A stretch of DNA of 64,000 nt from Gemmatimonadota bacterium (GTDB taxonomy: Bacteria > Gemmatimonadota > Gemmatimonadetes > Gemmatimonadales > GWC2-71-9), in contig QHUJ01000112.1 of NCBI GenBank assembly GCA_003221895.1, positions 1 through 64,000 on the forward strand. Reading direction: 5' to 3'. The notes beneath the pieces were generated by a model. It was given only the letters and a program-made list of their open reading frames with translations. It ran no database searches and had not been told where the DNA came from. Below are positions 1-64,000 of the stretch, piece by piece. The position numbers and the translations under genes were made by a program. Positions within the stretch are counted from its first letter, which is position 1; each line of letters opens with the position of its first letter.

Positions 1-415
1 CTTCGACGATCATGCCGTAGATCATGCCGTCGCTCATGCGGGGCCGCGTGGGATCGACCAGCGACGGGATACCGGGAAACGGGCCACCGCCCGTAAGCGA
101 CACGGGGCCATTGCCCTGCCCCCCTTCGCCATGACACACCTGGCAGTAGGTCTGAAAGACCCACTTCCCCCGATTCAGCGACTCGGCGGTGCGCGTCCGC
201 GGATTCGCGAGACGATCGGCGGTTTCGCGCGTGAGCGGTGGCTCGCCGCCCGACACGGGGACCGAGCCGTCGACCGGCGGAATCGGCATGGCGTAGGGTT
301 TGATATTGCGCTGATGCCGCATCGTGGCGAACCACCCGACTTTGTGAACGACGGCGTCGGGCTCGCAGGCACACAGGAGCGCGAGGACGCCGATGAGAAT
401 GGCTCGCTTAGCCAC
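1..415 (-). CDS. actE: Alternative complex III monohaem cytochrome c subunit ActE (3' end outside window)
   Basis: Reading the minus strand from a GTG at 415 gives 138 codons open to the window edge. The N-terminus is a short hydrophobic signal ending LLCAC, so Cys17 is a likely lipid anchor. A single c-type haem site CQVCH lies at residues 91-95, inside the usual cytochrome c fold start. ActE is the small periplasmic, membrane-anchored monohaem cytochrome of alternative complex III, which oxidises quinol and passes electrons to a cytochrome c or oxidase. The start overlaps the end of actD by 8 bases, as expected for the last genes of an act operon. The 3' end and any actF lie beyond the window. 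Confidence 0.85.
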   Translation of the reverse strand, partial: MAKRAILIGVLALLCACEPDAVVHKVGWFATMRHQRNIKPYAMPIPPVDGSVPVSGGEPPLTRETADRLANPRTRTAESLNRGKWVFQTYCQVCHGEGGQGNGPVSLTGGGPFPGIPSLVDPTRPRMSDGMIYGMIVE

Positions 416-971
416 GGCGCACCTCCTCCGCCCCCGATCCCTTCAACAACGTCTCGACATTTGCCGCTTTGTCAGATCCCGCGGGGACGAAGATGCCGAA
501 CTTGTCGTTCGTGAAGCGGGGATCGTACTGGATCGTGCCGAGGCGGCGTGCCGCGAACATCGAGTTCAGCAGGATGCCGAGGATGGTGCTCAGGGCACCG
601 AACAGAATCGTCATTTCGAACATGATGACGACGTAGGGCGGGACCGAGAGCACCGGCTTCCCGCCGACCACGATGGGCCAGTCACCCGACATCCACAGCG
701 TCAGCCACGCGCCGACGCTGCAGCCCGCAATGCCGCCAATCAGCGTGAACATCCGGACCGGGCTGACGGCCTGGCCGAGCGCGTCCTCGATCTCATGCCG
801 CGGGATCGGCGAATACACGGTGAAATCGGTGTGTCCCGCGGCACGCAGCTTCTTGATCGCATCGAGCGTTGCGTCGAGATGGGAGAACACACCCAGGACG
901 CCCGGGGTCTCCGGTGGATGAAACAGCTCGCGCAGTGGTCCGGGCAGCGGCAGGCGCGTGTGCGTCGTCAT
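408..971 (-). CDS. actD: Alternative complex III membrane subunit ActD (DUF3341 family)
   Basis: This 187-residue protein has a soluble N-terminal half, including a GVFSHLDATLDAIKKL segment typical of the DUF3341 fold, and two transmembrane helices at about residues 98-115 and 132-155. In alternative complex III, ActD is the small two-helix integral membrane subunit that packs against ActC. No cofactor motif is visible, as expected. Its ATG overlaps the actC stop by four bases and its stop overlaps the actE GTG, so the genes are probably translationally coupled. Length and order (A-B-C-D-E) match known act operons. Confidence 0.9.
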   Translation of the reverse strand: MTTHTRLPLPGPLRELFHPPETPGVLGVFSHLDATLDAIKKLRAAGHTDFTVYSPIPRHEIEDALGQAVSPVRMFTLIGGIAGCSVGAWLTLWMSGDWPIVVGGKPVLSVPPYVVIMFEMTILFGALSTILGILLNSMFAARRLGTIQYDPRFTNDKFGIFVPAGSDKAANVETLLKGSGAEEVRRG

Positions 972-2341
972 GCGTGCTTCGCCCCTGCGCGGGGGGGGGC
1001 CGGCTGACGGGTGGGAGGCGGCAGCACCTCTTTCACCTCACTGATCGAGACGGCCGGGAAGTTCTTCACGAACAAGAGAAACCACATGAAGAACCACCCG
1101 AAGCTGCCCGCCATGATGCCCCAGTCGGCCCAGGTGGGATTGTAGACGGCGTTGGCCCACGGCTCGTACGGCTCACCCGCGAGCGAGACGACGATGATCA
1201 CATAGCGCTCGAACCACATCCCGATGTTGACGAAAATCGAGATGACGAACAGCGCCGTGATATTGGTGCGGATCTTCTTGACCCACAGCAAGAGCGGCAG
1301 GAAGGCGTTGCAGATGATCATCGTCCACGACGCCCACCAGTACGGCCCGAAGGCGCGATACCAGAATGCCGCGCGCTCGTGGGGATTGCCGCTGTACCAG
1401 GCCATGAAGTACTCGCACACGTAGGCGTAGCCGACGATCGATCCGGTCAGCAGACAGAGCTTCGCCAGATTCTCGTAATGGTGAACGGTGATCAGCTCTT
1501 CCAGGCCGAACAGCTTGCGAATCGGCGTGAGGAGCGTGATGACCATCGCGCAGCCCGAATAGATGGCGCCCGCGACGAAATACGGCGCGAAGATCGTCGC
1601 GTGCCATCCGGGCACGATGGCCATGGCGAAGTCCCACGACACGACGCTGTGCACCGAGAGCACGAGCGGTGTGGCCAGCGCCGCGAGGTAGAGGTAGCCG
1701 CGCGTGTAGTGACGCCATTGCTCGTTCGTGCCGGTCCAGCCGATCGACGTGATGGCGTACAGCTTCTTGCGCCAGCCGGTCGCGAGATCGCGCACCGCCG
1801 CGATGTCGGGAATCAGTCCCATGATCAGGAACACGGTCGACACCGTGAAGTACGTCCCGATCGCGAACTCGTCCCAGATGAGGGGCGACTTGAAGTTCGG
1901 CCAGAGACCGCGCTCGTTGGGGTACGGAATCAGCCAGTAGAAATACCACTGCCGCCCGATGTGGATGAGCGGGAACAGACCGGCGGTCATGACGGCGAAC
2001 ACCGTCATCGCCTCGGCGGTGCGGTACACGGCCGTGCGCCAGCCCGAGCGGAACAGGAAGAGGATCGCGGAGATCAGCGTGCCGGAGTGCGCGATACCTA
2101 CCCAGAACACGAAGCACGTGATGAATACGGCCCAGTACACGGGATGCGAGTAGCCCGCGAGACCGAGGCCGTAGCGCAGCAGATACAGCAGCGTGATGAT
2201 CCCGACCGCGAGCAGCGCCACCGCGGCGCCGAGCAGCAGGAAGTAGCCCTTCGACGGACTGCCCAGCGTCCGTGCGATCGTGCGCGTGACGTAGTCGTAC
2301 GTGACGCGAGTCGGTGGCGTGGTCGTGCGCTGCTCAGCCAT
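968..2341 (-). CDS. actC: Alternative complex III quinol-oxidising membrane subunit ActC (NrfD/PsrC family)
   Basis: A 457-residue polytopic protein with about ten hydrophobic helices, matching the NrfD/PsrC-type subunit ActC, which holds the quinol site in alternative complex III. The N-terminal cytoplasmic stretch (about 35 residues) is followed by helices starting near GYFLLLGAA. The C-terminus is Pro-rich and includes a run of nine C on the coding strand. Start overlaps actB by 8 bases; end overlaps actD by 4. A Psr/Nrf reductase membrane anchor is the alternative, but the ActA, ActD and ActE neighbours decide for alternative complex III. Confidence 0.92.
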   Translation of the reverse strand: MAEQRTTTPPTRVTYDYVTRTIARTLGSPSKGYFLLLGAAVALLAVGIITLLYLLRYGLGLAGYSHPVYWAVFITCFVFWVGIAHSGTLISAILFLFRSGWRTAVYRTAEAMTVFAVMTAGLFPLIHIGRQWYFYWLIPYPNERGLWPNFKSPLIWDEFAIGTYFTVSTVFLIMGLIPDIAAVRDLATGWRKKLYAITSIGWTGTNEQWRHYTRGYLYLAALATPLVLSVHSVVSWDFAMAIVPGWHATIFAPYFVAGAIYSGCAMVITLLTPIRKLFGLEELITVHHYENLAKLCLLTGSIVGYAYVCEYFMAWYSGNPHERAAFWYRAFGPYWWASWTMIICNAFLPLLLWVKKIRTNITALFVISIFVNIGMWFERYVIIVVSLAGEPYEPWANAVYNPTWADWGIMAGSFGWFFMWFLLFVKNFPAVSISEVKEVLPPPTRQPAPPRAGAKHA

Positions 2342-5339
2342 GACCGGGCGTTTCCTGCGCGACCACGCGCGCGAGGTAGGTGATCGCCGGTTTCGTATTC
2401 AGGCCGGCGAGCACGTGGTAGCCGCGCGGGTTGGTGGCGAGCTGGGAGACACGCGAGCGGCGGTCGTTGAGATCGCCGAACACGATCGCCTCGGACGGGC
2501 ACGTCTGCTGGCACGCGGTGACGATGTCGCCGTCGCGCACGCTGCGATCTTCGAGCCGTGCCTGATTCTGTGCCCCGCGGATGCGCTGCACGCAGAACGT
2601 GCACTTCTCCATCACGCCCTTCTCACGAACCGTCACGTCGGGGTTGAGCAACATCGACAGCGGCTCGGGCCACGCTTCGTACTTGCCGTCGCGCTCGGCG
2701 TAGTTGTACCAGTTGAAGTAGCGGACCTTGTAGGGGCAGTTGTTGGAGCAGTAGCGCGTCCCGACGCAGCGGTTGTAGACCTGGCCGTTCAAGCCGTCGG
2801 GCGTGTGATACGCGGCGAACACGGGACAGACCGGCTCGCACGGCGCGTTGCCGCACTGCTGGCACAGCATCGGTGAGTTGACGGCGCCCTGGGGCTCACC
2901 CTTGTCGTCGGTGAGCCAGTAGCGCTCCAGCCGCATCCACGACATCTCGCGGCCGCGTTGCATGAGGTCCTCGCCCACGGTCGCGATGTTGTTTTCGGCG
3001 TAGCATGCCGTGACGCACGCGGCGCAGCCGGTACACTTCGACAGATCGATCGCGAGGCCCCAACGCGGATGCTCGCCCTTGTAGTTGCCGAGCTCGGTCT
3101 TCTCGCGCTGCTGCTCGCTCCACCATTCGACAGCGGGCGACGCGTATTCCGGCGTCTCCTCGAAGTGGAATGGGTGGTCATTGGGGCGCAGCGACTTGGC
3201 GCGCGCGACGCCGAGCACTTCGACCGTGCCGAGGCCGCGCTCGCGTGGGCTGCCTTCGGTCGTCACGATCTTGCGATGCTCGCCCGTCTTTCTCGCCGTG
3301 GCAGTGACGAGGAAATCGCGACCACCATACGCGTTGGCTTGTTGCTTGCCGAGCAGCGCAAAGGCGTTCGCCGACCGGTCTTTGGCGTAACGGCCGTAGG
3401 CGGTATGCCCCTGCCCGGTGGGTACGGCGAGCACGTCCGGCCGCACCGAGCGCGTGATCCAGGCCGGGAATTTTTCAGCGCCGAACGGCGAACCGAGCAC
3501 CAGGAAATCGCCGGTCGCGACGCCCCACTTCGCCGCCGTGTCGGGGTGCACCTCGACCCAGCTATGCCAGGCGATCTTCGAGACGGGATCGGGCAGCTCC
3601 TGCAGCCACGGCTTATTGGCGCCTCGGCCGTCGTGCAAGACGGGATGCGGGAAGACGATGACTTGCTGCTGCGAAGCGGCGGCAGAGGCGGCAGGCGCGG
3701 CAAAGGTGAGTTTCGAGACATCGGCAAGACGGACCGGGCGTGACGGCGCTTCGCCGTACACGCCACCCTTCGCCAGCGAGTCGAAGACGAACTGGTCAGC
3801 GGTGTTCGCGGCGGCACCACGACCGCGAGTCTGCAGCCCACCCCATTTGCCCTGCACGTAGTCCTTGAACGTCCCGGTGCGACCGGCGAGCCGCAGAATC
3901 ACATCGCCAGTCTGACGCGTGTCGAACACCGGCTGCACGACCGGCTGCTGGAACGCCGTCACACCGGCACGCGGGCGGCTGTCGCCCCATTGCTCGAGCG
4001 GGTGATGGTCGGGCAGGATCAGGTCGCACGCGGCGGCCGTCTCGTCCATGTACGACGAGAAACTCACCTTGTAGGCGACCTTGCCGAGCGCTTCCTCGAA
4101 CGCGCCGGGCAGCGAGTGCGCAGGGTTGGCGCCGTGCATCAGGAGCAGCGCGACGCGTCCCGCTTTCATGTCGTCTTGCAGAGTGACGAAGTCCCCGAAC
4201 GTACTGGCCGTGCCGAATGCCATGTCGGCGCCGAACTTCACCAGCGAGCCGACCGCTCCCGTCACGTAATTCAGGATGTTCACGGCCGCGACGACTTCTG
4301 CGCCGTTCGCGTACTGCGTGGCCATACCGCCCGCCACCGCCAGGCCGCCGCCGGAACGCGCGAACTCCCGCGCCAGCCGCACGATGGTTTCCTGCTCGAT
4401 CCCGATCGCGGTGGCGACCGCGCGGGGCGCGTACCCGGACAGCAGAGCGACCAGCCGACTGGCGTCCGCGGGAACACGCGCCAGATGCTGGCTCAGGATC
4501 ACCTGCGCCATCGCGAGCGCGAGAATGCCTTCGGTCCCGGGCCGCGCCGCGATCCACTCGTCGGCGTTCATCCCGGTGAGCGACAGGCGCGGGCCGACGT
4601 AGACGAACTTGGCCATCGCCGCGGGACGGCCGCCGTCGAACGCGTGCGCGTCGGTAAAGCCGTTCTGGAACTCGACCGGCGAGAGCCAGGTGTCGAGGAA
4701 ATCGGCGCCGAACGAGAGCACGTACTTCGCGTTGGCGAAGTCGTAGGACGGCACCGACCCAGTGCCGAACGTCGTGCGGTTGCCGGCGCGTAACGCGTCG
4801 AAGCCGAAGGGCTCGTAGCTGTAGCGGCGCCCGCCCACCTGTTTCAGCCACTCGTCTACCAGATCGCCGAATGTCGAGACGTCGGTGCCGGTGACGAAGA
4901 CGATCCCCTTGCCGCGGGCTTCGGCGACCTTGGCACTGAGCCGCTGGATCGCGCCGTCCCAGTCGATCGCTTCGAACGTCCCACTGGCGTTGCGGACCAT
5001 GGGATGGGGGACGCGATCGGGATTGTAGAGACCTTGAATCGCGGCCTGCCCGCGCGCACACAGCCGGCCGCGATTGATGGGCGATTCCGGATTCCCCTCC
5101 AGCTTGACGGCGCGGCCCTCGCGCACGCGCGCCACGACGCCGCATCCCGCGGCGCACTCGCGGCAGGTCGTCGCGTAGTACGTGGCTTTTCCGGGGATCT
5201 GATCCTCGGGCTGGACCAGATAGGGGATCAGTCTCTCGGTGGGCTCGGGACCGATACCGCACGCGGAGACAGCCGCGGCGCCGGCGCCGGTGACGCCGAG
5301 AACCTTCAGAAAACGGCGGCGATTGATGGAGTCGGTCAT
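2334..5339 (-). CDS. actB: Alternative complex III iron-sulfur/molybdopterin-fold subunit ActB
   Basis: 1001 residues. A Tat signal ([10 protein letters not shown], residues 6-15) suggests export of the folded protein. A molybdopterin-oxidoreductase-like region follows, with a 4Fe-4S motif at Cys59, Cys62, Cys66 and Cys94. The last 250 residues form a ferredoxin-like domain with several Cys clusters ([29 protein letters not shown]). This B1-B2 fusion is the signature of ActB, which wires electrons from the membrane subunit to the haem subunits; in characterised complexes the molybdopterin fold carries no molybdenum cofactor. The gene follows actA after a one-base gap and overlaps actC by 8 bases. 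Confidence 0.95.
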
Positions 5340-5340
5340 G

Positions 5341-5913
5341 TCAGTAATGGCAGACGGTGCAGTCGCGCGTCACTTTGCGCTCGACGTGGCAGCGGACGCA
5401 CCAGCCCATGCGCAACGTCGAGACCTGGTAGACCTGCGCCATCCCCTGCACGTCGCCGTGACAATTGATGCATGCACCGGGGCCGAGCGCTTTGATGTGG
5501 CGCATGTGCGGGAAGCGAACGAAGCCGGGAAGCGCGTGAATGCGGGTCCACTCCGGGGGTTTGCGATCGCGCGAGCCATTGCGCAGCTGCTGCACCTGCG
5601 CCTTTTCGGCGCGCACAGCCGCCGTGTCAGCCTTCACTCCGCCGCGCGTTCCTCCGGCGACGTACAGGTGACATCCCATGCACGTCTGGAGCGACGGAAT
5701 GCCGGGCTCGCTCGAGACCGCCGCCGAGTAGTGGCAGTACATGCACGGGATTTGAAACTCACCGGCATGAATGTCGTGGCGGAAAAAGATCGGCTGCCGC
5801 GGACCCTTCAGGTTGCCGGAGTCTTTGACGATGGGAGCTTGATACCGCTGAGAAGCGGTTGGGGCCTGCTGGCCATACACGACCGCAGGCGGGAGGGCGA
5901 GCATCAACACCAC
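5341..5913 (-). CDS. actA: Alternative complex III pentahaem cytochrome c subunit ActA
   Basis: 190 residues from a GTG. Five CxxCH haem sites are visible at residues 57-61, 78-82, 148-152, 172-176 and 185-189, the count expected of ActA, the periplasmic multihaem subunit at the top of the complex. The N-terminus is a hydrophobic signal peptide (cut expected near VVYGQQ). No ATG fits: two tandem GTG codons at 5913 and further in-frame GTG/TTG/ATG codons follow, and the frame stays open upstream to a CTG, which would give a more typical charged n-region. First gene of the operon, one base before actB. Confidence 0.9.
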   Translation of the reverse strand: MVLMLALPPAVVYGQQAPTASQRYQAPIVKDSGNLKGPRQPIFFRHDIHAGEFQIPCMYCHYSAAVSSEPGIPSLQTCMGCHLYVAGGTRGGVKADTAAVRAEKAQVQQLRNGSRDRKPPEWTRIHALPGFVRFPHMRHIKALGPGACINCHGDVQGMAQVYQVSTLRMGWCVRCHVERKVTRDCTVCHY

Positions 5914-6011
5914 GACCGCAGCTGAACGCAGATGGCCTCTATCGGCTAATCAGTGGTTCGGTTTCGGTGTGGGACACACTACAATCCGAAGGCCACCGAA
6001 TGTAACAACGG
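5914..6011 (-). promoter_or_regulatory. Gap upstream of the act operon, probable promoter region
   Basis: This is the only gap between the DUF3788-like gene and actA, so the act promoter should lie here. It is less GC-rich than the flanks and holds a short perfect palindrome at 5967-5979 (GTGTG-GGA-CACAC), which could be an operator. I could not assign convincing -35 and -10 boxes. Confidence 0.3.
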
Positions 6012-6473
6012 CTACTCCGGACGCGCCAGTAGTTGGTATTTCAATCGGACGACCTCGGCGAATGCCTGCACCGCATCGAGGTCCGCGAATTCCATCCAGC
6101 AGTGGCGCACACCGTCGAACAACGACCCGTCTCTGACCGCTTGCTTGATGACGCGCGGCAATCCGTTGGTGGCGCTGATTTCCTGCTCTTCGGGCCCGGA
6201 CAGCACGAACGTGCCGCTCACGCCCGACTGCATCGGGTGGAGATATCCGAGCTTGCGCCCGCCGACTTCGTACATCCACACCCATTTCCAGGTGGTGCCG
6301 AGGTACACTACCTGCTCGGTGACGTGGCGCAGACTGCGCAACTGCTCGCGCGCTTTCTTGAAGCGCTGCGCCGCGCGGGGGGGGAGATCGCGAACCGGCT
6401 GGTCCGCCTTGGGGCGCTGCCGCGGGCTCAGGTATAGATGAGCCGCCCAATAGTCGGTGGTTGGTTTATTCAT
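6012..6473 (-). CDS. DUF3788-like small protein
   Basis: 153 residues, taken from the ATG at 6473 because it overlaps the stop of the enolase-superfamily gene (ATGA); a longer frame upstream is only a shadow of that gene. The protein is soluble and rich in aromatic residues, with WKWVWMYEVGGRKLGYLHP near the middle, which resembles DUF3788 proteins. No catalytic motif is visible and no function is known. It is the last gene of the seven-gene minus-strand operon starting at 12371. A run of eight C on the coding strand (6377-6384) encodes a Pro pair. Confidence 0.65.
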   Translation of the reverse strand: MNKPTTDYWAAHLYLSPRQRPKADQPVRDLPPRAAQRFKKAREQLRSLRHVTEQVVYLGTTWKWVWMYEVGGRKLGYLHPMQSGVSGTFVLSGPEEQEISATNGLPRVIKQAVRDGSLFDGVRHCWMEFADLDAVQAFAEVVRLKYQLLARPE

Positions 6474-7609
6474 CGCGCCAAAAGTACAGGTGCGGTCAAG
6501 AGGCGGAAACGCGCTGGATCGAGAAGCCGGCCGCACGACTGTTGCGGCACCGCCATACGCCCGCCCCGCCCCATCGTGAGCTTGATGACGTCGCCGTTCC
6601 GCCCATACCAGCGGGCCGAGGGCTCCAGATCGGAAGGGTAGACGAACAGGGGCAGCGACGCAGCCGCGAGCGCCGCCTGGGATCCGATCCCCGACTCGGG
6701 CATCGTCCCGGCCCAGAGTTTCGCTCCGTACTCCACTGCGAGACGGTAGATGCGGCAGACCTCGGTCAGGCCGCCGACCCGATGTACTTTGATGTTCCAC
6801 ACCCTGGGCCCGTCGAGCTCCATCACCTGACGAGCGGCGCGCGCGTCCCGGAGCGTCTCGTCCAGGCAAATCGGCGTCCGCAGTTTCTCAGCCAGTCGCG
6901 CGTGCCCGACGAGCTCGTCGGGATGGAGTGGCTGCTCGATGTAGAGCAGCCCCGCATCGTCGAGGGCGCGAAGCGCGGTCTCATCGCGTGGCCACTCGTA
7001 GGCGCCGTTCGCGTCCACCGTGAGCGGGAGATCGCTGCCCTCGAGTCCCTTGCGAGCCGCGGTGACGGCGGCCCCGTCCCACCCCGGCGCCACCTTGATT
7101 TTGACTCGCGCGTAACCGTGCCGCACCGCGTCGTAGACCGAGCGCGTCAACTCGGCGGGATCAGGTCCGGGAGGAATACCCAACGCCACGCCGCAGGCGA
7201 CACTCGCCGCCGGCGTCACGCCGAGACGCTCAGCGACCAGCGTGGCGAGCCCCGTGCCGCGCCCATGGGCCTCGAGATCCCAGGCAGCCGTTTCGATACC
7301 GGCGCGGGCGAACCAGTTGCCGCGTACGGCGTCGCGGAGTGCGGCGTCGATCGCCTCCGGACCCTGGAACTCACGCCCGACGACACGTGGCAGCAACACA
7401 CGCTCGATCATATCGCGGGCGCTGGCGAGGGTTTCCTCGGAGTAGAACGGGAACTGAAACGGCGGAGACTCGCCGTACCCGACGTGGCCGGCATCGTCGT
7501 GGAGTACGACGACGATGGATCGGCGTTCGGTCATGGTGCCGCCCGAGATGACGAACGGCTCGAGCAGCGGGAGCGTGAGCTCGAACAGCTCAGCGCGGCC
7601 GATGCGCAT
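6470..7609 (-). CDS. Enolase-superfamily enzyme, o-succinylbenzoate synthase / N-acylamino acid racemase type
   Basis: 379 residues from the ATG at 7609, chosen because MRIGRAELFELTLP is the usual family start; an upstream ATG would add 21 unlikely residues. The capping domain (1-120) is followed by a barrel with the OSBS/NSAR set: KIK at 170-172 with catalytic Lys172, metal ligands Asp199 (DANGAY), Glu225 (IEQP) and Asp250 (LDET), and the second catalytic Lys274 (NIK). ESGIGSQAALAAASLP near the C-terminus is typical of this subgroup. With no menaquinone genes nearby and an FAD amine-oxidase-like gene in the same operon, N-acylamino acid racemisation or another dehydration/epimerisation is as likely as menaquinone synthesis. 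Confidence 0.85.
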   Translation of the reverse strand: MRIGRAELFELTLPLLEPFVISGGTMTERRSIVVVLHDDAGHVGYGESPPFQFPFYSEETLASARDMIERVLLPRVVGREFQGPEAIDAALRDAVRGNWFARAGIETAAWDLEAHGRGTGLATLVAERLGVTPAASVACGVALGIPPGPDPAELTRSVYDAVRHGYARVKIKVAPGWDGAAVTAARKGLEGSDLPLTVDANGAYEWPRDETALRALDDAGLLYIEQPLHPDELVGHARLAEKLRTPICLDETLRDARAARQVMELDGPRVWNIKVHRVGGLTEVCRIYRLAVEYGAKLWAGTMPESGIGSQAALAAASLPLFVYPSDLEPSARWYGRNGDVIKLTMGRGGRMAVPQQSCGRLLDPARFRLLTAPVLLAR

Positions 7610-8729
7610 CAGGAAGAAGATCGAGGAAGTGCAGGTCGCCGGCGCGGCGCTCGAGGGACCCGTCGGCTTCACGCTCGAGCATGACCGCGATGAGACCTTC
7701 GCGCGGATCGAAGATCAGGGCGTGCAACGCGCGTTGTGTACGCGAGCCGTGAGTCGCCGGGTACTCTTCGAGGGGAAGCTGGAAGAAGGTGTGGAGCTGC
7801 ACCGAGGAACAGCCGCGCAGCGCGTACTCGACGATGAGGCGGCCGGTATGGATGTTCCCGGTGCCCGACAACCCCGGGCCGCCCCCCGGGGTTGGAGAAC
7901 CTAAAACCCGCAGATTCCTGTCGCTCAATTCCGGGCCGCCGTAGGCGACGCCGCGCTCGGCATCGAACAGCCGGTTGAACACGACGAGTGTATCGGCGGC
8001 CGACGCCGCTTCCGTCATCTCTCGCTGAAAGCGCGCATCGAACCGAGCGTTCATCAGCTTCATCGCCAGTCGCACGGCGCTGTGCTCACGGATGCAGGCG
8101 GGGACTTCGCGCAGCCAGCGCAGGATCTGCTGCTTCTCCTCCGCCAACCGATCGCCGGCGAGGGTTGGCGAAAAATCCTTCTCGAGGAGCAAGGGCGACT
8201 CCCCCCATGCGTTCGCCAGCGCACTCGTCGTGAAAGCGTATTCATCGAATCGAAACGGCTCGTTGAGCCTGGGCAGGTGATACTTCACCGAAGGCACAGT
8301 GAGGAGCCGGCCGGCGCGCGTCAGGTCCCGGCCGACGCGCACCAGTGTCAGGTAGTCCTCGAACGAGCGGTCCCATCCCCTGCCCTTCCACGTCACCGTC
8401 CAGCCGCCACCACGGCGCTCGACTTTCATCTTGGTCTCGTGAATCGCCCACGCGGCCATCGACTGCGCTCCTGCGGCATCCTGCGCGATGACCGTTTTCA
8501 GCACCGCGAACGCGAGTCCCGCATCCGCGTCGGTTTCGAGCTGACTCGCATTGAGCGACAGCTGCCCAGAGCCTTTGCCGACGGGATGCGGGAGGGTTTC
8601 CCCGAGGTAGCGCGCGGTCAGATCGATGCGGTAGGTGCTGCGCACATGCGCCGCGAAATCCCGCGGCAACTCCCGTTTGAAGCGCTCGAAGTCCCTAGCG
8701 AGCGAATCGAGCAAGCCGGAATTGTTCAT
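7590..8729 (-). CDS. Dihydroorotate-dehydrogenase-like FMN protein of unknown substrate
   Basis: 379 residues, soluble. Two segments recall FMN-dependent dihydroorotate dehydrogenases: LPHPVGKGSGQLSLNASQ near residue 45, matching the N-terminal FMN/substrate loop, and TGNIHTGRLIVEYALRGCSSVQL near residue 290, matching the phosphate-binding strand and helix that precede the conserved vQvgTa segment. The middle is divergent and I see no clear catalytic Cys or Ser base. It lies inside an operon with amidohydrolase-fold, DapA-like and FAD oxidoreductase genes, not with pyrimidine genes, so the substrate is unlikely to be dihydroorotate. Overlaps both neighbours (35 and 20 bases). Confidence 0.6.
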   Translation of the reverse strand: MNNSGLLDSLARDFERFKRELPRDFAAHVRSTYRIDLTARYLGETLPHPVGKGSGQLSLNASQLETDADAGLAFAVLKTVIAQDAAGAQSMAAWAIHETKMKVERRGGGWTVTWKGRGWDRSFEDYLTLVRVGRDLTRAGRLLTVPSVKYHLPRLNEPFRFDEYAFTTSALANAWGESPLLLEKDFSPTLAGDRLAEEKQQILRWLREVPACIREHSAVRLAMKLMNARFDARFQREMTEAASAADTLVVFNRLFDAERGVAYGGPELSDRNLRVLGSPTPGGGPGLSGTGNIHTGRLIVEYALRGCSSVQLHTFFQLPLEEYPATHGSRTQRALHALIFDPREGLIAVMLEREADGSLERRAGDLHFLDLLPDAHRPR

Positions 8730-9903
8730 CGGGCGTGGCGCCGCTCAGGACCAGGCGGGCGACGAGCTCCCCGACCGCCGGGCCGTGCTTGAAGCCATGG
8801 CCCGATCCGCCGCCGATCAGCCACGTATTGGCCGCCGCCGGGTGGCGATCGACGATGAAATGCTCATCAGGAGACTCCTCGTACTGGCATACACGCGCCT
8901 CCAGCAGCGGCGCATCCTTCAAGGCCGGGAAACGGTAGCCGAGATAGGCGCGCGCGGTCTGCAGCGCCGCGGGTGTGGGTGTCCGCTCGCCGGTCGTGGG
9001 ATCGAAGACGGGACCTCGCGTATCGTCGGCCACCTTGAAGCCGCGCCACTCGTTGCCCGGGATACCGTACATGAACGTTGTGCCGTGGTCCGCCCACACG
9101 GGCATGGCATTTTCGGTGAAGCGCTGATCGCCCGGGGGGGTGCCGAAAAAGAAGACTTCCTGCCGCGTGGCGCGAACGCGATCGCCGATGATATCCGGGA
9201 ACAGCGATCCGAGCCACGGACCGCAGGCGAAGACGAAGCTGTCAGCCGTTATCCGGCTGCCGTCTGACAACACCACACTCGAGAGCTGGCCACCACTCGG
9301 CGCCGGCGTCTGCACCGCGAGCTGCCGGTACTCCCCCCCCCCACCCTCGGCGAGAAATCCCTCGAGCACGGCGGCGCAGGCGCGGCGCGCCGTCAGATAG
9401 CCGCCGTCGTTCTCGAAGATCGCCCAACGCACGCGGTCACAATTGATCTGCGGGTAGCGACGCGCGACCTCGGGTCCCTGCAGCTCCTCGAAGCGCACGT
9501 GCGCCTCGCGCAAGATCGGAAGCGCGGCCTTCTCGTATTGGTCGTCGCTTTCCACCAGCCACAGCACCCCAATGCCATGGAAGAGCTGGCGGCGCCACCG
9601 CTGCTCGTGCTCCTTCCAGAGTGTGAGCGCGCGCGCGGAGATGCGCGTGTAGATCGCACGCGGGCCGTAGGTCGCGCGAATCACCCGCGTTTCCCCACCG
9701 GAGCTGGCGCGGGAATTCCCCGGACCCCAGGCGTCGACCAGCGTGACGCGCGCGCCCTGCCGCTGCAGGAACAGCGCGGTCCAACCGCCGAACGCTCCCG
9801 CGCCTACTACGACGACGTGCGGTTTCTTGGTCATCCGAATACGACCTCCGAACGCGGCGGTGCCAGCCGCTGCGCACGATGCGAGGAAGGAACGCCGTTT
9901 CAA
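8695..9903 (-). CDS. FAD-dependent oxidoreductase (DAO / monomeric sarcosine oxidase-like)
   Basis: 402 residues. An exported-style N-terminus (RRSFLASCAAAGTAAFGG) precedes the dinucleotide-binding motif GAGAFGG at 34-40; a second start at Met24 would make it cytoplasmic. NSRASSGGETRVIRATYG (about 63-80) matches the SSG.TRi.R.aYg segment of monomeric sarcosine oxidase and N-methyltryptophan oxidase, in which the flavin is covalently bound. GGGSGHGFKHGP near the C-terminus is the matching FAD-binding end. Likely reaction: oxidation of a secondary or D-amino acid C-N bond. The coding strand has a run of ten G (9333-9342). Overlaps the aldolase stop by 4 bases. Confidence 0.85.
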   Translation of the reverse strand: MKRRSFLASCAAAGTAAFGGRIRMTKKPHVVVVGAGAFGGWTALFLQRQGARVTLVDAWGPGNSRASSGGETRVIRATYGPRAIYTRISARALTLWKEHEQRWRRQLFHGIGVLWLVESDDQYEKAALPILREAHVRFEELQGPEVARRYPQINCDRVRWAIFENDGGYLTARRACAAVLEGFLAEGGGGEYRQLAVQTPAPSGGQLSSVVLSDGSRITADSFVFACGPWLGSLFPDIIGDRVRATRQEVFFFGTPPGDQRFTENAMPVWADHGTTFMYGIPGNEWRGFKVADDTRGPVFDPTTGERTPTPAALQTARAYLGYRFPALKDAPLLEARVCQYEESPDEHFIVDRHPAAANTWLIGGGSGHGFKHGPAVGELVARLVLSGATPDEQFRLARFAR

Positions 9904-10793
9904 GGTTTGCCGCGAGCCTCACGCACGAAACGCCGCACCGCATCCCGTTCAGCGGCCGGTAGCGCCGGACCCCAGGGATCGTCGCACGCCTCGTCCGGGA
10001 TCACGCCGTCGGCGGCGAGCGCCCAGAGCATGCGGCGGATGTAGCCTTCGATGGGCGCGGTGAAGGTGACGGCTCCGAAGGCATCCAACTGCGCGGACAG
10101 GCGGAGAAACGTGCGCTCGTCGGCGTTCTGACTGGCTTCGAGCAGCTGCGCCTGCATATCCGTCAACGCCGCACCCATGCCGATCAGCGCGGCCCGCGCG
10201 CCCATCATCAACGAGTAGCCAAGGAACCGGTCCTCGCCGGTGATCATCAGTTTGTCGGGGTGCTCGCGCATTACGGCCGCGATTCGCTGAAACGTCATGA
10301 CCGAGTCGAGCGTCGCGACCTTGATGCCGATGACGCCGGGCAGCGCCAGGATATCGTGGAGCGTGCGGTCGCTGTAGTCCGTACCGCCGGCCGCGGCGTA
10401 GAGATAGAACGCGATGACCGGCAGCTCTTCCGACAGCTCGTCGTGAAACACGACGGGATTGTCGTGCGGTGGAAATGCGAGCAGCGCATCAGCTCGACCA
10501 CGCCTCGCCTCGCGCGCCATCGTGGGACCGTTCGCACCGGCGATAATGGTTTTGTCGGGCAGCGCGGCGCGCCACTCCTCCAGCACCACGCGCCGCTCGT
10601 CCTCCGAGAGATGGGGCCCGCGGCCGGTGTGCGCCCACAGCGCCACGCCTGCGACCCGCTGTTGCGCCATCCAACTCGCGTAGGCACGCTGCGCCGGGAT
10701 ATCGATGCTCGAGCCGCGGAACGGCACCGGGACGGCGGGGATCAGACCCCACTCGAGATTGCGGCGAACGGACGCGCTGTCGGTAGGGGACAG
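9900..10793 (-). CDS. Dihydrodipicolinate synthase (DapA)-family aldolase/lyase
   Basis: About 297 residues. The TIM-barrel pattern of the DapA/N-acetylneuraminate lyase family is present: GLIPAVPVPF at the N-terminus, the Schiff-base lysine in PGVIGIKVATLDS and a Tyr in VIAFYLYAAAGG. Start is uncertain: the frame has no ATG, GTG or TTG between the upstream gene's stop and the family start; a CTG at 10793 gives the family length, while the nearest ATG (10886) lies deep in the upstream gene. Relatives cleave or form 2-keto acids (KDG, hydroxyproline, sialic acid routes), so a keto-acid step in this operon is the best guess. Confidence 0.8.
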   Translation of the reverse strand: MSPTDSASVRRNLEWGLIPAVPVPFRGSSIDIPAQRAYASWMAQQRVAGVALWAHTGRGPHLSEDERRVVLEEWRAALPDKTIIAGANGPTMAREARRGRADALLAFPPHDNPVVFHDELSEELPVIAFYLYAAAGGTDYSDRTLHDILALPGVIGIKVATLDSVMTFQRIAAVMREHPDKLMITGEDRFLGYSLMMGARAALIGMGAALTDMQAQLLEASQNADERTFLRLSAQLDAFGAVTFTAPIEGYIRRMLWALAADGVIPDEACDDPWGPALPAAERDAVRRFVREARGKP

Positions 10794-10797
10794 ACGG

Positions 10798-11571
10798 CTA
10801 CGAGCCGGTGAGGGTCTTGACGTTGCCCGACTCGATCGCGGCCCGCTGCTCCTTTGAGAGATCGAGCAAATCGAGCTTGGCCACACTGTTCTCCGGCAGG
10901 CGCAGCGGCTGACCGGTACCGAAGACGAACCGCTCGACGCCGATCGTTCCCAGGAGCGTCGCGAGATGGTCTTCCGGCGGTCCCCAGATCCAGCAGATGT
11001 CCCACCAGATGCGGCGCGCCTCGTCGGGCGTCGAGCCGAAATGCACCTCTTCGACGAAACTCCGATCGGCGTGCGTGACCAGCACGCGCAGCTGGTCGTC
11101 GCTGCGGATCAGCGCGCGCACGGCCGCAGCCGGGAGGTCGCCGGCGCCATCGTTCGGATGGCGTTGGCGGCCATCCTCGAGCCGCACCGCAAGCATCAGC
11201 GGCAGGCGCGCGGCGCCACACGCCGCCGCCAGCGCGCGCATTTCCTCTCCCGCCGGCTCGAGCCCCAAGTACAGCGGATCGCAGCGCACCGCCGGCGCGC
11301 CGGCCTGTGACGCATCGGATAGGACCTGCTCCCAACGCGCGAGGCCCGGGTGCACCGTGGGCACCGGCTGGAAGCGTCCGCGCGCGGTCTCGTACAACCA
11401 GGCGTTGCCCTCGGTGGGATCGCGCCAGAAGAGGCCCGGCAGATGCGTGACCCAGGCCGTGTCGATGGCGACACGATCGAGAGCGTTGGTCAGCATCTCC
11501 GGCGAAGTGCCCGGCACCTTGCGCCAGGGGTAGGCGCCGAGGAACGCGTTCACGTCGATGCGCGGTGTCAT
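10798..11571 (-). CDS. Amidohydrolase-fold protein lacking the N-terminal HxH motif
   Basis: 257 residues from the ATG at 11571, which overlaps the preceding stop by one base (TGATG). The overall pattern is that of the amidohydrolase-2 (PF04909) barrel, with VLVTHADRSF near residue 165 and RFVFGTGQPL near the C-terminus. The N-terminal metal-binding HxH is replaced by DVNAFLG, so one metal site is probably lost. Its upstream partner keeps HAH. Such pairs may form a hetero-oligomer, or the protein may use a different metal arrangement. Role in the operon is unknown. Confidence 0.7.
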   Translation of the reverse strand: MTPRIDVNAFLGAYPWRKVPGTSPEMLTNALDRVAIDTAWVTHLPGLFWRDPTEGNAWLYETARGRFQPVPTVHPGLARWEQVLSDASQAGAPAVRCDPLYLGLEPAGEEMRALAAACGAARLPLMLAVRLEDGRQRHPNDGAGDLPAAAVRALIRSDDQLRVLVTHADRSFVEEVHFGSTPDEARRIWWDICWIWGPPEDHLATLLGTIGVERFVFGTGQPLRLPENSVAKLDLLDLSKEQRAAIESGNVKTLTGS

Positions 11572-12371
11572 CAGTCGGTGGGGAATGCGCCCGGGGGGAA
11601 GATGCGCGCCGCGTTTTTCCAGCGAACCAGCGCCAGCTCTTCCTTGGTGAGCAGCAACTCCAGGTAGCGGAGCTTGGCCCAGCCGGTATCCATGGTGAGA
11701 TCGGTGCCCCACAGCAGGCGATTCACCCCGACGCTCGCCACGCAGTCTTCGAGCATCCCCCCATCCACGCCGCTTCCGGACAGATCGACGTAGACGTTCG
11801 GCACGTCATGGACGGCACGCAGTGAGTGCAGCCAGTCGCCGCCGCCGCCGATGTGCGCCAGGATGAACCTGACGTCCGGATGGCGGCGGGCGAGGGTGCA
11901 CAGCTCGACGGCATCGGAGGCCTCCTGACCCGGCCAGTCGCGGCGGCGATGCTGCCAGATATGCTGCAACACGGGCACGCGCCGCTCGCGGGCGAGCTCG
12001 GCAATAGGGTCGAGCAACCGATCGTCGGCCCGGCGGCTCGCCGCCAGCTTGATGCCGATCATCCCCGCGTCGAGACCGCGCACGATTTCGGCGCGCGCGT
12101 GCGCCGTGTAATTCGGATTGACGCAGACGTAGCCACGGATCCTATCCACGTGCTCGCGCTGTAACGCGAGCAGCGCATCGTTCCCCGCCGTAACGTCCCG
12201 CGGCGACGGGAAGTAGATCGGCGACGTGAGTCCCCAGCTGCCGAGGATCGATGCCACGTGTACCGAGATGCCGATCCTGGCGCCCGCCGTGAGCCGGCTC
12301 ACGTTCCGCTCCCGCCAATCGGCGCGCGGCGTCCGAGCGTGATAGAAGTGGGCGTGTACATCGACAAGCAT
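11571..12371 (-). CDS. Amidohydrolase (PF04909-type metal-dependent hydrolase)
   Basis: 266 residues. Metal-binding HAH at residues 6-8 (DVHAHF), a later VLQHIW and LAHIGGG, and a WGTDL motif with the catalytic Asp near residue 220 match the amidohydrolase-2 family (aminocarboxymuconate-semialdehyde decarboxylase, 2-pyrone-4,6-dicarboxylate and lactone hydrolases). No signal peptide, so cytoplasmic. It is the first gene of the seven-gene minus operon running to 6012 and is immediately followed by a paralogue lacking the HAH. The exact substrate cannot be read from sequence. Confidence 0.8.
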   Translation of the reverse strand: MLVDVHAHFYHARTPRADWRERNVSRLTAGARIGISVHVASILGSWGLTSPIYFPSPRDVTAGNDALLALQREHVDRIRGYVCVNPNYTAHARAEIVRGLDAGMIGIKLAASRRADDRLLDPIAELARERRVPVLQHIWQHRRRDWPGQEASDAVELCTLARRHPDVRFILAHIGGGGDWLHSLRAVHDVPNVYVDLSGSGVDGGMLEDCVASVGVNRLLWGTDLTMDTGWAKLRYLELLLTKEELALVRWKNAARIFPPGAFPTD

Positions 12372-12448
12372 GGCAACAATCTACAGATAAGCTGGCGCGA
12401 CGCCGCCCCGTTCCTATCTTGGGGGCGACCTTAGCCGAGGAGACGAGG
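12372..12448. promoter_or_regulatory. Divergent promoter gap
   Basis: These 77 bases separate the start of the seven-gene minus operon from the plus-strand Yip1 gene, so both promoters must lie here. A GAGG Shine-Dalgarno sequence precedes the Yip1 ATG. I see no clear operator. Confidence 0.4.
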
Positions 12449-13018
12449 ATGGAGACAACGATCGGCCGCGCGAGGGGCATCCTGCTCGAACCGCGCACGA
12501 CCTGGAAAGAGGTGGATACCGAGTTCACCAAACCCGGCGAGGTCTGGAGCAAATACATCATGCCGTTGAGTCTGATCGGACCCGTGGCCAGCATGATCGG
12601 GACGTTCATCTTCGGCAAGCGGGTTCCGTTTACGTCGCTGACAAACCCCGCCCCACTCTCCAGCGTCATCTCCACCGGGATCGCCGGTTTCGTCGTGGCG
12701 GTGCTGGGCGTATTCGTGCTCTCGCGCATCATCAGCCTGCTCGCTCCGGGATTCAGCGGGCAACGCAATGACGTTCAGGGCCTGAAAGCCGCAGCCTATT
12801 CCAGCACGGCGCACTGGATCGGCGGTGTCTTTCAAGTCCTTCCCGCGCTCAACCTCGTGAGCCTCCTGTTTTCGCTCTACAGTCTGGTACTGCTGTACGT
12901 CGGACTGCCGATCGTCATGAAGGTGCCGAAGGATCGGGCGATGGGCTACACCGCTGTGGTGATCATCATCGCGGTCGTCGTCTTCCTGATTTCGGGAGCG
13001 GTCATCGCGGCGTTCTAG
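12449..13018 (+). CDS. Yip1-domain integral membrane protein
   Basis: 189 residues from the ATG at 12449, which has a GAGG ribosome-binding sequence four to seven bases upstream. Five hydrophobic segments are visible (about 38-55, 70-92, 110-135, 140-158 and 165-187). The N-terminal ARGILLEPRTTWKEV is the typical start of bacterial Yip1 (PF04893) proteins. Function in bacteria is not established. Single gene, convergent with the aminotransferase, whose stop is 8 bases away. Confidence 0.75.
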   Translation: METTIGRARGILLEPRTTWKEVDTEFTKPGEVWSKYIMPLSLIGPVASMIGTFIFGKRVPFTSLTNPAPLSSVISTGIAGFVVAVLGVFVLSRIISLLAPGFSGQRNDVQGLKAAAYSSTAHWIGGVFQVLPALNLVSLLFSLYSLVLLYVGLPIVMKVPKDRAMGYTAVVIIIAVVVFLISGAVIAAF

Positions 13019-13026
13019 AAGCGAGT

Positions 13027-14106
13027 CTATCCGCCAACGTTGCGGAGCACCTGATCGAGGACGTCCAGTGTCTCGCTGATCGTCCGTTCGTCGTGTGCCA
13101 GCGAGACGAAGTTGTAGGCGGTGCGCTTGAACAACACACCCCGCTTCGCGGCGGCGAGCGCGACTGCGTGCGCCTGCTCCTCCGTTGAGTAGTGCAGAAA
13201 GCACATCTCCGCAATGCCGGCGACGCCGCTGATCACTCCCCCGTAACTCCGCTGCAGCTCGTGCAGGCCGTGCAGCAACGTCGTTCCGGCGCGATGCAGG
13301 TGCGCGCAGACGGCTTCGCGCTCGAATACCTCGAGCGTCGCCCGCGCGGCCGCCAGCGACACCCCCTCCGTCGCGAGCGTAGAGGAGATCCAGGTGCGGC
13401 TCGCGGCCTCCATCAGCTCTGCACGACCCCCCACCGCCGCCAGCGGGAATCCATTCCCGAGTGCCTTCCCGACGACGACAAGATCGGGAACGGGGCGCAC
13501 GTTGTACCGCTCTACGGCGCCTCCGATCGCGAGCCGGAACGCGGTCTTGATCTCGTCAAAAATCAGGATCGCTCCAGCGCGCTCGGTCTCGGTTCGCAAC
13601 AGCTGCAGCCACTCGCGAGTCGGTTCGGTCACAACGACCGGCTCGACGACCACCGCGGCGAGCCGGCCCGCACGCTCGCGAATCATGGCGCGCGCCGCCG
13701 CGACGTCGTTGAACGGCAGTTCGGCGAACAGGGCCCGGACGCCCGCGGGCACACCCTCCATGGCTCCCTGGCACCAGTCGAGCCACCCGTGATAGCCGCA
13801 CCCCAAGACGAGATCCCGTCCCGTCGCCACTCGCGCCAGCCGGACCGCGGCCGCCACCGCCTCAGCGCCGGTCTTGAGAAAGCGGATCCGTTCCATCCAG
13901 GGAATCCGCTCGGCCAGTGCCTCGGCAAGCTGCTCTTCACTCACCGGCGGAAGCGGTCCCACGACGCCCGCGGCGATCGCGGCCTCGGCTGCCCGATTGA
14001 CGGCAGGGTGGCCGTAACCGAGCGCCACCGCGCCGAGCGCCATGACGTAGTCGACGTATTCGCGGCCGTCCTCATCCCACACGCGACAGCCGGACGCCCG
14101 CGTCAT
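13027..14106 (-). CDS. Class III aminotransferase, glutamate-1-semialdehyde aminomutase-like
   Basis: 359 residues from the ATG at 14106. WDEDGREYVDYVMALGAVALGYGHP is the standard start of the PLP fold of class III aminotransferases; IFDEIKTAFR carries the Asp that binds the PLP nitrogen and VVGKALGNGFPLAAVGG the PLP lysine. It is shorter than HemL (about 430) at the N-terminus; the frame is open upstream and could add about 12 residues with a non-ATG start. It closes an operon of transporter, sugar kinase and heparinase-like genes, so it may be an amino-sugar or amino-acid transaminase and not a haem-pathway enzyme. Confidence 0.8.
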   Translation of the reverse strand: MTRASGCRVWDEDGREYVDYVMALGAVALGYGHPAVNRAAEAAIAAGVVGPLPPVSEEQLAEALAERIPWMERIRFLKTGAEAVAAAVRLARVATGRDLVLGCGYHGWLDWCQGAMEGVPAGVRALFAELPFNDVAAARAMIRERAGRLAAVVVEPVVVTEPTREWLQLLRTETERAGAILIFDEIKTAFRLAIGGAVERYNVRPVPDLVVVGKALGNGFPLAAVGGRAELMEAASRTWISSTLATEGVSLAAARATLEVFEREAVCAHLHRAGTTLLHGLHELQRSYGGVISGVAGIAEMCFLHYSTEEQAHAVALAAAKRGVLFKRTAYNFVSLAHDERTISETLDVLDQVLRNVGG

Positions 14107-14143
14107 CCGCGCGGGCGAGCCGAACAGCGCGTCGGGCCGCTTG

Positions 14144-14887
14144 CTACCGGTCGACGTGAAGCCGGGAACCCGCCAGTCGTTCGCCGTACTTGGTCACCTC
14201 GATGGCCATGGCGCGCAACAGCTTCACTTCGCGGAGGTCGAGTGGCGTGCGGTGCGCGATCTCGCGCATGGTGCGCATGACGCCGTCCGCGTTGCGCGAC
14301 TTGAAGAATTCGATCGCCTGCAATGCCCGCGAGACGTCCACGAACAGTCGCTCCAGCTCGCCAGTGGGCGTCGGTTCGGACGGGCGGCGCGGCGCCTTGA
14401 ACGGGATCTCTTCCGCACCGCGCGTCAGCGCCAGCTCGTACAGCATAATGACGACCGCGTGAGCGAGGTTGAGCGAGGCGTAGCGCGAATCGCTGGGGAT
14501 CGTCACGATGCGGTGACAGCGGTCGAGCGCCTCGTTGGAAAGACCCCGGTCTTCGCGTCCAAACAACAACGCCACCGTTCCATCATCGATCGCCACCACT
14601 TCGGCCGCGGCCTCGCGCGGCCGCTGCAGATTGCGCTTCGCCGTGCGACCGCGTGCCGTGAATCCCACCACGTGCACGCAATCGGCGATCGCGTCCTCCA
14701 GGGTCGTGTAGGTCTGGACACGCGAGAGGATATCCTGCGTCTGGTGCGCGATCCCTTCCACCCGGTACGATTCGAATTCGCCGGGATTGACGAGTCGCAG
14801 ATCGCGGAATCCGAAGTTCTTCATGCCGCGCACGACGTGCGCGATGTTGACGAGGTCCTGCGGCTCGTGGAGCACGACAACGATCAT
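14144..14887 (-). CDS. trmJ: tRNA (cytidine/uridine-2'-O-)-methyltransferase, TrmJ-like
   Basis: 247 residues. The SPOUT trefoil-knot motifs are visible: an N-terminal HEPQDLVNIAHVVRGMKNFG with the conserved Asn and Arg, FGREDRGLSNEAL (motif 2) near residue 110 and IPSDSRYASLNLAHAV (motif 3) near residue 135. The C-terminal 80-residue helical extension is as in TrmJ, which methylates the ribose at position 32 of tRNA. Its ATG overlaps the heparinase-like stop (ATGA), placing a tRNA-modification gene inside a metabolic operon. Confidence 0.8.
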   Translation of the reverse strand: MIVVVLHEPQDLVNIAHVVRGMKNFGFRDLRLVNPGEFESYRVEGIAHQTQDILSRVQTYTTLEDAIADCVHVVGFTARGRTAKRNLQRPREAAAEVVAIDDGTVALLFGREDRGLSNEALDRCHRIVTIPSDSRYASLNLAHAVVIMLYELALTRGAEEIPFKAPRRPSEPTPTGELERLFVDVSRALQAIEFFKSRNADGVMRTMREIAHRTPLDLREVKLLRAMAIEVTKYGERLAGSRLHVDR

Positions 14888-17667
14888 CCTACCAGCTCCA
14901 ATACGCCGAATCGCGACGGATCCTGCCGGTCACCGCGCAGCCACACCCACCCGTTGCCGCCGCTCCAGACGAGCTGGCCGGTGCGGCGCAGGCGGCCGGG
15001 GAGCAATTCGTTGACGATCAGATCGAAGCCCACGCGCGCGCCGGCATGCGGATACACTCCGTCGGGCCACGGAATCGCCAAAGTGACACAGTAGCCCTGC
15101 GCGGTCCGACGCCACGCGCCACGCACGGCCGAGGGATCAGTTTTGGCACTCGTGTCGCTCGAGGTACTGACGCGTACGCCGCGGGCATTGGCTTGAGGAA
15201 CGATCAAGTAGCCGACTGCAGGGCCGCCCTCCCGTGCCGAGTGCCCCGGCGCGATGTACACCTGCAGGCCATCGGAATGAATGTCATCGGGATCGTTGTC
15301 CACGCGGAGCGGCGCAGCGTCCGGCGGTCGCAAGCACAGATCGGGTTTTGTCACCTCGACCGCGAGATACAGGCAGCGCTCGTCCCATCCCGCGTAGGCA
15401 ACGGCGGAGAAGTCGTCCGGACCGGGATACGCGTCTTCGCTCCGGCGGTACTGATCCTCGAGCGCGAGCTGCAGCGGCTCCGACAGCTCGAAGCCATCGA
15501 GTGTCCCGTCGAGCGGTGGCGCGCTGACGTGGAATGCGGGTGCCGCCACCGGCGTCGGCGGGTCGATCTCGACTATTTGCTTGAAGGGCGGCGGGGTTTC
15601 GCGCGCGCCACGCATCACCCGGGGTGGCGCCTTGCCGTCCACCGATTCGATCGTCCACTCCGCGTTTCCGGGACGGTGGCGCTCGACACCAGCGCTCGTC
15701 TCGACCTCCACCGCCTCACCGCGCGTCCGAACGGTGCGCACGGCTCGCTCCGCAGTGTGGGACTCGAGCACCGTGACGATCCGCACATTGCGGCCGCGCG
15801 CGCGCGCGAGATAGAACGGTGCGCGCTCGATGCGGCCGGGCAGCGGCGGCCCGTCGGCCCGAACGAGCTCGCCTTCGAAGACGGCATGCGCGCTGAGCCG
15901 TGCGCCTCCCTCCTCGTGCGCCGTAATACTCAGCACGAGAGACCCCGGCTCATCTGGTACGAACCGCTGGGCGCGCGTCACGAACTCCGAGTCGATCGCA
16001 TCGTCCACCCACCGCCCCGTGGTCTCGATATCAACGGCGCCATCGAAATGCCACGCCAGCTCGAGGAGATGATCTTCGCGAGCGGACAGCTCGACAACGT
16101 CCACGATGTAGGAGGGGCCAGCCACCACAGTGCGGCTGACGTTCCCCGCACGCCCCCGCACCCAGGCCCAATCGCCCTCTTCCGCAAAACATTCGCAACG
16201 TGTCTCATCGGCCAGCCCCGCACCATCCAGGCGGGGCGCGTTGTGCGCGAGGACGGAGCGATACCAAAAAAGGTCCCGCGTGACATAGCGCCCCGTTCCC
16301 GGATCCGGCAACCAGTGCACGCCATTGGCATGGACGGTGAGGTGTAACTGATCGGGGTGGCCGTGTCCCGCGGTGCTCGAGCCAGTCTCGAGGCTCACGT
16401 AGCGGTCCCCGCGGCGCAGGACCGCCAATCCCTGGCTCTCGAGCAGCACACTCTCTGGCTGCCACGGCTGCTCGACCGGAGGAAGCTCGGGAACCATTTC
16501 GAGCAGCGACCACCAGGAAAGCGTACGGCGTCCGCCGTGCGCCGGGCGTGGCGCGCCGAAGTCATGCAAGTACGACTCGAGCAGCTCAGGAGCAGGCGGC
16601 GGGACGCGATGCAACGCTCCGAGCCATGACGCGAGCTCGTTCCCCCCCACGGCGTCCGGTTCACGGCTCACCATGTTGCCGAGCCCGACTTCCCAGAGCT
16701 CGAGAAAGGCCGGCTGCGCCAGCGAGACGCCAAAGCGCGCGTCCTTGCGGGCGGGAAACGTGAAATCCGGCAACGCGGTCAGGGTCGGAGCGCGCAGCGC
16801 CGCGTCCATGCGCGGGGCCAGTCGCTGCTCGGACCAGAAGTCGATACCGGCAAAGCGCGCCCACGCCGTTCCCGTCAACAGGCCACGCAGCGCGAACAAA
16901 TGGTAATTCTCGCCTTCGTACCACATGCCGTCGCGGCCGTAGCCGCGCACGAGATGCGCGATGAGTCCCGTGTCACCTTCGATGGCGCGCCGCGCAAGCT
17001 CTTCGTCCTCGAACCAGACGGCGACTGCCGTGAGTGCGGCGTTGTTCCAGGTCTGCCGGTTCGAGAATCCCTCGTCGTAGTCGCCGATCAGCGTTGCCGC
17101 CTCTTCGATCAACTGATTGACGGCTTTGGTCGTGCTCTCGTCCAGCAGGTCGGCAGCGCGCAGCATCATGGCTGCCGCGAGGTAGTTGCTGGTCCAGATC
17201 GATTCGATGTACGTGGAAAAAAAGAGCCGGCTTGGTCCGAGCAAATTGTCGCGATTCGGGTACCGCCAGTAGCGCTCGGCGTAGCCGGTGAGGATCTCGC
17301 CCGCGCGCTTCGCCGCGGCGCAATCGTTCTTGTCGCCGAGAGCCGCGACCGTCGCGAGGTGCACGGCCCGCTCGGCCAACCACAGGTGTTGAAATCGAGC
17401 CCAGTGACGATCGTGGCGTTCGCCGCGCCACCGCTTGTCGCAACGAGGACAGCGGTGCTCGGTCGGGCTCCAGGGATCGAAGATCAGCGCCGTCCCATCA
17501 TCGGGGCACACGCCGCCATCGGTCGACAGGAGCGCCTTCTGCTCCGGGATATGTGGCATCCGCTCGAGCACCGGCTGCGCGCGCTCGCGCAGATGGCTGA
17601 GCAGCGCCTGCAGGTCGGACGAGCCTGTGACGACGTCCCTGCGTGCCGCGAGCTCTTCAGCCGTCAC
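14884..17667 (-). CDS. Heparinase II/III-like protein with a C-terminal carbohydrate-binding-like domain
   Basis: 927 residues from the GTG at 17667, chosen because it overlaps the kinase stop (GTGA); the frame is open 77 codons further but only as a shadow of the kinase. A zinc-finger-like CPDDG...CPRC occurs near residues 55-85. An all-helical toroid (about 90-400) is followed by a heparinase II/III-like beta-sandwich with GHGHPDQLHLTVHANG, the family's conserved His-containing strand. The last 200 residues (SAVAYAGWDERCLYLAVEV, DDIHSDGLQVYIAP) resemble a CBM9/DOMON-like domain. No signal peptide is evident, so it may act on imported oligosaccharides. Lyase activity on uronic acids is likely but unproven. 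Confidence 0.75.
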   Translation of the reverse strand: MTAEELAARRDVVTGSSDLQALLSHLRERAQPVLERMPHIPEQKALLSTDGGVCPDDGTALIFDPWSPTEHRCPRCDKRWRGERHDRHWARFQHLWLAERAVHLATVAALGDKNDCAAAKRAGEILTGYAERYWRYPNRDNLLGPSRLFFSTYIESIWTSNYLAAAMMLRAADLLDESTTKAVNQLIEEAATLIGDYDEGFSNRQTWNNAALTAVAVWFEDEELARRAIEGDTGLIAHLVRGYGRDGMWYEGENYHLFALRGLLTGTAWARFAGIDFWSEQRLAPRMDAALRAPTLTALPDFTFPARKDARFGVSLAQPAFLELWEVGLGNMVSREPDAVGGNELASWLGALHRVPPPAPELLESYLHDFGAPRPAHGGRRTLSWWSLLEMVPELPPVEQPWQPESVLLESQGLAVLRRGDRYVSLETGSSTAGHGHPDQLHLTVHANGVHWLPDPGTGRYVTRDLFWYRSVLAHNAPRLDGAGLADETRCECFAEEGDWAWVRGRAGNVSRTVVAGPSYIVDVVELSAREDHLLELAWHFDGAVDIETTGRWVDDAIDSEFVTRAQRFVPDEPGSLVLSITAHEEGGARLSAHAVFEGELVRADGPPLPGRIERAPFYLARARGRNVRIVTVLESHTAERAVRTVRTRGEAVEVETSAGVERHRPGNAEWTIESVDGKAPPRVMRGARETPPPFKQIVEIDPPTPVAAPAFHVSAPPLDGTLDGFELSEPLQLALEDQYRRSEDAYPGPDDFSAVAYAGWDERCLYLAVEVTKPDLCLRPPDAAPLRVDNDPDDIHSDGLQVYIAPGHSAREGGPAVGYLIVPQANARGVRVSTSSDTSAKTDPSAVRGAWRRTAQGYCVTLAIPWPDGVYPHAGARVGFDLIVNELLPGRLRRTGQLVWSGGNGWVWLRGDRQDPSRFGVLELVG

Positions 17668-18677
17668 CACGATCGCACCCCTTCCGTCGCCCACACGACG
17701 GGCAACACCCGGGCACCCGTCGCTGTAACTGCATCGGCTGCCGTCCGCGCATCGCTTTTCATAATGAAGAACATCGAGCCGCCGGCACCAGCACCGGCCG
17801 CCTTCCCGCCCAGCGCGCCGGCCGCCCCGGCCGCCTGCTCCAACCGCGCCATCTCTTCCGTACGCATGCCGGGATCGAGCGCCTGCTGGTGTTTCCAATT
17901 CTCGCTGAGCACCGCGGCGACCCGCGCCAGGTCGGCGCGGCGCAGCGCTTCGACCATCGCTTCCCCCGCAGCTTTGATACCGTGGAGGGCGCCAGTGATC
18001 GTGCGGTCGCCGCGCTCGAATCCCTGCATCACCCGTGAGATCGTATCGCCCGAGATGCGACTCTGGTTGGTGTAGCAGAGCAACACTTGTCGTTCGAGCG
18101 TGGCAGCGAAATCAGGGTCGACGGTCACGGGTTCGATGCCCACGTCGGGATCGCGAAAACTCAGGCGATGGAACCCGCCCAGCGCGGCCGCATACTGATC
18201 CTGCTTTCCTCCCGGCAATTGCGCTTCGATCGTCTCGACCTGCCATGCCTGCTCCGCGCACTCGCGCTCCGCACGCGCTTCCTGCCGAGCTCGGCTTAAC
18301 ACGCCGACGAGCGCCACACCGAGGGCGCCGGAGCTGCCCAGTCCCGATCCCGGCGGTGCGTCGCTGCGCGTGATCAGCGTGAAACCCCCCAACACGGGGA
18401 ACATGCGCACCGCCGCCTTGAGCAGCGGCAGCTTGCCGCCCGGTGTGAGACCGCCGGCGTTGGCGCACTCCAGCGTTTCGCCGAGCTCCTCCGACACGAA
18501 TCGCAGCAGCTTGCCGCCCACCCGCAGCTCGACGTGCGAGCGCAGCTCGATCGCGGCGTTGACGACGACGCCGCCTTCGCGCGCAGAGAACGGGGGCACG
18601 TCGGTCCAGCCGCCGGCGAAGTCGAGCCGCATCGGCGCGGTGGCGTGGAATTCGGCCGGCAGATCGCGCCGCCTCAT
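17664..18677 (-). CDS. GHMP-family sugar kinase (heptose/fucose kinase-like)
   Basis: 337 residues from the ATG at 18677, which overlaps the solute-binding-protein stop (ATGA). LDFAGGWTDVPPFSAREGG at 18-36 is the sugar-binding start seen in D-glycero-D-manno-heptose 7-phosphate kinase (HddA) and L-fucose kinase-like proteins. PPGSGLGSSGA at 108-118 is the GHMP ATP loop, and GGKAAGAGAGGSMFF near residue 300 is motif 3. It probably phosphorylates a sugar released or imported by the surrounding locus. No heptose or LPS genes are nearby, which argues against the cell-envelope heptose role. Confidence 0.8.
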   Translation of the reverse strand: MRRRDLPAEFHATAPMRLDFAGGWTDVPPFSAREGGVVVNAAIELRSHVELRVGGKLLRFVSEELGETLECANAGGLTPGGKLPLLKAAVRMFPVLGGFTLITRSDAPPGSGLGSSGALGVALVGVLSRARQEARAERECAEQAWQVETIEAQLPGGKQDQYAAALGGFHRLSFRDPDVGIEPVTVDPDFAATLERQVLLCYTNQSRISGDTISRVMQGFERGDRTITGALHGIKAAGEAMVEALRRADLARVAAVLSENWKHQQALDPGMRTEEMARLEQAAGAAGALGGKAAGAGAGGSMFFIMKSDARTAADAVTATGARVLPVVWATEGVRSW

Positions 18678-20131
18678 GGCGTGACCCGCCATGCGGCGAC
18701 GGTCGGCAGCTCGCCCCGGATATCCATGTAGACGCCGCGAACGCGGCTGTTCATCGCCTGAACGCCGCGCGCGTGATAGAGCCAGACGACCGGCAGCTGA
18801 TCGGCGAACACGCGCTGCGCCAGCACGGGGTCGGCTGGAATCGCAATCCCGGTGACGCTGTCGAGCGACCGCAGGAAACCGAGTCCTGGATCGCCGGAAA
18901 TCCCGGCGACAGCGGCCGTGAAATCGTGTCTCGGTCCGAACACGCGACTCAAGAAGGTGGAGTTTTCGAGCTGGCGAATCGTGACCTTGAAGCCGACGGC
19001 GTTGAGCCGCGCCTGCAGCATCTGCTCCAGCGCTCCTTCTCCACTGCCGACGGTCAGGAGCTCGAAGCTCAGCGGCGAGCCGCTCCCCAGTGCGGCCACG
19101 AGCCGGCGCGCCGAATCGGGAGCGACCGGCAGGTGTGGAGGCGCAACGTACCACGGCAGGCCGGGCGGGACGGGGCCATCCGCAACAGTCGCGAGGCCAA
19201 ACAGGTAGCCATCCACGATTTCCTGCCGATCGATCGCGAGTGCGACGGCCACTCGCGCGCGACGGTCGTTGAACGGCGGGCGCCGCGTGTTGAAGACGAG
19301 CCCATACGGGAGAACCATGGGATATTCGCGCACCGCGAGCCCGCTGTGGCGGCGCACAAACGCGACGTGCTGTGGGCTGATCCCGGCAAAGTCGAGCTCT
19401 CCCGACGCGAGCGCCGATAGCTTGACCATCGGCTCGTCCACGACGACGACGATGAACCGCTCGACCTGAGGCGGTCCTCCCATGTCGGCGGGAAAATCGG
19501 GATTCCTCGCGAACACCCAGCGCCGGTTTGGCTCGTGCGTGACGAACCGGAAGGGGCCGTTGCCGACTGGGTTCACGTTCCACGCGGCCTCGCGGAGACG
19601 GGCATGCGGGACACTGTCGAGCAGGTATGCCGGCAGGATCGCGAGGTCGGTGAGAACGAAGGGGAAGTCGCCGGCCGGCCGCGTGAAGCGCAGCTCGACG
19701 GTGGAGTCGTCCAATGCGGCGACGGACGCAAGCGTTTGCAGCTCAGCGAAACGCGGATAGCCGGTCGCCGGGTCGCGCGCCGCTTGCAGCGTCCATACGA
19801 CGTCGCGGGCCGTCGTCGGCGTGCCGTCGTGCCAGCGCACATCGGTCCGCAGCCGGAACGTGAGCACGCGGCGATCGACCGACCAGCGCCAGCTGCGCGC
19901 GAGGTACGGCTGCGGCACGAGCAGCGAGTCGTAGCGCGCCAGCGTCGTGAGCAACACATAGCGCTGCACCTGACGCGCGAGCGAATGCATCGTGAGCAGC
20001 GGGTTGATGCTCTGCAGGTCGGCGCCGGATGCGAACAGGACGGTTGCGCCGCGGTGTGCGGCCTCATCGCCGCACGCACACGTCACCAGCAGAGCTGCCG
20101 CGAGGAGAGTGGGAACCGGCATGCGCGACAC
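18674..20131 (-). CDS. ABC transporter solute-binding lipoprotein, family 5 (DppA/OppA-like)
   Basis: 485 residues with a signal ending LLVTCAC and Cys18 or Cys20 as lipid anchor. Typical SBP family-5 segments are seen: INPLLTMHSLARQVQRY, LARSWRWSVDRRVLTFRLRTDVRWHDGTPTTARDV and IDRQEIVDGYLFG. Family members bind di/oligopeptides, but also oligosaccharides and nickel. It starts the minus operon that continues with the sugar kinase and the heparinase-like gene, and faces two family-matched permease genes on the other strand. Starts with GTG or an ATG three codons later. Confidence 0.85.
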   Translation of the reverse strand: MSRMPVPTLLAAALLVTCACGDEAAHRGATVLFASGADLQSINPLLTMHSLARQVQRYVLLTTLARYDSLLVPQPYLARSWRWSVDRRVLTFRLRTDVRWHDGTPTTARDVVWTLQAARDPATGYPRFAELQTLASVAALDDSTVELRFTRPAGDFPFVLTDLAILPAYLLDSVPHARLREAAWNVNPVGNGPFRFVTHEPNRRWVFARNPDFPADMGGPPQVERFIVVVVDEPMVKLSALASGELDFAGISPQHVAFVRRHSGLAVREYPMVLPYGLVFNTRRPPFNDRRARVAVALAIDRQEIVDGYLFGLATVADGPVPPGLPWYVAPPHLPVAPDSARRLVAALGSGSPLSFELLTVGSGEGALEQMLQARLNAVGFKVTIRQLENSTFLSRVFGPRHDFTAAVAGISGDPGLGFLRSLDSVTGIAIPADPVLAQRVFADQLPVVWLYHARGVQAMNSRVRGVYMDIRGELPTVAAWRVTP

Positions 20132-20177
20132 GCACGCATTCTAGCGGGGCACGGGGGGTGGCGCGAGATTCCCGCCG
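20132..20177. promoter_or_regulatory. Divergent gap between binding-protein and permease operons
   Basis: Only 46 bases separate the two divergent transporter operons, so the promoters must overlap or extend into the genes, which would suit joint control by one regulator. I see no clear palindrome or boxes. Confidence 0.35.
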
Positions 20178-21149
20178 ATGCTTGCCAGGCTGGCACACCG
20201 CCTGTTCGCCGGTTTCGCCGTCGTGCTCGGCGTCGTCACACTCACCTTCCTGCTGTTGCACGCCGCACCGGGAGATCCTATCGAGCTGATGCTGGGGCAG
20301 ACCGCGACCGCGGAGCAGGTCGCGGCGCAGCGGCGCGCGCTCGGGCTCGACAGGCCGCTCCCAGCGCAGTTCGCAAGCTGGTTAGGACGTTTGGGGCGCG
20401 GTGATTGGGGGACCAGCATCGCCCGGGGGCGGCCCGTGCGGGCGGTTTTGGGCGACGCCTGGCCCGCCACTGTGCGGCTCGTCGCGCTGTCGTTGCTGCT
20501 GAGCTACCTGATCGGGCTGTTCATCGGCGCGATTCAGGCGGCGCGCTCGAGATCCCGTACCGACACGATTCTCTCGGTCACCACGGTGACGCTGTTCGCC
20601 TTGCCGGGTTTCTGGTTGGCCCTGATGCTGGTGCTCGTCTTCACCTACTGGGCCCGATGGCTGCCCGCCTTTGGCGCCGCGGGACTCGACGCCGATTACC
20701 TGAGCGCCGGCGCGTGGATGGTGGATCGCCTGCGCCACCTTGCCCTGCCGCTCACCACGCTCACGCTGATCGGTATCGGAGGCGCCGCGCGCTTTGCGCG
20801 CGGCGCGATGCTCGACACATTGAGCCAGCCATTCATCACGACCGCGCGCGCCAAGGGGCTCGTGCCCCGGCAGGTGATCGCCCGTCACGCGCTGCGCAAC
20901 GCGCTCACACCCATCGTCACCCTGCTCGGCCTATCGCTGCCGGCGCTGTTTTCCGGCGCTGTCTTCATCGAAGCCGTGTTTGCCTGGCCCGGCGTGGGAC
21001 GCATTCTCGTCGAAGCGGTGCAGGCGCGTGACTACCCCGTGGTCATGGCGGCGACCACGGTGAGTGCGGTGCTGGTCGTCGCCGGCAATCTTCTGGCCGA
21101 TATCCTGGCGGCGTGGCTCGATCCGCGCGTGCGGAGTGCTTCAGCATGA
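20178..21149 (+). CDS. ABC transporter permease, DppB/OppB-like
   Basis: 323 residues with six predicted membrane helices. The N-terminal RLFAGFAVVLGVVTLTFLLLHAAPGDP is the standard start of DppB-type permeases, and ARAKGLVPRQVIARHALRNALTPIV carries the EAA-like loop that contacts the ATPases. It partners with the next gene to form the membrane channel. No ATPase genes (DppD/DppF type) occur in the window. Confidence 0.9.
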   Translation: MLARLAHRLFAGFAVVLGVVTLTFLLLHAAPGDPIELMLGQTATAEQVAAQRRALGLDRPLPAQFASWLGRLGRGDWGTSIARGRPVRAVLGDAWPATVRLVALSLLLSYLIGLFIGAIQAARSRSRTDTILSVTTVTLFALPGFWLALMLVLVFTYWARWLPAFGAAGLDADYLSAGAWMVDRLRHLALPLTTLTLIGIGGAARFARGAMLDTLSQPFITTARAKGLVPRQVIARHALRNALTPIVTLLGLSLPALFSGAVFIEAVFAWPGVGRILVEAVQARDYPVVMAATTVSAVLVVAGNLLADILAAWLDPRVRSASA

Positions 21150-21991
21150 CGCGCTTGCTCAGAGACGGGCGCGCCGCTTTCGGTGCGATGGTCCTGCTCG
21201 TCGTGCTCCTCTGCGCCCTGTTCGCGCCGCTGGTGACCAACGGCCAGCCGGCCGCACAGCGCGACATCGTGGCGACGCGTTTCGTTCCCCCCCTCTCCAG
21301 CGACACGCGCGGAGAGTTTCATGCGCTCGGCACGGACCGGTTCGGACGCGATGTGTGGACGCGGTTGGTCTACGGCGCCCGCGTGTCGATGGGTGTCGGC
21401 GTGATCGCCGTGATGGTTTCGATCGTCCTCGGTGTCATGGTCGGCGCGGTCGCCGGATTTTGGCGCGGACCCATCGCCATGACACTGATCGGGCTCACCG
21501 ACTTCGTGCTGGCGATCCCGCGCGTCGTGCTGCTCCTGTTGATTGCGGCATTATGGCAGCCGAGTACCGCCCTGGTGATTATCGTGCTCGGACTCACGGG
21601 ATGGACGAGCATTGCCCGGCTGGTGCATGGGGAGGTACGCGCGCTGGCTGTGCGGCCCTTCGTCGAGGGCGCACGAGCGGTGGGTGCGCCGCGCGTGCGC
21701 GTGCTTGCCCGTCACATTCTGCCGAATGCTCTGACGCCGGTGATCGTGGCGGGGGCGCTGGGCATCGGCAACGCGATCACGCTGGAAGCGGGCCTTTCGT
21801 ATTTCGGGCTCGGGGTGCAGCCGCCGACGCCGTCGTGGGGCAACATGATTGCCTCGGGGCGCGACGTGCTGGTCAACGCGCCGTGGGTCGCCGCCGCGCC
21901 GGGTGTGGCGCTCGTGTTGGTGGTGGTCGCCTGCACGTTGCTGGGGGATGCGCTGCGGGACGTCCTCGATCCCTCACAGCAGCTTCCATAG
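21146..21991 (+). CDS. ABC transporter permease, DppC/OppC-like
   Basis: 281 residues from the ATG at 21146, which overlaps the dppB-like stop (ATGA); an in-frame start further upstream is inside that gene. Contains the family landmark HALGTDRFGRDVWTRLVYGARVS, six hydrophobic helices, the EAA-like loop EGARAVGAPRVRVLARHILPNA and the terminal LEAGLSYFGLGVQPPTPSWG. Second channel subunit of the family-5-type importer. Its 3' end overlaps the convergent hydrolase gene by 18 bases. Confidence 0.9.
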   Translation: MTRLLRDGRAAFGAMVLLVVLLCALFAPLVTNGQPAAQRDIVATRFVPPLSSDTRGEFHALGTDRFGRDVWTRLVYGARVSMGVGVIAVMVSIVLGVMVGAVAGFWRGPIAMTLIGLTDFVLAIPRVVLLLLIAALWQPSTALVIIVLGLTGWTSIARLVHGEVRALAVRPFVEGARAVGAPRVRVLARHILPNALTPVIVAGALGIGNAITLEAGLSYFGLGVQPPTPSWGNMIASGRDVLVNAPWVAAAPGVALVLVVVACTLLGDALRDVLDPSQQLP

Positions 21992-22615
21992 CGTCGCCGG
22001 GTGAATCTCGTGGCCGCCCTCGAAGGACACCAACTCGTAGGGAATCTCGTGATCGCGTAGCCGCGCCTCGGTCGCGGCGACGATCTTCGGCGTGAAGAAC
22101 TCGTCGCGATGGCCAAAGACCAGGGTGAGCCGGGCATGGCGCAGCCGCTCTGCGGCGCGACGCTCTCCGAGGTCGGGATCGGGCGGCACTTCCCCACCCC
22201 AGACGATCAGGCGATCGATCCGCGCCGCCCCGAGCATCGTCCAACGACAAACCGTTGCCGAGCCCTGCGAGAATCCCAACGCGATGACCTTGTCCTTTCC
22301 GGTAGCGACGTGGTCGTACAGCGCGTCGAGATAACGCACGTAGTCGTCGATCTCGTGCAAGCGATCTTCCTTGGTCATCCAGCTCGCGCCGACGCGCCGC
22401 TCAGCCGGGTTCTCGGTGAGGTAGAAACGCGAGAGACCTTCCGGAGCCACGACGCAACGCTGGTCATCGGCAATGGGACCAAACCGCTCGAGGAAACGGG
22501 AGGCCAGCTGGCCATAGCCGTGACACACGATCCACAGCTCAGCCGCCTCCTCGAGCGAGCCGACCGTGAAGTACCGCGCGGTCCGCGATGTGGTGAGAAT
22601 GTGTTCCTGCATCAC
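21974..22615 (-). CDS. Alpha/beta hydrolase, phospholipase/carboxylesterase family
   Basis: 213 residues, cytoplasmic. Nucleophile serine in GFSQGSATVCRW near residue 115, acid in VFGHRDEFFTP near residue 168 and His in EGGHEIHP near residue 200 complete a Ser-Asp-His triad, as in small bacterial carboxylesterases (YpfH/EstB-like). Its first ATG overlaps the mannosidase stop, so both are transcribed together from the isomerase side. It could remove acyl groups from the glycan handled by the neighbours. Confidence 0.8.
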   Translation of the reverse strand: MMQEHILTTSRTARYFTVGSLEEAAELWIVCHGYGQLASRFLERFGPIADDQRCVVAPEGLSRFYLTENPAERRVGASWMTKEDRLHEIDDYVRYLDALYDHVATGKDKVIALGFSQGSATVCRWTMLGAARIDRLIVWGGEVPPDPDLGERRAAERLRHARLTLVFGHRDEFFTPKIVAATEARLRDHEIPYELVSFEGGHEIHPATLWKLL

Positions 22616-25341
22616 GTCACCATGATCGAAACGATTTCGTGCGGCTCGGCGACGAACCGCACGACGTTGCCGCGCTGCTCCAGGACAAGCGCCACCGCCT
22701 CCCGCTCATCGGCGCGGACGCGATGCGCCGTCTTCACACCGGCGCCGAACCGCCACGCCCCCGCCGCCTTGCGATTGGTGGCGTTGTAGCAGCGCAGCAC
22801 TACCGGGGAGCCGACCTGGGCGGGCTTCACCCCCGAGAACACAAGCCCGCTTCCCTCGAGTGCGATGTCCAACGGCGCGAGCTTGAGCGATGCGCCGTGG
22901 CGCAACCACAGACCAGTGATCGGCAGGAACGCGTCTTCCCAAACGTGAGCGAGAAAATCGCCTCGATCGACGTCGGCACTGCTGACCGGCGCCAGCGCCA
23001 GATCGATTCGCGTCGTACCGATGCATTGCGCGCCTGGAATCGCGGTGGGCCAGCCCGCGTGGCCGGGTCGCGTTGGCAAATCGCCACGCGACAAGTCTCC
23101 GATGGCACGGAGCAGCGTCACGAGAAGATCGCCCTTGGTGGTCCATTCATACTCGAAGAACGCGGGCGCCAGGGTGACGAGCCCGCGACCGCCGCGTGCC
23201 GCCGCGACGAAGCGGTGCGCCGGCGCGGTGCGCACAGGCGTCTCACGGGGATACGCGCCCGGCTCGACGGCCACGGCGTGCCGCTCGACGACGCCAAACG
23301 CCGTTCCCGCCATCGCCGGCGCATCCGCGAGACCCGTCGGCACGCGCGCGCGCAACCGATGGTAGGTGTTGCGATTGTCGATTTCGAGCGTCGCGCGGAC
23401 GATCGGGCTGTCGGCGTACAGCTGGATCACGAGGCGCGCGTCGATCCCGCGCGTCACTTCCCACCGAGCCTCGAGCCCGGCAACCAGCGGACCCGCCGCG
23501 AGCCGGCGGACCGTGATCGGTCCGCGACTCTGTTTGACGCGGTCACGAACGGGCGGACAGTAGCTGTAGGCGTCGCCGGCGTCGCCCGAATCTTCGAGAC
23601 GCAACAGATCGCTGTAACGCTCGTTTCGGCGGCGATCGACGATCGTGATCGCGCCATTCGGCTCGAGCGCGACCTCCACGAACCGATTCTCGAGCGAACG
23701 ACCGCGGACGTGCACGTCTTCGGCCCTTCCCAGAGGCACTGCCGCGCCCGCGCGCAGAGCCACGAGGCCCAACCCCGCGACGGTCGGAGCGCGAAACGCG
23801 ATGCGCACCTGGTCCACTTCGTCCTGGTCGGGCGAATGGCGGGCCGCGTCGATCCGCTCCTGCGTCACGCGGCGCGCCAGGACCTGCACGGGAACGGCGC
23901 GGCCATCGGGAAGCGCGCCATGCAACGCGAAGGGCCGGAACCCCGCTCCTTCGCGGTGCCGGCGATCCTCCGACGACGGTCCGACGACCACATCGCGCCG
24001 AAAAAACGAAACGTCGACAACCATGACGCCGCCGCGCGGCCGGGGCGCGGGATTCCACAGCACGAGCGCCGCACCGGCCGCCGGCGTCTGCTCGCGAGCG
24101 GTGTCGGGATCGTACCCGATGAGCGCATGCAAGGCGTCACGCCGCAGCTCGGCGGCGTAGGCCGCGACATCGTTCAGCCGCTGCTCAGCGGCAGCGGTCA
24201 CTTCGTCCGCCGAGCATCCACAGAGGGTGTCGTGAAACTGGGTGCGCACGAGCTTGCGCCACGCGGTGTCGAGCAGCGGTCTGCGATCGCGACCACCCGT
24301 GTATCGGGCGAGCGCGCTCAACGGCTCGGCGATGCGCTCGAGGAACAGCTCGACTGCGCCGTGGTGGCGCTTGAACGGTGCGCGCGTGCTGTGGACGCCC
24401 TGCAGGGTCCAGGTGTAACCGTACGACCAGCGCAGCTCGCCCGCAATTGTGCGAGCGGTTGTGCTCTCGGCAGCCTGGAAGAATTCATCGAGGCGCGAGA
24501 TGCGAAACGCACTCGCGGGCTCGAGCTCGGCAAGCACATCGCGCAGCCGCGACAGCGCGGGGTGCGGTGCCTGATGGTCGGCGCCAATGAAAACGGGCAC
24601 ATGTTTCCCCGCCGCGCGCTGCACCAGCGTCGCGCGAACTTCCTTCCAGATGTCGGGCAGCCGCGACCCCGAACCCGGAAGCGCGGCGCCGATCTCATAG
24701 CCGTTGGGCGGCATGTGCCACAGCAGGATGTCACGGCCGTCCGGCCCCTTCCAACGAAATAGGTCACGTTCCTGGCCGGACTCGCCCCCCCCGCTCCCCC
24801 CGCCGCCCAAGCCTCGCCACAGCACGCCGAACTTGATACCGAATTCGCGCGCCAGCGCCGGCAAGACGGCAGGATGGCCGAACGCGTCCGGCGAGTACAG
24901 GACGTCGAGCCTGCCGCCCCAACGTTCGGCGTCGGCCGAGCCGAGCAGGAGGTTACGCAGCAGCGATTCCCCGGAGGGAATCTGTTCGTCGGCGAGCACA
25001 TACCACGGGCCGGCCTGCAGCCGGCCGCTCTTGACGAGCGTTTTGATGTCGCCCTCGCGCTCCGCCCGCGAGCGCAGATAGTCCTCGACGAGGACAGTCT
25101 GACCATCGAGCAGGAAGCTGCGAAACGATGAATCGGCGTGGAGACGGTCGATGAGATCATCGATGAGGGGGATGAGCCGGGCGTGGAACGTCGCGCGTGG
25201 CAGGAACCATTCACGATCCCAATGTGTGTGCGGGATCAGGTGAAAGATGTACGCTCCCCCAGCGGCGCTCGCGCCCCCCCCGCCCCCGCCGCCCCCGCCG
25301 CCCCCGCCGCCCCCTCCGCCCCCGCCCCCCCCGCCGGTCAC
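22612..25341 (-). CDS. Glycoside hydrolase family 38 alpha-mannosidase with polyglycine N-terminus
   Basis: 909 residues from the GTG at 25341, chosen because it overlaps the isomerase stop (GTGA). Directly after Met-Thr come 21 consecutive glycines, then ASAAGGAY, then the GH38 start HLIPHTHWDREWF with zinc ligands His40 and Asp42. Candidate nucleophile Asp152 lies in LYSPDAFGHPAVLP. The central three-helix bundle (about 300-400) and C-terminal beta domains of GH38 follow. No signal peptide, so probably a cytoplasmic enzyme removing alpha-mannose from imported oligosaccharides. No ATG, GTG or TTG lies between the glycine tract and the catalytic domain, so the tract is likely translated. Confidence 0.85.
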   Translation of the reverse strand: MTGGGGGGGGGGGGGGGGGGGGGASAAGGAYIFHLIPHTHWDREWFLPRATFHARLIPLIDDLIDRLHADSSFRSFLLDGQTVLVEDYLRSRAEREGDIKTLVKSGRLQAGPWYVLADEQIPSGESLLRNLLLGSADAERWGGRLDVLYSPDAFGHPAVLPALAREFGIKFGVLWRGLGGGGSGGGESGQERDLFRWKGPDGRDILLWHMPPNGYEIGAALPGSGSRLPDIWKEVRATLVQRAAGKHVPVFIGADHQAPHPALSRLRDVLAELEPASAFRISRLDEFFQAAESTTARTIAGELRWSYGYTWTLQGVHSTRAPFKRHHGAVELFLERIAEPLSALARYTGGRDRRPLLDTAWRKLVRTQFHDTLCGCSADEVTAAAEQRLNDVAAYAAELRRDALHALIGYDPDTAREQTPAAGAALVLWNPAPRPRGGVMVVDVSFFRRDVVVGPSSEDRRHREGAGFRPFALHGALPDGRAVPVQVLARRVTQERIDAARHSPDQDEVDQVRIAFRAPTVAGLGLVALRAGAAVPLGRAEDVHVRGRSLENRFVEVALEPNGAITIVDRRRNERYSDLLRLEDSGDAGDAYSYCPPVRDRVKQSRGPITVRRLAAGPLVAGLEARWEVTRGIDARLVIQLYADSPIVRATLEIDNRNTYHRLRARVPTGLADAPAMAGTAFGVVERHAVAVEPGAYPRETPVRTAPAHRFVAAARGGRGLVTLAPAFFEYEWTTKGDLLVTLLRAIGDLSRGDLPTRPGHAGWPTAIPGAQCIGTTRIDLALAPVSSADVDRGDFLAHVWEDAFLPITGLWLRHGASLKLAPLDIALEGSGLVFSGVKPAQVGSPVVLRCYNATNRKAAGAWRFGAGVKTAHRVRADEREAVALVLEQRGNVVRFVAEPHEIVSIMVT
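25273..25335 (-). repeat. GGC/GGG microsatellite encoding 21 glycines
   Basis: Sixty-three bases consisting only of glycine codons (GGC, GGG and one GGA) lie at codons 3-23 of the alpha-mannosidase gene. The repeat unit is close to GGCGGG. Length changes of whole codons would be tolerated, and other indels would shut the gene off, so it is a candidate for slippage. Confidence 0.9.
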
Positions 25342-26648
25342 GGATGCAGCTGCGCGATCTCCGCGAGGCTCGAGAGATGGACGTGCGCGACCCGGCGGCC
25401 GCGCGCCAGGAGGGCGCGGACATCGCCGCGCGCCTGGGCGCGGTACAGCTCGCCGAAGGTCCACGCCATCCCCGGGATCGGCATGTCCTCGCGGGTGTCG
25501 GCGGTAATCACCAGGAAGAGTCCGGTATTGGGACCGCCCTTATGCAGCTGGCCGGTCGAATGGAGGTAGCGCGGGCCAAAACCGAGGGTCGTGGCGCAGT
25601 TCAGCGCCTTCCCCCACACGGCGCGCACCGCCTGGAATTCCGCCAGCACTTGCGGCCCCTGCGGGAGATACGCGAGGATCGCGAAGTAGTCTCCCGGTCG
25701 CGCACTGCGCCGCAGCGTTTCCAGCGAGAGGGTCGGCAACGGATCAGACTGCTGCGCGCCCGTCAACTCCGCGCGTGCCAGTCGCTTCGCCTCGTCCACG
25801 TCAGGCTGATCGAACGCATTCACGCCGAGCCGCTCACACAGCGCCTGCGTGGCGTATTCCCAGCGCAGGAACTCGATGCCGAGGTCGAGCGGATCGCTCG
25901 AGATTTCCTGCGGGCCGACCGACTGCATGTCCGGCAATGCGGCGCGGACAGGATCGTGCACGATGGGAATGACGCCGCGGCCATCTTTCCCTGAGCTCTC
26001 CGCCACCAGCTGCTCCACCCAGTGCGCGAGCCAATCGACCTGGGGTGGCGGTGCCACCAGCAGCTTATCCCGCCCGGCCATCGCGCGATCGGCGATCGCG
26101 ACGCCCAACGCCTTCGCCGCCTTGACGTCAACGCCCCTGGTCCGCTCGAGCAGCGTCCGGCCATCGATGCCGAGCAGCGCGGCCGGCAGCATGCCGATCG
26201 CGGTTAAGCCGGAGTAGCGACCACCCACATCGGGCGGATGCGGCAAGACCGCGCGGAAGCCGCGCTCCCGACCAAGCGAGTCGAGCGGGCTCTCGGTTTC
26301 CGTGATGGCGATGAATTGCCCGGGACGGGCGCGGCGCAGGAAATAGTTGCAGAAGGCGAGCGTCTCGACCGTGTTGCCGGACTTGCTCGCGACGAGAAAC
26401 AACGTGCGTGAAACATCGTGCACCCGCTCTGCCGCGCGCACCGCGTCGGGATTGGTGCTGTCCAGGACGTGGAGCTCGTTCTTCCGGAACGTCTCCGCCA
26501 GCACCTCGGCCACGAGGCTCGAGCCACCCATGCCGCACACCAGCGTGTGATCCAGTCCGTCGGCGCGTGCCGCAGCCGCCAACGCGACGAGCTCATCCCA
26601 CTGTGCCAGTGAGTGCTGCGGGGCGTCGATCCATCCGAGGAGATTCAT
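25338..26648 (-). CDS. Glucose-6-phosphate isomerase of the Tal/Pgi type (Pgi domain only)
   Basis: 436 residues from the ATG at 26648; a longer frame upstream has no family match. GMGGSSLVAEV and ASKSGNTVET are the sugar-phosphate-binding SIS motifs of phosphoglucose isomerases. STGQLHKGGPNTG near residue 360 is characteristic of the isomerase half of bifunctional transaldolase/isomerase proteins. The transaldolase half is absent here and no separate gene for it lies in the window. The stop overlaps the mannosidase GTG, which links hexose-phosphate entry into glycolysis with mannoside breakdown. Confidence 0.85.
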   Translation of the reverse strand: MNLLGWIDAPQHSLAQWDELVALAAAARADGLDHTLVCGMGGSSLVAEVLAETFRKNELHVLDSTNPDAVRAAERVHDVSRTLFLVASKSGNTVETLAFCNYFLRRARPGQFIAITETESPLDSLGRERGFRAVLPHPPDVGGRYSGLTAIGMLPAALLGIDGRTLLERTRGVDVKAAKALGVAIADRAMAGRDKLLVAPPPQVDWLAHWVEQLVAESSGKDGRGVIPIVHDPVRAALPDMQSVGPQEISSDPLDLGIEFLRWEYATQALCERLGVNAFDQPDVDEAKRLARAELTGAQQSDPLPTLSLETLRRSARPGDYFAILAYLPQGPQVLAEFQAVRAVWGKALNCATTLGFGPRYLHSTGQLHKGGPNTGLFLVITADTREDMPIPGMAWTFGELYRAQARGDVRALLARGRRVAHVHLSSLAEIAQLHP

Positions 26649-26749
26649 TGGCGGCGTAACATAATGCGGTTTAGGTTGCGCGGAGTCTCGTCCAGATGAT
26701 TCTGTTGGGCTGCTGCGCGAACTGGCGGAGGGGGAGAAGCCGCGAGGCC

Positions 26750-27292
26750 CTATGGAGCGAGCAACGTAAACGTCACCACGAGCGAGTAGGTACCCGGCGT
26801 ATCCACAGCCCAGGCGTACGTCGTTCGAAAGAAGAAGTTCGTCGCTGTCCCCACGCTGGCGCCGCCGGAGACAACGGTTGCCGGCGTCGTGCTGAGCGCG
26901 GTAAATGGCCCGCCCGAAGCAGTGGCGTGCAGCAAATCGCCCGCGGGCTTGTTTGCGCGCGCGCTCACGCCGGGCTCCGTATTCACCGCGGTCCACGTCG
27001 CCGTCGCCGCGCTGATCTGCAACCGCCACGCCCGATTCCCACGCACGGTCGCCGTAGGGCCCGTATTGGCCACGAACCCCGCGTCATAGTCAACCGCGGC
27101 GGGCGGCGTGAGCGGCGTTGTCGTGGCGCTGAGCGTCAGTGATAACACGTCCCCGATCACCAGCAACGCACTCGTATTGGCCGTGCAGGTCCACAGGTTC
27201 GCCGGCGGCGCTTGCGCGATGCACGTCTGCGCCTCGAGACGCGCGGCCGCGCATACAAGCACGGCCACGGTGAGGGTGGGACGGATCATCAC
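26750..27292 (-). CDS. Secreted pilin-like protein C of the usher-like cluster
   Basis: 180 residues: signal peptide of about 21 (cut near LEAQT), then a Thr/Ala/Val-rich all-beta protein. It shares with the proteins encoded at 31823-32347 and, more weakly, 30515-30997 a core D/YDAGFVANTG...TVRGNRAW.L.I, KPAGDL, GPFTALSTTPATV and a closing DTPGTYSLVVTFTLLAP. Cys in the N-terminal third could form a disulfide. The GTG start overlaps the lipoprotein stop (GTGA). Last gene of the cluster. Probably a surface-fibre subunit or capsular-type coat protein; the family name is not certain. Confidence 0.7.
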   Translation of the reverse strand: MMIRPTLTVAVLVCAAARLEAQTCIAQAPPANLWTCTANTSALLVIGDVLSLTLSATTTPLTPPAAVDYDAGFVANTGPTATVRGNRAWRLQISAATATWTAVNTEPGVSARANKPAGDLLHATASGGPFTALSTTPATVVSGGASVGTATNFFFRTTYAWAVDTPGTYSLVVTFTLLAP

Positions 27293-27717
27293 GGCATCCT
27301 GGCGGCCGCGAACGAACCGGACGCGCTCCCCAGATCGAGCGGCTCGACCCAGGTGCCCTGGATCGAATCGCGTGCGAGCGCCCCCACATGACGCCGACCG
27401 ACCGTCGTGAGAAACACGTCGAAATCGACGGTCACCGAATCCACGATACGGCCGCTGAGCGTGCCGGTGCGCCGCCGAGACCCCTGCGCATCGACCTCCG
27501 TCACATCAAGGCTTCCCGTCAAGGTGGTGCCACACTGGGTCGTGATGTCGAGCGTCCCGAAGAGATTCGCCGGCGTCGGAGCATTCTGCGTCGCCGTGTA
27601 GCTCCACCTGCCGAGCAAGTTCGCGGAGGCCGGGGGCGGTGGCGGGGGCGCGCAATCGACGGGTGTGTGGCACGCGGCGAGGACAGAACAAACCAGCACG
27701 ATGCGCAGATACGTCAC
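27289..27717 (-). CDS. Small beta-rich lipoprotein of the usher-like cluster
   Basis: 142 residues from a GTG that overlaps the barrel gene's stop (GTGA). The signal peptide ends VLAAC, with Cys16 as lipid anchor, followed by a Pro-rich spacer and a lipocalin-like beta region (LLGRWSYTATQ, TLTGSLDVTEV, GRIVDSVTVDFDVF, DSIQGTWVEP). No family is recognised. Being between the usher-like and subunit genes, it may help localise the assembly or be a tip or plug component. Confidence 0.65.
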   Translation of the reverse strand: MTYLRIVLVCSVLAACHTPVDCAPPPPPPASANLLGRWSYTATQNAPTPANLFGTLDITTQCGTTLTGSLDVTEVDAQGSRRRTGTLSGRIVDSVTVDFDVFLTTVGRRHVGALARDSIQGTWVEPLDLGSASGSFAAARMP

Positions 27718-30518
27718 TGACGGCCGCTCTGATTGCGATTTCTCGACGGGTTGTTGGGATCGAACATGCGCACGGGTCTGAGAAATAGTGGGATGACCAT
27801 CGTCGGCACCGTCCCGCCCGCCTCGACCGTAAACGACGGCAGAGGACCGCGAAGGATCAGCGGCGTCTGCAGCCCGCTCAAGTCGAGCTCGATCTGGTAG
27901 CTGCCGGGGGGCAGTGCATGGAGAGTCGCCACACCCTGGCTGTCGGGGCGAGTGCTCCAAATGTTGCCGGCCTGATCGCGCGCCTGAACGCGGACGGTCA
28001 CCAGCGAGCCCCCCGCACGCGCGGGGGGGGGGGCCGCTTGACCGCTGTCGCTGGTCGGGACGAGTCGGATGGTCACCGGCGCAGTCGGGAGGACGGCGAG
28101 GTCCGGCGATCGAGACGAGTCGAATGCGGCGATGAGCCCGAAGGCCAGCGAGGTCTCGTCGAGCCGGGCCGGCTCATCAGCTCGCGTCAGGAATCGATAG
28201 CGACCTGCGGCGTCGGTGACCACGGACTCGCCGCCGCGGCGCACCAACACACCCGCGAGACCGGGCTCTCCCGAATCGCGGCGTCCATTGCCGTTGCGAT
28301 CCTCGTACACGCTCCCACGTGCCGCAGCTCGTAGTCCCATCCACGCCACCACGGTCGCGTACTCCAGCTTGATGGCGACATTCCAGCCGCCAGCGGCGGC
28401 CGAGACGAAGAGAGGATTGTGCTCGGCCTCGAGCGTGAAGGCGAGGGAGGCAGGAAGCGGCACGCGAAACCCCGCCCGCACGACGGTCACTCCCGGCCGC
28501 GACCCGAACCAATCGTAGCGTTGCACGCTCGCTGCCCCGGTCGCACCCCAGAGGCCCACGGGCAGCGGCACGGCCGCCGCCCGAATAGCGAGCACGGACT
28601 GCCGTGGGAGGAGACCACTGCCGGCGCCATTCTGCTCGTAACTGGCGGACGCTTCGAACGCACCGGCCGCCGTGCTGTGCCCCACGCTGCCCCGCACGAG
28701 CCATCGACCTGCCACGACCTCATTCCTCGCGCCGTTCGGTGGTGTGAGGCTGCGGCTGACCTGCCCCCCGGCCACGGAAGCACTCGCCAAAAAGCTTCCC
28801 GACTGACGCATGGCGCCCAGGCGCGCCAGGACTTCCGAGCTACCGATCACCCCCGACGCACTTGTGGCATCGAATCCATTGCCATGAAGCTCGAGCTCGA
28901 GCAGCGTTCGCGGCTTGACCCACCACTGCGGTCCCGCTGACCACCCCGCGGAGTGCAACTGTTCGACGGTGGGTGTCACGTCCCCCGAACCCCACACGGA
29001 CGCGCCGAACCGAAGCGTTGGAGTGACCCCGTCCGACACCGTGGCGACAAGCAGGTCGCGTGCTGGGGCGAACGCACTGCTCCCGCCCGGAGCATGCGAG
29101 TATCGAACCAGAAGCAGCCGGTCAGGATTCTGCTGCTTCGCCTCTGCGAGCCACCCGAACCCACTGCCGCCGCGAAACCGCCGTGCGGCGATCTCGCCAC
29201 TGAGATCCCAGCCGCTCCCCAGCGGTGGCGCAACGCCTCCAATCCCCAGTGCTTCCAGCCGTCTCCCGCTTTGCGGGTCGTCGGCGGCGACCGCGGTCCC
29301 GTGCACCATCCCGCCGCCAACGAATCGGCCGACCTGGGCGCCGGCCATGTAGCCATTGCCCAGCGTGGGAGCGGAAAACCGCCTGGGCTTGGCAAGGATC
29401 GCGGCCGTCGTCCAGCGTGTGCCGTCGTGGGCGAACGTCGCGCCGCTTCCCCAGAGATTGACGCCGGTGATTTCCGAAAACGCCTCGCCGGTGTTCCCCC
29501 CCCTGAAACGCCAGCGCGGTCCCTCGAACGTCACGATTGAGGCGCCGGGGAACATCCCCACCTGCGAAAGCCCGCGCGCGTCTGCGGGTCGCGCGTTGAC
29601 AGCCTGCACCAGCCGCCCGAACGCCCGCACGTTGGGTGTGAGCGCGCCCTGGAAATCGAGTCCAAAAAACGGTGTGGCGGGCATCTTCTGGCGCAGCACA
29701 GTCGCAAGACTCGTGGTGAGTCGAACCCCTGCCGCCGGCTGGGTCTCCCGATCGACGATCTCGAGGAGCGCAGTTGTTTGAGCCAGATCCCGAGCAGCAT
29801 TGCGCGCGACGAGAGGCAGCCAGGTTGACCCCGTGGCGGCGTCGCGGGGAATCGCCAGGACGATGTCGCCTTCCGCTGTGGTTTCGCCCCCGAGCAGGTG
29901 AAACGCCGAAGTCACCGCCAGCACGCCCTTCCCCCAGCGTTCCGGAGTCGTGACACCCACCTCGATCATATCGGGCGCGTTTCCGGTATTGGTCAGCCGG
30001 TAGTGCAGGACGACCCGCTCTCCCGGTCGGGCCGCCAGCAAGCGTCGCTCCAGCACCATCGACGCACCCGACACCCATGGGACATCCACGGTACAGACGA
30101 CATCAACGCGCGGTGCGCCGTGGACGAAGAACCGCACCCGCCCCGCCACCACACGTCCCGCTGGCGTATGCGCCGGCACGCGCACGGTCAACACCACGAT
30201 CCGCTCGACGCCGACGCCGGATACCTGTCCCGTACGCTGTCCGAGGAATTGTATGTCGCCGGCCGGTATCGCCTCATATGTGACGGCTGCGTCGCGCGGT
30301 AGCTCTCTGGGTACCGGCACAATCACCAGGGTGACAGAACGGGGCCCGGCGCGGGCTTGAGGCGTGTCCGCGCTCACCAGTACAAGGTCGCTGAAAGCAC
30401 CCGCGTTGCCGCTGCTGACGGGCGCGGTCCGCCCGCCTTGCGCGGCGAGGGACAGCCGCGGCCACACGAGACAGCCGGCAAGGACCAAGCCCGAGGTCCA
30501 TTGCCGCGCGAGCCTCAC
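27714..30518 (-). CDS. Large outer-membrane usher-like beta-barrel protein with C-terminal Ig-like domains
   Basis: 934 residues from a GTG overlapping the upstream stop (GTGA). A signal peptide (1-26) is followed by two Ig-like segments (about 30-240; the second, LLAARPGERVVLHYRLTNTGNAPD, resembles NEW3/CARDB domains). About 270-720 is a long series of amphipathic strands rich in Gly, aromatic residues and Arg, consistent with an outer-membrane barrel. RGSVYEDRNGNGRRDSGEPG near residue 745 is an SdrD-B-type calcium-binding-like domain, and a carboxypeptidase-regulatory-like module sits at about 845-905. The chaperone and pilin-like neighbours argue for an usher role, but I see no canonical PapC signature. 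A run of eleven C lies at 28023-28033. Confidence 0.65.
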   Translation of the reverse strand: MRLARQWTSGLVLAGCLVWPRLSLAAQGGRTAPVSSGNAGAFSDLVLVSADTPQARAGPRSVTLVIVPVPRELPRDAAVTYEAIPAGDIQFLGQRTGQVSGVGVERIVVLTVRVPAHTPAGRVVAGRVRFFVHGAPRVDVVCTVDVPWVSGASMVLERRLLAARPGERVVLHYRLTNTGNAPDMIEVGVTTPERWGKGVLAVTSAFHLLGGETTAEGDIVLAIPRDAATGSTWLPLVARNAARDLAQTTALLEIVDRETQPAAGVRLTTSLATVLRQKMPATPFFGLDFQGALTPNVRAFGRLVQAVNARPADARGLSQVGMFPGASIVTFEGPRWRFRGGNTGEAFSEITGVNLWGSGATFAHDGTRWTTAAILAKPRRFSAPTLGNGYMAGAQVGRFVGGGMVHGTAVAADDPQSGRRLEALGIGGVAPPLGSGWDLSGEIAARRFRGGSGFGWLAEAKQQNPDRLLLVRYSHAPGGSSAFAPARDLLVATVSDGVTPTLRFGASVWGSGDVTPTVEQLHSAGWSAGPQWWVKPRTLLELELHGNGFDATSASGVIGSSEVLARLGAMRQSGSFLASASVAGGQVSRSLTPPNGARNEVVAGRWLVRGSVGHSTAAGAFEASASYEQNGAGSGLLPRQSVLAIRAAAVPLPVGLWGATGAASVQRYDWFGSRPGVTVVRAGFRVPLPASLAFTLEAEHNPLFVSAAAGGWNVAIKLEYATVVAWMGLRAAARGSVYEDRNGNGRRDSGEPGLAGVLVRRGGESVVTDAAGRYRFLTRADEPARLDETSLAFGLIAAFDSSRSPDLAVLPTAPVTIRLVPTSDSGQAAPPPARAGGSLVTVRVQARDQAGNIWSTRPDSQGVATLHALPPGSYQIELDLSGLQTPLILRGPLPSFTVEAGGTVPTMVIPLFLRPVRMFDPNNPSRNRNQSGRQ

Positions 30519-30997
30519 GGTGTCGTCACCGTCAATGTCACAACGAGCGGGGCCAAATACGAGCCGGGAGGATCTGCCGTCCAGCTCAACAAGGCACGAA
30601 AGAAAATTGTGTTCGACCAGGGAGGGTCGTTTCTTCGGAACGGCGTGACGATTTGGATGACGACGTTACTCGTGGTGACGCTGTTCCAGGTCCCGAGGTC
30701 TGCGCGCCGCCACTGCAAGTCCCCGATGGGCTTGGTCCCTCCCATGGTGCTAGCTGTCGAACGAATCGAGACGATGGTGGTGCGAGCGGTGTTGCCCCCG
30801 CCGGAAAGGCCCACGAGAAAGGTGATGCCGGTCGGTTCCGCTACGAAGCCGGCGTTGTAGTCCGCAGCTGTCGGTGTGGAGAGCGTGGCGGGAGCATTGA
30901 TGAGCGTGAGGGTCGCCTGCTGCGCACGCACCTGCACCGGCACGAGCAGCGCGAGCACGAAAAGCACTTGCCCGGAGAGACCCTTTCCCCACGACAC
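30515..30997 (-). CDS. Secreted pilin-like protein B of the usher-like cluster
   Basis: 160 residues from the GTG at 30997, which sits two bases after the chaperone stop and gives a clean signal peptide (MSWGKGLSGQ then hydrophobic, cut near VRAQQ). A start 12 codons earlier would destroy it. The mature part shares with proteins A and C the segments ADYNAGFVAEPT, KPIGDLQW and a final PPGSYLAPLVVTLTVTTP. It lacks the Cys pair of the other two. Probably a variant subunit or adaptor. Stop overlaps the usher-like GTG. Confidence 0.65.
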   Translation of the reverse strand: MSWGKGLSGQVLFVLALLVPVQVRAQQATLTLINAPATLSTPTAADYNAGFVAEPTGITFLVGLSGGGNTARTTIVSIRSTASTMGGTKPIGDLQWRRADLGTWNSVTTSNVVIQIVTPFRRNDPPWSNTIFFRALLSWTADPPGSYLAPLVVTLTVTTP

Positions 30998-30998
30998 G

Positions 30999-31802
30999 TC
31001 AAGGCACCTCGAGCTGCACCTGCCCGCCCGCAACGTCCGACCCGCCGTAGTCGATCAGGGCCAGCGCGATGTACCGACCGCGCGGCAACGCCGGCAGCGG
31101 AAGGGTCAGTCGCCGCAGGCTCCCTGGTAGAACGGGGAATTCCTCGATCGGGACGGTCTCGGCGACCGATGCATCCAGCCGGCGGAATTCGACGCTCCCG
31201 TGGGGCCAGAGTGGCACGTCGCCGGTGTTGCGAAAGTTCAAGATGAGCCGGCGCCCGATGGAATCTCGGATCGCGACGCTCTCGACCTCCCCTTCCTTGG
31301 GGAGATTCGGGGGCACGACGTACAGCTTCACCCCCAGGCGCGTGACATAGGCGATGGCCCGGCCGCGCGCCTGCCGCTGTGCGGTGCTCTCGACGAACAC
31401 GACACTCCAGCACGTCTTGTCGAACGAGTCCGCCCCGTCCCCCTCCAGCGACACCCGGACCGCCTGCTGGGTGTGGGGCGGCAGCCGCAAGCTCAGTGGG
31501 AAGACGCGCAGGTAGCGGCCGCACGACTGCGGCAGCCGGCCGCTCTCGCTGAACCGGTTTTCTCCGTTCTCATCGCGGTCCCAATCGTTGAGGTACAGCG
31601 TCGCCTCGACGACCTGGTCGCTTTCATTCGAGACGCTGAAGGACTGAACGCGGCGGCCCGGTGCGTGAGGATCCAGGAACAACTCGACCTGATCGACCGC
31701 GAGCTGACCCTCGGCTCGTTGCACCCCTGCCATTAGAACAAACGCGGCGAGGCCCACTGCTGCCCGCCGCGTTGTCCGGTGCGCCAGGATCAATGCGCGC
31801 AC
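30999..31802 (-). CDS. PapD-like periplasmic pilus chaperone
   Basis: 267 residues from the GTG at 31802, preceded at good spacing by GAGAGGAG. Signal peptide of about 32 residues (cut near AEGQ). Two Ig-like halves follow: the first (LFLDPHAPGRRVQSFSVSNES, VFPLSLRLPPHTQQAVRVSL, WSVVFVES) has the strand pattern of PapD-type chaperones; the second contains RRLILNFRNTGDVPLWPHG. Such chaperones cap pilin subunits in the periplasm by donor-strand complementation. Proteins of this type in non-proteobacterial genomes are usually annotated as molecular chaperones; exact class is uncertain. Confidence 0.75.
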   Translation of the reverse strand: MRALILAHRTTRRAAVGLAAFVLMAGVQRAEGQLAVDQVELFLDPHAPGRRVQSFSVSNESDQVVEATLYLNDWDRDENGENRFSESGRLPQSCGRYLRVFPLSLRLPPHTQQAVRVSLEGDGADSFDKTCWSVVFVESTAQRQARGRAIAYVTRLGVKLYVVPPNLPKEGEVESVAIRDSIGRRLILNFRNTGDVPLWPHGSVEFRRLDASVAETVPIEEFPVLPGSLRRLTLPLPALPRGRYIALALIDYGGSDVAGGQVQLEVP

Positions 31803-31822
31803 GCTACGCTCCTCTCGCGCCG

Positions 31823-32347
31823 TTACGGAGCTGTGACCGTGAAAACCACGTCGAGGGAGTACGTCCCCGGCGTATCGAGCGTGTAATCCCACAGCGTGCG
31901 GTACGAAATGGTCTGGACCACGCTGGCAGTGCCACTCGCCGAAGTCCCCAGGCCGGCATTCGACGTCGTCAGGGCCGTGAACGGCGCGCCACCCGACGTG
32001 CTCCACTGGAGATCGGCGGCGGGCTTGGCGACGCGGGCGCCGGCACCAGAAGGCGTCCAACTCGCGGCGCTGCTCTTGACACTGAGCGTCCATCCCCGGT
32101 TTGCCTTGACGGTCGCTGTCAGCGCGGCCGGGTCATCCTGGAAGCCGTTGTCGTACGAGGTCTGACTTGGCGCCGTGAGCGCCGTGGCTGTGGAGCTCAG
32201 CGTGAGACTGAGCACTGTGCCCACGGTCACGGACGCCGTGTTCGTGACACTGCAGGGATTGCCTAAGCACCCCTGTGCCCGTCCTGTCGTCACGCCGCCC
32301 AAGAGCAGCGCGAGTGTCAGGCCGGACAACCTGGAGATCCTACGCAT
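31823..32347 (-). CDS. Secreted pilin-like protein A, first gene of the usher-like cluster
   Basis: 174 residues from the ATG at 32347, which has AAAGGAAA upstream; the frame runs further but has no signal peptide there. Signal peptide of about 25 (cut near GRAQG), two Cys (GCLGNPCSV) early in the mature part, then the shared core SYDNGFQDDPAALTATVKANRGW, KPAADLQW, GAPFTALTTSNAG and a final DTPGTYSLDVVFTVTAP. Highest similarity is to protein C (26750-27292). As the promoter-proximal gene it may be the major, most abundant subunit. Confidence 0.7.
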   Translation of the reverse strand: MRRISRLSGLTLALLLGGVTTGRAQGCLGNPCSVTNTASVTVGTVLSLTLSSTATALTAPSQTSYDNGFQDDPAALTATVKANRGWTLSVKSSAASWTPSGAGARVAKPAADLQWSTSGGAPFTALTTSNAGLGTSASGTASVVQTISYRTLWDYTLDTPGTYSLDVVFTVTAP

Positions 32348-32576
32348 TGGTTTCCTTTGTGTGGAGCTGGTACGTCGGACTGCCGAGATGCTAACCGCCC
32401 AAAAAGCGGCCCCAACATTGGACCCTGGCTCATCCGATGCAATGACGAGAAGCACACGTGTTCACTAAGTGATTGTGAGACCGTGGGATATGGTGTAGGG
32501 GATTGTAGTGGTATGCTATACGGTGATGACCTACAAATGCGGTGGAGCGCGGACCTGCCTTGGCGCGTTGTGAGAG
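32348..32576. promoter_or_regulatory. Divergent intergenic region upstream of the usher-like cluster
   Basis: At 229 bases this is one of the longest gaps in the window, and its right half (about 32460-32545) is clearly richer in A and T than the surroundings. It must hold the promoters of the usher-like cluster (minus) and the membrane hydrolase gene (plus). Boxes such as TATGCT and TATACG at 32513-32523 are present but I could not fix a convincing promoter. Confidence 0.4.
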
Positions 32577-33638
32577 ATGGATAACCTCGCCCATGCCCTA
32601 GTCGGCGCCGCGCTCGGACGCGCGGTCGCCGACCGTCACGTACCGCGCGCCGCGACGATCGGCATCGTCGCGGCGAACGCGCCGGATTGGACCGAGCTGT
32701 TCGTCGGCCTGCCGGGCACGCGTGCCCAGTTCTTGGAGCTCCATCGCGGCATCACCCACTCGCTCGCCGGCGCCTTCGTCGAGGTCGTTGCCCTCACGCT
32801 GTTGATCCGCGGCGGATGGTGGCTCGTGTACCGGTGGATGCAGCGCCGCGGCCGCGAAGCGACGCCTCCTCCCGCGTGGCGCTGGCTCGCGCTGTGTATC
32901 GGTGTGACGGTGCTCAGTCATCTCTTCATGGACTGGCAGGGATCGTACGGGTGGCGCCCGTTTCTTCCCTGGAGCGCGCGCTGGTACTACCTCGATTGGG
33001 TCGCGATCGCCGACGTGTTCTTCTGGGTGGTTCCCCTGATCGGCCTCGCCTGGGGCGCCGAACGGCACTGGATTCCGCTCGCCGCAGCCCTGGCGGTTGG
33101 CGCCGCCATCACGTTGCTCATTGTGCTCAACGCATCAGTCGTCGCGACGTGGGTCCTGGTCGTGTATGCCGCGCTGTGCGTGACCGGATTGTTGGGATGG
33201 GGGCGATACTGGTTTGGACCCGTGGCTCGGCAACGCGCCGCGTTGTACTCGCTGCTGGTCCTCGCGCTCTATGCGGGCGCTCAGGGCGCCGTGCTGCTGC
33301 ATCGCAACACCGAAATCCGGCGGCAGGCGGTCCAGCGATTCGGCACCGGCGCCACGTGGGCAGCGCTCACCACCGTCGGTGCGCCGTTCACGTGGGAAGC
33401 GATGTACGCGAGCGCCGACACCGTCGCGGGAGTCGATTGGCAGCTGCCGCGCAATCTGGGTCTACCGGCTGTCAAGCGAGCAATCGAAACCACGACCGAC
33501 GGTCGCGCGATCGCGCACTTCGCCCGCTTTCTGGCGGCCGAAGTCGACTCGACGACGAAGACGGTGTATCTGCGGGATGCGCGCTACGCGCGCGTCGGAC
33601 GTGATGGTTGGGCGCTGGTACGCGTCAGGATGGATTAA
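32577..33638 (+). CDS. Membrane-bound metal-dependent hydrolase (YdjM/DUF457 family)
   Basis: 353 residues. MDNLAHALVGAALG and LHRGITHSLAGAF near residue 58 are the hallmark N-terminal motifs of the YdjM-like family (PF04307), with metal-binding His residues, and LFMDWQGSYGWRPFLPWSARWYYLDW near residue 118 continues it. About six transmembrane helices. The C-terminal 90 residues are soluble. The enzymatic reaction of this family is not established. Convergent with the DRR-repeat gene, overlapping it by 14 bases. Confidence 0.8.
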   Translation: MDNLAHALVGAALGRAVADRHVPRAATIGIVAANAPDWTELFVGLPGTRAQFLELHRGITHSLAGAFVEVVALTLLIRGGWWLVYRWMQRRGREATPPPAWRWLALCIGVTVLSHLFMDWQGSYGWRPFLPWSARWYYLDWVAIADVFFWVVPLIGLAWGAERHWIPLAAALAVGAAITLLIVLNASVVATWVLVVYAALCVTGLLGWGRYWFGPVARQRAALYSLLVLALYAGAQGAVLLHRNTEIRRQAVQRFGTGATWAALTTVGAPFTWEAMYASADTVAGVDWQLPRNLGLPAVKRAIETTTDGRAIAHFARFLAAEVDSTTKTVYLRDARYARVGRDGWALVRVRMD

Positions 33639-33864
33639 ACTCGCTGAATGACCAGCCCGACCCGCGGCGATCTCTCAGGTGGCGTCGCGGGTCGAGCGAG
33701 CGGCGCTCGATCAGGCTGCGGCGGTCCATGTGCCCGCGCCGGTCCACGAGCACCGACACGAACCGCAGCCGCCGGTCCGTGATCCGCCGGTCGAGGCCGG
33801 ACCGCCGATCGGGACGCACGCGGCGCTCCAGACGATGCCGCACCTCCCGATACTGATTGTTCAT
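33625..33864 (-). CDS. Small DRR-repeat protein
   Basis: 79 residues, very basic and acidic, with the triplet DRR or ERR repeated about eight times (LERRV, PDRRS, LDRRI, TDRRL, VDRRG, MDRRS, IERRS, RDRRG). Small bacterial proteins with such RRxGxDRR repeats exist but have no known function. No signal peptide or membrane segment. The gene is placed between a convergent membrane hydrolase and a divergent Ser/Thr kinase. The open frame and regular repeat support it, but the ribosome-binding site is weak, so it may not be translated. Confidence 0.45.
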   Translation of the reverse strand: MNNQYREVRHRLERRVRPDRRSGLDRRITDRRLRFVSVLVDRRGHMDRRSLIERRSLDPRRHLRDRRGSGWSFSEFNPS

Positions 33865-33966
33865 TGCGGCTCAATCTGCGGCTTGGCGCCGATTCGTGCC
33901 AGCAGAATCGACCGACTACATTTCGCGTTCGTGCAGACTTCTGACCCTCGCTCACCGCTACCGCGT

Positions 33967-35709
33967 GTGACGCCCGTCACCAATGTGAGCGTCGCGACCT
34001 CCCAGACGCCCTCCGCGGCGCTGCTGGACGACGCGTTACGTGCCCTCGAACCGGCATTCCGGCTCGACAACCTCGTCGCGCTGTCGCCGGACCGGGCCCT
34101 GTATCACGCCTGGGATCGCGTCCTGAAGCGCCCCGTCGCCATTCGGCTCCATCTCACGCCCGGCACGCCCAGCCGGGCGTGGTTCATGCGCGAAACCGAG
34201 ACGCTCGCCGCACTCGACCATCCTACGATCCGCCACGCCTACGCCGCCGGCGAGATCGGCACGTTCGCCTACCGGACGGCCAACTGGATCGAAGGAGAGA
34301 GTCTCGCCGATGCGCTGCGCCGCGGACCGCGGCCCATTCCGCAGTGCATGTCGCTGATCCGCGATTTGCTGTCGGCGCTGGAGCACGCGCACGCGCGCGG
34401 CATCATCATGCGGCGCATCGTCCCAACGACCCTGATGATCAATACCGGCGGTCAGGGCGTCATCACCGATCTGCGTTATTCCAACTGGTGCCTCCCGTAT
34501 CTCGAGCCCCTCGCGGCGGCTGATGCGACGCTCGCCTACATGGCCCCTGAAGTCCGCGCCGGCGATCCGGGCGAGCCGGCGAGTGACGTCTACACGGTGA
34601 CCGCGAACATCTACGCCGCGCTCACCGGCACCCTGCCCGATCTTGATCCTGCGGGCATCGTGCCGCCGCGCCAGGTCCGCGCCGCGATTCCCGCCGCAGT
34701 CGAGCGCGTGATCGCCCGCGGGCTTTCCGCAGCTCCGAAGGAGCGCTACTACACCGCCACCGAGATGATGGAAGACTTCGTCAGCGACGCGGGCACATTC
34801 CAGGTGCCTGCCGCAGCGCCCACCGTGACGGAAAAGGGCTTCGAGCGGCGACTGCGGCGCGCCCTGGGCGACGACTACGAGCTGCTCGAGGAGATCGGCA
34901 GCGGTGGCTTCGGGCGCGTGTATCGCGCGCGCGACCTCGCGCTCGAACGGGACGTGGCGATCAAGGTCCTGCATCCCGCGCTCATCTCCGATCCCGGTGT
35001 CATGGAGCGTTTCCGGCGCGAGGCCCAGCTCGCGGCGCGGCTCCGCCATCCGAACATCGTCAGCATCTACGACATCATGGGACGCGCCGGCCTGACATGG
35101 TACTCGATGGAGTTCGTGCCGGGATCGAATCTGGCGCAGGTCGTGCAGCGCCACGGCAATTTCTCGCTGGAGCAAACCGAGCGCCTGCTGACCGAAGGCC
35201 TCTCCGCGCTGGAGCACGCGCACAGCGTCGGACTCATTCACCGCGACCTGAAGCCGGAGAACATGCTGATCGAGCCCGATGGGCGGCTGCGCATCACTGA
35301 CTTCGGACTGGCGCTGGCGCTGCGCGCCGGGGCGCGGTTCGGCGGCGCGACGTCGCGGAGCGGCACACCGCAGTTCGCGGCGCCCGAGCAGCTGCTCGGT
35401 GAGCGCGTGGATCAGCGCACCGATCTCTACTCGATGGCGGCAGTGGCGTACTTCTCACTCGCAGGCCACCCGCCCTTCACCGGGAAGACACCAGAGCAGA
35501 TTCTGGCCAAGCAGACGACGGATGATCTCCCACCCCTGAGCAGCGAACGCCGGGACGTCCCACGCGAGCTCGAGGACGTGTTGCGGCGCGCGTTGCGCAG
35601 CGATCCCGCCGAGCGGTTCCATTCGGCGGGCGCGTTCAGCGCCGCGGTGCGTGGTGCGCTCGGTGGCTTTTTGCGACGTTTGGCAGCGCTGTTTCGCCCC
35701 GAGAGTTAG
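33967..35709 (+). CDS. Tandem pseudokinase-Ser/Thr protein kinase
   Basis: 580 residues from the GTG at 33967 (another GTG at 33931 is possible; neither has a good ribosome-binding site). The first kinase fold (about 25-265) has lost key residues: the beta-3 lysine is Arg (VAIRLH), HRDLKPEN is replaced by MRRIVPTT and DFG by DLR. The second (about 302-560) is intact: GSGGFG loop 311-316, Lys333, HRDLKPEN at 425-432, DFG at 445-447, and APEQ. It ends in a basic, partly hydrophobic tail (FLRRLAALFRPES) without a transmembrane sensor domain. A regulatory pseudokinase controlling a Hanks-type kinase in cis is the likely design. Confidence 0.85.
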   Translation: MTPVTNVSVATSQTPSAALLDDALRALEPAFRLDNLVALSPDRALYHAWDRVLKRPVAIRLHLTPGTPSRAWFMRETETLAALDHPTIRHAYAAGEIGTFAYRTANWIEGESLADALRRGPRPIPQCMSLIRDLLSALEHAHARGIIMRRIVPTTLMINTGGQGVITDLRYSNWCLPYLEPLAAADATLAYMAPEVRAGDPGEPASDVYTVTANIYAALTGTLPDLDPAGIVPPRQVRAAIPAAVERVIARGLSAAPKERYYTATEMMEDFVSDAGTFQVPAAAPTVTEKGFERRLRRALGDDYELLEEIGSGGFGRVYRARDLALERDVAIKVLHPALISDPGVMERFRREAQLAARLRHPNIVSIYDIMGRAGLTWYSMEFVPGSNLAQVVQRHGNFSLEQTERLLTEGLSALEHAHSVGLIHRDLKPENMLIEPDGRLRITDFGLALALRAGARFGGATSRSGTPQFAAPEQLLGERVDQRTDLYSMAAVAYFSLAGHPPFTGKTPEQILAKQTTDDLPPLSSERRDVPRELEDVLRRALRSDPAERFHSAGAFSAAVRGALGGFLRRLAALFRPES

Positions 35710-35781
35710 TCCACCTTCTCACGATCTGGCGATCTGCGGATCGTGGGGTGATGTTGGAAGCTCACCAGTCCGGAGCGATCG

Positions 35782-36192
35782 ATGCGCCTGCGTTACGGTT
35801 TGTGCCTCGCGTTCACCGTCGCGTGCGGATCCGCCACTTCCTCCTCCAACAACCCTTCACCGCCGCCCCCACCGGGGCCGACGCCTCCACCGCCCCCGCC
35901 CTCTGGCTCGGTGGCGGTCAAGATCACGAATTACAGCTTTTCACCTGATACCACGAGCATTTCCGTCGGCCAGTCGGTGCGGTGGACCAACAATGATGGC
36001 GTCTCACACTCGGTGACGTCGGATACGGGTAGCACACTCAACAGCGGCGCCATCGCCGGTACGGGCACGGACTCCTACGGTAATCCAACGGGTGGGGGAA
36101 ACTACACGAAGGCGTTCTTCACCAAAGGAACCTTGCTCTATCACTGCTCGATTCACCCGACGACCATGCAAGGCGTGGTGATCGTCAATTAG
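35782..36192 (+). CDS. Plastocyanin-like cupredoxin lipoprotein
   Basis: 136 residues. Lipobox FTVAC places Cys15 as anchor, then a Ser/Asn and Pro-rich spacer (about 17-43) and a cupredoxin domain. The type-1 copper ligands are visible: His in SHSV (about residue 75) and the C-terminal YHCSIHPTTM giving Cys, His and Met. It would carry single electrons at the cell surface or periplasm. Monocistronic; stop is 6 bases from the convergent ABC permease stop. Confidence 0.85.
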   Translation: MRLRYGLCLAFTVACGSATSSSNNPSPPPPPGPTPPPPPPSGSVAVKITNYSFSPDTTSISVGQSVRWTNNDGVSHSVTSDTGSTLNSGAIAGTGTDSYGNPTGGGNYTKAFFTKGTLLYHCSIHPTTMQGVVIVN

Positions 36193-36198
36193 AGCTGG

Positions 36199-37215
36199 TT
36201 AGCGCCAGCGGAAGATCCGCAGCGCGACGACGAAACTGACCGCGCCCCACGCCGCGACGATCGCGAGTGGGGCGCCGAGCGTGGTGAGTGCCGCGCCGTC
36301 GATCATCACGGCGCGCAATGCGTCGTTCAACGCGGTCAGCGGTAATGCTTTCACGAACGGGATCATCGCATCGGGAAAGCGGGAATAGGCAAAGAACGTC
36401 CCCGACAGGATCCACATCGGCAGCATCACGAGGTTCATCAACCCCGACACGCCCTCGATCGTCTTGGCCCTGCTCGCGACGAGCAATCCAAGTCCCGCGA
36501 ACGCGAAGGCACCGAGGATCGTGATGCCGGCCAGCGTGAAAAACGATCCGCGGACGGCGACACCGAACAACAGCCAGCCGAATCCGACGAGCGCCACCAC
36601 CTCGAGAATCAGGAACACGAGCCGCGACAGAATGAAGCTCAAGAGATAATGACTGCGCCGCATCGGCGTCGCCATGTAGCGCTTGAGCAGCTTTTTCTGG
36701 CGCGCCTGCACGACCGAAAACCCCACTCCCCAGATCCCGCTGCCCAGCAGGTTCATGCCGAGCAATCCCGGGATGAGGAAATCGATATAGCGGGAGCCCG
36801 GCGCCGTGGTGCGATCGTCGCGAATCGCGACTGGATCCTTCCGGCCGCGCGCGCGCTGGAGTACCTCGTCCACCTCGAGCCGCGCGAGGCCGCTCTCGGT
36901 GCGGGTCGAGTCGTAGCGGTAGACGATCGGATCACCCGGGAGTACGAGGAGCGCGACCCGCCCGGTGCGCAGCCTCAACCGGCCGGTTGCCGTGTCGAGC
37001 ACGCTCGCCACGACCCTCGGCGACGAATCGAGTGTCGCTGCGAGGACGCTGTCGCCCGGCCCCGGCATGACACCCACCTGCAGTTGTCCGGGACCGGTGT
37101 TGCGGAACGCGAGGCCGAGCGCGAACGCGAGCACGATGGGGAAACCGAAGACCCAGAACACCGCTTCGGGCTCGCGGTAGAACTCGCGCATGCGCGCGAG
37201 CGCCAGCTGGAACAT
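36199..37215 (-). CDS. ABC-2 type transporter permease
   Basis: 338 residues from the ATG at 37215, seven bases after the ATPase stop; MFQLALARMREFYREPEAVFWVFGFP is a typical start of this family. One N-terminal helix, a large extracytoplasmic domain (about 45-165) and five C-terminal helices match drug/lipid-type ABC-2 exporters (PF12698). Pairs with the ATPase encoded just upstream. Substrate unknown. Confidence 0.85.
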   Translation of the reverse strand: MFQLALARMREFYREPEAVFWVFGFPIVLAFALGLAFRNTGPGQLQVGVMPGPGDSVLAATLDSSPRVVASVLDTATGRLRLRTGRVALLVLPGDPIVYRYDSTRTESGLARLEVDEVLQRARGRKDPVAIRDDRTTAPGSRYIDFLIPGLLGMNLLGSGIWGVGFSVVQARQKKLLKRYMATPMRRSHYLLSFILSRLVFLILEVVALVGFGWLLFGVAVRGSFFTLAGITILGAFAFAGLGLLVASRAKTIEGVSGLMNLVMLPMWILSGTFFAYSRFPDAMIPFVKALPLTALNDALRAVMIDGAALTTLGAPLAIVAAWGAVSFVVALRIFRWR

Positions 37216-37222
37216 CGGATGC

Positions 37223-38107
37223 TCACGTATCACGGAGCTGCCGTCCGGTGAGCGCGACGAAGACATCGTCCAGGGTCGCATGATGGGTGGTGAGCGAAGC
37301 CAGCTCGAGAGTGCGTCGCTGCAGCTCCGCCAGCAGGGCTGGCAGCGTGCGGTGCAGCTCGGTCACGGTCAACGACAGGCCCACCCCCGCCCGGACTGCG
37401 GTGACACCAGTCATACCGCGCAACATGTCCATCAGACCGTCCGGCACCGCGTCGCTGAGCGAGAACTCCACCACGTGCTCGGCGCCGAGCGTGGCGATCA
37501 ACTCCCGCGGCGTGCCGAGCGCGATCACGGTGCCGTGATCCATGATCGCCACGCGGTCGCACAAACGCTCGGCTTCTTCCATGTAATGCGTCGTCAGCAG
37601 CACCGTCCCGCCGGCCGCACGGAAGCGCCGGATGATCTCCCACAGCTGGCGCCGCGATTGCGGATCGAGCCCCGTCGTCGGCTCGTCCAGAAACAGCAGC
37701 TCGGGCTTGCTGACGAGGGCGCAGGCGACGGCGAGCCGCTGCTTCTGCCCGCCCGACAGCGTCACAACCCGCGCCTTCCTTTTTTCCTCCAGCTCGACGA
37801 GCGCGAGGACCTCGTCCACCGTGTGCGACTGTTTATAGAAGGAGCGAAACAACGCCAGCGTCTCGGTGACAGTGAGCTTGTCGGCGAGCTGCGTCTCCTG
37901 CAGCTGAATGCCGAGGCGCTCGCGCAGTGCGCGCCCGGCTGCACCTTCCCGCCATGGCGTCCCGAGGATCTCGACGTCCCCGCTGTCGGGAAGGGTGAGG
38001 CCCTCGAGGATTTCGATGGTTGTGGTCTTGCCGGCGCCGTTGGGACCGAGCAGACCGAAGCACTCGCCGGCACCGACGGTGAGATCCAATCCCTTGACCG
38101 CGACCAC
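37223..38107 (-). CDS. ABC-2 type transporter ATP-binding protein
   Basis: 294 residues from the GTG at 38107. Walker A GPNGAGKTT at 21-29, signature LSGGQKQR near 122, Walker B LLFLDEPTTGLDP near 142 and the switch His in LTTHYMEE are intact; the DrrA-like C-terminal domain follows. The frame is open for about 17 more codons upstream and encodes the expected first strand (AISCRALTKRFGD), but with no ATG, GTG or TTG there. Either a rare start is used or the first strand is missing. Partner of the permease at 36199. Confidence 0.9.
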   Translation of the reverse strand: MVAVKGLDLTVGAGECFGLLGPNGAGKTTTIEILEGLTLPDSGDVEILGTPWREGAAGRALRERLGIQLQETQLADKLTVTETLALFRSFYKQSHTVDEVLALVELEEKRKARVVTLSGGQKQRLAVACALVSKPELLFLDEPTTGLDPQSRRQLWEIIRRFRAAGGTVLLTTHYMEEAERLCDRVAIMDHGTVIALGTPRELIATLGAEHVVEFSLSDAVPDGLMDMLRGMTGVTAVRAGVGLSLTVTELHRTLPALLAELQRRTLELASLTTHHATLDDVFVALTGRQLRDT

Positions 38108-38145
38108 GTCTCCGAAGCGCTTAGTGAGGGCGCGGCAGCTGATGG

Positions 38146-38529
38146 CTACGATTTGTGGGTCTCTTTGTCTTTTTCTGGAGGAGCTTCGTGCGCCATCTTC
38201 AGCGCCTGTTCGAGCTGCATGGCCATGCTGTTCATGCCTTCATGCAGCGCGCGCACCTTCATCATGAGGCCGGTGCCTGCGCGACCGGCAATCATGGCGA
38301 GTGAGCCGGCGACATCGGGCAGCGTGCCGAGATTTGCCGTCAACCCGCGCTGGCGCATGTGCGAGAGCTCACGCGCGATGTTGCTGCAGATCCCGTTGAT
38401 GATGCTGAGTTTCGCGGCCCGGTTGGATTCCAACTCGGCGATCAGCTTCCTCACCTTATCCACAGTGCGCACGTAATGCTGCAGCTCCTCGATGCGCCGG
38501 ATCTGGGTCGCGGACTGCTTTTGAGCCAC
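38146..38529 (-). CDS. Small helical protein of unknown function
   Basis: 127 residues, soluble and almost entirely helical: an N-terminal coiled-coil-like stretch (RRIEELQHYVRTVDKVRKLIAELESNRA), then a Gly-rich turn and a second helical part ending in a charged tail. No family is recognised. It lies between the phosphatase-like gene (gap of 3 bases) and the ABC ATPase, so it is in the same transcript. Confidence 0.65.
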   Translation of the reverse strand: MAQKQSATQIRRIEELQHYVRTVDKVRKLIAELESNRAAKLSIINGICSNIARELSHMRQRGLTANLGTLPDVAGSLAMIAGRAGTGLMMKVRALHEGMNSMAMQLEQALKMAHEAPPEKDKETHKS

Positions 38530-38532
38530 CGG

Positions 38533-40107
38533 TCAATTCCTGGGCAGCAGCGCGTCGGTCCGGGCGTGCCCGTCCACCAGCGACAGCGGCGACACGCCGA
38601 GCAGCACGGCCAGCGTCGGCCCGATATCTACGGTGTTGATGCGGCCGGCGTACATTCCGCGCTTCACGCCACGGCCCCAGAAGATGATCGGCACGTGCGC
38701 ATCATCGTCGGATGGCTGGCCGTGCATCGCGATCGGGACGTTGGGAATGTCCCAGACAGAGCCCGGTTGTAGACTCACGAGCACGGCGACCCCCGCGTCG
38801 GGCGTCAACTGATGCAGCCAGCGGCGCGCGGTCGGGTCGGACGCCGTGTCGGCGCGCACCAGGTCCGCCGTCTTGATCACGCGCGCCACGCCCGGCACAC
38901 GCTGGATCCGCGCGCTGACCGCGTCCAGGATGCTGTCGGTCCTCATGCCCATCGCGGCGAAGCGCCCGTTGTCCTGCAGGAACAACATCCCCGTGTCGAA
39001 GTCGAGCCACTGGCGCGACGTTCCCGCGACCGCGTCGAGATCGTGATTCACGGCCGTGATCAGCGTGTCGAGTAGCACGCGATAGGCGGGAGCACCAGTC
39101 CTCGCGCGCGTTCGCTCGGGGTACGACGTGACACCGTGATCGGCCGTCAGGACGACGACGACATTGTCCTTGCCGACGCGGTCCGTCACGCGTTTGAGGA
39201 ACCAGCCGAGGTAGTGGTCGAGCCGCAGGATCTGATCGTGGATTTCGCGCGAGTCAGGTCCAAACGCGTGACCGACCGCGTCGGTCGTCGATAGACTGAC
39301 GGCGAGGATGTCCGTCCCCTTGCGACCGAGCTTCAGCGCTTCAAAGCCTTCCACTGCGAACAACAGCGTAAGCGAATCCATCGCGGGCTCACCGGCGATC
39401 ACGGCGGCCGCGCTCACGCTGTCCGCCGGCAGCCGATGCGGGAAGACGAGGTCGCTGCCGCCGTTCTCCCATACCTCGCTGTCCGGCTCTTTGTAGGCGC
39501 TATCGGGGAGCAGCAGCGTCCAGGTCGTGCTGGCGGCCTTGAAGGGCAGCCGGCGCGCGTTGAATGCCTGCACCCAGGTTGGCAGCGTGTCGGCGTAGTA
39601 CTTGCTCGTCGTGAACAGGGGCGCCTGATACCAGTACACCTGCTCCTTCGCCCGTCCGAGCGGGAGAATCGCGCCGCGATCTTTGCGGCTCACCGAGAGC
39701 GCGCGTGCCGTGGGGTCGACGGCTTTCAGCCAGTCGAAGAGCGTCGTGCCGCGAAAGCGCCGCGGCGACGCGCCCGGTCCCGCGATTCCGAGCAGCGGAG
39801 CGAGGGTATCCTGGACACCCAGCAAGTTGCGAATGATTCCCGTGTGCGCAGGCCACATCCCCGAGAGAATCGTCGAATGCCCGGGCGCCGTCTCGGTGAC
39901 CGCGTGGTCCTGGTAGGCCTCGGTGAAGAACGCCCCTTCGTTCGCTAGCTGCGCCAATCCGCCCGATAACTGGCTCTTCCAGCGGCTGAAGTAGTCGGGC
40001 CGCAGCTGATCGACCGTGATGACGAGGACGAGCTTCGGCCGGGGAGGTGGCGGATCCGCGGGTGCGAGACAATGCGCGAGCAACGTGACGACAGCGACGA
40101 TGTTCAT
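38533..40107 (-). CDS. Secreted alkaline phosphatase-superfamily phosphodiesterase
   Basis: 524 residues with a short signal peptide. The alkaline-phosphatase fold is clear: metal-binding Asp33 (ITVDQLRPDYF), nucleophile Thr73 in TETAPGHSTILSG, later GHAFGPDSREIHDQILRLD and TADHGVTSYPE with the second metal ligands, and the terminal HGQPSDDDAHVPIIFWG. Close in pattern to PafA-like phosphatases and type I phosphodiesterases. Acts in the periplasm on phosphate mono- or diesters. Follows the MFS gene with a 19-base gap. Confidence 0.85.
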   Translation of the reverse strand: MNIVAVVTLLAHCLAPADPPPPRPKLVLVITVDQLRPDYFSRWKSQLSGGLAQLANEGAFFTEAYQDHAVTETAPGHSTILSGMWPAHTGIIRNLLGVQDTLAPLLGIAGPGASPRRFRGTTLFDWLKAVDPTARALSVSRKDRGAILPLGRAKEQVYWYQAPLFTTSKYYADTLPTWVQAFNARRLPFKAASTTWTLLLPDSAYKEPDSEVWENGGSDLVFPHRLPADSVSAAAVIAGEPAMDSLTLLFAVEGFEALKLGRKGTDILAVSLSTTDAVGHAFGPDSREIHDQILRLDHYLGWFLKRVTDRVGKDNVVVVLTADHGVTSYPERTRARTGAPAYRVLLDTLITAVNHDLDAVAGTSRQWLDFDTGMLFLQDNGRFAAMGMRTDSILDAVSARIQRVPGVARVIKTADLVRADTASDPTARRWLHQLTPDAGVAVLVSLQPGSVWDIPNVPIAMHGQPSDDDAHVPIIFWGRGVKRGMYAGRINTVDIGPTLAVLLGVSPLSLVDGHARTDALLPRN

Positions 40108-40126
40108 CGCCCCAAAGTAGCGGCTT

Positions 40127-41350
40127 TCAGGTGCTCACCGCCACAGGTGTCGGGGTGTCCTCGCGGATTAGCAACGTGAGATACATGACGGACACGATGA
40201 TCGCCGCTGAGATATAGAACGGGACATGCTGACCCAGTAACTGGTAGGACGCACCCGCATACACAGGTCCCAGGATCGCGGCAACGCCCCGATAGGTCTG
40301 CTGTACGCCCAACGTGACGCCGATCTCGTCGTGATGCGCCTTATGACTCACCAACGCAGAGTTGGCCGGGAAGAGGAGCGCGGTGCCAAGCGGCAGCAGG
40401 ACTTGGGCGCCGATAAAGAGCGGGAGCGAGGTCGCGAGCGGCACGAGGATGAATCCCGCGAAGAGCAGGAGAATTCCCACCTGCATCGTGCGCACTTCGC
40501 CGAGGCGGGCGTTGAACCAACCGACGGGCCCGATCCGCATCAATACGCCGACTGCGCCGAAGATCATGAAGAAGAACCCGATCTGATCGGCCGTAATCCC
40601 GAATCTGTCGTGCAGGTAGAGCGAGAATATCGGCGGCAGAGCGTTGAACGCGAGCATCGCGAGCGCATAGATCCAGATCAGCAGCGAAACCGGTCGGGTC
40701 GGATCGGCGACTACACGGACCGCCGGTTGGACGACGTTGCGCACGGCTTCGCCGAGGGTAATCGAGCCACGCGGTGCATCGGTTGCGGTCCTGGTCACGC
40801 CGGCCTGCGCCCAGCGCGACTCAGGCAACCACTTCCACGCGAAGGCGACGTTGATGAGCACCAGTGCGCTCGCGAACAGGCCCGGAGCGGCATCGCCGAA
40901 GCGGTGCATGAACGATCCCAGTGCCGGACCGATGATGACGCCCGCGCTGGTGGCCGCCGAGAGCCATCCCAGCGCCTTTGCGCGCTCCCGCGGCAACATC
41001 GTGTCGACCACGTAGGCCTGGACCACGCCCGTCGTTCCGCCACCGAGTCCCTGCACAAATCGGGACACGAACAGCAGCCAGACTGTATGCGCGAATCCGA
41101 AGACGACGTACGCGAACGCGGACGCTCCGAGACCCACGAGCAGCGCCGGCCGCCGGCCATAGCGATCGGAGACGAACCCCCAGACGGGCGAGGAGACCAG
41201 CTGCGCGATGGGAAATGACGCCGCCAGTAGACCCACGGTAGTCGCGGTCGCTTTGAGATTCACCGCATAGAGCGGCAGCAGGGGCCAGATGATCATCAGG
41301 CCCATCATGTCGACGAAGGCCACGAGCATCAGAACCGACAGCCGCTTCAT
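40127..41350 (-). CDS. MFS transporter (drug-efflux type)
   Basis: 407 residues, twelve hydrophobic helices. The loop motif GFVSDRYGRRPALLVG after helix 2 and PRERAKALGWLSAATSAGVIIGPALGSFMHRFG after helix 4-5 (antiporter motif C) point to a proton-driven drug or metabolite exporter of the DHA1/TetA type. ATG overlaps the permease stop by four bases, which puts it in the same transcript as the iron transporter. Substrate unknown; a siderophore or metal-complex exporter would fit the context. Confidence 0.85.
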   Translation of the reverse strand: MKRLSVLMLVAFVDMMGLMIIWPLLPLYAVNLKATATTVGLLAASFPIAQLVSSPVWGFVSDRYGRRPALLVGLGASAFAYVVFGFAHTVWLLFVSRFVQGLGGGTTGVVQAYVVDTMLPRERAKALGWLSAATSAGVIIGPALGSFMHRFGDAAPGLFASALVLINVAFAWKWLPESRWAQAGVTRTATDAPRGSITLGEAVRNVVQPAVRVVADPTRPVSLLIWIYALAMLAFNALPPIFSLYLHDRFGITADQIGFFFMIFGAVGVLMRIGPVGWFNARLGEVRTMQVGILLLFAGFILVPLATSLPLFIGAQVLLPLGTALLFPANSALVSHKAHHDEIGVTLGVQQTYRGVAAILGPVYAGASYQLLGQHVPFYISAAIIVSVMYLTLLIREDTPTPVAVST

Positions 41351-42975
41351 CGTCTTGCCCCCACACCGAGGACGACCGCACTCACGATCATCAGCACCAC
41401 GCCGAACGCCGCAGCCACGCCGGTCTCGGCGAGCCGCAGGCTCGACAGGATTTCGATCGAGATGGGGCGGGTTTCATACGTATACAGCACGATCGAGGCC
41501 ACGATATCGCCGAGGGCCGCAACGAATGCAAGGCTGGCTCCCGCCGCGAGGCCCGGGCGCAATTGCGGCAACGTCACGCGCGCGAGTGTGCGCCAGCGGC
41601 CGGCCCCCAGGCTCGCGGCCGCCTCTTCCAGCGACGGATCGAGCTGGCGATAGGCCGCGAGCAGACCGCGGCCGGTGAGCGGCAACGCGCGCACCAGATA
41701 CGCGAGCGGCAGAATGACGGCGGTGCCGACGAGCACGAACCGCAGCTGCAACGGTGCGTTGGTGCTGAACGCGATCGCCAGCGCAATCGCGAACACCGTT
41801 CCGGGAAGCGCCCAGGGCAGCACGAGCAGTCCTTCGATCACGCGGCGCAGGGCCACGCGCTGGCGCACGACGAGCCACCCCGCGACGAGCGCGAGCAGCA
41901 CCGCGGCGGCGGTGCTGGCGCTCGCCATCCACAGCGAATTGAGCAGCGGCCGAAGTCGCTCCGCTTCCGAAAAGAGACGGCGATAATTGTCGAAGTTGAT
42001 CACCGGTGGCAGGATTTCCGTGGTCCAGGCGCCGTACGGCACGAGCGAGACGAGCCCCAGCGTGAGGTGCGGCAACAGCAGCAGCACCGCGAGACCCCAG
42101 CCCGCGATCGTCGTGAGCCGCCGCACCCCGGCGCGGCGGATGGGGCGCGGGCGCGGCGCGATCCCCTTGCCCAGCGCGACGAGAATGTCGTTGCCTTCCG
42201 TGCGCCGCAGAATCAGCAGCGCGACGACCGCGACACTGGCGAGCACTACGGTCTCGACCATGGCCAGCGGCAGGTCGCCGTTCAATTTCGTCGCCACGAT
42301 CTGCGTGGTCATCACGCGGAAGCCGCCGCCAAAGATGTACGGCGCGCTGAACGAGCCCAGGGAGGTCATGAACGTGAGGATGGCCGCGCCCGCCAGCGAG
42401 GGCCGGAGCAACGGGACCACGACGCGCCACAGCGTGCCCCGGCGATCGGCGCCGAGTGCCTGCGCGGCTTCCAGCATGGAGACGTCGAGCCGCGCGAGCC
42501 CGGCGCGCGTGAACAGGTAGAAGTACACGTACATCGAGTACGCGTGGACCAGCAGAATCGCGAGCGGGCCCTGCAGTCGCCACGGCGCTTGCTCGAGCTT
42601 GAAGAGCGCCTGGATCGCGCGCGCCACGAACCCCGATTCGCCATACAGGAAGAGAAACGCGATCACGCCGACGAGCGGTGGCAGCACCACGGGAAGCGCG
42701 ATGAGGGCCCCCAGCGTCTTGCGGCCGGGGAAATCGAACCACTCGAACAGAAAGGCGAGCGGAATACCGATGGCGGCGGCCAGCACGACGCTCGCGAGCG
42801 ATATCCAGAGGCTCGCCCACAGCGCCGCCCATTCGCCCGGACGCGTCAGGAAGTCGTGCCATGCGGTACCGTTTGCCGCCTCCGCTCCCACGACGGCGAT
42901 CGGGTACAGCACGAACCACGCCAGGAGCAACGTAAGGGCGATGGCGACGGCGAGCGTCCACCGGGCGCGGCTCAT
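41347..42975 (-). CDS. Iron(III)-type ABC transporter permease (FbpB-like, duplicated)
   Basis: 542 residues with about twelve helices in two homologous halves, each holding an EAA-like loop (EAAQALGADRRGTLWRVVVPLLRPS near 190 and EEAASLGAGRWRTLARVTLPQLRP near 470). This internal duplication is typical of FbpB/AfuB and ThiP permeases for Fe(III), thiamine or 2-aminoethylphosphonate. With a matching ATPase and binding protein it forms a complete importer. Overlaps both neighbours by four bases. Confidence 0.88.
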   Translation of the reverse strand: MSRARWTLAVAIALTLLLAWFVLYPIAVVGAEAANGTAWHDFLTRPGEWAALWASLWISLASVVLAAAIGIPLAFLFEWFDFPGRKTLGALIALPVVLPPLVGVIAFLFLYGESGFVARAIQALFKLEQAPWRLQGPLAILLVHAYSMYVYFYLFTRAGLARLDVSMLEAAQALGADRRGTLWRVVVPLLRPSLAGAAILTFMTSLGSFSAPYIFGGGFRVMTTQIVATKLNGDLPLAMVETVVLASVAVVALLILRRTEGNDILVALGKGIAPRPRPIRRAGVRRLTTIAGWGLAVLLLLPHLTLGLVSLVPYGAWTTEILPPVINFDNYRRLFSEAERLRPLLNSLWMASASTAAAVLLALVAGWLVVRQRVALRRVIEGLLVLPWALPGTVFAIALAIAFSTNAPLQLRFVLVGTAVILPLAYLVRALPLTGRGLLAAYRQLDPSLEEAAASLGAGRWRTLARVTLPQLRPGLAAGASLAFVAALGDIVASIVLYTYETRPISIEILSSLRLAETGVAAAFGVVLMIVSAVVLGVGARR

Positions 42976-43964
42976 CGCCTGGGTCCCGGCTCTGGCAGCA
43001 CGATCACCCGCGTCGCAGCCACATGGACGCGCTCGTCGATGCGCGCGGCGTCGGGCTGGGCGAGCACCTCGAACCGCTCGCCATCCTCACCCTCGACCAG
43101 AAAGAACGTCGCGGGGCCGGTGTAGCGCAGCTCGCGCACCACACCGGGCAACCCGGAGGCGCCGAACTGTAATCGCTCCGGTCGAACGACCAGCACCTGA
43201 CCGTCAGGCGTCGGTTCACCTCCCAGATCGCGCGCCGCGCGCCCGCGAAACACGTTCGCGCGCCCGACGAACGTGGCGACGAAGAGATTGACCGGTCGCT
43301 CGTACAGCTCGTCGGCGACGCCCACCTGCTCCAGCCGGCCGCCATTGAGCACCGCGATGCGGTCGCCGAGGTCGAACGCCTCGTCCTGCTCGTGGGTGAC
43401 GAACACGGTGGTGATGCCGATGCGCTTGATGACGTGGCGCAGCTCGCGGCGGGTTCGCTCGCGCAGCGTCGGATCGAGGTTTGACAGCGGTTCGTCGAGC
43501 AACAAGACGCGCGGCTCCGGGGCGAGCGCGCGAGCCAACGCCACGCGCTGCTGCTGCCCGCCCGAGAGCTCGTGCACCTTGCGCCGCTCGAACCCGGTGA
43601 GATCGACCAGCGCGAGGGCCTGCGAGACCTTTTGCTCGACTCCTGCTCCCCCCCCTCCGTGCAAACCGAAGGCGACGTTCTCTCCCACATCGAGGTGCGG
43701 GAAGAGCGCGTAGTGTTGGAACACCATTCCGAAGCGGCGTCGCGCGGGCGGCACGGCGGTGACGTCTTCCCCTCCCACGCCGATCCGTCCCTCGTCCGCC
43801 GCTTCAAAGCCCGCCAGCAGCCGCAACATCGTGGTCTTGCCGCTGCCGGACGGGCCGAGCAGTGCGAGGATCTCGCCACGTGCGATGTCGAGCGTGATGG
43901 GGCCGACGGCGACATCGGGACTCCAGCGTTTTTCAATGCCGCGGATTTCGAGGAAGCCGCTCAA
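42972..43964 (-). CDS. ABC transporter ATP-binding protein (FbpC/PotA-like)
   Basis: 330 residues from a TTG at 43964 that overlaps the binding-protein stop (TTGA); the longer upstream frame is a shadow. Walker A GPSGSGKTT at 37-45, Q-loop FQHYALFPHLDVGENVAFGL, signature LSGGQQQRVALARAL, Walker B LLLDEPLSNLD and H-loop VTHEQDEAF are intact. The C-terminal 100 residues form a TOBE-like domain. Energises the importer with the two neighbouring gene products. A run of eight G (43648-43655) encodes glycines. Confidence 0.9.
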   Translation of the reverse strand: MSGFLEIRGIEKRWSPDVAVGPITLDIARGEILALLGPSGSGKTTMLRLLAGFEAADEGRIGVGGEDVTAVPPARRRFGMVFQHYALFPHLDVGENVAFGLHGGGGAGVEQKVSQALALVDLTGFERRKVHELSGGQQQRVALARALAPEPRVLLLDEPLSNLDPTLRERTRRELRHVIKRIGITTVFVTHEQDEAFDLGDRIAVLNGGRLEQVGVADELYERPVNLFVATFVGRANVFRGRAARDLGGEPTPDGQVLVVRPERLQFGASGLPGVVRELRYTGPATFFLVEGEDGERFEVLAQPDAARIDERVHVAATRVIVLPEPGPRR

Positions 43965-45076
43965 CGCGCTCGTCCTGTTCCCCGCACGTGCTGGTCCCAC
44001 CAGCGCATCCACTCGGGTCCGTGCTCGGTGATCAGGTTCCAATCCACGTCCGCCACGACCATGCGGCGCCGCACGTCGCGCACCCAGTCGGGCAGCGAGT
44101 CGGCAGGAAGATCAAGTCGCGCGGGGAGCCGGTAGACCTCACGCGCGGCGGCGAGCTGCATCTCGACGCTGCCCACGAAGTCGACAAAGGCGCGTGCGGC
44201 CGCCCGGTGCTTGGCGCCGCGCACCACGGCGATCCCGTCCTCAATCGCCACGGTGCCGCTCCTGGGAAAGACGTACCCGATGGGCATGCCACGCCGCCGG
44301 CTGATCAGCACGTCGGGCAAATCCCAGACGGTGACCAGCCCTTCCTGGCGCGCGATCTTCTCGCTCACGAGCGCCGGATTCTGCTCGTAGACCTTGGTCT
44401 GCGCGTCGAGCCGGCGTAGCCACGCAACACCGGCCGCCGTATCACCGGTCGCCTGGAGCCCGCGCTCGATGATGAGCCCGAAGACCGCGCGCATCGTCCC
44501 GCTCGCGAGGGGGTCGCGGATGATGATCTTCCCGGTCCACTTGGGATCGAGCAGATCGTCCCAATCCTGCGGGGCCTCGGCCGCCGGCACGACCTTCTCC
44601 GCATACAGAAAGACGACGGGCGTTTCATACGCCGCAAAGAAGCAGTCGCCCGCGCCGCGGCCGCGCGCGGCAATCGCGTCCGCCCAGCTCGGGCGGTAGC
44701 AATCGAGCAGCGAGTCACGAGCGGCTGGCGCGAGAATCAGCGAGGGCCCACCGAACCAGACGTCGGCCTGCGGATTGGCGCGCTCGGAGCGTACGCGATC
44801 GTACACGTCCTGCGAGCCCATATCGAGCCAGCGCACGTCGATGTCGGGATGCAGAGCTTCGAAACGCCTCTCGAATAACGTCAGCAGATCTCGGCCGTGG
44901 GGACTGTAGATCACCAAGGGCGTACGGTGATCCGGGGAGCACGCGGCCAATAACAACAGCAACGCAGCTAATTGAGGTGCGTGGTACGTGGTGCGTGGTG
45001 CGTGGTGTGTCCTGGATGCATCGCGCGCACTGCCACGCACCACGCACCTCGCACCACGCACCCTCTTACGGAACAT
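43961..45076 (-). CDS. Iron(III)-type ABC transporter solute-binding lipoprotein
   Basis: 371 residues from the ATG at 45076. The lipobox LLLLLAAC makes Cys46 or so the anchor, unusually far from the start, because the first 34 residues (RGARCVVRG..., HHAPRTTYHAP) are encoded by the palindromic repeat at 44976-45064. The mature part is a class-II periplasmic binding protein: VIYSPHGRDLLTLFERRFEALHPDIDVRWLD, LLDPKWTGKIIIRDPLASGT, IEDGIAVVRGAKHRAAARAFVDF, typical of Fe(III)/thiamine binding proteins. A start at a TTG just before the hydrophobic run is possible but would remove the charged n-region. ATG overlaps the PIG-L gene's end. Confidence 0.82.
   Translation of the reverse strand: MFRKRVRGARCVVRGSARDASRTHHAPRTTYHAPQLAALLLLLAACSPDHRTPLVIYSPHGRDLLTLFERRFEALHPDIDVRWLDMGSQDVYDRVRSERANPQADVWFGGPSLILAPAARDSLLDCYRPSWADAIAARGRGAGDCFFAAYETPVVFLYAEKVVPAAEAPQDWDDLLDPKWTGKIIIRDPLASGTMRAVFGLIIERGLQATGDTAAGVAWLRRLDAQTKVYEQNPALVSEKIARQEGLVTVWDLPDVLISRRRGMPIGYVFPRSGTVAIEDGIAVVRGAKHRAAARAFVDFVGSVEMQLAAAREVYRLPARLDLPADSLPDWVRDVRRRMVVADVDWNLITEHGPEWMRWWDQHVRGTGRAR
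44976..45064. repeat. Long imperfect palindrome built of GGTGCGT units
   Basis: Two arms of about 35 bases (44976-45010 and 45028-45064) are inverted copies with only a few differences; each arm is itself made of direct repeats of GTGCGTGG-like units. The 17-base centre is unlike the arms. It spans the 5' end of the iron-binding-protein gene and reaches to the stop codon of the PIG-L gene. In RNA it would fold into a very stable hairpin. It has the look of a dispersed intergenic repeat, not a simple terminator, as no T-run follows. Confidence 0.8.
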
Positions 45077-47576
45077 TCCGGCGCTTCAATCCCAACAGAT
45101 TTACGAAGAGACGGTAGGCACCAGGTACTCCCGCGGGCAGCTGCCGGAAGAAACTCAGCCCCGTGTACACATAGGTCCCGCGACCAACCGGCGCGACCAG
45201 CAGGCCGCCCTTCAACTCCTGCGGCGGGTTGGGCGGTGGGTCGTGCGTCTCGAGCAGCGGGACGTACGTCGTGTCCCAATCGTGAGCGAAGTACAGCCCG
45301 CGCTCCTGCACCCAGCCGCGCCAGTCGTCAGCTGCGATTTCGTTGGGATAGTGGAAGGCCGGATGACCCGGCTCGATCAGCGCCACCGGGGCATTCTCGT
45401 CGGTGACGCGATCGTGCGGGCGCGCGATGTGCAGCGGATAGGGCGCGAAGCCTCCGTCGACAAACGGGTATTGCTGGTACTGCACGACCAACAGCCCGCC
45501 GTTCTTCACGTAATCCAGTACTCGACCGTTATTGGCGACGAGTGCCGGCTCCGTTTCGTACGCGCGGCTGCCGATCACGATCGCGTCGTAACGGGAGAGG
45601 TCGCCGCGTGCCAGCGAATCGGCGCTGATGACTTCGAGCGGCACGCCCACGGCCGTCAACGCTTCGGGGACGCGGTCCGACGCACCCCGCACGTAGCCGA
45701 CGCGCGAAAGCGCGGGCAGCGACAGGCGCGCGACGCGGATCTGCGCAACCGACGGATGTGCGAGCGCGCGGGGCCGGATGTGCGGGTAGTCGATGATTTC
45801 CAGGGCACCGTCGTGGCGACGGCCGTCCCCGCCGCTCGCGGCGACCCGGAGAGTGAGAGTCCCGGCCTTCAGGCTGTCGGCCGCCGGAGGCGCGAGCGTC
45901 ACAGTGATGCTCTTCGACTCGTCCTCGCGAGTGAACGTGAGACTCTCGGCGGAGATCTGTGGCCAACCCGAGGGGACCGTGACGATCGCGCGCGCGGGCC
46001 CCGGCGTGCGTGAGCGATTGGTGACCGTGATCGTGAAGTGTCGCGGCTCGCGCGAGCCGCCATCGATCGGCCACAACAGCTCCTCTGGGGCGATGGCGAC
46101 ATCGAAATCCCGAGTCACGAACAGCGGGCGGCGGATCTCGCCGATCGCCTGGTCGCGATAGCGATACACGACTTCACGCGTGAGCGTCACTGGCTCGCCG
46201 GCGATGCTCACCCGGACGCGCGCGCTCACTGGCGGCGGATCGAACGGGAGTCCTCGCACGTCAGCCGGCACGGCGGACCAGTCGTACAGCCCGCCACGAT
46301 TGATCAGCGGCCGTCGCAAAAAGTACGGTTGGGTGCGCTCGGCGTCGCGCGCGACAGTGAGCACGAAACGCCGCGTGACTACGGCGTTGGGCGCCACCGT
46401 GGGCGCGCCGAGCTCCAACCGCTCGAGCGACCAGCCGCTCGGCGCGTCGATCGCGACGCTATCGAGCCGGACCGCGCTATCGCCGGCGTTCCAGACGTTG
46501 ACCTCCACCTGGAGGCGCTGGCCTTGGGTGACAATGCCGTCGTCCGCAGTCCCGTCGATCGTCACGCCGGCTGCGGCACCGATGGCGCGCGCGAGCAGCG
46601 CGCGTTGCTCCTGATCGGCCGGGCCGAGCAGTCGCATCGCGCGAATCAGATAGGGGACGATTGCACCGGGCCGCCACGGCGTGAGCGCCCTCCGTGCGGA
46701 ATCGATCAGGGTACTGTAGCCCGCGATGTGAAACGTTGTGTCTACGCCCGCGAACAGCGACGACTCGCCCGTGCCGGCCGTCGTACCTGTCCCGCCCGCC
46801 GGTTTCGACGCCACCAGGGCCACCCGCGCCGTCGCCGGGCCCATGCGCTGCAGCTGTCCCATGTCCTGAGAGCGGTGCCGGCTGCGGCTCGCCATGGCGA
46901 TCTGGAAGTAGGACTGCCCTACCAGCGGATCGAGTGTGCCCACTGAGAAAGCCAGCGTTGTCGCGGTGGTATCGCCCCGGGTCGAGCGATAGAACTTGGT
47001 GGGACCGCCGGCGGAATCCCGCATCAGGTCAAATGCCTGCCGCGCAATGATGCCCGCGACCTGATGTTGCCCGTGGCCATCGGCTGGGGTCCCGGAGAAC
47101 ACCGCGATGATGATCTGCGGCTGGAAGCGCCGGATGATCGCGACGACGTCCTTGAGAATCGAATCGCGCGGCCAGAACCGGAACGTTTCGTCGGCGGTCT
47201 TGGAGAAGCCGAAGTCGTACGCGCGCGTGAAGAATTGCCGGGCGCCGTCGAGCTCGCGCGCCGCGAGCAGCTCCTCGGTGCGGATGACGCCGAGCTCGGT
47301 GCCGAGCTCGGGACCGATCAGATTCTGCCCTCCTTCACCGCGGCTGAGGGACAGGTAGGCAACCTGCGCGCCCATGCCGCGCGACAGCAGCACCAGCAGC
47401 TGGGTGTCTTCGTCATCAGGATGCGCGCCGATCATCAGGACACGCTTGTTGCTGCCGAGCTGGCGGAGCGTGCCGGCCAATGCCGCAACGCCGCCGGTCC
47501 CGGCCGGCGCAAGCTGCGCGAAGCCGGCACCCGCGGCGCTGATACCAAGGAAGAGCGCCAGGCCGAGCGGTCTCAC
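45066..47576 (-). CDS. Secreted PIG-L family deacetylase with C-terminal ThuA-like region
   Basis: 836 residues from a GTG that overlaps the preceding TAG by one base. Signal peptide of about 25 (cut near GAGFAQ). PIG-L motif IGAHPDDEDTQ near residue 50 and HGQHQVAG near residue 165 supply the zinc ligands and the catalytic Asp. The middle (about 330-580) holds beta-sandwich domains, and the last 240 residues (YDAIVIGSRAYE, YVKNGGLLVVQYQQYPF, GRGTYVYTGLSFFRQLP) look like a ThuA/glutamine-amidotransferase-like fold. PIG-L enzymes remove acetyl groups from GlcNAc-type sugars. Exported, so likely acts on extracellular or envelope glycans. Confidence 0.8.
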   Translation of the reverse strand: MRPLGLALFLGISAAGAGFAQLAPAGTGGVAALAGTLRQLGSNKRVLMIGAHPDDEDTQLLVLLSRGMGAQVAYLSLSRGEGGQNLIGPELGTELGVIRTEELLAARELDGARQFFTRAYDFGFSKTADETFRFWPRDSILKDVVAIIRRFQPQIIIAVFSGTPADGHGQHQVAGIIARQAFDLMRDSAGGPTKFYRSTRGDTTATTLAFSVGTLDPLVGQSYFQIAMASRSRHRSQDMGQLQRMGPATARVALVASKPAGGTGTTAGTGESSLFAGVDTTFHIAGYSTLIDSARRALTPWRPGAIVPYLIRAMRLLGPADQEQRALLARAIGAAAGVTIDGTADDGIVTQGQRLQVEVNVWNAGDSAVRLDSVAIDAPSGWSLERLELGAPTVAPNAVVTRRFVLTVARDAERTQPYFLRRPLINRGGLYDWSAVPADVRGLPFDPPPVSARVRVSIAGEPVTLTREVVYRYRDQAIGEIRRPLFVTRDFDVAIAPEELLWPIDGGSREPRHFTITVTNRSRTPGPARAIVTVPSGWPQISAESLTFTREDESKSITVTLAPPAADSLKAGTLTLRVAASGGDGRRHDGALEIIDYPHIRPRALAHPSVAQIRVARLSLPALSRVGYVRGASDRVPEALTAVGVPLEVISADSLARGDLSRYDAIVIGSRAYETEPALVANNGRVLDYVKNGGLLVVQYQQYPFVDGGFAPYPLHIARPHDRVTDENAPVALIEPGHPAFHYPNEIAADDWRGWVQERGLYFAHDWDTTYVPLLETHDPPPNPPQELKGGLLVAPVGRGTYVYTGLSFFRQLPAGVPGAYRLFVNLLGLKRRNVP

Positions 47577-48904
47577 TATTGAGAAAGGTAAGCCACGCCG
47601 CCCTTCATAACGAACTTGACTCGTTGGAGTTCCGTGATATCGCGTGTGGGATCGCCCGCAACACCGATGATGTCCGCATACAGACCCGGCGCCAGCGCCC
47701 CAATGTTCTGTTCTTGTCCGAGGAGCGCCGCGGCCACCGAGGTTCCTGACTGAATCGCCTGCATCGGCGTCATGCCGTACTGCACGTAGTACTCGAACTC
47801 CTTCGCCTGGTTGATCTCCGTCCACGGAAATCCGCCGACGTCCGTCCCCATCACGATCTTCACGCCCTTGCGCAGCGCGCGGCCGAAGGCGCGACGCTCG
47901 AGATTGACGAGCGTGGGCCACACGCCGCCCCGCGCCATCACATGGACGCCGACGGTCACGGTCGGAACCCAATAGACGTTGTTCTTGACCATCACGTCCA
48001 TGAGCGAGTCGGTCAGGCCATCGCCGTGCTCGATCGAGTTCACGCCGGCCCGCAGGGCCGCCGCGATCCCGTCGGAGCCGATCGCGTGCGCCGCGACGCC
48101 GCGGCCCAGCCGGTGCGCTTCGTCGACGATCGCCTTCGCTTCGGCATCGGTGAAGTTCACCCAGCTGCGCAGCATGCTGTCGGGCGTGAAGTAGTAGCGC
48201 CGGTCGCTGTAGTACTTGATCCAGTCCGCGCCGTGCTGCACCTGCTCGCGCACCGCGAGGCGGGCGTTGTCGACGCCATCCACAACCTGCACCCCGTGCG
48301 GCAGCTCGATCTCCCAGTTCGGCGTCCCGATCGGATACATCCCCGTCGGCGCCATCGCGCGGGTTGACGCGAAGACGCGCGGACCCGGGATCTCGCCGCG
48401 ATTCACGGCGAGCTTCACGTCCACGTCGGCGTACATCGCGCCCTCGGTCTCGACATCCCGAATCGCGGTGAAGCCGTGCTCCAATGAGAGGCGGGCATTG
48501 CGGGCGGCGAGAATCGCGCGATACGGAATGGACTGCCTGAGCAGCTGGTCTTCATACTCTTCGGACGTGATGTCGCCCTGGAGCAGGAGGTGGGTGTGCG
48601 CGTCGATCAGACCGGGCAGCAGCGTCATTTGTGACAGGTCGATGACGCGGGCACTGCCCGCCTGCGCCTGGACCTGGGCCAGCGGGCCGATCGCCTTGAT
48701 CCGCTCGCCTTCAACGAGGATGCCGACATTGGTTTGGACGGTACTCGAACGGCCATCGACCAGCCGGCCGGCTTTGACCAGCACGAGCGCAGGGGGAGGC
48801 TCCTGCGGCGGCGGCGGCGCCGGCGCCGGTGGTGCCTGGGACAGGCATGGGACGAGGGGGACAACCGCAAGGGACAGCGTACGCAGCGACGGCAGACCGC
48901 GCAT
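47576..48904 (-). CDS. Secreted amidohydrolase (imidazolonepropionase-like)
   Basis: 442 residues. Signal peptide then a Pro-rich stretch (PAPAPPPPQEPPPA). Amidohydrolase-1 pattern: VKAGRLVDGRSS at the beta-sandwich, LLPGLIDAHTHLLLQG with HTH metal ligands near residue 103, the bridging Lys expected near DWIKYYSDRRYYF, VAAHAIGSDG, SIEHGDGL and MGTDVGGFP with the catalytic Asp. Such secreted enzymes are often Xaa-Pro or cyclic dipeptide/amide hydrolases. First gene of the ten-gene minus run that goes on to PIG-L. Confidence 0.85.
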   Translation of the reverse strand: MRGLPSLRTLSLAVVPLVPCLSQAPPAPAPPPPQEPPPALVLVKAGRLVDGRSSTVQTNVGILVEGERIKAIGPLAQVQAQAGSARVIDLSQMTLLPGLIDAHTHLLLQGDITSEEYEDQLLRQSIPYRAILAARNARLSLEHGFTAIRDVETEGAMYADVDVKLAVNRGEIPGPRVFASTRAMAPTGMYPIGTPNWEIELPHGVQVVDGVDNARLAVREQVQHGADWIKYYSDRRYYFTPDSMLRSWVNFTDAEAKAIVDEAHRLGRGVAAHAIGSDGIAAALRAGVNSIEHGDGLTDSLMDVMVKNNVYWVPTVTVGVHVMARGGVWPTLVNLERRAFGRALRKGVKIVMGTDVGGFPWTEINQAKEFEYYVQYGMTPMQAIQSGTSVAAALLGQEQNIGALAPGLYADIIGVAGDPTRDITELQRVKFVMKGGVAYLSQ

Positions 48905-48954
48905 GTGGTCTCCGGTGAAGGGCGCGGAGAATGTACGACCTTCACAAAGATTCA

Positions 48955-48982
48955 GTAACGCCCCTCACGGGTCGGGTGTTAC
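48955..48982. promoter_or_regulatory. Operator-like palindrome upstream of the acyl-CoA dehydrogenase
   Basis: Nine-base arms GTAACGCCC (48955-48963) and GGGTGTTAC (48974-48982) match as an inverted repeat with one mismatch around a ten-base centre. It lies 11 bases before the ATG of the plus-strand acyl-CoA dehydrogenase and within the divergent gap shared with the amidohydrolase. Size and position suit a TetR- or GntR-type repressor site, as is common for fatty-acid genes. The regulator is not in the window or not identified. Confidence 0.5.
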
Positions 48983-48993
48983 ATTCACAGGTG

Positions 48994-50868
48994 ATGGCAA
49001 CTGACCTGGCCGAACCCAAACGCAAGATCAGCGCTGACGAGGCGCGCGAAGTCGCCGAGGCGGCACGCGAGCAGGAGTGGGCCGCGCCGAGTTTCGTGCG
49101 TGACCTCTTCCTCGGCAAGCTGCGGATGGATTTGATCCATCCCTATCCCGAGCAGGATCCCGACGAAGTTGCCCGCGCCAAACCCTTCCTCGATAAACTC
49201 GAACGCTTCCTCCGCGAAGAGGTCGACTCCGACCGAATCGACCGCGAGGGCGAGATCCCCGAGCACGTCATCCAGGGCCTTCGCGACCTGGGGGCATTCG
49301 GAATCAAGATTCCGCTGGAGTACGGCGGGCTGGGCCTGTCGCAGCTCTCGTACATGAAGGCGATCGAGCTCGTCTCCTCAGTCGACGGCTCGCTCACCGC
49401 GCTCCTCTCGGCGCACCAGTCGATCGGCGTTCCGCAGCCGCTCAAGATGTTCGGGACGGACGCGCAGAAAAAGAAATACTTCCCCCGCCTCGCCAAAGGC
49501 GCGATCTCCGCGTTTGCCCTCACCGAGCACGCCGTCGGCTCCGATCCGGCAGCGATGGAGACAACCGCCATTGTGAGCGACGACGGCGATGCCTGGATCC
49601 TGAACGGCGAAAAGCTGTGGTGCACCAATGGGACGAAGGCCGAATTGCTCGTGGTCATGGCGCGCACACCGTCGAAATCGGTGAAGGGCAAAGAAAAGAA
49701 GCAGATCACGGCCTTCATCGTCGAAGCGGACTGGCCCGGCGTCGAGGTCGTGTACCGCTGTCACTTCATGGGCCTGAAGGCGCTCTACAACGGCGTCATC
49801 CGATTCACCAACGTGCGCGTGCCGAAGGAAAACGTGCTGTGGGGTGAGGGCAAAGGACTGAAGCTCGCCCTCATCACCCTGAACACCGGCCGGCTCACCC
49901 TGCCGATTTCGTCGGTAGCGGCGGGGAAGCGCTGTCTGGAGATCGCGCGCCGCTGGGCGGCGGAGCGCGTGCAATGGGGCCGTCCCATCGGGCAGCACGA
50001 CGCGATCGCGCAGAAGATCGGCTCCATGGCCGCCAACACCCTGGCGATGGAGGCGGTGGCGGAGTTGTGCGGGGCGATGGCGGAGCGCGGTGGCTACGAT
50101 ATCCGGCTCGAGGCCGCGATCGCCAAGCTCTACAACTCCGAAGCCGGCTGGCGGATCATCGACGACACGGTCCAGATCCGCGGCGGCCGCGGCTACGAAA
50201 CCGCGGATTCGTTGCGCGCGCGGGGGGAACAGCCGGTGCCGGTCGAGCGCATCATGCGCGACTTCCGCATCAACCTGATCTTCGAAGGCTCCTCGGAGAT
50301 CATGCATCTCTTCATCGCGCGCGAAGCGGTGGACAAGCACCTTCAGGTCGCCGGCGACGTAGTCATGCCGGGCAAGACTCCGGCTGAGCGCCTCGCCGGG
50401 TTGGTGAAGTCCGCCGCGTTCTATGGCTGGTGGTACCCGACCCGCTGGCTCGGTTGGGGGTTCTGGCCGCGCTACTCCGAGTTCGGGAAGCTGGCGAAGC
50501 ACGTGCGCTTCGTGGAGCGCAGCGCGCGCCGGCTGGCGCGCAGCGTGTTCCACTCGATGGTGCGCTTCGGGCCCAAGCTCGAGCTGCGTCAGTCGGTGCT
50601 GTTCCGGTTGGTCGACGTCGCGGCCGAGCTGTTCGCTATGGCGGCCACCTGCTCACGCGCCCAGCGGCTCTTCGAGCGGGATCGCGCAACCGGTGCGCGC
50701 GCCGTCAGGCTCGCGGACCTGTTCTGCAGGCAGGCCCGCCGGCGCGTGCGCTCGAAGTTCAATGGGCTGCGACGGAATGAGGACGTTCCGACCTACAAGT
50801 TCGCCCAGGAGATCCTGGCGGGCGAGCATCGGTGGCTTGAAAAGGACATCGTGGAGTTGAAGTCGTAA
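48994..50868 (+). CDS. Acyl-CoA dehydrogenase, long-chain (VLCAD-like) type
   Basis: 624 residues from the ATG at 48994, where family similarity begins; an in-frame upstream ATG lies in the promoter palindrome side. An N-terminal helical domain (about 40-170) with GLRDLGAFGIKIPLEYGGLGLS, the FAD/substrate segment ALTEHAVGSDPAAMETTA and WILNGEKLWCTNGTKAELLVVMAR, and the C-terminal RDFRINLIFEGSSEIMHLFIAREAVD are clear. The 160-residue C-terminal extension resembles mammalian VLCAD and ACAD9. Oxidises acyl-CoA at the alpha-beta bond in fatty acid beta-oxidation. No other beta-oxidation genes are nearby. Confidence 0.9.
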   Translation: MATDLAEPKRKISADEAREVAEAAREQEWAAPSFVRDLFLGKLRMDLIHPYPEQDPDEVARAKPFLDKLERFLREEVDSDRIDREGEIPEHVIQGLRDLGAFGIKIPLEYGGLGLSQLSYMKAIELVSSVDGSLTALLSAHQSIGVPQPLKMFGTDAQKKKYFPRLAKGAISAFALTEHAVGSDPAAMETTAIVSDDGDAWILNGEKLWCTNGTKAELLVVMARTPSKSVKGKEKKQITAFIVEADWPGVEVVYRCHFMGLKALYNGVIRFTNVRVPKENVLWGEGKGLKLALITLNTGRLTLPISSVAAGKRCLEIARRWAAERVQWGRPIGQHDAIAQKIGSMAANTLAMEAVAELCGAMAERGGYDIRLEAAIAKLYNSEAGWRIIDDTVQIRGGRGYETADSLRARGEQPVPVERIMRDFRINLIFEGSSEIMHLFIAREAVDKHLQVAGDVVMPGKTPAERLAGLVKSAAFYGWWYPTRWLGWGFWPRYSEFGKLAKHVRFVERSARRLARSVFHSMVRFGPKLELRQSVLFRLVDVAAELFAMAATCSRAQRLFERDRATGARAVRLADLFCRQARRRVRSKFNGLRRNEDVPTYKFAQEILAGEHRWLEKDIVELKS

Positions 50869-50882
50869 CAGACGACGTCCTG

Positions 50883-51533
50883 CTACGCTGCTTGATGTGC
50901 GATCATGATACTTCTCAGCTTTTCAGGGGCATCCGCGCCGCCATCTCCGTACGGCTTAGGATGCCCTTCCTGTTCCAGCACCACGGTGGGACAGACGAGC
51001 GCGTACTGACGCGCCCGGATCCGGTCCGCGGCCGGCTGCGTCGCGACCGGCGTGGCGATCACGATCTCGCGCGCCCCTAACCCCTCGGCGGCCTTCGCCG
51101 ACGCCAGCACTTTCCACGGGTAGACGATCTGGCCGTCGACGATGATCGCGGTCCGGCCCTGCAGGCTCTTCACCGGCCGTTGCGTGCGATAGAGCACGAG
51201 ATCCTGTTTGACCTGCGCGCGGGATTCATCGATCGCGGCCGCGAGCTTTTCGAGCAGGTTCATTCCCGGCTGAAAACCGGGGTCCATCTCGGCAGGCGCC
51301 GATTCGGCCATTGCGCCGATTGGCGCCAGCTTGGCGCCCAGTTTGATGAAGGCCGCGACGAGCACGTCGAATTGCGCGCCCATGGCCTTGGCGGCATGTG
51401 CCGCGATCTCCACGCCTTCGGGCGTGACGCCGAGGAGAATGCAGCCCGTGTGGCCGCGCGCGGCCAGCTGCTGCCCGAGCATGGCGCCCGCGCTCGAACG
51501 GGTGGGATAGAGGCTGGGACGGGGTTGAGCCAC
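50883..51533 (-). CDS. Phosphoribosyltransferase-fold protein with a degenerate PRPP loop
   Basis: 216 residues from the GTG at 51533; the much longer upstream frame is a shadow of citrate synthase. SSAGAMLGQQLAARGHTGCILLGVTPEGVEIA and IVDGQIVYPWKVLASAKAAEGLGAREIVIATPVA line up with predicted phosphoribosyltransferases (ComF/YghX-like), but the usual VDDGxATG PRPP loop reads VDGQIVYPWK, so PRPP binding is doubtful. Cytoplasmic. It converges on the acyl-CoA dehydrogenase and is divergent from citrate synthase. Function unknown. Confidence 0.65.
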   Translation of the reverse strand: MAQPRPSLYPTRSSAGAMLGQQLAARGHTGCILLGVTPEGVEIAAHAAKAMGAQFDVLVAAFIKLGAKLAPIGAMAESAPAEMDPGFQPGMNLLEKLAAAIDESRAQVKQDLVLYRTQRPVKSLQGRTAIIVDGQIVYPWKVLASAKAAEGLGAREIVIATPVATQPAADRIRARQYALVCPTVVLEQEGHPKPYGDGGADAPEKLRSIMIAHQAA

Positions 51534-51541
51534 CGTGTGCC

Positions 51542-51620
51542 AAGATAAAAAGGTTAGCGGCTGTCGGCTATCGGGGTTTCCTGATAACCGATAGCCCACA
51601 GCCGATAGCCAGTTATCTTT
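51542..51620. repeat. Imperfect palindrome built of CGGCTATCGG/CGGCTGT units
   Basis: Arms at about 51542-51574 and 51588-51620 are inverted copies with a few mismatches and small gaps. They share AAGATAA at the outer ends and CGGCTATCGG at the inner ends, around a 13-base centre. It fills the gap between the phosphoribosyltransferase-like gene and citrate synthase, so it must overlap both promoters or leaders. REP-like in form; unrelated in sequence to the palindrome at 44976. Confidence 0.75.
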
Positions 51621-51647
51621 TCGGCTCACCCAGCCCAGGGACCCGCA

Positions 51648-52937
51648 GTGCCGAAGGACACGCTCACCGTCGTCGACAATCGTACGGGCAAGAGCTACGA
51701 CCTCCCCATCCAGGATGGGACGGTTCGCGCCGCCGATTTCCGGCAGATCAAGACGGACGACGCCGATTTCGGCTTGATGCTGTACGACCCCGCCTTCATG
51801 AACACGGCGGCGTGTCGCAGCGCCATCACCTTCATCGACGGCGACAAGGGAATCCTTCGCTACCGCGGCTATCCGATCGAGCAGCTCGCCGAGAAGAGCA
51901 CGTTCCTCGAGACCGCGTACCTGCTGCTCCATGGCGAGCTCCCCAGGGCCGCGGAGCTCGACGCGTGGGTGTACGAGGTTACGCACCACACGATCATTCA
52001 CGAGAACATCAAGAAGTTCATCGACGGCTTCCATCACGATGCGCATCCCATGGGCATGTTCGTGAGCGCCGTCGCCGCGCTCTCGACGTTCTACTCCGAG
52101 GCCAAGCGGATCGCCGACCAGCAGCTGCGCAACAATCAGATCGTTCGCCTGATCGCCAAGACGCCGACGCTCGCGGCGTTCGCGCACCGCCATTCGATCG
52201 GGATGCCGTACGCGTACCCGGACAACGACCTGAGCTATACCGGCAATTTCCTGAACATGATGTTCAAGACCACCGCGGTGAAATACACGCCGCATCCGGT
52301 GCTCGAGCGCGCCCTCGACGTCCTGTTCATCCTGCACGCCGATCACGAGCAGAACTGCTCCACCAGCGCGATGCGCGGCATCGGCTCCTCGCATCCCGAT
52401 CCCTACTCCTGCATGGCGGGGGCCGCGGCGGCGCTGTATGGCCCGCTGCACGGCGGCGCCAACGAGGAAGTGCTGCGCATGCTGCGCGAGATCGGATCGA
52501 TCGACGCGATCCCCGCGTATATCCAGCGGGTCCGCAAGGGCGAGGTACGCCTGATGGGGTTTGGGCACCGCGTCTACAAAAACTTCGACCCGCGGGCGAA
52601 GATCATCAAACAGATCGCCGAGCAGGTGTTCGACGTGACGGGCAAGAACCCGCTCATCGATATCGCGCTCGAGCTGGAGCGGATCGCATTGCAGGAGGAG
52701 TACTTCGTTTCGCGTAAGCTGTATCCCAACGTCGATTTCTATTCAGGGATCATCTACGAGGCGATGAAGTTCCCTGTGGACATCTTCCCTGTCCTCTTCG
52801 CGATCGGACGCACTCCGGGTTGGCTGGCCCAGTGGCAGGAAATGCTGCTGGATAAGGAGCAGAAGATCGCCCGGCCCCGCCAGGTGTACACCGGACCCGA
52901 TAAGCGAAATTATGTACCGATCGAGAAACGGAGCTGA
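51648..52937 (+). CDS. gltA: Citrate synthase
   Basis: 429 residues from a GTG at 51648 with AGGGA upstream. Typical of the large type-II-like citrate synthases: catalytic His in LHADHEQNCSTSAMR (about residue 225), second His in YGPLHGGANEEVL (about 265) and the Asp in NPLIDIALELERIALQEEYFVSRKLYPNVDFYSG, plus the CoA-site Arg near the C-terminus. Condenses acetyl-CoA with oxaloacetate as entry to the TCA cycle. Followed after 8 bases by the GYD gene in the same direction. Confidence 0.97.
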   Translation: MPKDTLTVVDNRTGKSYDLPIQDGTVRAADFRQIKTDDADFGLMLYDPAFMNTAACRSAITFIDGDKGILRYRGYPIEQLAEKSTFLETAYLLLHGELPRAAELDAWVYEVTHHTIIHENIKKFIDGFHHDAHPMGMFVSAVAALSTFYSEAKRIADQQLRNNQIVRLIAKTPTLAAFAHRHSIGMPYAYPDNDLSYTGNFLNMMFKTTAVKYTPHPVLERALDVLFILHADHEQNCSTSAMRGIGSSHPDPYSCMAGAAAALYGPLHGGANEEVLRMLREIGSIDAIPAYIQRVRKGEVRLMGFGHRVYKNFDPRAKIIKQIAEQVFDVTGKNPLIDIALELERIALQEEYFVSRKLYPNVDFYSGIIYEAMKFPVDIFPVLFAIGRTPGWLAQWQEMLLDKEQKIARPRQVYTGPDKRNYVPIEKRS

Positions 52938-52945
52938 GGTCTCCC

Positions 52946-53239
52946 ATGCCCACCTACATCCTGCTTTCGAACCTGACCGACGACGGCGCCAAGTCGCTGA
53001 AGACGAACCCCAAGCGACTCCAGGAAGTGAACAAGGAGATCGAAAAGTACGGGGCCAAGGTCACGGCGCAGTACGCCGTGCTCGGCCCCTATGACTTCGT
53101 CAGCGTCGTCGACTGCCCCGACAACGAGACCATCGCGCGCGTCTCGGTCGAGCTCGCCTCGCGCGGGAGCATCAGGCTCCTGACGCTCGCCGCGACTCCC
53201 GTGGCGAACTTTATCCGGACGCTGAAAACAAAAGACTAG
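52946..53239 (+). CDS. GYD-domain protein
   Basis: 97 residues matching the GYD family (PF08734): MPTYILLSNLTDDGAKSLKTNPKRL at the start, a LGPYDFVSVVDCPDNETIARVSVELASRGSI core (GPYDF in place of GxYD) and a TLAATP tail. These small ferredoxin-fold proteins are related to Lrp/AsnC effector domains; no ligand is known. Probably co-transcribed with citrate synthase. Convergent with the helicase (4-base gap). Confidence 0.85.
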   Translation: MPTYILLSNLTDDGAKSLKTNPKRLQEVNKEIEKYGAKVTAQYAVLGPYDFVSVVDCPDNETIARVSVELASRGSIRLLTLAATPVANFIRTLKTKD

Positions 53240-53243
53240 GCGG

Positions 53244-54455
53244 TTAGCGCCGCCTCCCGCCCCGTCGCGGCCTCAACGAGCGCTCCGGCCGCGGCGCCTC
53301 GCCGATGGCCAGCCGCGGCTGCAGCGGCGGCACCGACGGCTCGAACCCCGGAATCACTTCCCGCGGAAAATTCTGCCCGATCAGCCGCTCGACGTCGGCC
53401 ATCAACAGCCACTCATCGGGGGAGATCAAGGTGAGCGCGAGCCCGCGGGCGCCCGCCCGGGCGGTACGCCCGACGCGGTGCACGTAGACCTCGGGGTCGG
53501 TCGGCACGTCGAAATTCACCACCATCCGGATGCCGTCCACGTCGATCCCCCGCGCGGCGATGTCGGTGGCCACGAGAATCTCGGCCGTCCCGTTGCGGAA
53601 CTGGTCGAGCGTCCGAGTGCGGTGGCTCTGCGCCTTGTCGCCGTGGAGCGCGTTCGCCGCGATGCCCTCGCGCTTCAGGAACGTGACCAGCTTGTCGGCG
53701 CCGTACTTGGTGCGGGTGAAGATCAGCGTCTGACCGGTCGGCTTGGCCTTGAGAATGGCGCCGAGCGCGCCGCGCTTCTGCAGCTTGTCCACCGCGACGA
53801 TGACGTGCTCGATTCCTTCGGCGGCCTGCGCCCGGCGGCCGATCTCGACCGACGCGTGCCCGTTCAGGGCTCGGCGGGCGAGGGCGTCCACCTCGGGCGA
53901 TATCGTCGCCGAAAACAGCATCGTCTGCCGCTCCTCGGGCAACGCGCTGAGGATGCGCCGGACGTCGGGCGCGAACCCCATGTCGAGCATGCGATCGGCC
54001 TCGTCGAGCACGAGGACCTCGAGCTGCGTGAAGTTCACGTGCCCGCGCTCCATGTGATCGAGCAGGCGACCGGGAGTGGCGACGACGATGTCGGCGCCGT
54101 GCTTCAGCGCGCGTGTCTGCGGCTCCATCCCGACGCCGCCGTACACTGCCGCGCCCGTGAGATGGGTGTGACGCCCATACGCCCGGATGCTGGCGGCGAC
54201 CTGCTCGGCCAGCTCGCGCGTCGGCACGAGAATCAGCGCGCGCAGGACACCGCGCTTCCCCGCCGACAGGCGCTGCAAGATGGGGAGCACGAACGCGGCC
54301 GTCTTGCCGGTGCCGGTTTGTGCCGAGCCGATGAGATCGCGGCCGGCGAGCGCGAGCGGAATCGCCTCCGACTGGATGGGGGTTGGGTGCGCGTACCCTT
54401 CATCGGCGACGGCGCGCACCAGTTCGGGCGCTAGGCCCAGGGCTGCAAATGGCAT
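53244..54455 (-). CDS. DEAD-box ATP-dependent RNA helicase (RhlE-like)
   Basis: 403 residues from the ATG at 54455, which has a strong GAAGGAG ribosome-binding sequence; an upstream in-frame start lacks one. All helicase motifs are present: PTPIQSEAIP (Q motif), SAQTGTGKT (I), PTRELAEQ (Ia), TPGRLLDH (Ib), VLDEADRMLDMG (II), FSATI (III), LIFTRTK (IV), VATDIAARGID (V) and HRVGRTARAG (VI). A short basic tail (RSLRPRRGGRRR) probably binds RNA. RhlE-type helicases act in ribosome assembly and mRNA decay, often at low temperature. A leader of about 160 nt precedes it. Confidence 0.93.
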   Translation of the reverse strand: MPFAALGLAPELVRAVADEGYAHPTPIQSEAIPLALAGRDLIGSAQTGTGKTAAFVLPILQRLSAGKRGVLRALILVPTRELAEQVAASIRAYGRHTHLTGAAVYGGVGMEPQTRALKHGADIVVATPGRLLDHMERGHVNFTQLEVLVLDEADRMLDMGFAPDVRRILSALPEERQTMLFSATISPEVDALARRALNGHASVEIGRRAQAAEGIEHVIVAVDKLQKRGALGAILKAKPTGQTLIFTRTKYGADKLVTFLKREGIAANALHGDKAQSHRTRTLDQFRNGTAEILVATDIAARGIDVDGIRMVVNFDVPTDPEVYVHRVGRTARAGARGLALTLISPDEWLLMADVERLIGQNFPREVIPGFEPSVPPLQPRLAIGEAPRPERSLRPRRGGRRR

Positions 54456-54623
54456 ACTACTCCTTCGTGTACACACGCGCGCTGCCAGGCGACCCAATGT
54501 CGTCCTGAGGCTTCAGCGCTGCTTCAGTTGTGAACCTGGGGGAGAACCCGTGCGTGTGTTCAGCGACGGAGTCCCTGAGCGGGACTTCCGGAAAGGAGCC
54601 AGCTCGCGGTTCTTGCGCCGACA

Positions 54624-54651
54624 AACATAACTACAAGACGCACACAAACAA
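54624..54651 (-). promoter_or_regulatory. Possible promoter of the DEAD-box helicase
   Basis: Read on the minus strand, TTGTTT (54651-54646) and TATGTT (54629-54624) are separated by 16 bases, close to a housekeeping promoter, in the only A+T-rich part of this gap. Transcription from here would give a leader of about 160 bases before the helicase ATG, as is common for cold-regulated helicase genes. Confidence 0.35.
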
Positions 54652-54670
54652 GGGATACAGCAGGCGCCCA

Positions 54671-54724
54671 GACGCCTGAGTGGTTCACAGCTATGAGGTT
54701 ACGGCTGTTTACCGCTCAGGCGTC
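54671..54724. repeat. 21-base-arm inverted repeat
   Basis: Arms at 54671-54691 and 54704-54724 (outer parts GACGCCTGAG and CTCAGGCGTC) pair over 21 bases with three mismatches around a 12-base loop. It lies 20 bases beyond the stop of the beta-propeller/amidohydrolase gene and just upstream of the helicase promoter. It could end transcription of the former, although no T-run follows in either direction. Confidence 0.75.
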
Positions 54725-54743
54725 CTAGGGCCGTAGCGTCTCC

Positions 54744-57700
54744 TCAATTCGTATTGCTCGTCGCCCTGGCCGCTGGCTCTGTCCCCCACCACCACATCTT
54801 CGGCAGCGGTCGTTGCCGTGGCCAAATCTCATTCAACGTGTCGCCCTCATAGAGACGACCGTTCTTCATCACGTAGCGAACACTGTTCGTGTTGTGGATG
54901 TCCTCGAGCGGGTTCGTATCCAGCACGATGAGGTCCGCCAGTTTCCCCGGCTCGAGCGATCCGAGGTCCTGCTCCATCCCGATCGCGTGAGCACCGTTGA
55001 TCGTGGCCACGCGAAGCACGTCGTGCGGCTTCATCCCGCCGGCCGCCATGGCCCAGAGCTCCCAGTGGTCGCCGAGCCCATCCATCTGCCCGTGCCCGCC
55101 CAGGCCGATGTAGCCGCCGGCCTGGAGGATGGAATTCGCGGAACCGGCGATGCGCGGGAAGACGTACTCGCTCTCGCGGAACCAGGGGCGGCGCTCGGCA
55201 CGCTGATCGATCTCATCATGCGGCATGAAGCGCCGCACTTTGGCATTGTCGTGAATGTCGTAGCGCTCGTAGAAGAAGTTCTCACTCCAGGGACCGCCGT
55301 AGGAAACCAGCAACGTCGGCGTATAGGTGATCCCCGACTGCGCGATCAGCTGCACCGCGTCCTTGTAGAGCGGCATGATCGGATAGCTGTGCTCGGATCC
55401 CGGGTAGCCGTCGATCACGGCCGTCAGGTTCATCTTGAAGTCCAGGCCACCTTCGATCGTCGGCATGAGGCCAAGCTCCTTGGCCGCCATGATGACCCAT
55501 TGCCGCTGTTTGCGGTTCCCCGTCATGTACATCTTGATCGTGTTGATTCGATAGAACTCGCTGTAGCGCCGCAGCGCCTGGCGCGTGTCCTCGAGACTCT
55601 TGAAGTCTTCGGACCAGAACACGCCCGGACCGGTGTGGAAGATGCGCGGTCCCAGAATCTCGCCGGTCTCCACCAGATCCGAGTACGTGAGTACGTCGGT
55701 GGTGGAGGTCTGGGGATCGCGCGTCGTCGTGACACCCCACGCGAGATTGGCCAGATACTTCCATACCTGCGTCTCGTGGATGCCCCACGTCGGCCAGGGG
55801 TGCGCGTGAACATCCACGAAGCCCGGGATGATGGTCTTGCCCGCCACGTCGATCACGCGCGCACCGGCGGGGGGGGGAGCCGATCCCGCTGGACCGACCG
55901 ACACGATGCGGTTGTCCTTGACGACGATGTCGCCGTTCTCGATCACCTCGTCGCCTTTCATGGTGATGATCCGGGCGCCGCGCAGCACCACCGTGCCGCG
56001 CGGGATGTCACGCGGGACGTTGATCGTGACGTCGACTCGCTGCGGCTCATACGCCGGCTGCTTGGTGAGCGAATCGGCCCGCGAGCGCATCCGTTTCTGA
56101 ACGGAATCGGGTAACGCCTTGAACGCGTCGGCCTTCAGGGAGTCGGACCGGATTGAATCGGTTCGCGCTTTCAGCTTGTCCATGGAATCGGCAACGACGG
56201 GATCCCATTTCATGAACGCCCGGCCCGTCGACCAGTAGGGCTGCCGCCCATCGTTCGTCCAGCCGATGAACTCACCGCCGATCATCGTCAGCCGTTTGAC
56301 CGGGAAGGCCACCGATGAGGGGTCCGACACATTCACGACCGGCGTCTGTCCGCCGATCAGGGGCAGCGTGACCAGGTAGACGTAATTGTCGAGCTGCGCG
56401 ACGACGCGATCGGAGTCTGGGCTGATCAGGATCTCATCGGCAATGTCAGGCTCGGCGCCGGGACCGGGATAGGTGTAGCCCGTGACGCGGATGTGCTGCC
56501 TCCGGTCGGTCCCGTCGTAGCGCATCGAGACGAGCCCTTCGGGGCCGTCATAGATGTAAATGCGGTTTGGATCACGGCTGAAGTGCGGCCGTCCGAAGGC
56601 ATTGATGGGCGAAATCCTCGTGAGCGCACCACCTGCGGCCGGCACCCAGTCGATCTCGTAACCGGGCGCAAAGTGCTCCTCGGTTCTAGGCGCCCGCGGA
56701 CCCTTCACGACCACGATCCGCGCTCCGTCCGGCGACCAGACCGGGGTGTCGTAGAACGCGCTGTCGGTGCTGAGGCGCACCGGACGGCTGCGACCATCGG
56801 TTTTGATCTTGTTCAGGGTCCCGCCCCGATCGGTCCACGTCACGTACGCCAGCCACTGCCCATCGGGCGACCAGGCGGGGACTTGCTCCTTCACAGAGTC
56901 GGTGGTCAGGCGCCGTGGCGCGCCGTTCGGCAGATCCATGACATACAGCCGGTCGAGCGCGCTGAACGCGAGCCGCTTGCCATCGGGCGATGGCGATGCG
57001 TTGCGAATCTGGCGGACCAGGACCTGGGCGGTATCGACGCGGACCGGCAGATGCACCAGCGGCCCGAGCTGCTGCTCGACTTTGGCGGTAAACGGAAGAT
57101 CGGTGACCTGCCCGGACGGGACGGCGACGCGGTGCACCTTGCCGCCGTAAGAAACGATGATCGCCTGGTTGTCCGGCGTGAACGAGTACCCGGGATACAG
57201 ATCGCGGGTGAAGCGCGATTCCTGATCGTCCCGCGTCACAGGATAGACGAGCCATTTTTCGTCGCCAGACGCCAGGTCGCGCAGTCGCAAGCCCGTTTCC
57301 GCATCGTAGCGAGTCGCGTACACGAGCCACTTGCCATCCGAAGACAACGCAGGACGCATGGCGCTGCCGTACATGTCGGTTTGTGTGAAGAGACGCCCGG
57401 TCTGCCGGTCGTAAATCGCGAGCTGCCACAGCGGATACTGGAGGTTGTAGCCGAACCCTCCGCGATGCCGGGATACCCAGATGTAGCGCGGATCCTTCCC
57501 GAATGCTGGGCCGAGCGTGTTCATCGGCGGGGGTTGGTTGGGGCCGGCCTGCACGCGCAGCATCGCGGCGCCCGATCCTCCGTCCTTGTGAATCAGCCAC
57601 AACTCGTAGACGCTGCCGAGTACGCCACTCGTGCGGGAGACCACGATGTAGTTGCCGTCGGGCGTCCACTCCGGCGACGCGTACAGGTTGTTCGTTCCCT

Positions 57701-58091
57701 TCGTGAGAGCTTTGGAGTGAGATCCATCCGGATCACACAACCAGACATTCTCCGCACCGTTGCGATCGCTCAGAAAGACAATGCGCTTGCCGTCGGGCGA
57801 CCAGCGCGGCTGCGAGTCGAAGGCGGGTCCCGAGGTTAGCCGCGTCGCGGTGCCCCCGGCCACAGGCATGGTGTACAGATCGCCCAGCAGCTCGAAGACA
57901 ATCGACTTGCCGTCGGGGGACACGTCGAGCGACATCCAGGTCGCTTCCGACGTCTCGAAGCTCACCGTCCGCGCCATCTGCAGCGGCAGCGAATCGAGCT
58001 TGATCGTGACGGTGTCACGCTTGGTGGTGTCGGGCGGCGGTGGAGGTGGTTGCTGAACGGCCAGAACGGCAGCGACAACGAGGGGAAACAT
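54744..58091 (-). CDS. Secreted beta-propeller (PD40/TolB-like)-amidohydrolase fusion
   Basis: 1115 residues. Short signal peptide, Pro-rich linker, then WD40-like/PD40 repeats from about 55 to 620 (for example SPDGKSIVFELLGDLY, SPDGKRIVFLSDRNGAENVW, TPDGNYIVVSRTSG, SPDGQWLAYVTW). The amidohydrolase part is about 690-1095: VLRGARIITMKGDEVIENGDIVVKDN, GKTIIPGFVDVHAHPWP with HAH metal ligands, GLGGHGQMDGLGDHWELWAMA and GSLEPGKLADLIVLDTNPLEDI. Such proteins are probably extracytoplasmic peptidase-like or amide hydrolases. A run of nine C on the coding strand (55869-55877) encodes prolines. Monocistronic. Confidence 0.85.
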   Translation of the reverse strand: MFPLVVAAVLAVQQPPPPPPDTTKRDTVTIKLDSLPLQMARTVSFETSEATWMSLDVSPDGKSIVFELLGDLYTMPVAGGTATRLTSGPAFDSQPRWSPDGKRIVFLSDRNGAENVWLCDPDGSHSKALTKGTNNLYASPEWTPDGNYIVVSRTSGVLGSVYELWLIHKDGGSGAAMLRVQAGPNQPPPMNTLGPAFGKDPRYIWVSRHRGGFGYNLQYPLWQLAIYDRQTGRLFTQTDMYGSAMRPALSSDGKWLVYATRYDAETGLRLRDLASGDEKWLVYPVTRDDQESRFTRDLYPGYSFTPDNQAIIVSYGGKVHRVAVPSGQVTDLPFTAKVEQQLGPLVHLPVRVDTAQVLVRQIRNASPSPDGKRLAFSALDRLYVMDLPNGAPRRLTTDSVKEQVPAWSPDGQWLAYVTWTDRGGTLNKIKTDGRSRPVRLSTDSAFYDTPVWSPDGARIVVVKGPRAPRTEEHFAPGYEIDWVPAAGGALTRISPINAFGRPHFSRDPNRIYIYDGPEGLVSMRYDGTDRRQHIRVTGYTYPGPGAEPDIADEILISPDSDRVVAQLDNYVYLVTLPLIGGQTPVVNVSDPSSVAFPVKRLTMIGGEFIGWTNDGRQPYWSTGRAFMKWDPVVADSMDKLKARTDSIRSDSLKADAFKALPDSVQKRMRSRADSLTKQPAYEPQRVDVTINVPRDIPRGTVVLRGARIITMKGDEVIENGDIVVKDNRIVSVGPAGSAPPPAGARVIDVAGKTIIPGFVDVHAHPWPTWGIHETQVWKYLANLAWGVTTTRDPQTSTTDVLTYSDLVETGEILGPRIFHTGPGVFWSEDFKSLEDTRQALRRYSEFYRINTIKMYMTGNRKQRQWVIMAAKELGLMPTIEGGLDFKMNLTAVIDGYPGSEHSYPIMPLYKDAVQLIAQSGITYTPTLLVSYGGPWSENFFYERYDIHDNAKVRRFMPHDEIDQRAERRPWFRESEYVFPRIAGSANSILQAGGYIGLGGHGQMDGLGDHWELWAMAAGGMKPHDVLRVATINGAHAIGMEQDLGSLEPGKLADLIVLDTNPLEDIHNTNSVRYVMKNGRLYEGDTLNEIWPRQRPLPKMWWWGTEPAARATSNTN

Positions 58092-58147
58092 GGACTCTCC
58101 GGATCGAAGAACGGCGGCGCGCGTGAGCGACTGTGAAAGTGGCGGGC

Positions 58148-58182
58148 AAAAAAAAGGTGGTCAAGGATGGCTTGACCACCTT
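58148..58182 (-). terminator. Rho-independent terminator of the XRE regulator gene
   Basis: A perfect 12-base stem (58154-58165 with 58171-58182) around a five-base loop is followed, on the minus strand, by eight T (plus-strand A at 58148-58155, partly within the stem). It lies 22 bases after the stop of the XRE gene and would also insulate the divergently placed amidohydrolase upstream region. The clearest terminator in the window. Confidence 0.92.
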
Positions 58183-58204
58183 CACCAACTCCCCACAACC
58201 CGCG

Positions 58205-58882
58205 TTAGATGCTGAGAGCCCTGACCTGCCGCGGGGCCGGATCCTGCGACCGCAGCACGATGCGCATCGCGTGCGTCTCGAAATCGATCTCCCATCCGGC
58301 GATGCGGGGACGAACGAATTCCTCGCCATCTTCCGGCGTGAGCCCCTCCGGAGTCGTGTCGAGGAACTCCATCAGCTTCATGCGCATCTCGAGGTAGGTG
58401 CAGCCGTCGCGGCTCGCCGCGATGCGGATCCCGACATCGTCATCGAGCTGGCGACGCACGAACCCCTGGGCAACTTCGAGCAGCCGGCCGACGATCACGC
58501 GCTCCAGCATCACCCCATCCTTGCGGGCCAGGCGGCGCATCAGCGTACGAGCGCGGGCGGGGTCGAGGCACAGCGCCAGGAACTGGCGCCGGATCTCCGG
58601 ATGGGGCCGGCGACGGCTCTTGGTCTCCCCATCCCGCTCCGCCTTGGCGCAGGTGGGCAAATCGTTACGGTGCAGCTTGAGGAACTTGGTCATCGGAGCG
58701 TAGACGTCCATGCGGCCAGGAGCCGGGGGACGCCGCCGTCCGGCGACGATGTCAGCGATAAAGATCTCAGACACCTGAACCGCGTCCGCCAGCTCGCGCG
58801 GGGTGCGCTTCAGCTCACGCAACCGACGCCGTACGAGCTCACCGACCTTGACGGGGCGCTTCAGGGGGAGGGCTGCCGCCAT
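58205..58882 (-). CDS. XRE-family helix-turn-helix protein
   Basis: 225 residues from the ATG at 58882, preceded by AAGGAG; a longer start upstream lacks this. The N-terminus (about 10-60: VGELVRRRLRELKRTPRELADAVQVSEIFIADIVAGRRRP) is an XRE/Cro-type helix-turn-helix, then a basic region and a helical C-terminal part (about 90-225) without known family. Probably a DNA-binding regulator; its target is unknown. Monocistronic, with its own terminator. Confidence 0.75.
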   Translation of the reverse strand: MAAALPLKRPVKVGELVRRRLRELKRTPRELADAVQVSEIFIADIVAGRRRPPAPGRMDVYAPMTKFLKLHRNDLPTCAKAERDGETKSRRRPHPEIRRQFLALCLDPARARTLMRRLARKDGVMLERVIVGRLLEVAQGFVRRQLDDDVGIRIAASRDGCTYLEMRMKLMEFLDTTPEGLTPEDGEEFVRPRIAGWEIDFETHAMRIVLRSQDPAPRQVRALSI

Positions 58883-59032
58883 GTAACAACTCCTTGGTGT
58901 GTCGGTATGAAACGCCCGCAGGTGCATCAGCAAGGCACCCTGCGGGCTGACGAACGAACAATATCGCTAAATGCGGACCCAAACGGTAGTTCTGCAGCGC
59001 TAAACCCTCCGGGGAGGATACGCCCCGGCTAA

Positions 59033-59585
59033 CCCGCCGTTGCGAGACGTGTTCGGCCGCTCCGCGCGCTGATCGGCCAGTCGCCGCCGGCGGGCCGCGC
59101 GTCCTTCCCCCCTACGCCTCCCTCGCCCGCTACGACATGAGTGCCGCGGACCTCGAGCCGCGGCTCCGCATGCTCGCGACGCAGCTCGCGCCGAGCGCAG
59201 CCGCTGCCGTTGGTGCATCGACAACGGCCGCCATCTCTGGCGCGAGTCGCATCTGCCCCTCGATGCGCTACGCGCCCTGCCTCACTACGAAACCAGCTCT
59301 CTGTTCTCGACTCGCGAGCGTGCTGCACTCCGCTTCGCCGATGCACTCACGCGCTATACGGAGTCCGACGGCAATCACGGGATGCCACTCGAACCGCTCG
59401 CCGCGGTGCGCGAACACTTGAGCGAGCCGGAGGTCGCCGCGCTCACGGCGACCGTCGCCGAGATGCACTTCTTCAATCCGATCACGGGTCAACTCGGGGC
59501 TGACGCCGAGGGTCGGACGGCAAAGCCGCGCCGGAGTGCGTGGGGAGCCCCAATCGGCACGGCGATCTGGAGCTTCTGGCTGTGA
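59033..59585 (+). pseudogene. Frameshifted carboxymuconolactone decarboxylase / AhpD-like gene
   Basis: Pieces of one protein lie in three frames. Frame from 59033: ...RALIGQSPPAGRASFPP; from about 59107: YASLARYDMSAADLEPRLRMLATQLA; from about 59180: AERSRCRWCIDNGRHLWRESHLPL...FSTRERAALRFADALTRYTE...LSEPEVAALTATVAEMHFFNPITG. CRWCIDNGRH is the CxxC-x5-H redox motif of the AhpD/CMD family. Joining needs a one-base insertion at the C run 59107-59112 and another near 59180. No standard start codon is found. Either a decayed gene or two base-call errors. Its stop overlaps the ChrB GTG (GTGA), so the pair was an operon. Confidence 0.7.
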
Positions 59586-60352
59586 CCAAGAAAGGCTCCG
59601 ACAGCGGCCACTGGTTGCTGCTCATCCACCAGCTGCCGCCCAAACCCGACTACTTCCGGGTCAAGATCTGGCGTCGCCTCCAGACTATCGGCGCCATCGC
59701 GATCAAGAACTCCGTCTATGTCCTCCCCTTCAACGACGAAGCCATGGAGGATTTTCAGTGGCTGCGGCGCGAGATCACGGCGGGAGGTGGGGAAGCGACG
59801 GTCTGCCGCGCGTCATTCGTGGATGGCATGTCCGACCGGCAAATGGAGGCGTTTCGTCCTCTCGCCGACCATGGGGCTGCATCAGAACGGTTACCGGGGA
59901 CTGGAAAGGCTCCGATGAACAAGCGTGGACGTACCTGGATCACTCGACCGGATGTGCACGTCGACCGGATCGCGAGCGCCTGGTTGATTCGCCGCTTCAT
60001 CGATCCCAAGGCACGGTTCGCCTTCGGGGAGCCAAAGGCGGGTATGGTTCGCTTCGACAGGTTCGATGGTGACTACACGTACGAAGGCGATCGCTGCACG
60101 TTTGAGACGCTCTTGAAACGGTTTGGTCTCGATAAAGATTCGGGCCTGCGAGCGATCGGGGAGATGGTGCATGATCTCGACTGCAAGGATGGCAAGTTCG
60201 AACGGCACGAGACGCCTGGATTCGAGCGAATGATCGCCGGCGTCGTCAAGCGCAACCCGAAGGATGACGCGCGCATCGCTCGTGGCGCTGAGCTGCTCGA
60301 TACCCTGTACGAATCATTTCCGGCTGCGCAGCAACGCAGCCGTTCCCACTAG
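59582..60352 (+). CDS. Chromate resistance protein ChrB-like, with shortened linker
   Basis: 256 residues from the GTG overlapping the preceding stop. The N-terminal ChrB domain (WLLLIHQLPPKPDYFRVKIWRRLQ, AIKNSVYVLPFND, EDFQWLRREI, FVDGMSDRQMEA) is followed almost at once by the C-terminal Chrome_Resist domain (GRTWITRPDVHVDRIASAWLIRRFIDPKARFAF, GDRCTFETLLKRFGL, MVHDLDCKD). The usual 80-100-residue helical linker is missing, replaced by about 25 odd residues. An ATG at 59915 just before the second domain could start a separate protein. ChrB senses or processes chromate; no chrA transporter gene is in the window. The 3' end overlaps SURF1 by 39 bases. Confidence 0.75.
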   Translation: MTKKGSDSGHWLLLIHQLPPKPDYFRVKIWRRLQTIGAIAIKNSVYVLPFNDEAMEDFQWLRREITAGGGEATVCRASFVDGMSDRQMEAFRPLADHGAASERLPGTGKAPMNKRGRTWITRPDVHVDRIASAWLIRRFIDPKARFAFGEPKAGMVRFDRFDGDYTYEGDRCTFETLLKRFGLDKDSGLRAIGEMVHDLDCKDGKFERHETPGFERMIAGVVKRNPKDDARIARGAELLDTLYESFPAAQQRSRSH

Positions 60353-60940
60353 CGCAATAATCGCAAAGCTGAACCACTGGATGGCGTAGGAAAGGTGCGG
60401 CCCGTCATCGAGCACGGGGACCGGCCATCGCCGGGGCAACCCCCGCTCGGGATCCGGCGTCTCCAATTGGACCACGAATGACAGGTAGCCTTTGGTGTCC
60501 ACGTCCCCGCGCCCGCGGGGAGGGATCAGGCCCAGACCCACGACCGTGGCCGTGTCAGGCTCACGGTAGCGCGTCTGATCCACGTGATACGCGTCCGGCG
60601 AGGGCACCCAGCCGCGGTCTACCAGCACCGCCGATCCATCCGCCAGACGGAGCGGGGTAATCAGCGCGACACCGGGCGTGCCCTGGAAGCTCCGCCCCGG
60701 CCACGTTTTCTCGGCTGAGAAGTCGTAGACACCGCGGGCCGTGACGCGCCGCTGGCGCGCCGAATCGGCGGCGACGGAGCCGGTCCCAAGCGCCAGCGCC
60801 GGCAGGGCCCAGCGTGCCGCGACCACTGCATTCCGCGCGCGACGTTGCCCCAGCCGCTTCACCTGCCAGATCCCCAGTCTTACGCAGACTACGGCGATCA
60901 ACACCGCCGCAATCCCCAGCGTTACGTCGCGGCGCTGCAC
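60314..60940 (-). CDS. SURF1-family cytochrome oxidase assembly protein
   Basis: 208 residues with the SURF1 layout: an N-terminal membrane helix (about 8-25, GIAAVLIAVVCVRLGIWQVKRL, with the conserved LGxWQ), a periplasmic domain (ARGVYDFSAEKTWPGRSFQGTPGVALITPLRL, VLVDRGWVPSPD) and a C-terminal helix (about 183-203) after HLSYAIQWFSFA. SURF1 helps insert haem into the catalytic subunit of haem-copper oxidases, the partners of alternative complex III. Start overlaps the end of the GIY-YIG gene by 19 bases. Confidence 0.88.
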   Translation of the reverse strand: MQRRDVTLGIAAVLIAVVCVRLGIWQVKRLGQRRARNAVVAARWALPALALGTGSVAADSARQRRVTARGVYDFSAEKTWPGRSFQGTPGVALITPLRLADGSAVLVDRGWVPSPDAYHVDQTRYREPDTATVVGLGLIPPRGRGDVDTKGYLSFVVQLETPDPERGLPRRWPVPVLDDGPHLSYAIQWFSFAIIALVGTAALLRSRK

Positions 60941-61170
60941 AGCGCGAGCTTCTCGGCGCGGGTCAACCGCCGGATCGCAGCTTCACGTCGCAGCGCTGCA
61001 CTGCGGTCCGGCAGTGATTCTCGATAGGCCAGTGTGAGCGGCCGGCGGGACCGGGTATAGGCGCTCGCCTTGCCGGTCTCATGCCGCGCGAGCCGGCGAT
61101 CCAGATCGTTGGTGATGCCGGTGTAGAGAGAGCCGTCGCGGCAGCGCAGGAGGTACACCATCCAGGGCAC
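60922..61170 (-). CDS. GIY-YIG nuclease-domain protein
   Basis: 82 residues. MVYLLRCRDGSLYTGITNDLDRRLARH is the GIY-YIG start (here VYL and YTG), followed by the helical KASAYTRSRRPLTLAYRE segment and the conserved Glu in RREAAIRRLTRAEKLAL. Matches the small stand-alone YhbQ/UPF0213-like family, whose role is unclear but may involve DNA repair. Upstream of and overlapping SURF1. Confidence 0.85.
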   Translation of the reverse strand: MPWMVYLLRCRDGSLYTGITNDLDRRLARHETGKASAYTRSRRPLTLAYRESLPDRSAALRREAAIRRLTRAEKLALCSAAT

Positions 61171-61273
61171 ACGTCGAAGCTAGCGAGGCCTCCAGTCACA
61201 CGCCATTTTGCCGCCGTGATCTTCGTCGCGGTCGGCGTATCTTTTGTGGTGGGCTTGCTCCTGCTGCAGCGAG

Positions 61274-61702
61274 TCAAGCCAGTTTTGCGTCCATCGTAAT
61301 TTCGACGTTGCCCTGCAACGCCTTCGAGACAGGGCAGTTCTTCTTGGCGCCCTCCGCGGCCTGTTGAAACGCCGCCTGATCGATGCCGGGCACCTTGCCG
61401 CGCACCTCGAGCGCGCTGCGGGTGACCTTGGGCGCGCCGTCGACGGTCTCGAGCGTCACCGCCGCGCGTGTCTCGATCCGGGTCGCGGGGTGGCCCGCCT
61501 TCTCGAGTGCCGCCGAGAGCGCCATGCTGAAGCAGCCGGCATGCGCCGCTGCGATCAACTCTTCGGGATTAGAGCCCTTCTTGCCTTCGAAGCGCGTGCC
61601 AAAACTGAAAGCGCCGCTGAAGGCGCCGCTCTGGGCTTTGAAGGTGCCCTTCCCTTCTTTGAGCTTGCCTTCCCACGTAGCGACGGCATTGCTGGTTGCC
61701 AT
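61274..61702 (-). CDS. OsmC-family hydroperoxide reductase
   Basis: 142 residues from an ATG preceded by AGAGGA. Catalytic Cys pair in AAHAGCFSMALSAAL (about residue 57) and NCPVSKALQGNVEI (about residue 122), the partner Arg/Glu region near FEGKKGSNPEELIAAAHA. OsmC/OhrA-type thiol peroxidases reduce organic hydroperoxides using lipoylated or thiol donors. Monocistronic, about 100 bases from both neighbours. Confidence 0.92.
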   Translation of the reverse strand: MATSNAVATWEGKLKEGKGTFKAQSGAFSGAFSFGTRFEGKKGSNPEELIAAAHAGCFSMALSAALEKAGHPATRIETRAAVTLETVDGAPKVTRSALEVRGKVPGIDQAAFQQAAEGAKKNCPVSKALQGNVEITMDAKLA

Positions 61703-61796
61703 GTTCCATTTCCTCTTGGGGTAACTGGAGTGTCTAGAATCTGGCGAGGCGCCCGCACGTTCGCTACGCTTTCATGTCCCAGCTACGGACTAACCC

Positions 61797-62243
61797 ATGG
61801 CGACCAAGAGAGTGAAACGCGCTGTCAAACCCTCCCGTCCCCCCGCCCGGCGCCAACCGGAAACGCTCCGGCTTCGCAACATCACGCCGTCATTCACGGC
61901 GACTGATCTGCAGCGCAGCATCGCGTTCTACCGCGACGTGCTGGGATTTGTGATCGGGGAGGAATGGCGCGAAAACGGCGAGCTGGCGGGATGCGAGATC
62001 CATGCGGGCGCGGTGACGTTCATGCTGGGTCAGGATGACTTTGCCAAGGGACGCGACCGCCAGAAAGGACTCGGCGCACGCGTCTGGTGTCATACGGCCC
62101 AGGATCTCGACAAGCTCGCCGGGGAGATCAAAGCGCGCGGCGGCGTGCTCGATCAGGAGCCCACAGACATGCCGTGGGGCGATCGCGTCTTCATGATTTC
62201 CGACCCCGACGGCTTCAAGCTGACATTCGTCCAAGTCCGCTAA
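61797..62243 (+). CDS. VOC-superfamily (glyoxalase/bleomycin-resistance-like) protein
   Basis: 148 residues. A Lys/Arg/Pro-rich N-terminal tail of about 25 is followed by one VOC domain: ITPSFTATDLQRSIAFYRDVLGFVIGEEW, the middle FMLGQDDFAKGR and closing WGDRVFMISDPDGFKLTFVQ. One expected metal ligand pattern (Asp/Glu at the end of strands) is present. Could be a dioxygenase, epimerase or resistance protein; the substrate cannot be told. Followed in the same direction by the GMC gene. Confidence 0.85.
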   Translation: MATKRVKRAVKPSRPPARRQPETLRLRNITPSFTATDLQRSIAFYRDVLGFVIGEEWRENGELAGCEIHAGAVTFMLGQDDFAKGRDRQKGLGARVWCHTAQDLDKLAGEIKARGGVLDQEPTDMPWGDRVFMISDPDGFKLTFVQVR

Positions 62244-62261
62244 CCCTGTCGCCCCAAGCAC

Positions 62262-62278
62262 AGGAGGTCCTGCGCGTG
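62262..62278 (+). promoter_or_regulatory. Ribosome-binding site fixing the GMC oxidoreductase start
   Basis: AGGAGG at 62262-62267 lies eight bases before a GTG at 62276. The open frame extends upstream but has only CTG there. This site therefore marks the likely start of the GMC gene. Confidence 0.75.
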
Positions 62279-64000
62279 GTGGCGGCAACGCTGGTGCAGG
62301 ACGCCCCGGCGGACCTCGGTGCGCGCGTCGCCCGCCAGATCGCGAAGTTGCCGCGCGCCGCCGACCGCGCCGAGCTCGATCTGCTCTTGCGATTGCTCGA
62401 CAACCGCATCGTCAATTTGCTGCTCGCTGGAGTCCCGCAGCCTTTTACTCGGATGTCGCCGGAGCGCCGCGAGCGGTATCTGCGTGCCTGGGCGACGAGC
62501 CGCATTCCGCAGCGCCGCAAAGCCTTTCAGGCGCTGAAGCGTCTGACGACCGTCACACACTACACGACTCCGGGTGCCGGACGCTCGATCGGCTATCCCG
62601 GGCCGCTCGGCCCACCACCACAGACTCCCAAACCCATCCGTCCGCTCTCCATCACGCGGGATACGACACTCGATTGCGACGTAGTCGTGGTCGGCTCGGG
62701 TGCAGGTGGCGGCGTCGTGGCAGGGGAGCTCGCCGCGCGCGGCAAAGATGTGATCGTGCTGGAAAAGGGTGGTTACCGCAACGAAGCGGACTTCACCCAT
62801 CAGGAAGGCGACGCGCTCGAGACGATGTACGATGCCGGCGGCCTGCTCGCATCGCGCGATCTGGGCCTGGTCGTGCTGCAGGGCGCCACGCTCGGCGGCG
62901 GCACCGTGATCAACTACACGACGAGCTTTCACACGCCGGACACGGTGCGCGAGGAATGGGCGCGCGGGCACGCCCTGCCCCACTTCATCAGCGCCGAGTT
63001 CACGCACTCCCTCGATGCGGTGGCGCAGCGCCTCGGCGTCAATACGGCGCATGCGAACCCGTCGGGTCGCGACCGAGTCCTGATTCGCGGCCTCGAGCGG
63101 AAGGGGTGGCATCACGGTTTGCTGCCGCGCGACGTGCGGGGCTGCTCGCAGGACGACTCGTGCGGTTACTGCGGCTTGGGCTGCCGGCGCGCGGCCAAAC
63201 AATCGACACTCATCACGTACCTGCAGGACGCGGCTGCGCGCGGCGCGCGCATGGTGGTCGACTGCGACGTGCGACGGGTCGCCCTGGACCGCGGCAGCGC
63301 GAGCGGAGTGACCGCGCGCGTCGGACCGCACAGCCTCACGGTTCGGGCGCATACAGTGGTGGTGGCGGGGGGCTCGATTCACTCGCCGGCGCTGCTGCTG
63401 CGATCCGGCATCACGATGCCCGCGCTGGGACGTTACCTGGCGCTGCATCCCGCGACTGGGGTCCTCGCCCATATGGATGAAGACGTGCGACCATGGACCG
63501 GCACGGTGCAGGCGCACTATTCCGATCAGTTCGCAGACCTGAACGACGGTTACGGCTTCAAGTTCGAAACCGTGCCGATTCACCCTTCGCTGCAGGCGCT
63601 CGCTGCGCCCTGGGAATCGGCGGCGCAGCACCGTGAGCGGATGGCGCAGCTGCCGCGCACCGCGTTGGTCGGCATCCTGCTGCGCGATCGATTCGGCGGA
63701 CGCGTCTCCGTCGATGCCCAGGGCAATCCCGTCGTCGACTATCGGCTATCCCGCTACGACGCCGGTCATCTGCGGCGCGCATTCGATGCGGCAAGCGAGC
63801 TCCTGGAAGCCGCCGGCGCTCGCGAGATTTGGGCACCACTCGGGCGCTTCATCAGCTACCGGCCCGGTGCGGCACGGGCGCGCGAGGACTGGCTCGCGCG
63901 CGTCGACTCAGCCGGTTGGGGTCCGAACGAGCTGCTGCTCGTGACCTTCCACCAGATGGCGTCGTGCCGCATGGGGGCCACTGCGCGCACGTCCGTCGTG
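62276..64000 (+). CDS. GMC-family FAD oxidoreductase (3' end outside window)
   Basis: 575 codons from the GTG at 62276 to the window edge. A helical N-terminal region (about 1-110) precedes the FAD-binding VVVGSGAGGGVVAGELAARGKDVIVLEKGG near residue 140. A GATLGGGTVINYTTSFHTPD segment and a Cys-rich patch (GCSQDDSCGYCGLGCRRAAKQST, about 300) that recalls long-chain fatty alcohol oxidase-like GMC proteins follow. The frame ends at FHQMASCRMGA, which contains the conserved His of the active site, so only the last 40 or so residues are missing. Probably oxidises an alcohol to an aldehyde or ketone. Confidence 0.88.
   Translation, partial: MVAATLVQDAPADLGARVARQIAKLPRAADRAELDLLLRLLDNRIVNLLLAGVPQPFTRMSPERRERYLRAWATSRIPQRRKAFQALKRLTTVTHYTTPGAGRSIGYPGPLGPPPQTPKPIRPLSITRDTTLDCDVVVVGSGAGGGVVAGELAARGKDVIVLEKGGYRNEADFTHQEGDALETMYDAGGLLASRDLGLVVLQGATLGGGTVINYTTSFHTPDTVREEWARGHALPHFISAEFTHSLDAVAQRLGVNTAHANPSGRDRVLIRGLERKGWHHGLLPRDVRGCSQDDSCGYCGLGCRRAAKQSTLITYLQDAAARGARMVVDCDVRRVALDRGSASGVTARVGPHSLTVRAHTVVVAGGSIHSPALLLRSGITMPALGRYLALHPATGVLAHMDEDVRPWTGTVQAHYSDQFADLNDGYGFKFETVPIHPSLQALAAPWESAAQHRERMAQLPRTALVGILLRDRFGGRVSVDAQGNPVVDYRLSRYDAGHLRRAFDAASELLEAAGAREIWAPLGRFISYRPGAARAREDWLARVDSAGWGPNELLLVTFHQMASCRMGATARTSVV

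Follow-up and report, generated by a model that had tools for sequence, protein, structure and literature searches.

A strongly diverged chaperone-usher-like gene cluster conserved in Gemmatimonadota

We analyzed a 64,000-nt stretch of the 68-kb contig QHUJ01000112.1 (assembly GCA_003221895.1) from a Gemmatimonadota bacterium, hereafter called the window. Six near-overlapping open reading frames occupy positions 26750-32347 of its minus strand in the order subunit A, chaperone, subunit B, outer-membrane protein (OMP), lipoprotein and subunit C (Table 1). This arrangement agrees with a preliminary description of the same DNA, and inspection of the sequences also bore out its statement that all six proteins begin with a signal-peptide-like segment. 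The five small proteins of the cluster matched no family in Pfam or NCBIfam, and neither the Pfam Usher model nor any of the pilin models matched the proteins of the window. The motifs KPAxDL and PGTYSLxVxFTxxAP, described earlier as shared by the three subunits, are common to A and C, whereas B is a diverged paralogue. The C-terminal strand of the subunits had also been considered unusual, a claim that needs tempering because GTYS-type strands terminate DUF4402 and spore-coat-U-like subunits of the same phylum as well. Elsewhere in the window, more than 20 glycine codons stand in a row at 25260-25340 (minus strand), near the start of a 950-aa open reading frame (22612-25464) whose true start may lie downstream of this run.

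Table 1. Genes of the cluster and predicted domains of the OMP (positions in the window)
Feature	Position	Strand	Details
Subunit A	31823..32347	-	174 aa, ATG start; ORF listing
PapD-like periplasmic chaperone	30999..31802	-	267 aa; best start codon GTG 31802; 20 nt past subunit A
Subunit B	30515..30997	-	best start codon GTG 30997; 1 nt past chaperone stop
Usher-like outer-membrane protein (OMP)	27714..30518	-	934 aa, GTG; 4-nt overlap with B
N-terminal Ig and NEW3/NPCBM_assoc-type Ig of OMP	29757..30359	-	residues ~54-254; AF2 strands
OMP barrel	28347..29726	-	residues ~265-724, 24-25 strands, ~460 aa; DSSP of AF2 model
SdrD_B-like domain, usher CTD1 position	28188..28310	-	residues 737-777; PF17210 E 1e-7; hhalign FimD 723-774
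CarboxypepD_reg-like domain, usher CTD2 position	27810..28004	-	residues 839-903; PF13620 E 1.7e-5, below cut-off
Lipoprotein	27289..27717	-	best start codon GTG 27717; 4-nt overlap with OMP gene; lipobox LAAC
Subunit C	26750..27292 or 27289	-	GTG at 27292 or ATG at 27289

We searched a sample of 200 Gemmatimonadota genomes with the OMP and the chaperone. Counting the window's own genome, 13 genomes gave matches along the greater part of the OMP at E 2e-21 or better; three further genomes had a chaperone match at E<1e-30. The gene order proved to be kept in relatives: the series A-chaperone-B-OMP is repeated across the mapped loci, with B in the same place between chaperone and OMP, and is followed in most core-clade loci by the lipoprotein and subunit C. 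Because the same genes recur in the same order at more than 15 independent loci, the cluster is not a chance arrangement. An independent check came from weak chaperone relatives that were not in the first OMP list (L082-L086 and L088), which adjoin relatives of the OMP. Each locus carries three to four paralogous subunits, some loci having an extra one, and the lipoprotein is conserved in most loci of the core clade, the only clade in which it was seen. A fourth, divergent subunit paralogue lies on the opposite strand downstream of C at L061 (3513-4112) and L097 (11101-11703), and locus L067 of genome G039 (3490-17500) presents the system twice in tandem, with up to four subunits per copy. An apparent fusion of subunit B and the OMP in a single open frame (L068, 2043-5972) was rejected: the twin locus L069 carries the two in separate frames, and a frameshift is likely because B is interrupted relative to L069 and the contig has low coverage (3.25x). 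Searches with the OMP and the chaperone found no copy of the system in the four other sampled members of the genus to which the window belongs, and its occurrence is patchy.

The system was also found outside the phylum. A scan of a genome collection was run with a narrowed profile, the initial profile having been without any conserved stretch, and it identified two loci of Verrucomicrobia (Chthoniobacterales; L110 and L111) with the order subunit-subunit-chaperone-OMP. In L111, whose contig extends beyond the OMP, one more subunit comes after it. Loci of this type are uncommon among Verrucomicrobia. Two Deinococcus plasmids carry a block subunit-chaperone-subunit-OMP (L154, 6950-12523; L155, 6969-12571), all four genes being annotated as "hypothetical protein". 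Matches were obtained for the chaperone (7e-46), the OMP (1e-41; hhalign 2e-27 over 791 columns) and the subunit in the B position (2e-7), and a weak one for that in the A position (3e-4 in one plasmid and 0.03 in the other).

The chaperone sequence of the window by itself yielded no match. Its family profile, however, aligned with a FimC family composed of E. coli K-12 chaperones and one archaic-looking chaperone at E 5.8e-12 (hhalign), covering both domains and reaching the "inDyG" end. This supports the earlier reading of the protein as two Ig domains, by alignment only and without a folded model. Searches with curated models had a mixed outcome: PapD_N was detected at E<0.1 in 9 of 27 chaperone relatives (best 9e-9; two above Pfam's cut-off), whereas PF00577 gave no direct match to the window OMP or its relatives, and the spore-coat-U and DUF4402 models recovered none of the 47 members of the subunit family at E<1. 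Lys159 aligns with PapD Lys112, and the lysine of this site is conserved. The position of PapD Arg8 is occupied by Glu40, which hardly varies within the core clade; the family thus has only part of the classical carboxylate anchor. Archaic and alternative chaperones present a conserved Arg89 (CsuC/EcpB) with a D2 Tyr/Arg anchor (PMC4654587); the expected Arg89 spacing holds Trp132/Ser133 and no invariant Arg in our family, although the alignment is too remote for certainty. Cys94 and Cys131 are conserved across core-clade chaperones.

In the OMP, SdrD_B exceeded the Pfam cut-off and CarboxypepD_reg and an Ig domain were weaker, in line with the two domains previously assigned after the barrel. 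PF10633 (NEW3/NPCBM_assoc) was matched by 19 of 24 OMP relatives. An AlphaFold2 model built with 24 relatives (model residue + 26 = full-protein residue) reached a pLDDT of 83.8 and a pTM of 0.56. It consists of two Ig sandwiches, 24-25 strands (model residues 239-698) and two small C-terminal sandwiches. Most barrel blocks have a pLDDT of 90-98, such that the large barrel on which the preliminary description depended is indeed predicted. The best Foldseek matches in the PDB were FimD (1.4e-12) and PapC (7e-11), with TonB receptors at 7e-8 or weaker. The TM-scores are low (0.30) because the orientation of the domains is uncertain in the model. At the sequence level, direct hhalign comparison of the barrel and N-terminal domains with FimD found nothing significant, and direct alignment is limited to the C-terminal part (E 7e-4 over 48 columns). 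A second family of the phylum, the DUF4402-linked clade 3, provides a bridge: its OMPs align with FimD at E 2.7e-12 over 506 columns, plug included, and the window OMP family aligns with clade 3 at E 1.3e-21 over 376 columns, which span the second barrel half and the C-terminal domains (CTDs). Neither the N-terminal domains nor the first barrel half could be matched to ushers by sequence. Homology of the OMP to ushers is established on sequence grounds only through this bridge.

Ushers are composed of five parts, namely an N-terminal domain (NTD), a 24-strand barrel, a plug, CTD1 and CTD2 (PMC8410936). The preliminary description had asked whether the barrel contains a plug. About 24 strands are predicted, but the ~80-residue usher plug is absent from all 24 OMP relatives that were aligned, with no plug match anywhere; their full-length barrels measure 418-489 residues and the longest insertion is 20 aa. 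No published plug-less usher turned up in the literature searches that we made. A pore without an internal plug would have to be closed by different means; the N-terminal NEW3/Ig domains or the lipoprotein might do this, or the pore might simply be kept occupied. Such gating is inferred only; the lipoprotein, which has no Pfam family, is a candidate for this role with no evidence that tests it.

Among the subunits of the window, A and C are close paralogues (phmmer E 1e-27) and B is more distant (about 1e-8 with A) and has a shorter N-terminus. Subunit A has two N-terminal cysteines, and its AlphaFold2 model (pLDDT 93) presents a pilin-type Ig sandwich in which residues 1-25 of the model take part in no strand. 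This free segment of the model is a candidate donor strand. Apart from two environmental fibril structures discussed below, Foldseek matched subunit A nearly only to chaperone-usher pilins (the FimH pilin domain, CfaB, FimG, PapA, FimA and Caf1). By sequence, the subunits were assigned to no sensible Pfam family and to no pilin family, and hhalign comparisons were not significant with either E. coli pilins or a set of DUF4402 subunits, the latter aligning over only 16 columns (E 0.04).

The barrel, the chaperone alignment, the gene order and the pilin fold support the chaperone-usher-like reading proposed earlier, in which the building of a fibre remains an inference. We consider it very likely that the cluster encodes a complete chaperone-usher system, far diverged from the known ones, whose product is a linear fibre on the cell surface. 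Homology of the chaperone and the OMP to this pathway, the predicted folds, the conserved gene order and the missing plug insertion were shown by our analyses. Donor-strand exchange, fibre formation and the direction of docking are inferred, without a modelled complex and without expression or microscopy data. Under this model, the three subunits would cross into the periplasm via Sec and would be held by the two-domain chaperone, which would donate a strand to their incomplete Ig fold. The OMP would then take up chaperone-subunit complexes, docked by its N- and C-terminal sandwich domains. The N-terminal segment of each subunit would take the place of the strand that the chaperone had lent to the preceding subunit, and the fibre would exit through the wide barrel.

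The system shares with FimCD/PapCD and EcpBC a two-domain PapD-like chaperone adjoining the usher, Ig-type subunits and a barrel of the 24-strand class with two C-terminal sandwich domains. It differs in the absence of a plug, in the N-terminal Ig and NEW3 domains, in the use of SdrD_B and CarboxypepD_reg as CTDs, in the Glu at the Arg8 site, in its orphan subunit family and in the added lipoprotein. With the archaic pathway (Csu, CupB, CupE), it has in common a wide distribution beyond Proteobacteria and short Ig subunits with a GTYS-type end strand; in contrast to that pathway, its subunits are missed by the spore-coat-U model, its OMP is missed by PF00577 and the plug is absent. Clade 3 (L121, 4563-8907, in genome G037; L134-L153) has a homologous chaperone and OMP and the order subunit-chaperone-subunit-OMP, but it retains the plug region and has DUF4402 subunits, and no lipoprotein was seen. 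Its OMPs, which PF00577 misses or scores below the cut-off, were matched in 49 of the 200 Gemmatimonadota genomes, some only partially, and to some degree in all four of the other sampled genomes from the genus of the window (strongly in G002, G138 and G195). Sensor kinase or response-regulator genes seem to lie close by in L121 and L122. PF00577 itself was found in 2 of the 200 genomes, and its sole match above the cut-off belongs to a conventional, archaic-looking chaperone-usher locus (L120, 6607-11283, in G069).

Alternatively, the OMP might serve as an open pore for secretion, through which the Ig proteins brought by the chaperone leave one by one or to form a coat layer, without donor-strand polymerisation. 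The lack of a plug insertion among the 24 relatives, the missing sequence match to the usher N-terminal domain and the single conserved lipoprotein, a possible anchor, are all compatible with such a pore. We nevertheless find it improbable, given that the N-terminus of the modelled subunit is left without a partner, as it is in donor-strand pilins, that its closest matches among solved structures (TLP-1 and chaperone-usher pilins) form fibres and that each locus encodes three to four subunit paralogues. A second alternative is a surface complex resembling WxL/WxLIP, in which the PapD-like protein would have a structural role instead of a chaperone role, remaining attached to the secreted proteins at the cell surface. 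In a profile search of PDB sequences, the best match of the chaperone was the solved EfmWxLIP1 (E 8e-6), ahead of the alternative chaperone EcpB (0.0055) and the archaic CupB2 (0.012), a hint from sequence comparison that WxLIP proteins, which are likewise chaperone-like and two-domain, and PapD-like chaperones have a common origin. To our knowledge, Gram-positive WxL systems have neither an outer membrane nor an usher. The profile-profile alignment with the FimC family, the PapD_N matches, the location of the chaperone beside a usher-homologous OMP at almost every mapped locus and the predicted pilin fold of the subunit leave this alternative with very little credit. Finally, it is scarcely plausible that this is an ordinary archaic (sigma) system merely under-scored by curated models: archaic systems are the most widespread, Deinococcus included (PMC4654587), yet the conventional usher locus of G069 was detected by PF00577, PapD_N and a K-12 usher profile, the window family has no plug and has other N-terminal domains and subunits, and in a tree its chaperones branch apart from classical, alternative and archaic-looking references (support 91/87, long branches).

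The fibre expected from a chaperone-usher system may have a counterpart among environmental structures. The top Foldseek matches of subunit A were TLP-1a (9ikj; 1.1e-5) and TLP-1b (9ikk; 8e-5), TLP standing here for the fibrils of a pond-water cryo-EM study. TLP-1/TLP-2 were also the only PDB matches of the subunit sequence profiles (E 0.09 with alignment A6 and 0.0028 with A7, a smaller subunit alignment weighted to verrucomicrobial subunits), and alignment A3, which includes B, ranked TLP-2 second (E 0.25). The best of these values is partly selected because several alignments were tried. Reversed sequences and DUF4402 subunits, used as controls, gave no TLP-1/TLP-2 match, and a single verrucomicrobial subunit found nothing when used as query against the PDB. 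The N-terminal stretch of TLP-1 had no match among plasmids and no convincing one in 195 Verrucomicrobia (best E 0.008). TLP-1 is also larger than the window subunits (236 aa vs about 150 aa), and its source organism and assembly machine are unknown. We infer a connection as a lead and not as a result. It is possible, although doubtful on present evidence, that the cluster represents a fourth, plug-less and otherwise gated branch, spanning Gemmatimonadota, Verrucomicrobia and Deinococcus, of the kind that builds the freshwater TLP-1 fibrils. According to a review, pond-water cryo-EM filaments of this kind could not be identified, and the match of the subunit to TLP-1 offers a testable candidate for the assembler of an environmental fibril whose source has not been found (PMC12967142).

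Our results indicate that the cluster is a genuine, conserved and remote branch of the chaperone-usher pathway. Chaperone-usher biogenesis is known chiefly from Proteobacteria. This branch stands out in lacking a plug, in docking with other domains and in having subunits of a family not recognised before, and its annotation as "hypothetical protein" on the Deinococcus plasmids makes it invisible to current annotation. In all chaperone-usher models that we are aware of, the usher is gated by a plug. If it is true that a plug-less branch exists across phyla, it would show which parts of the usher are dispensable and would raise the question of how the pore is closed.
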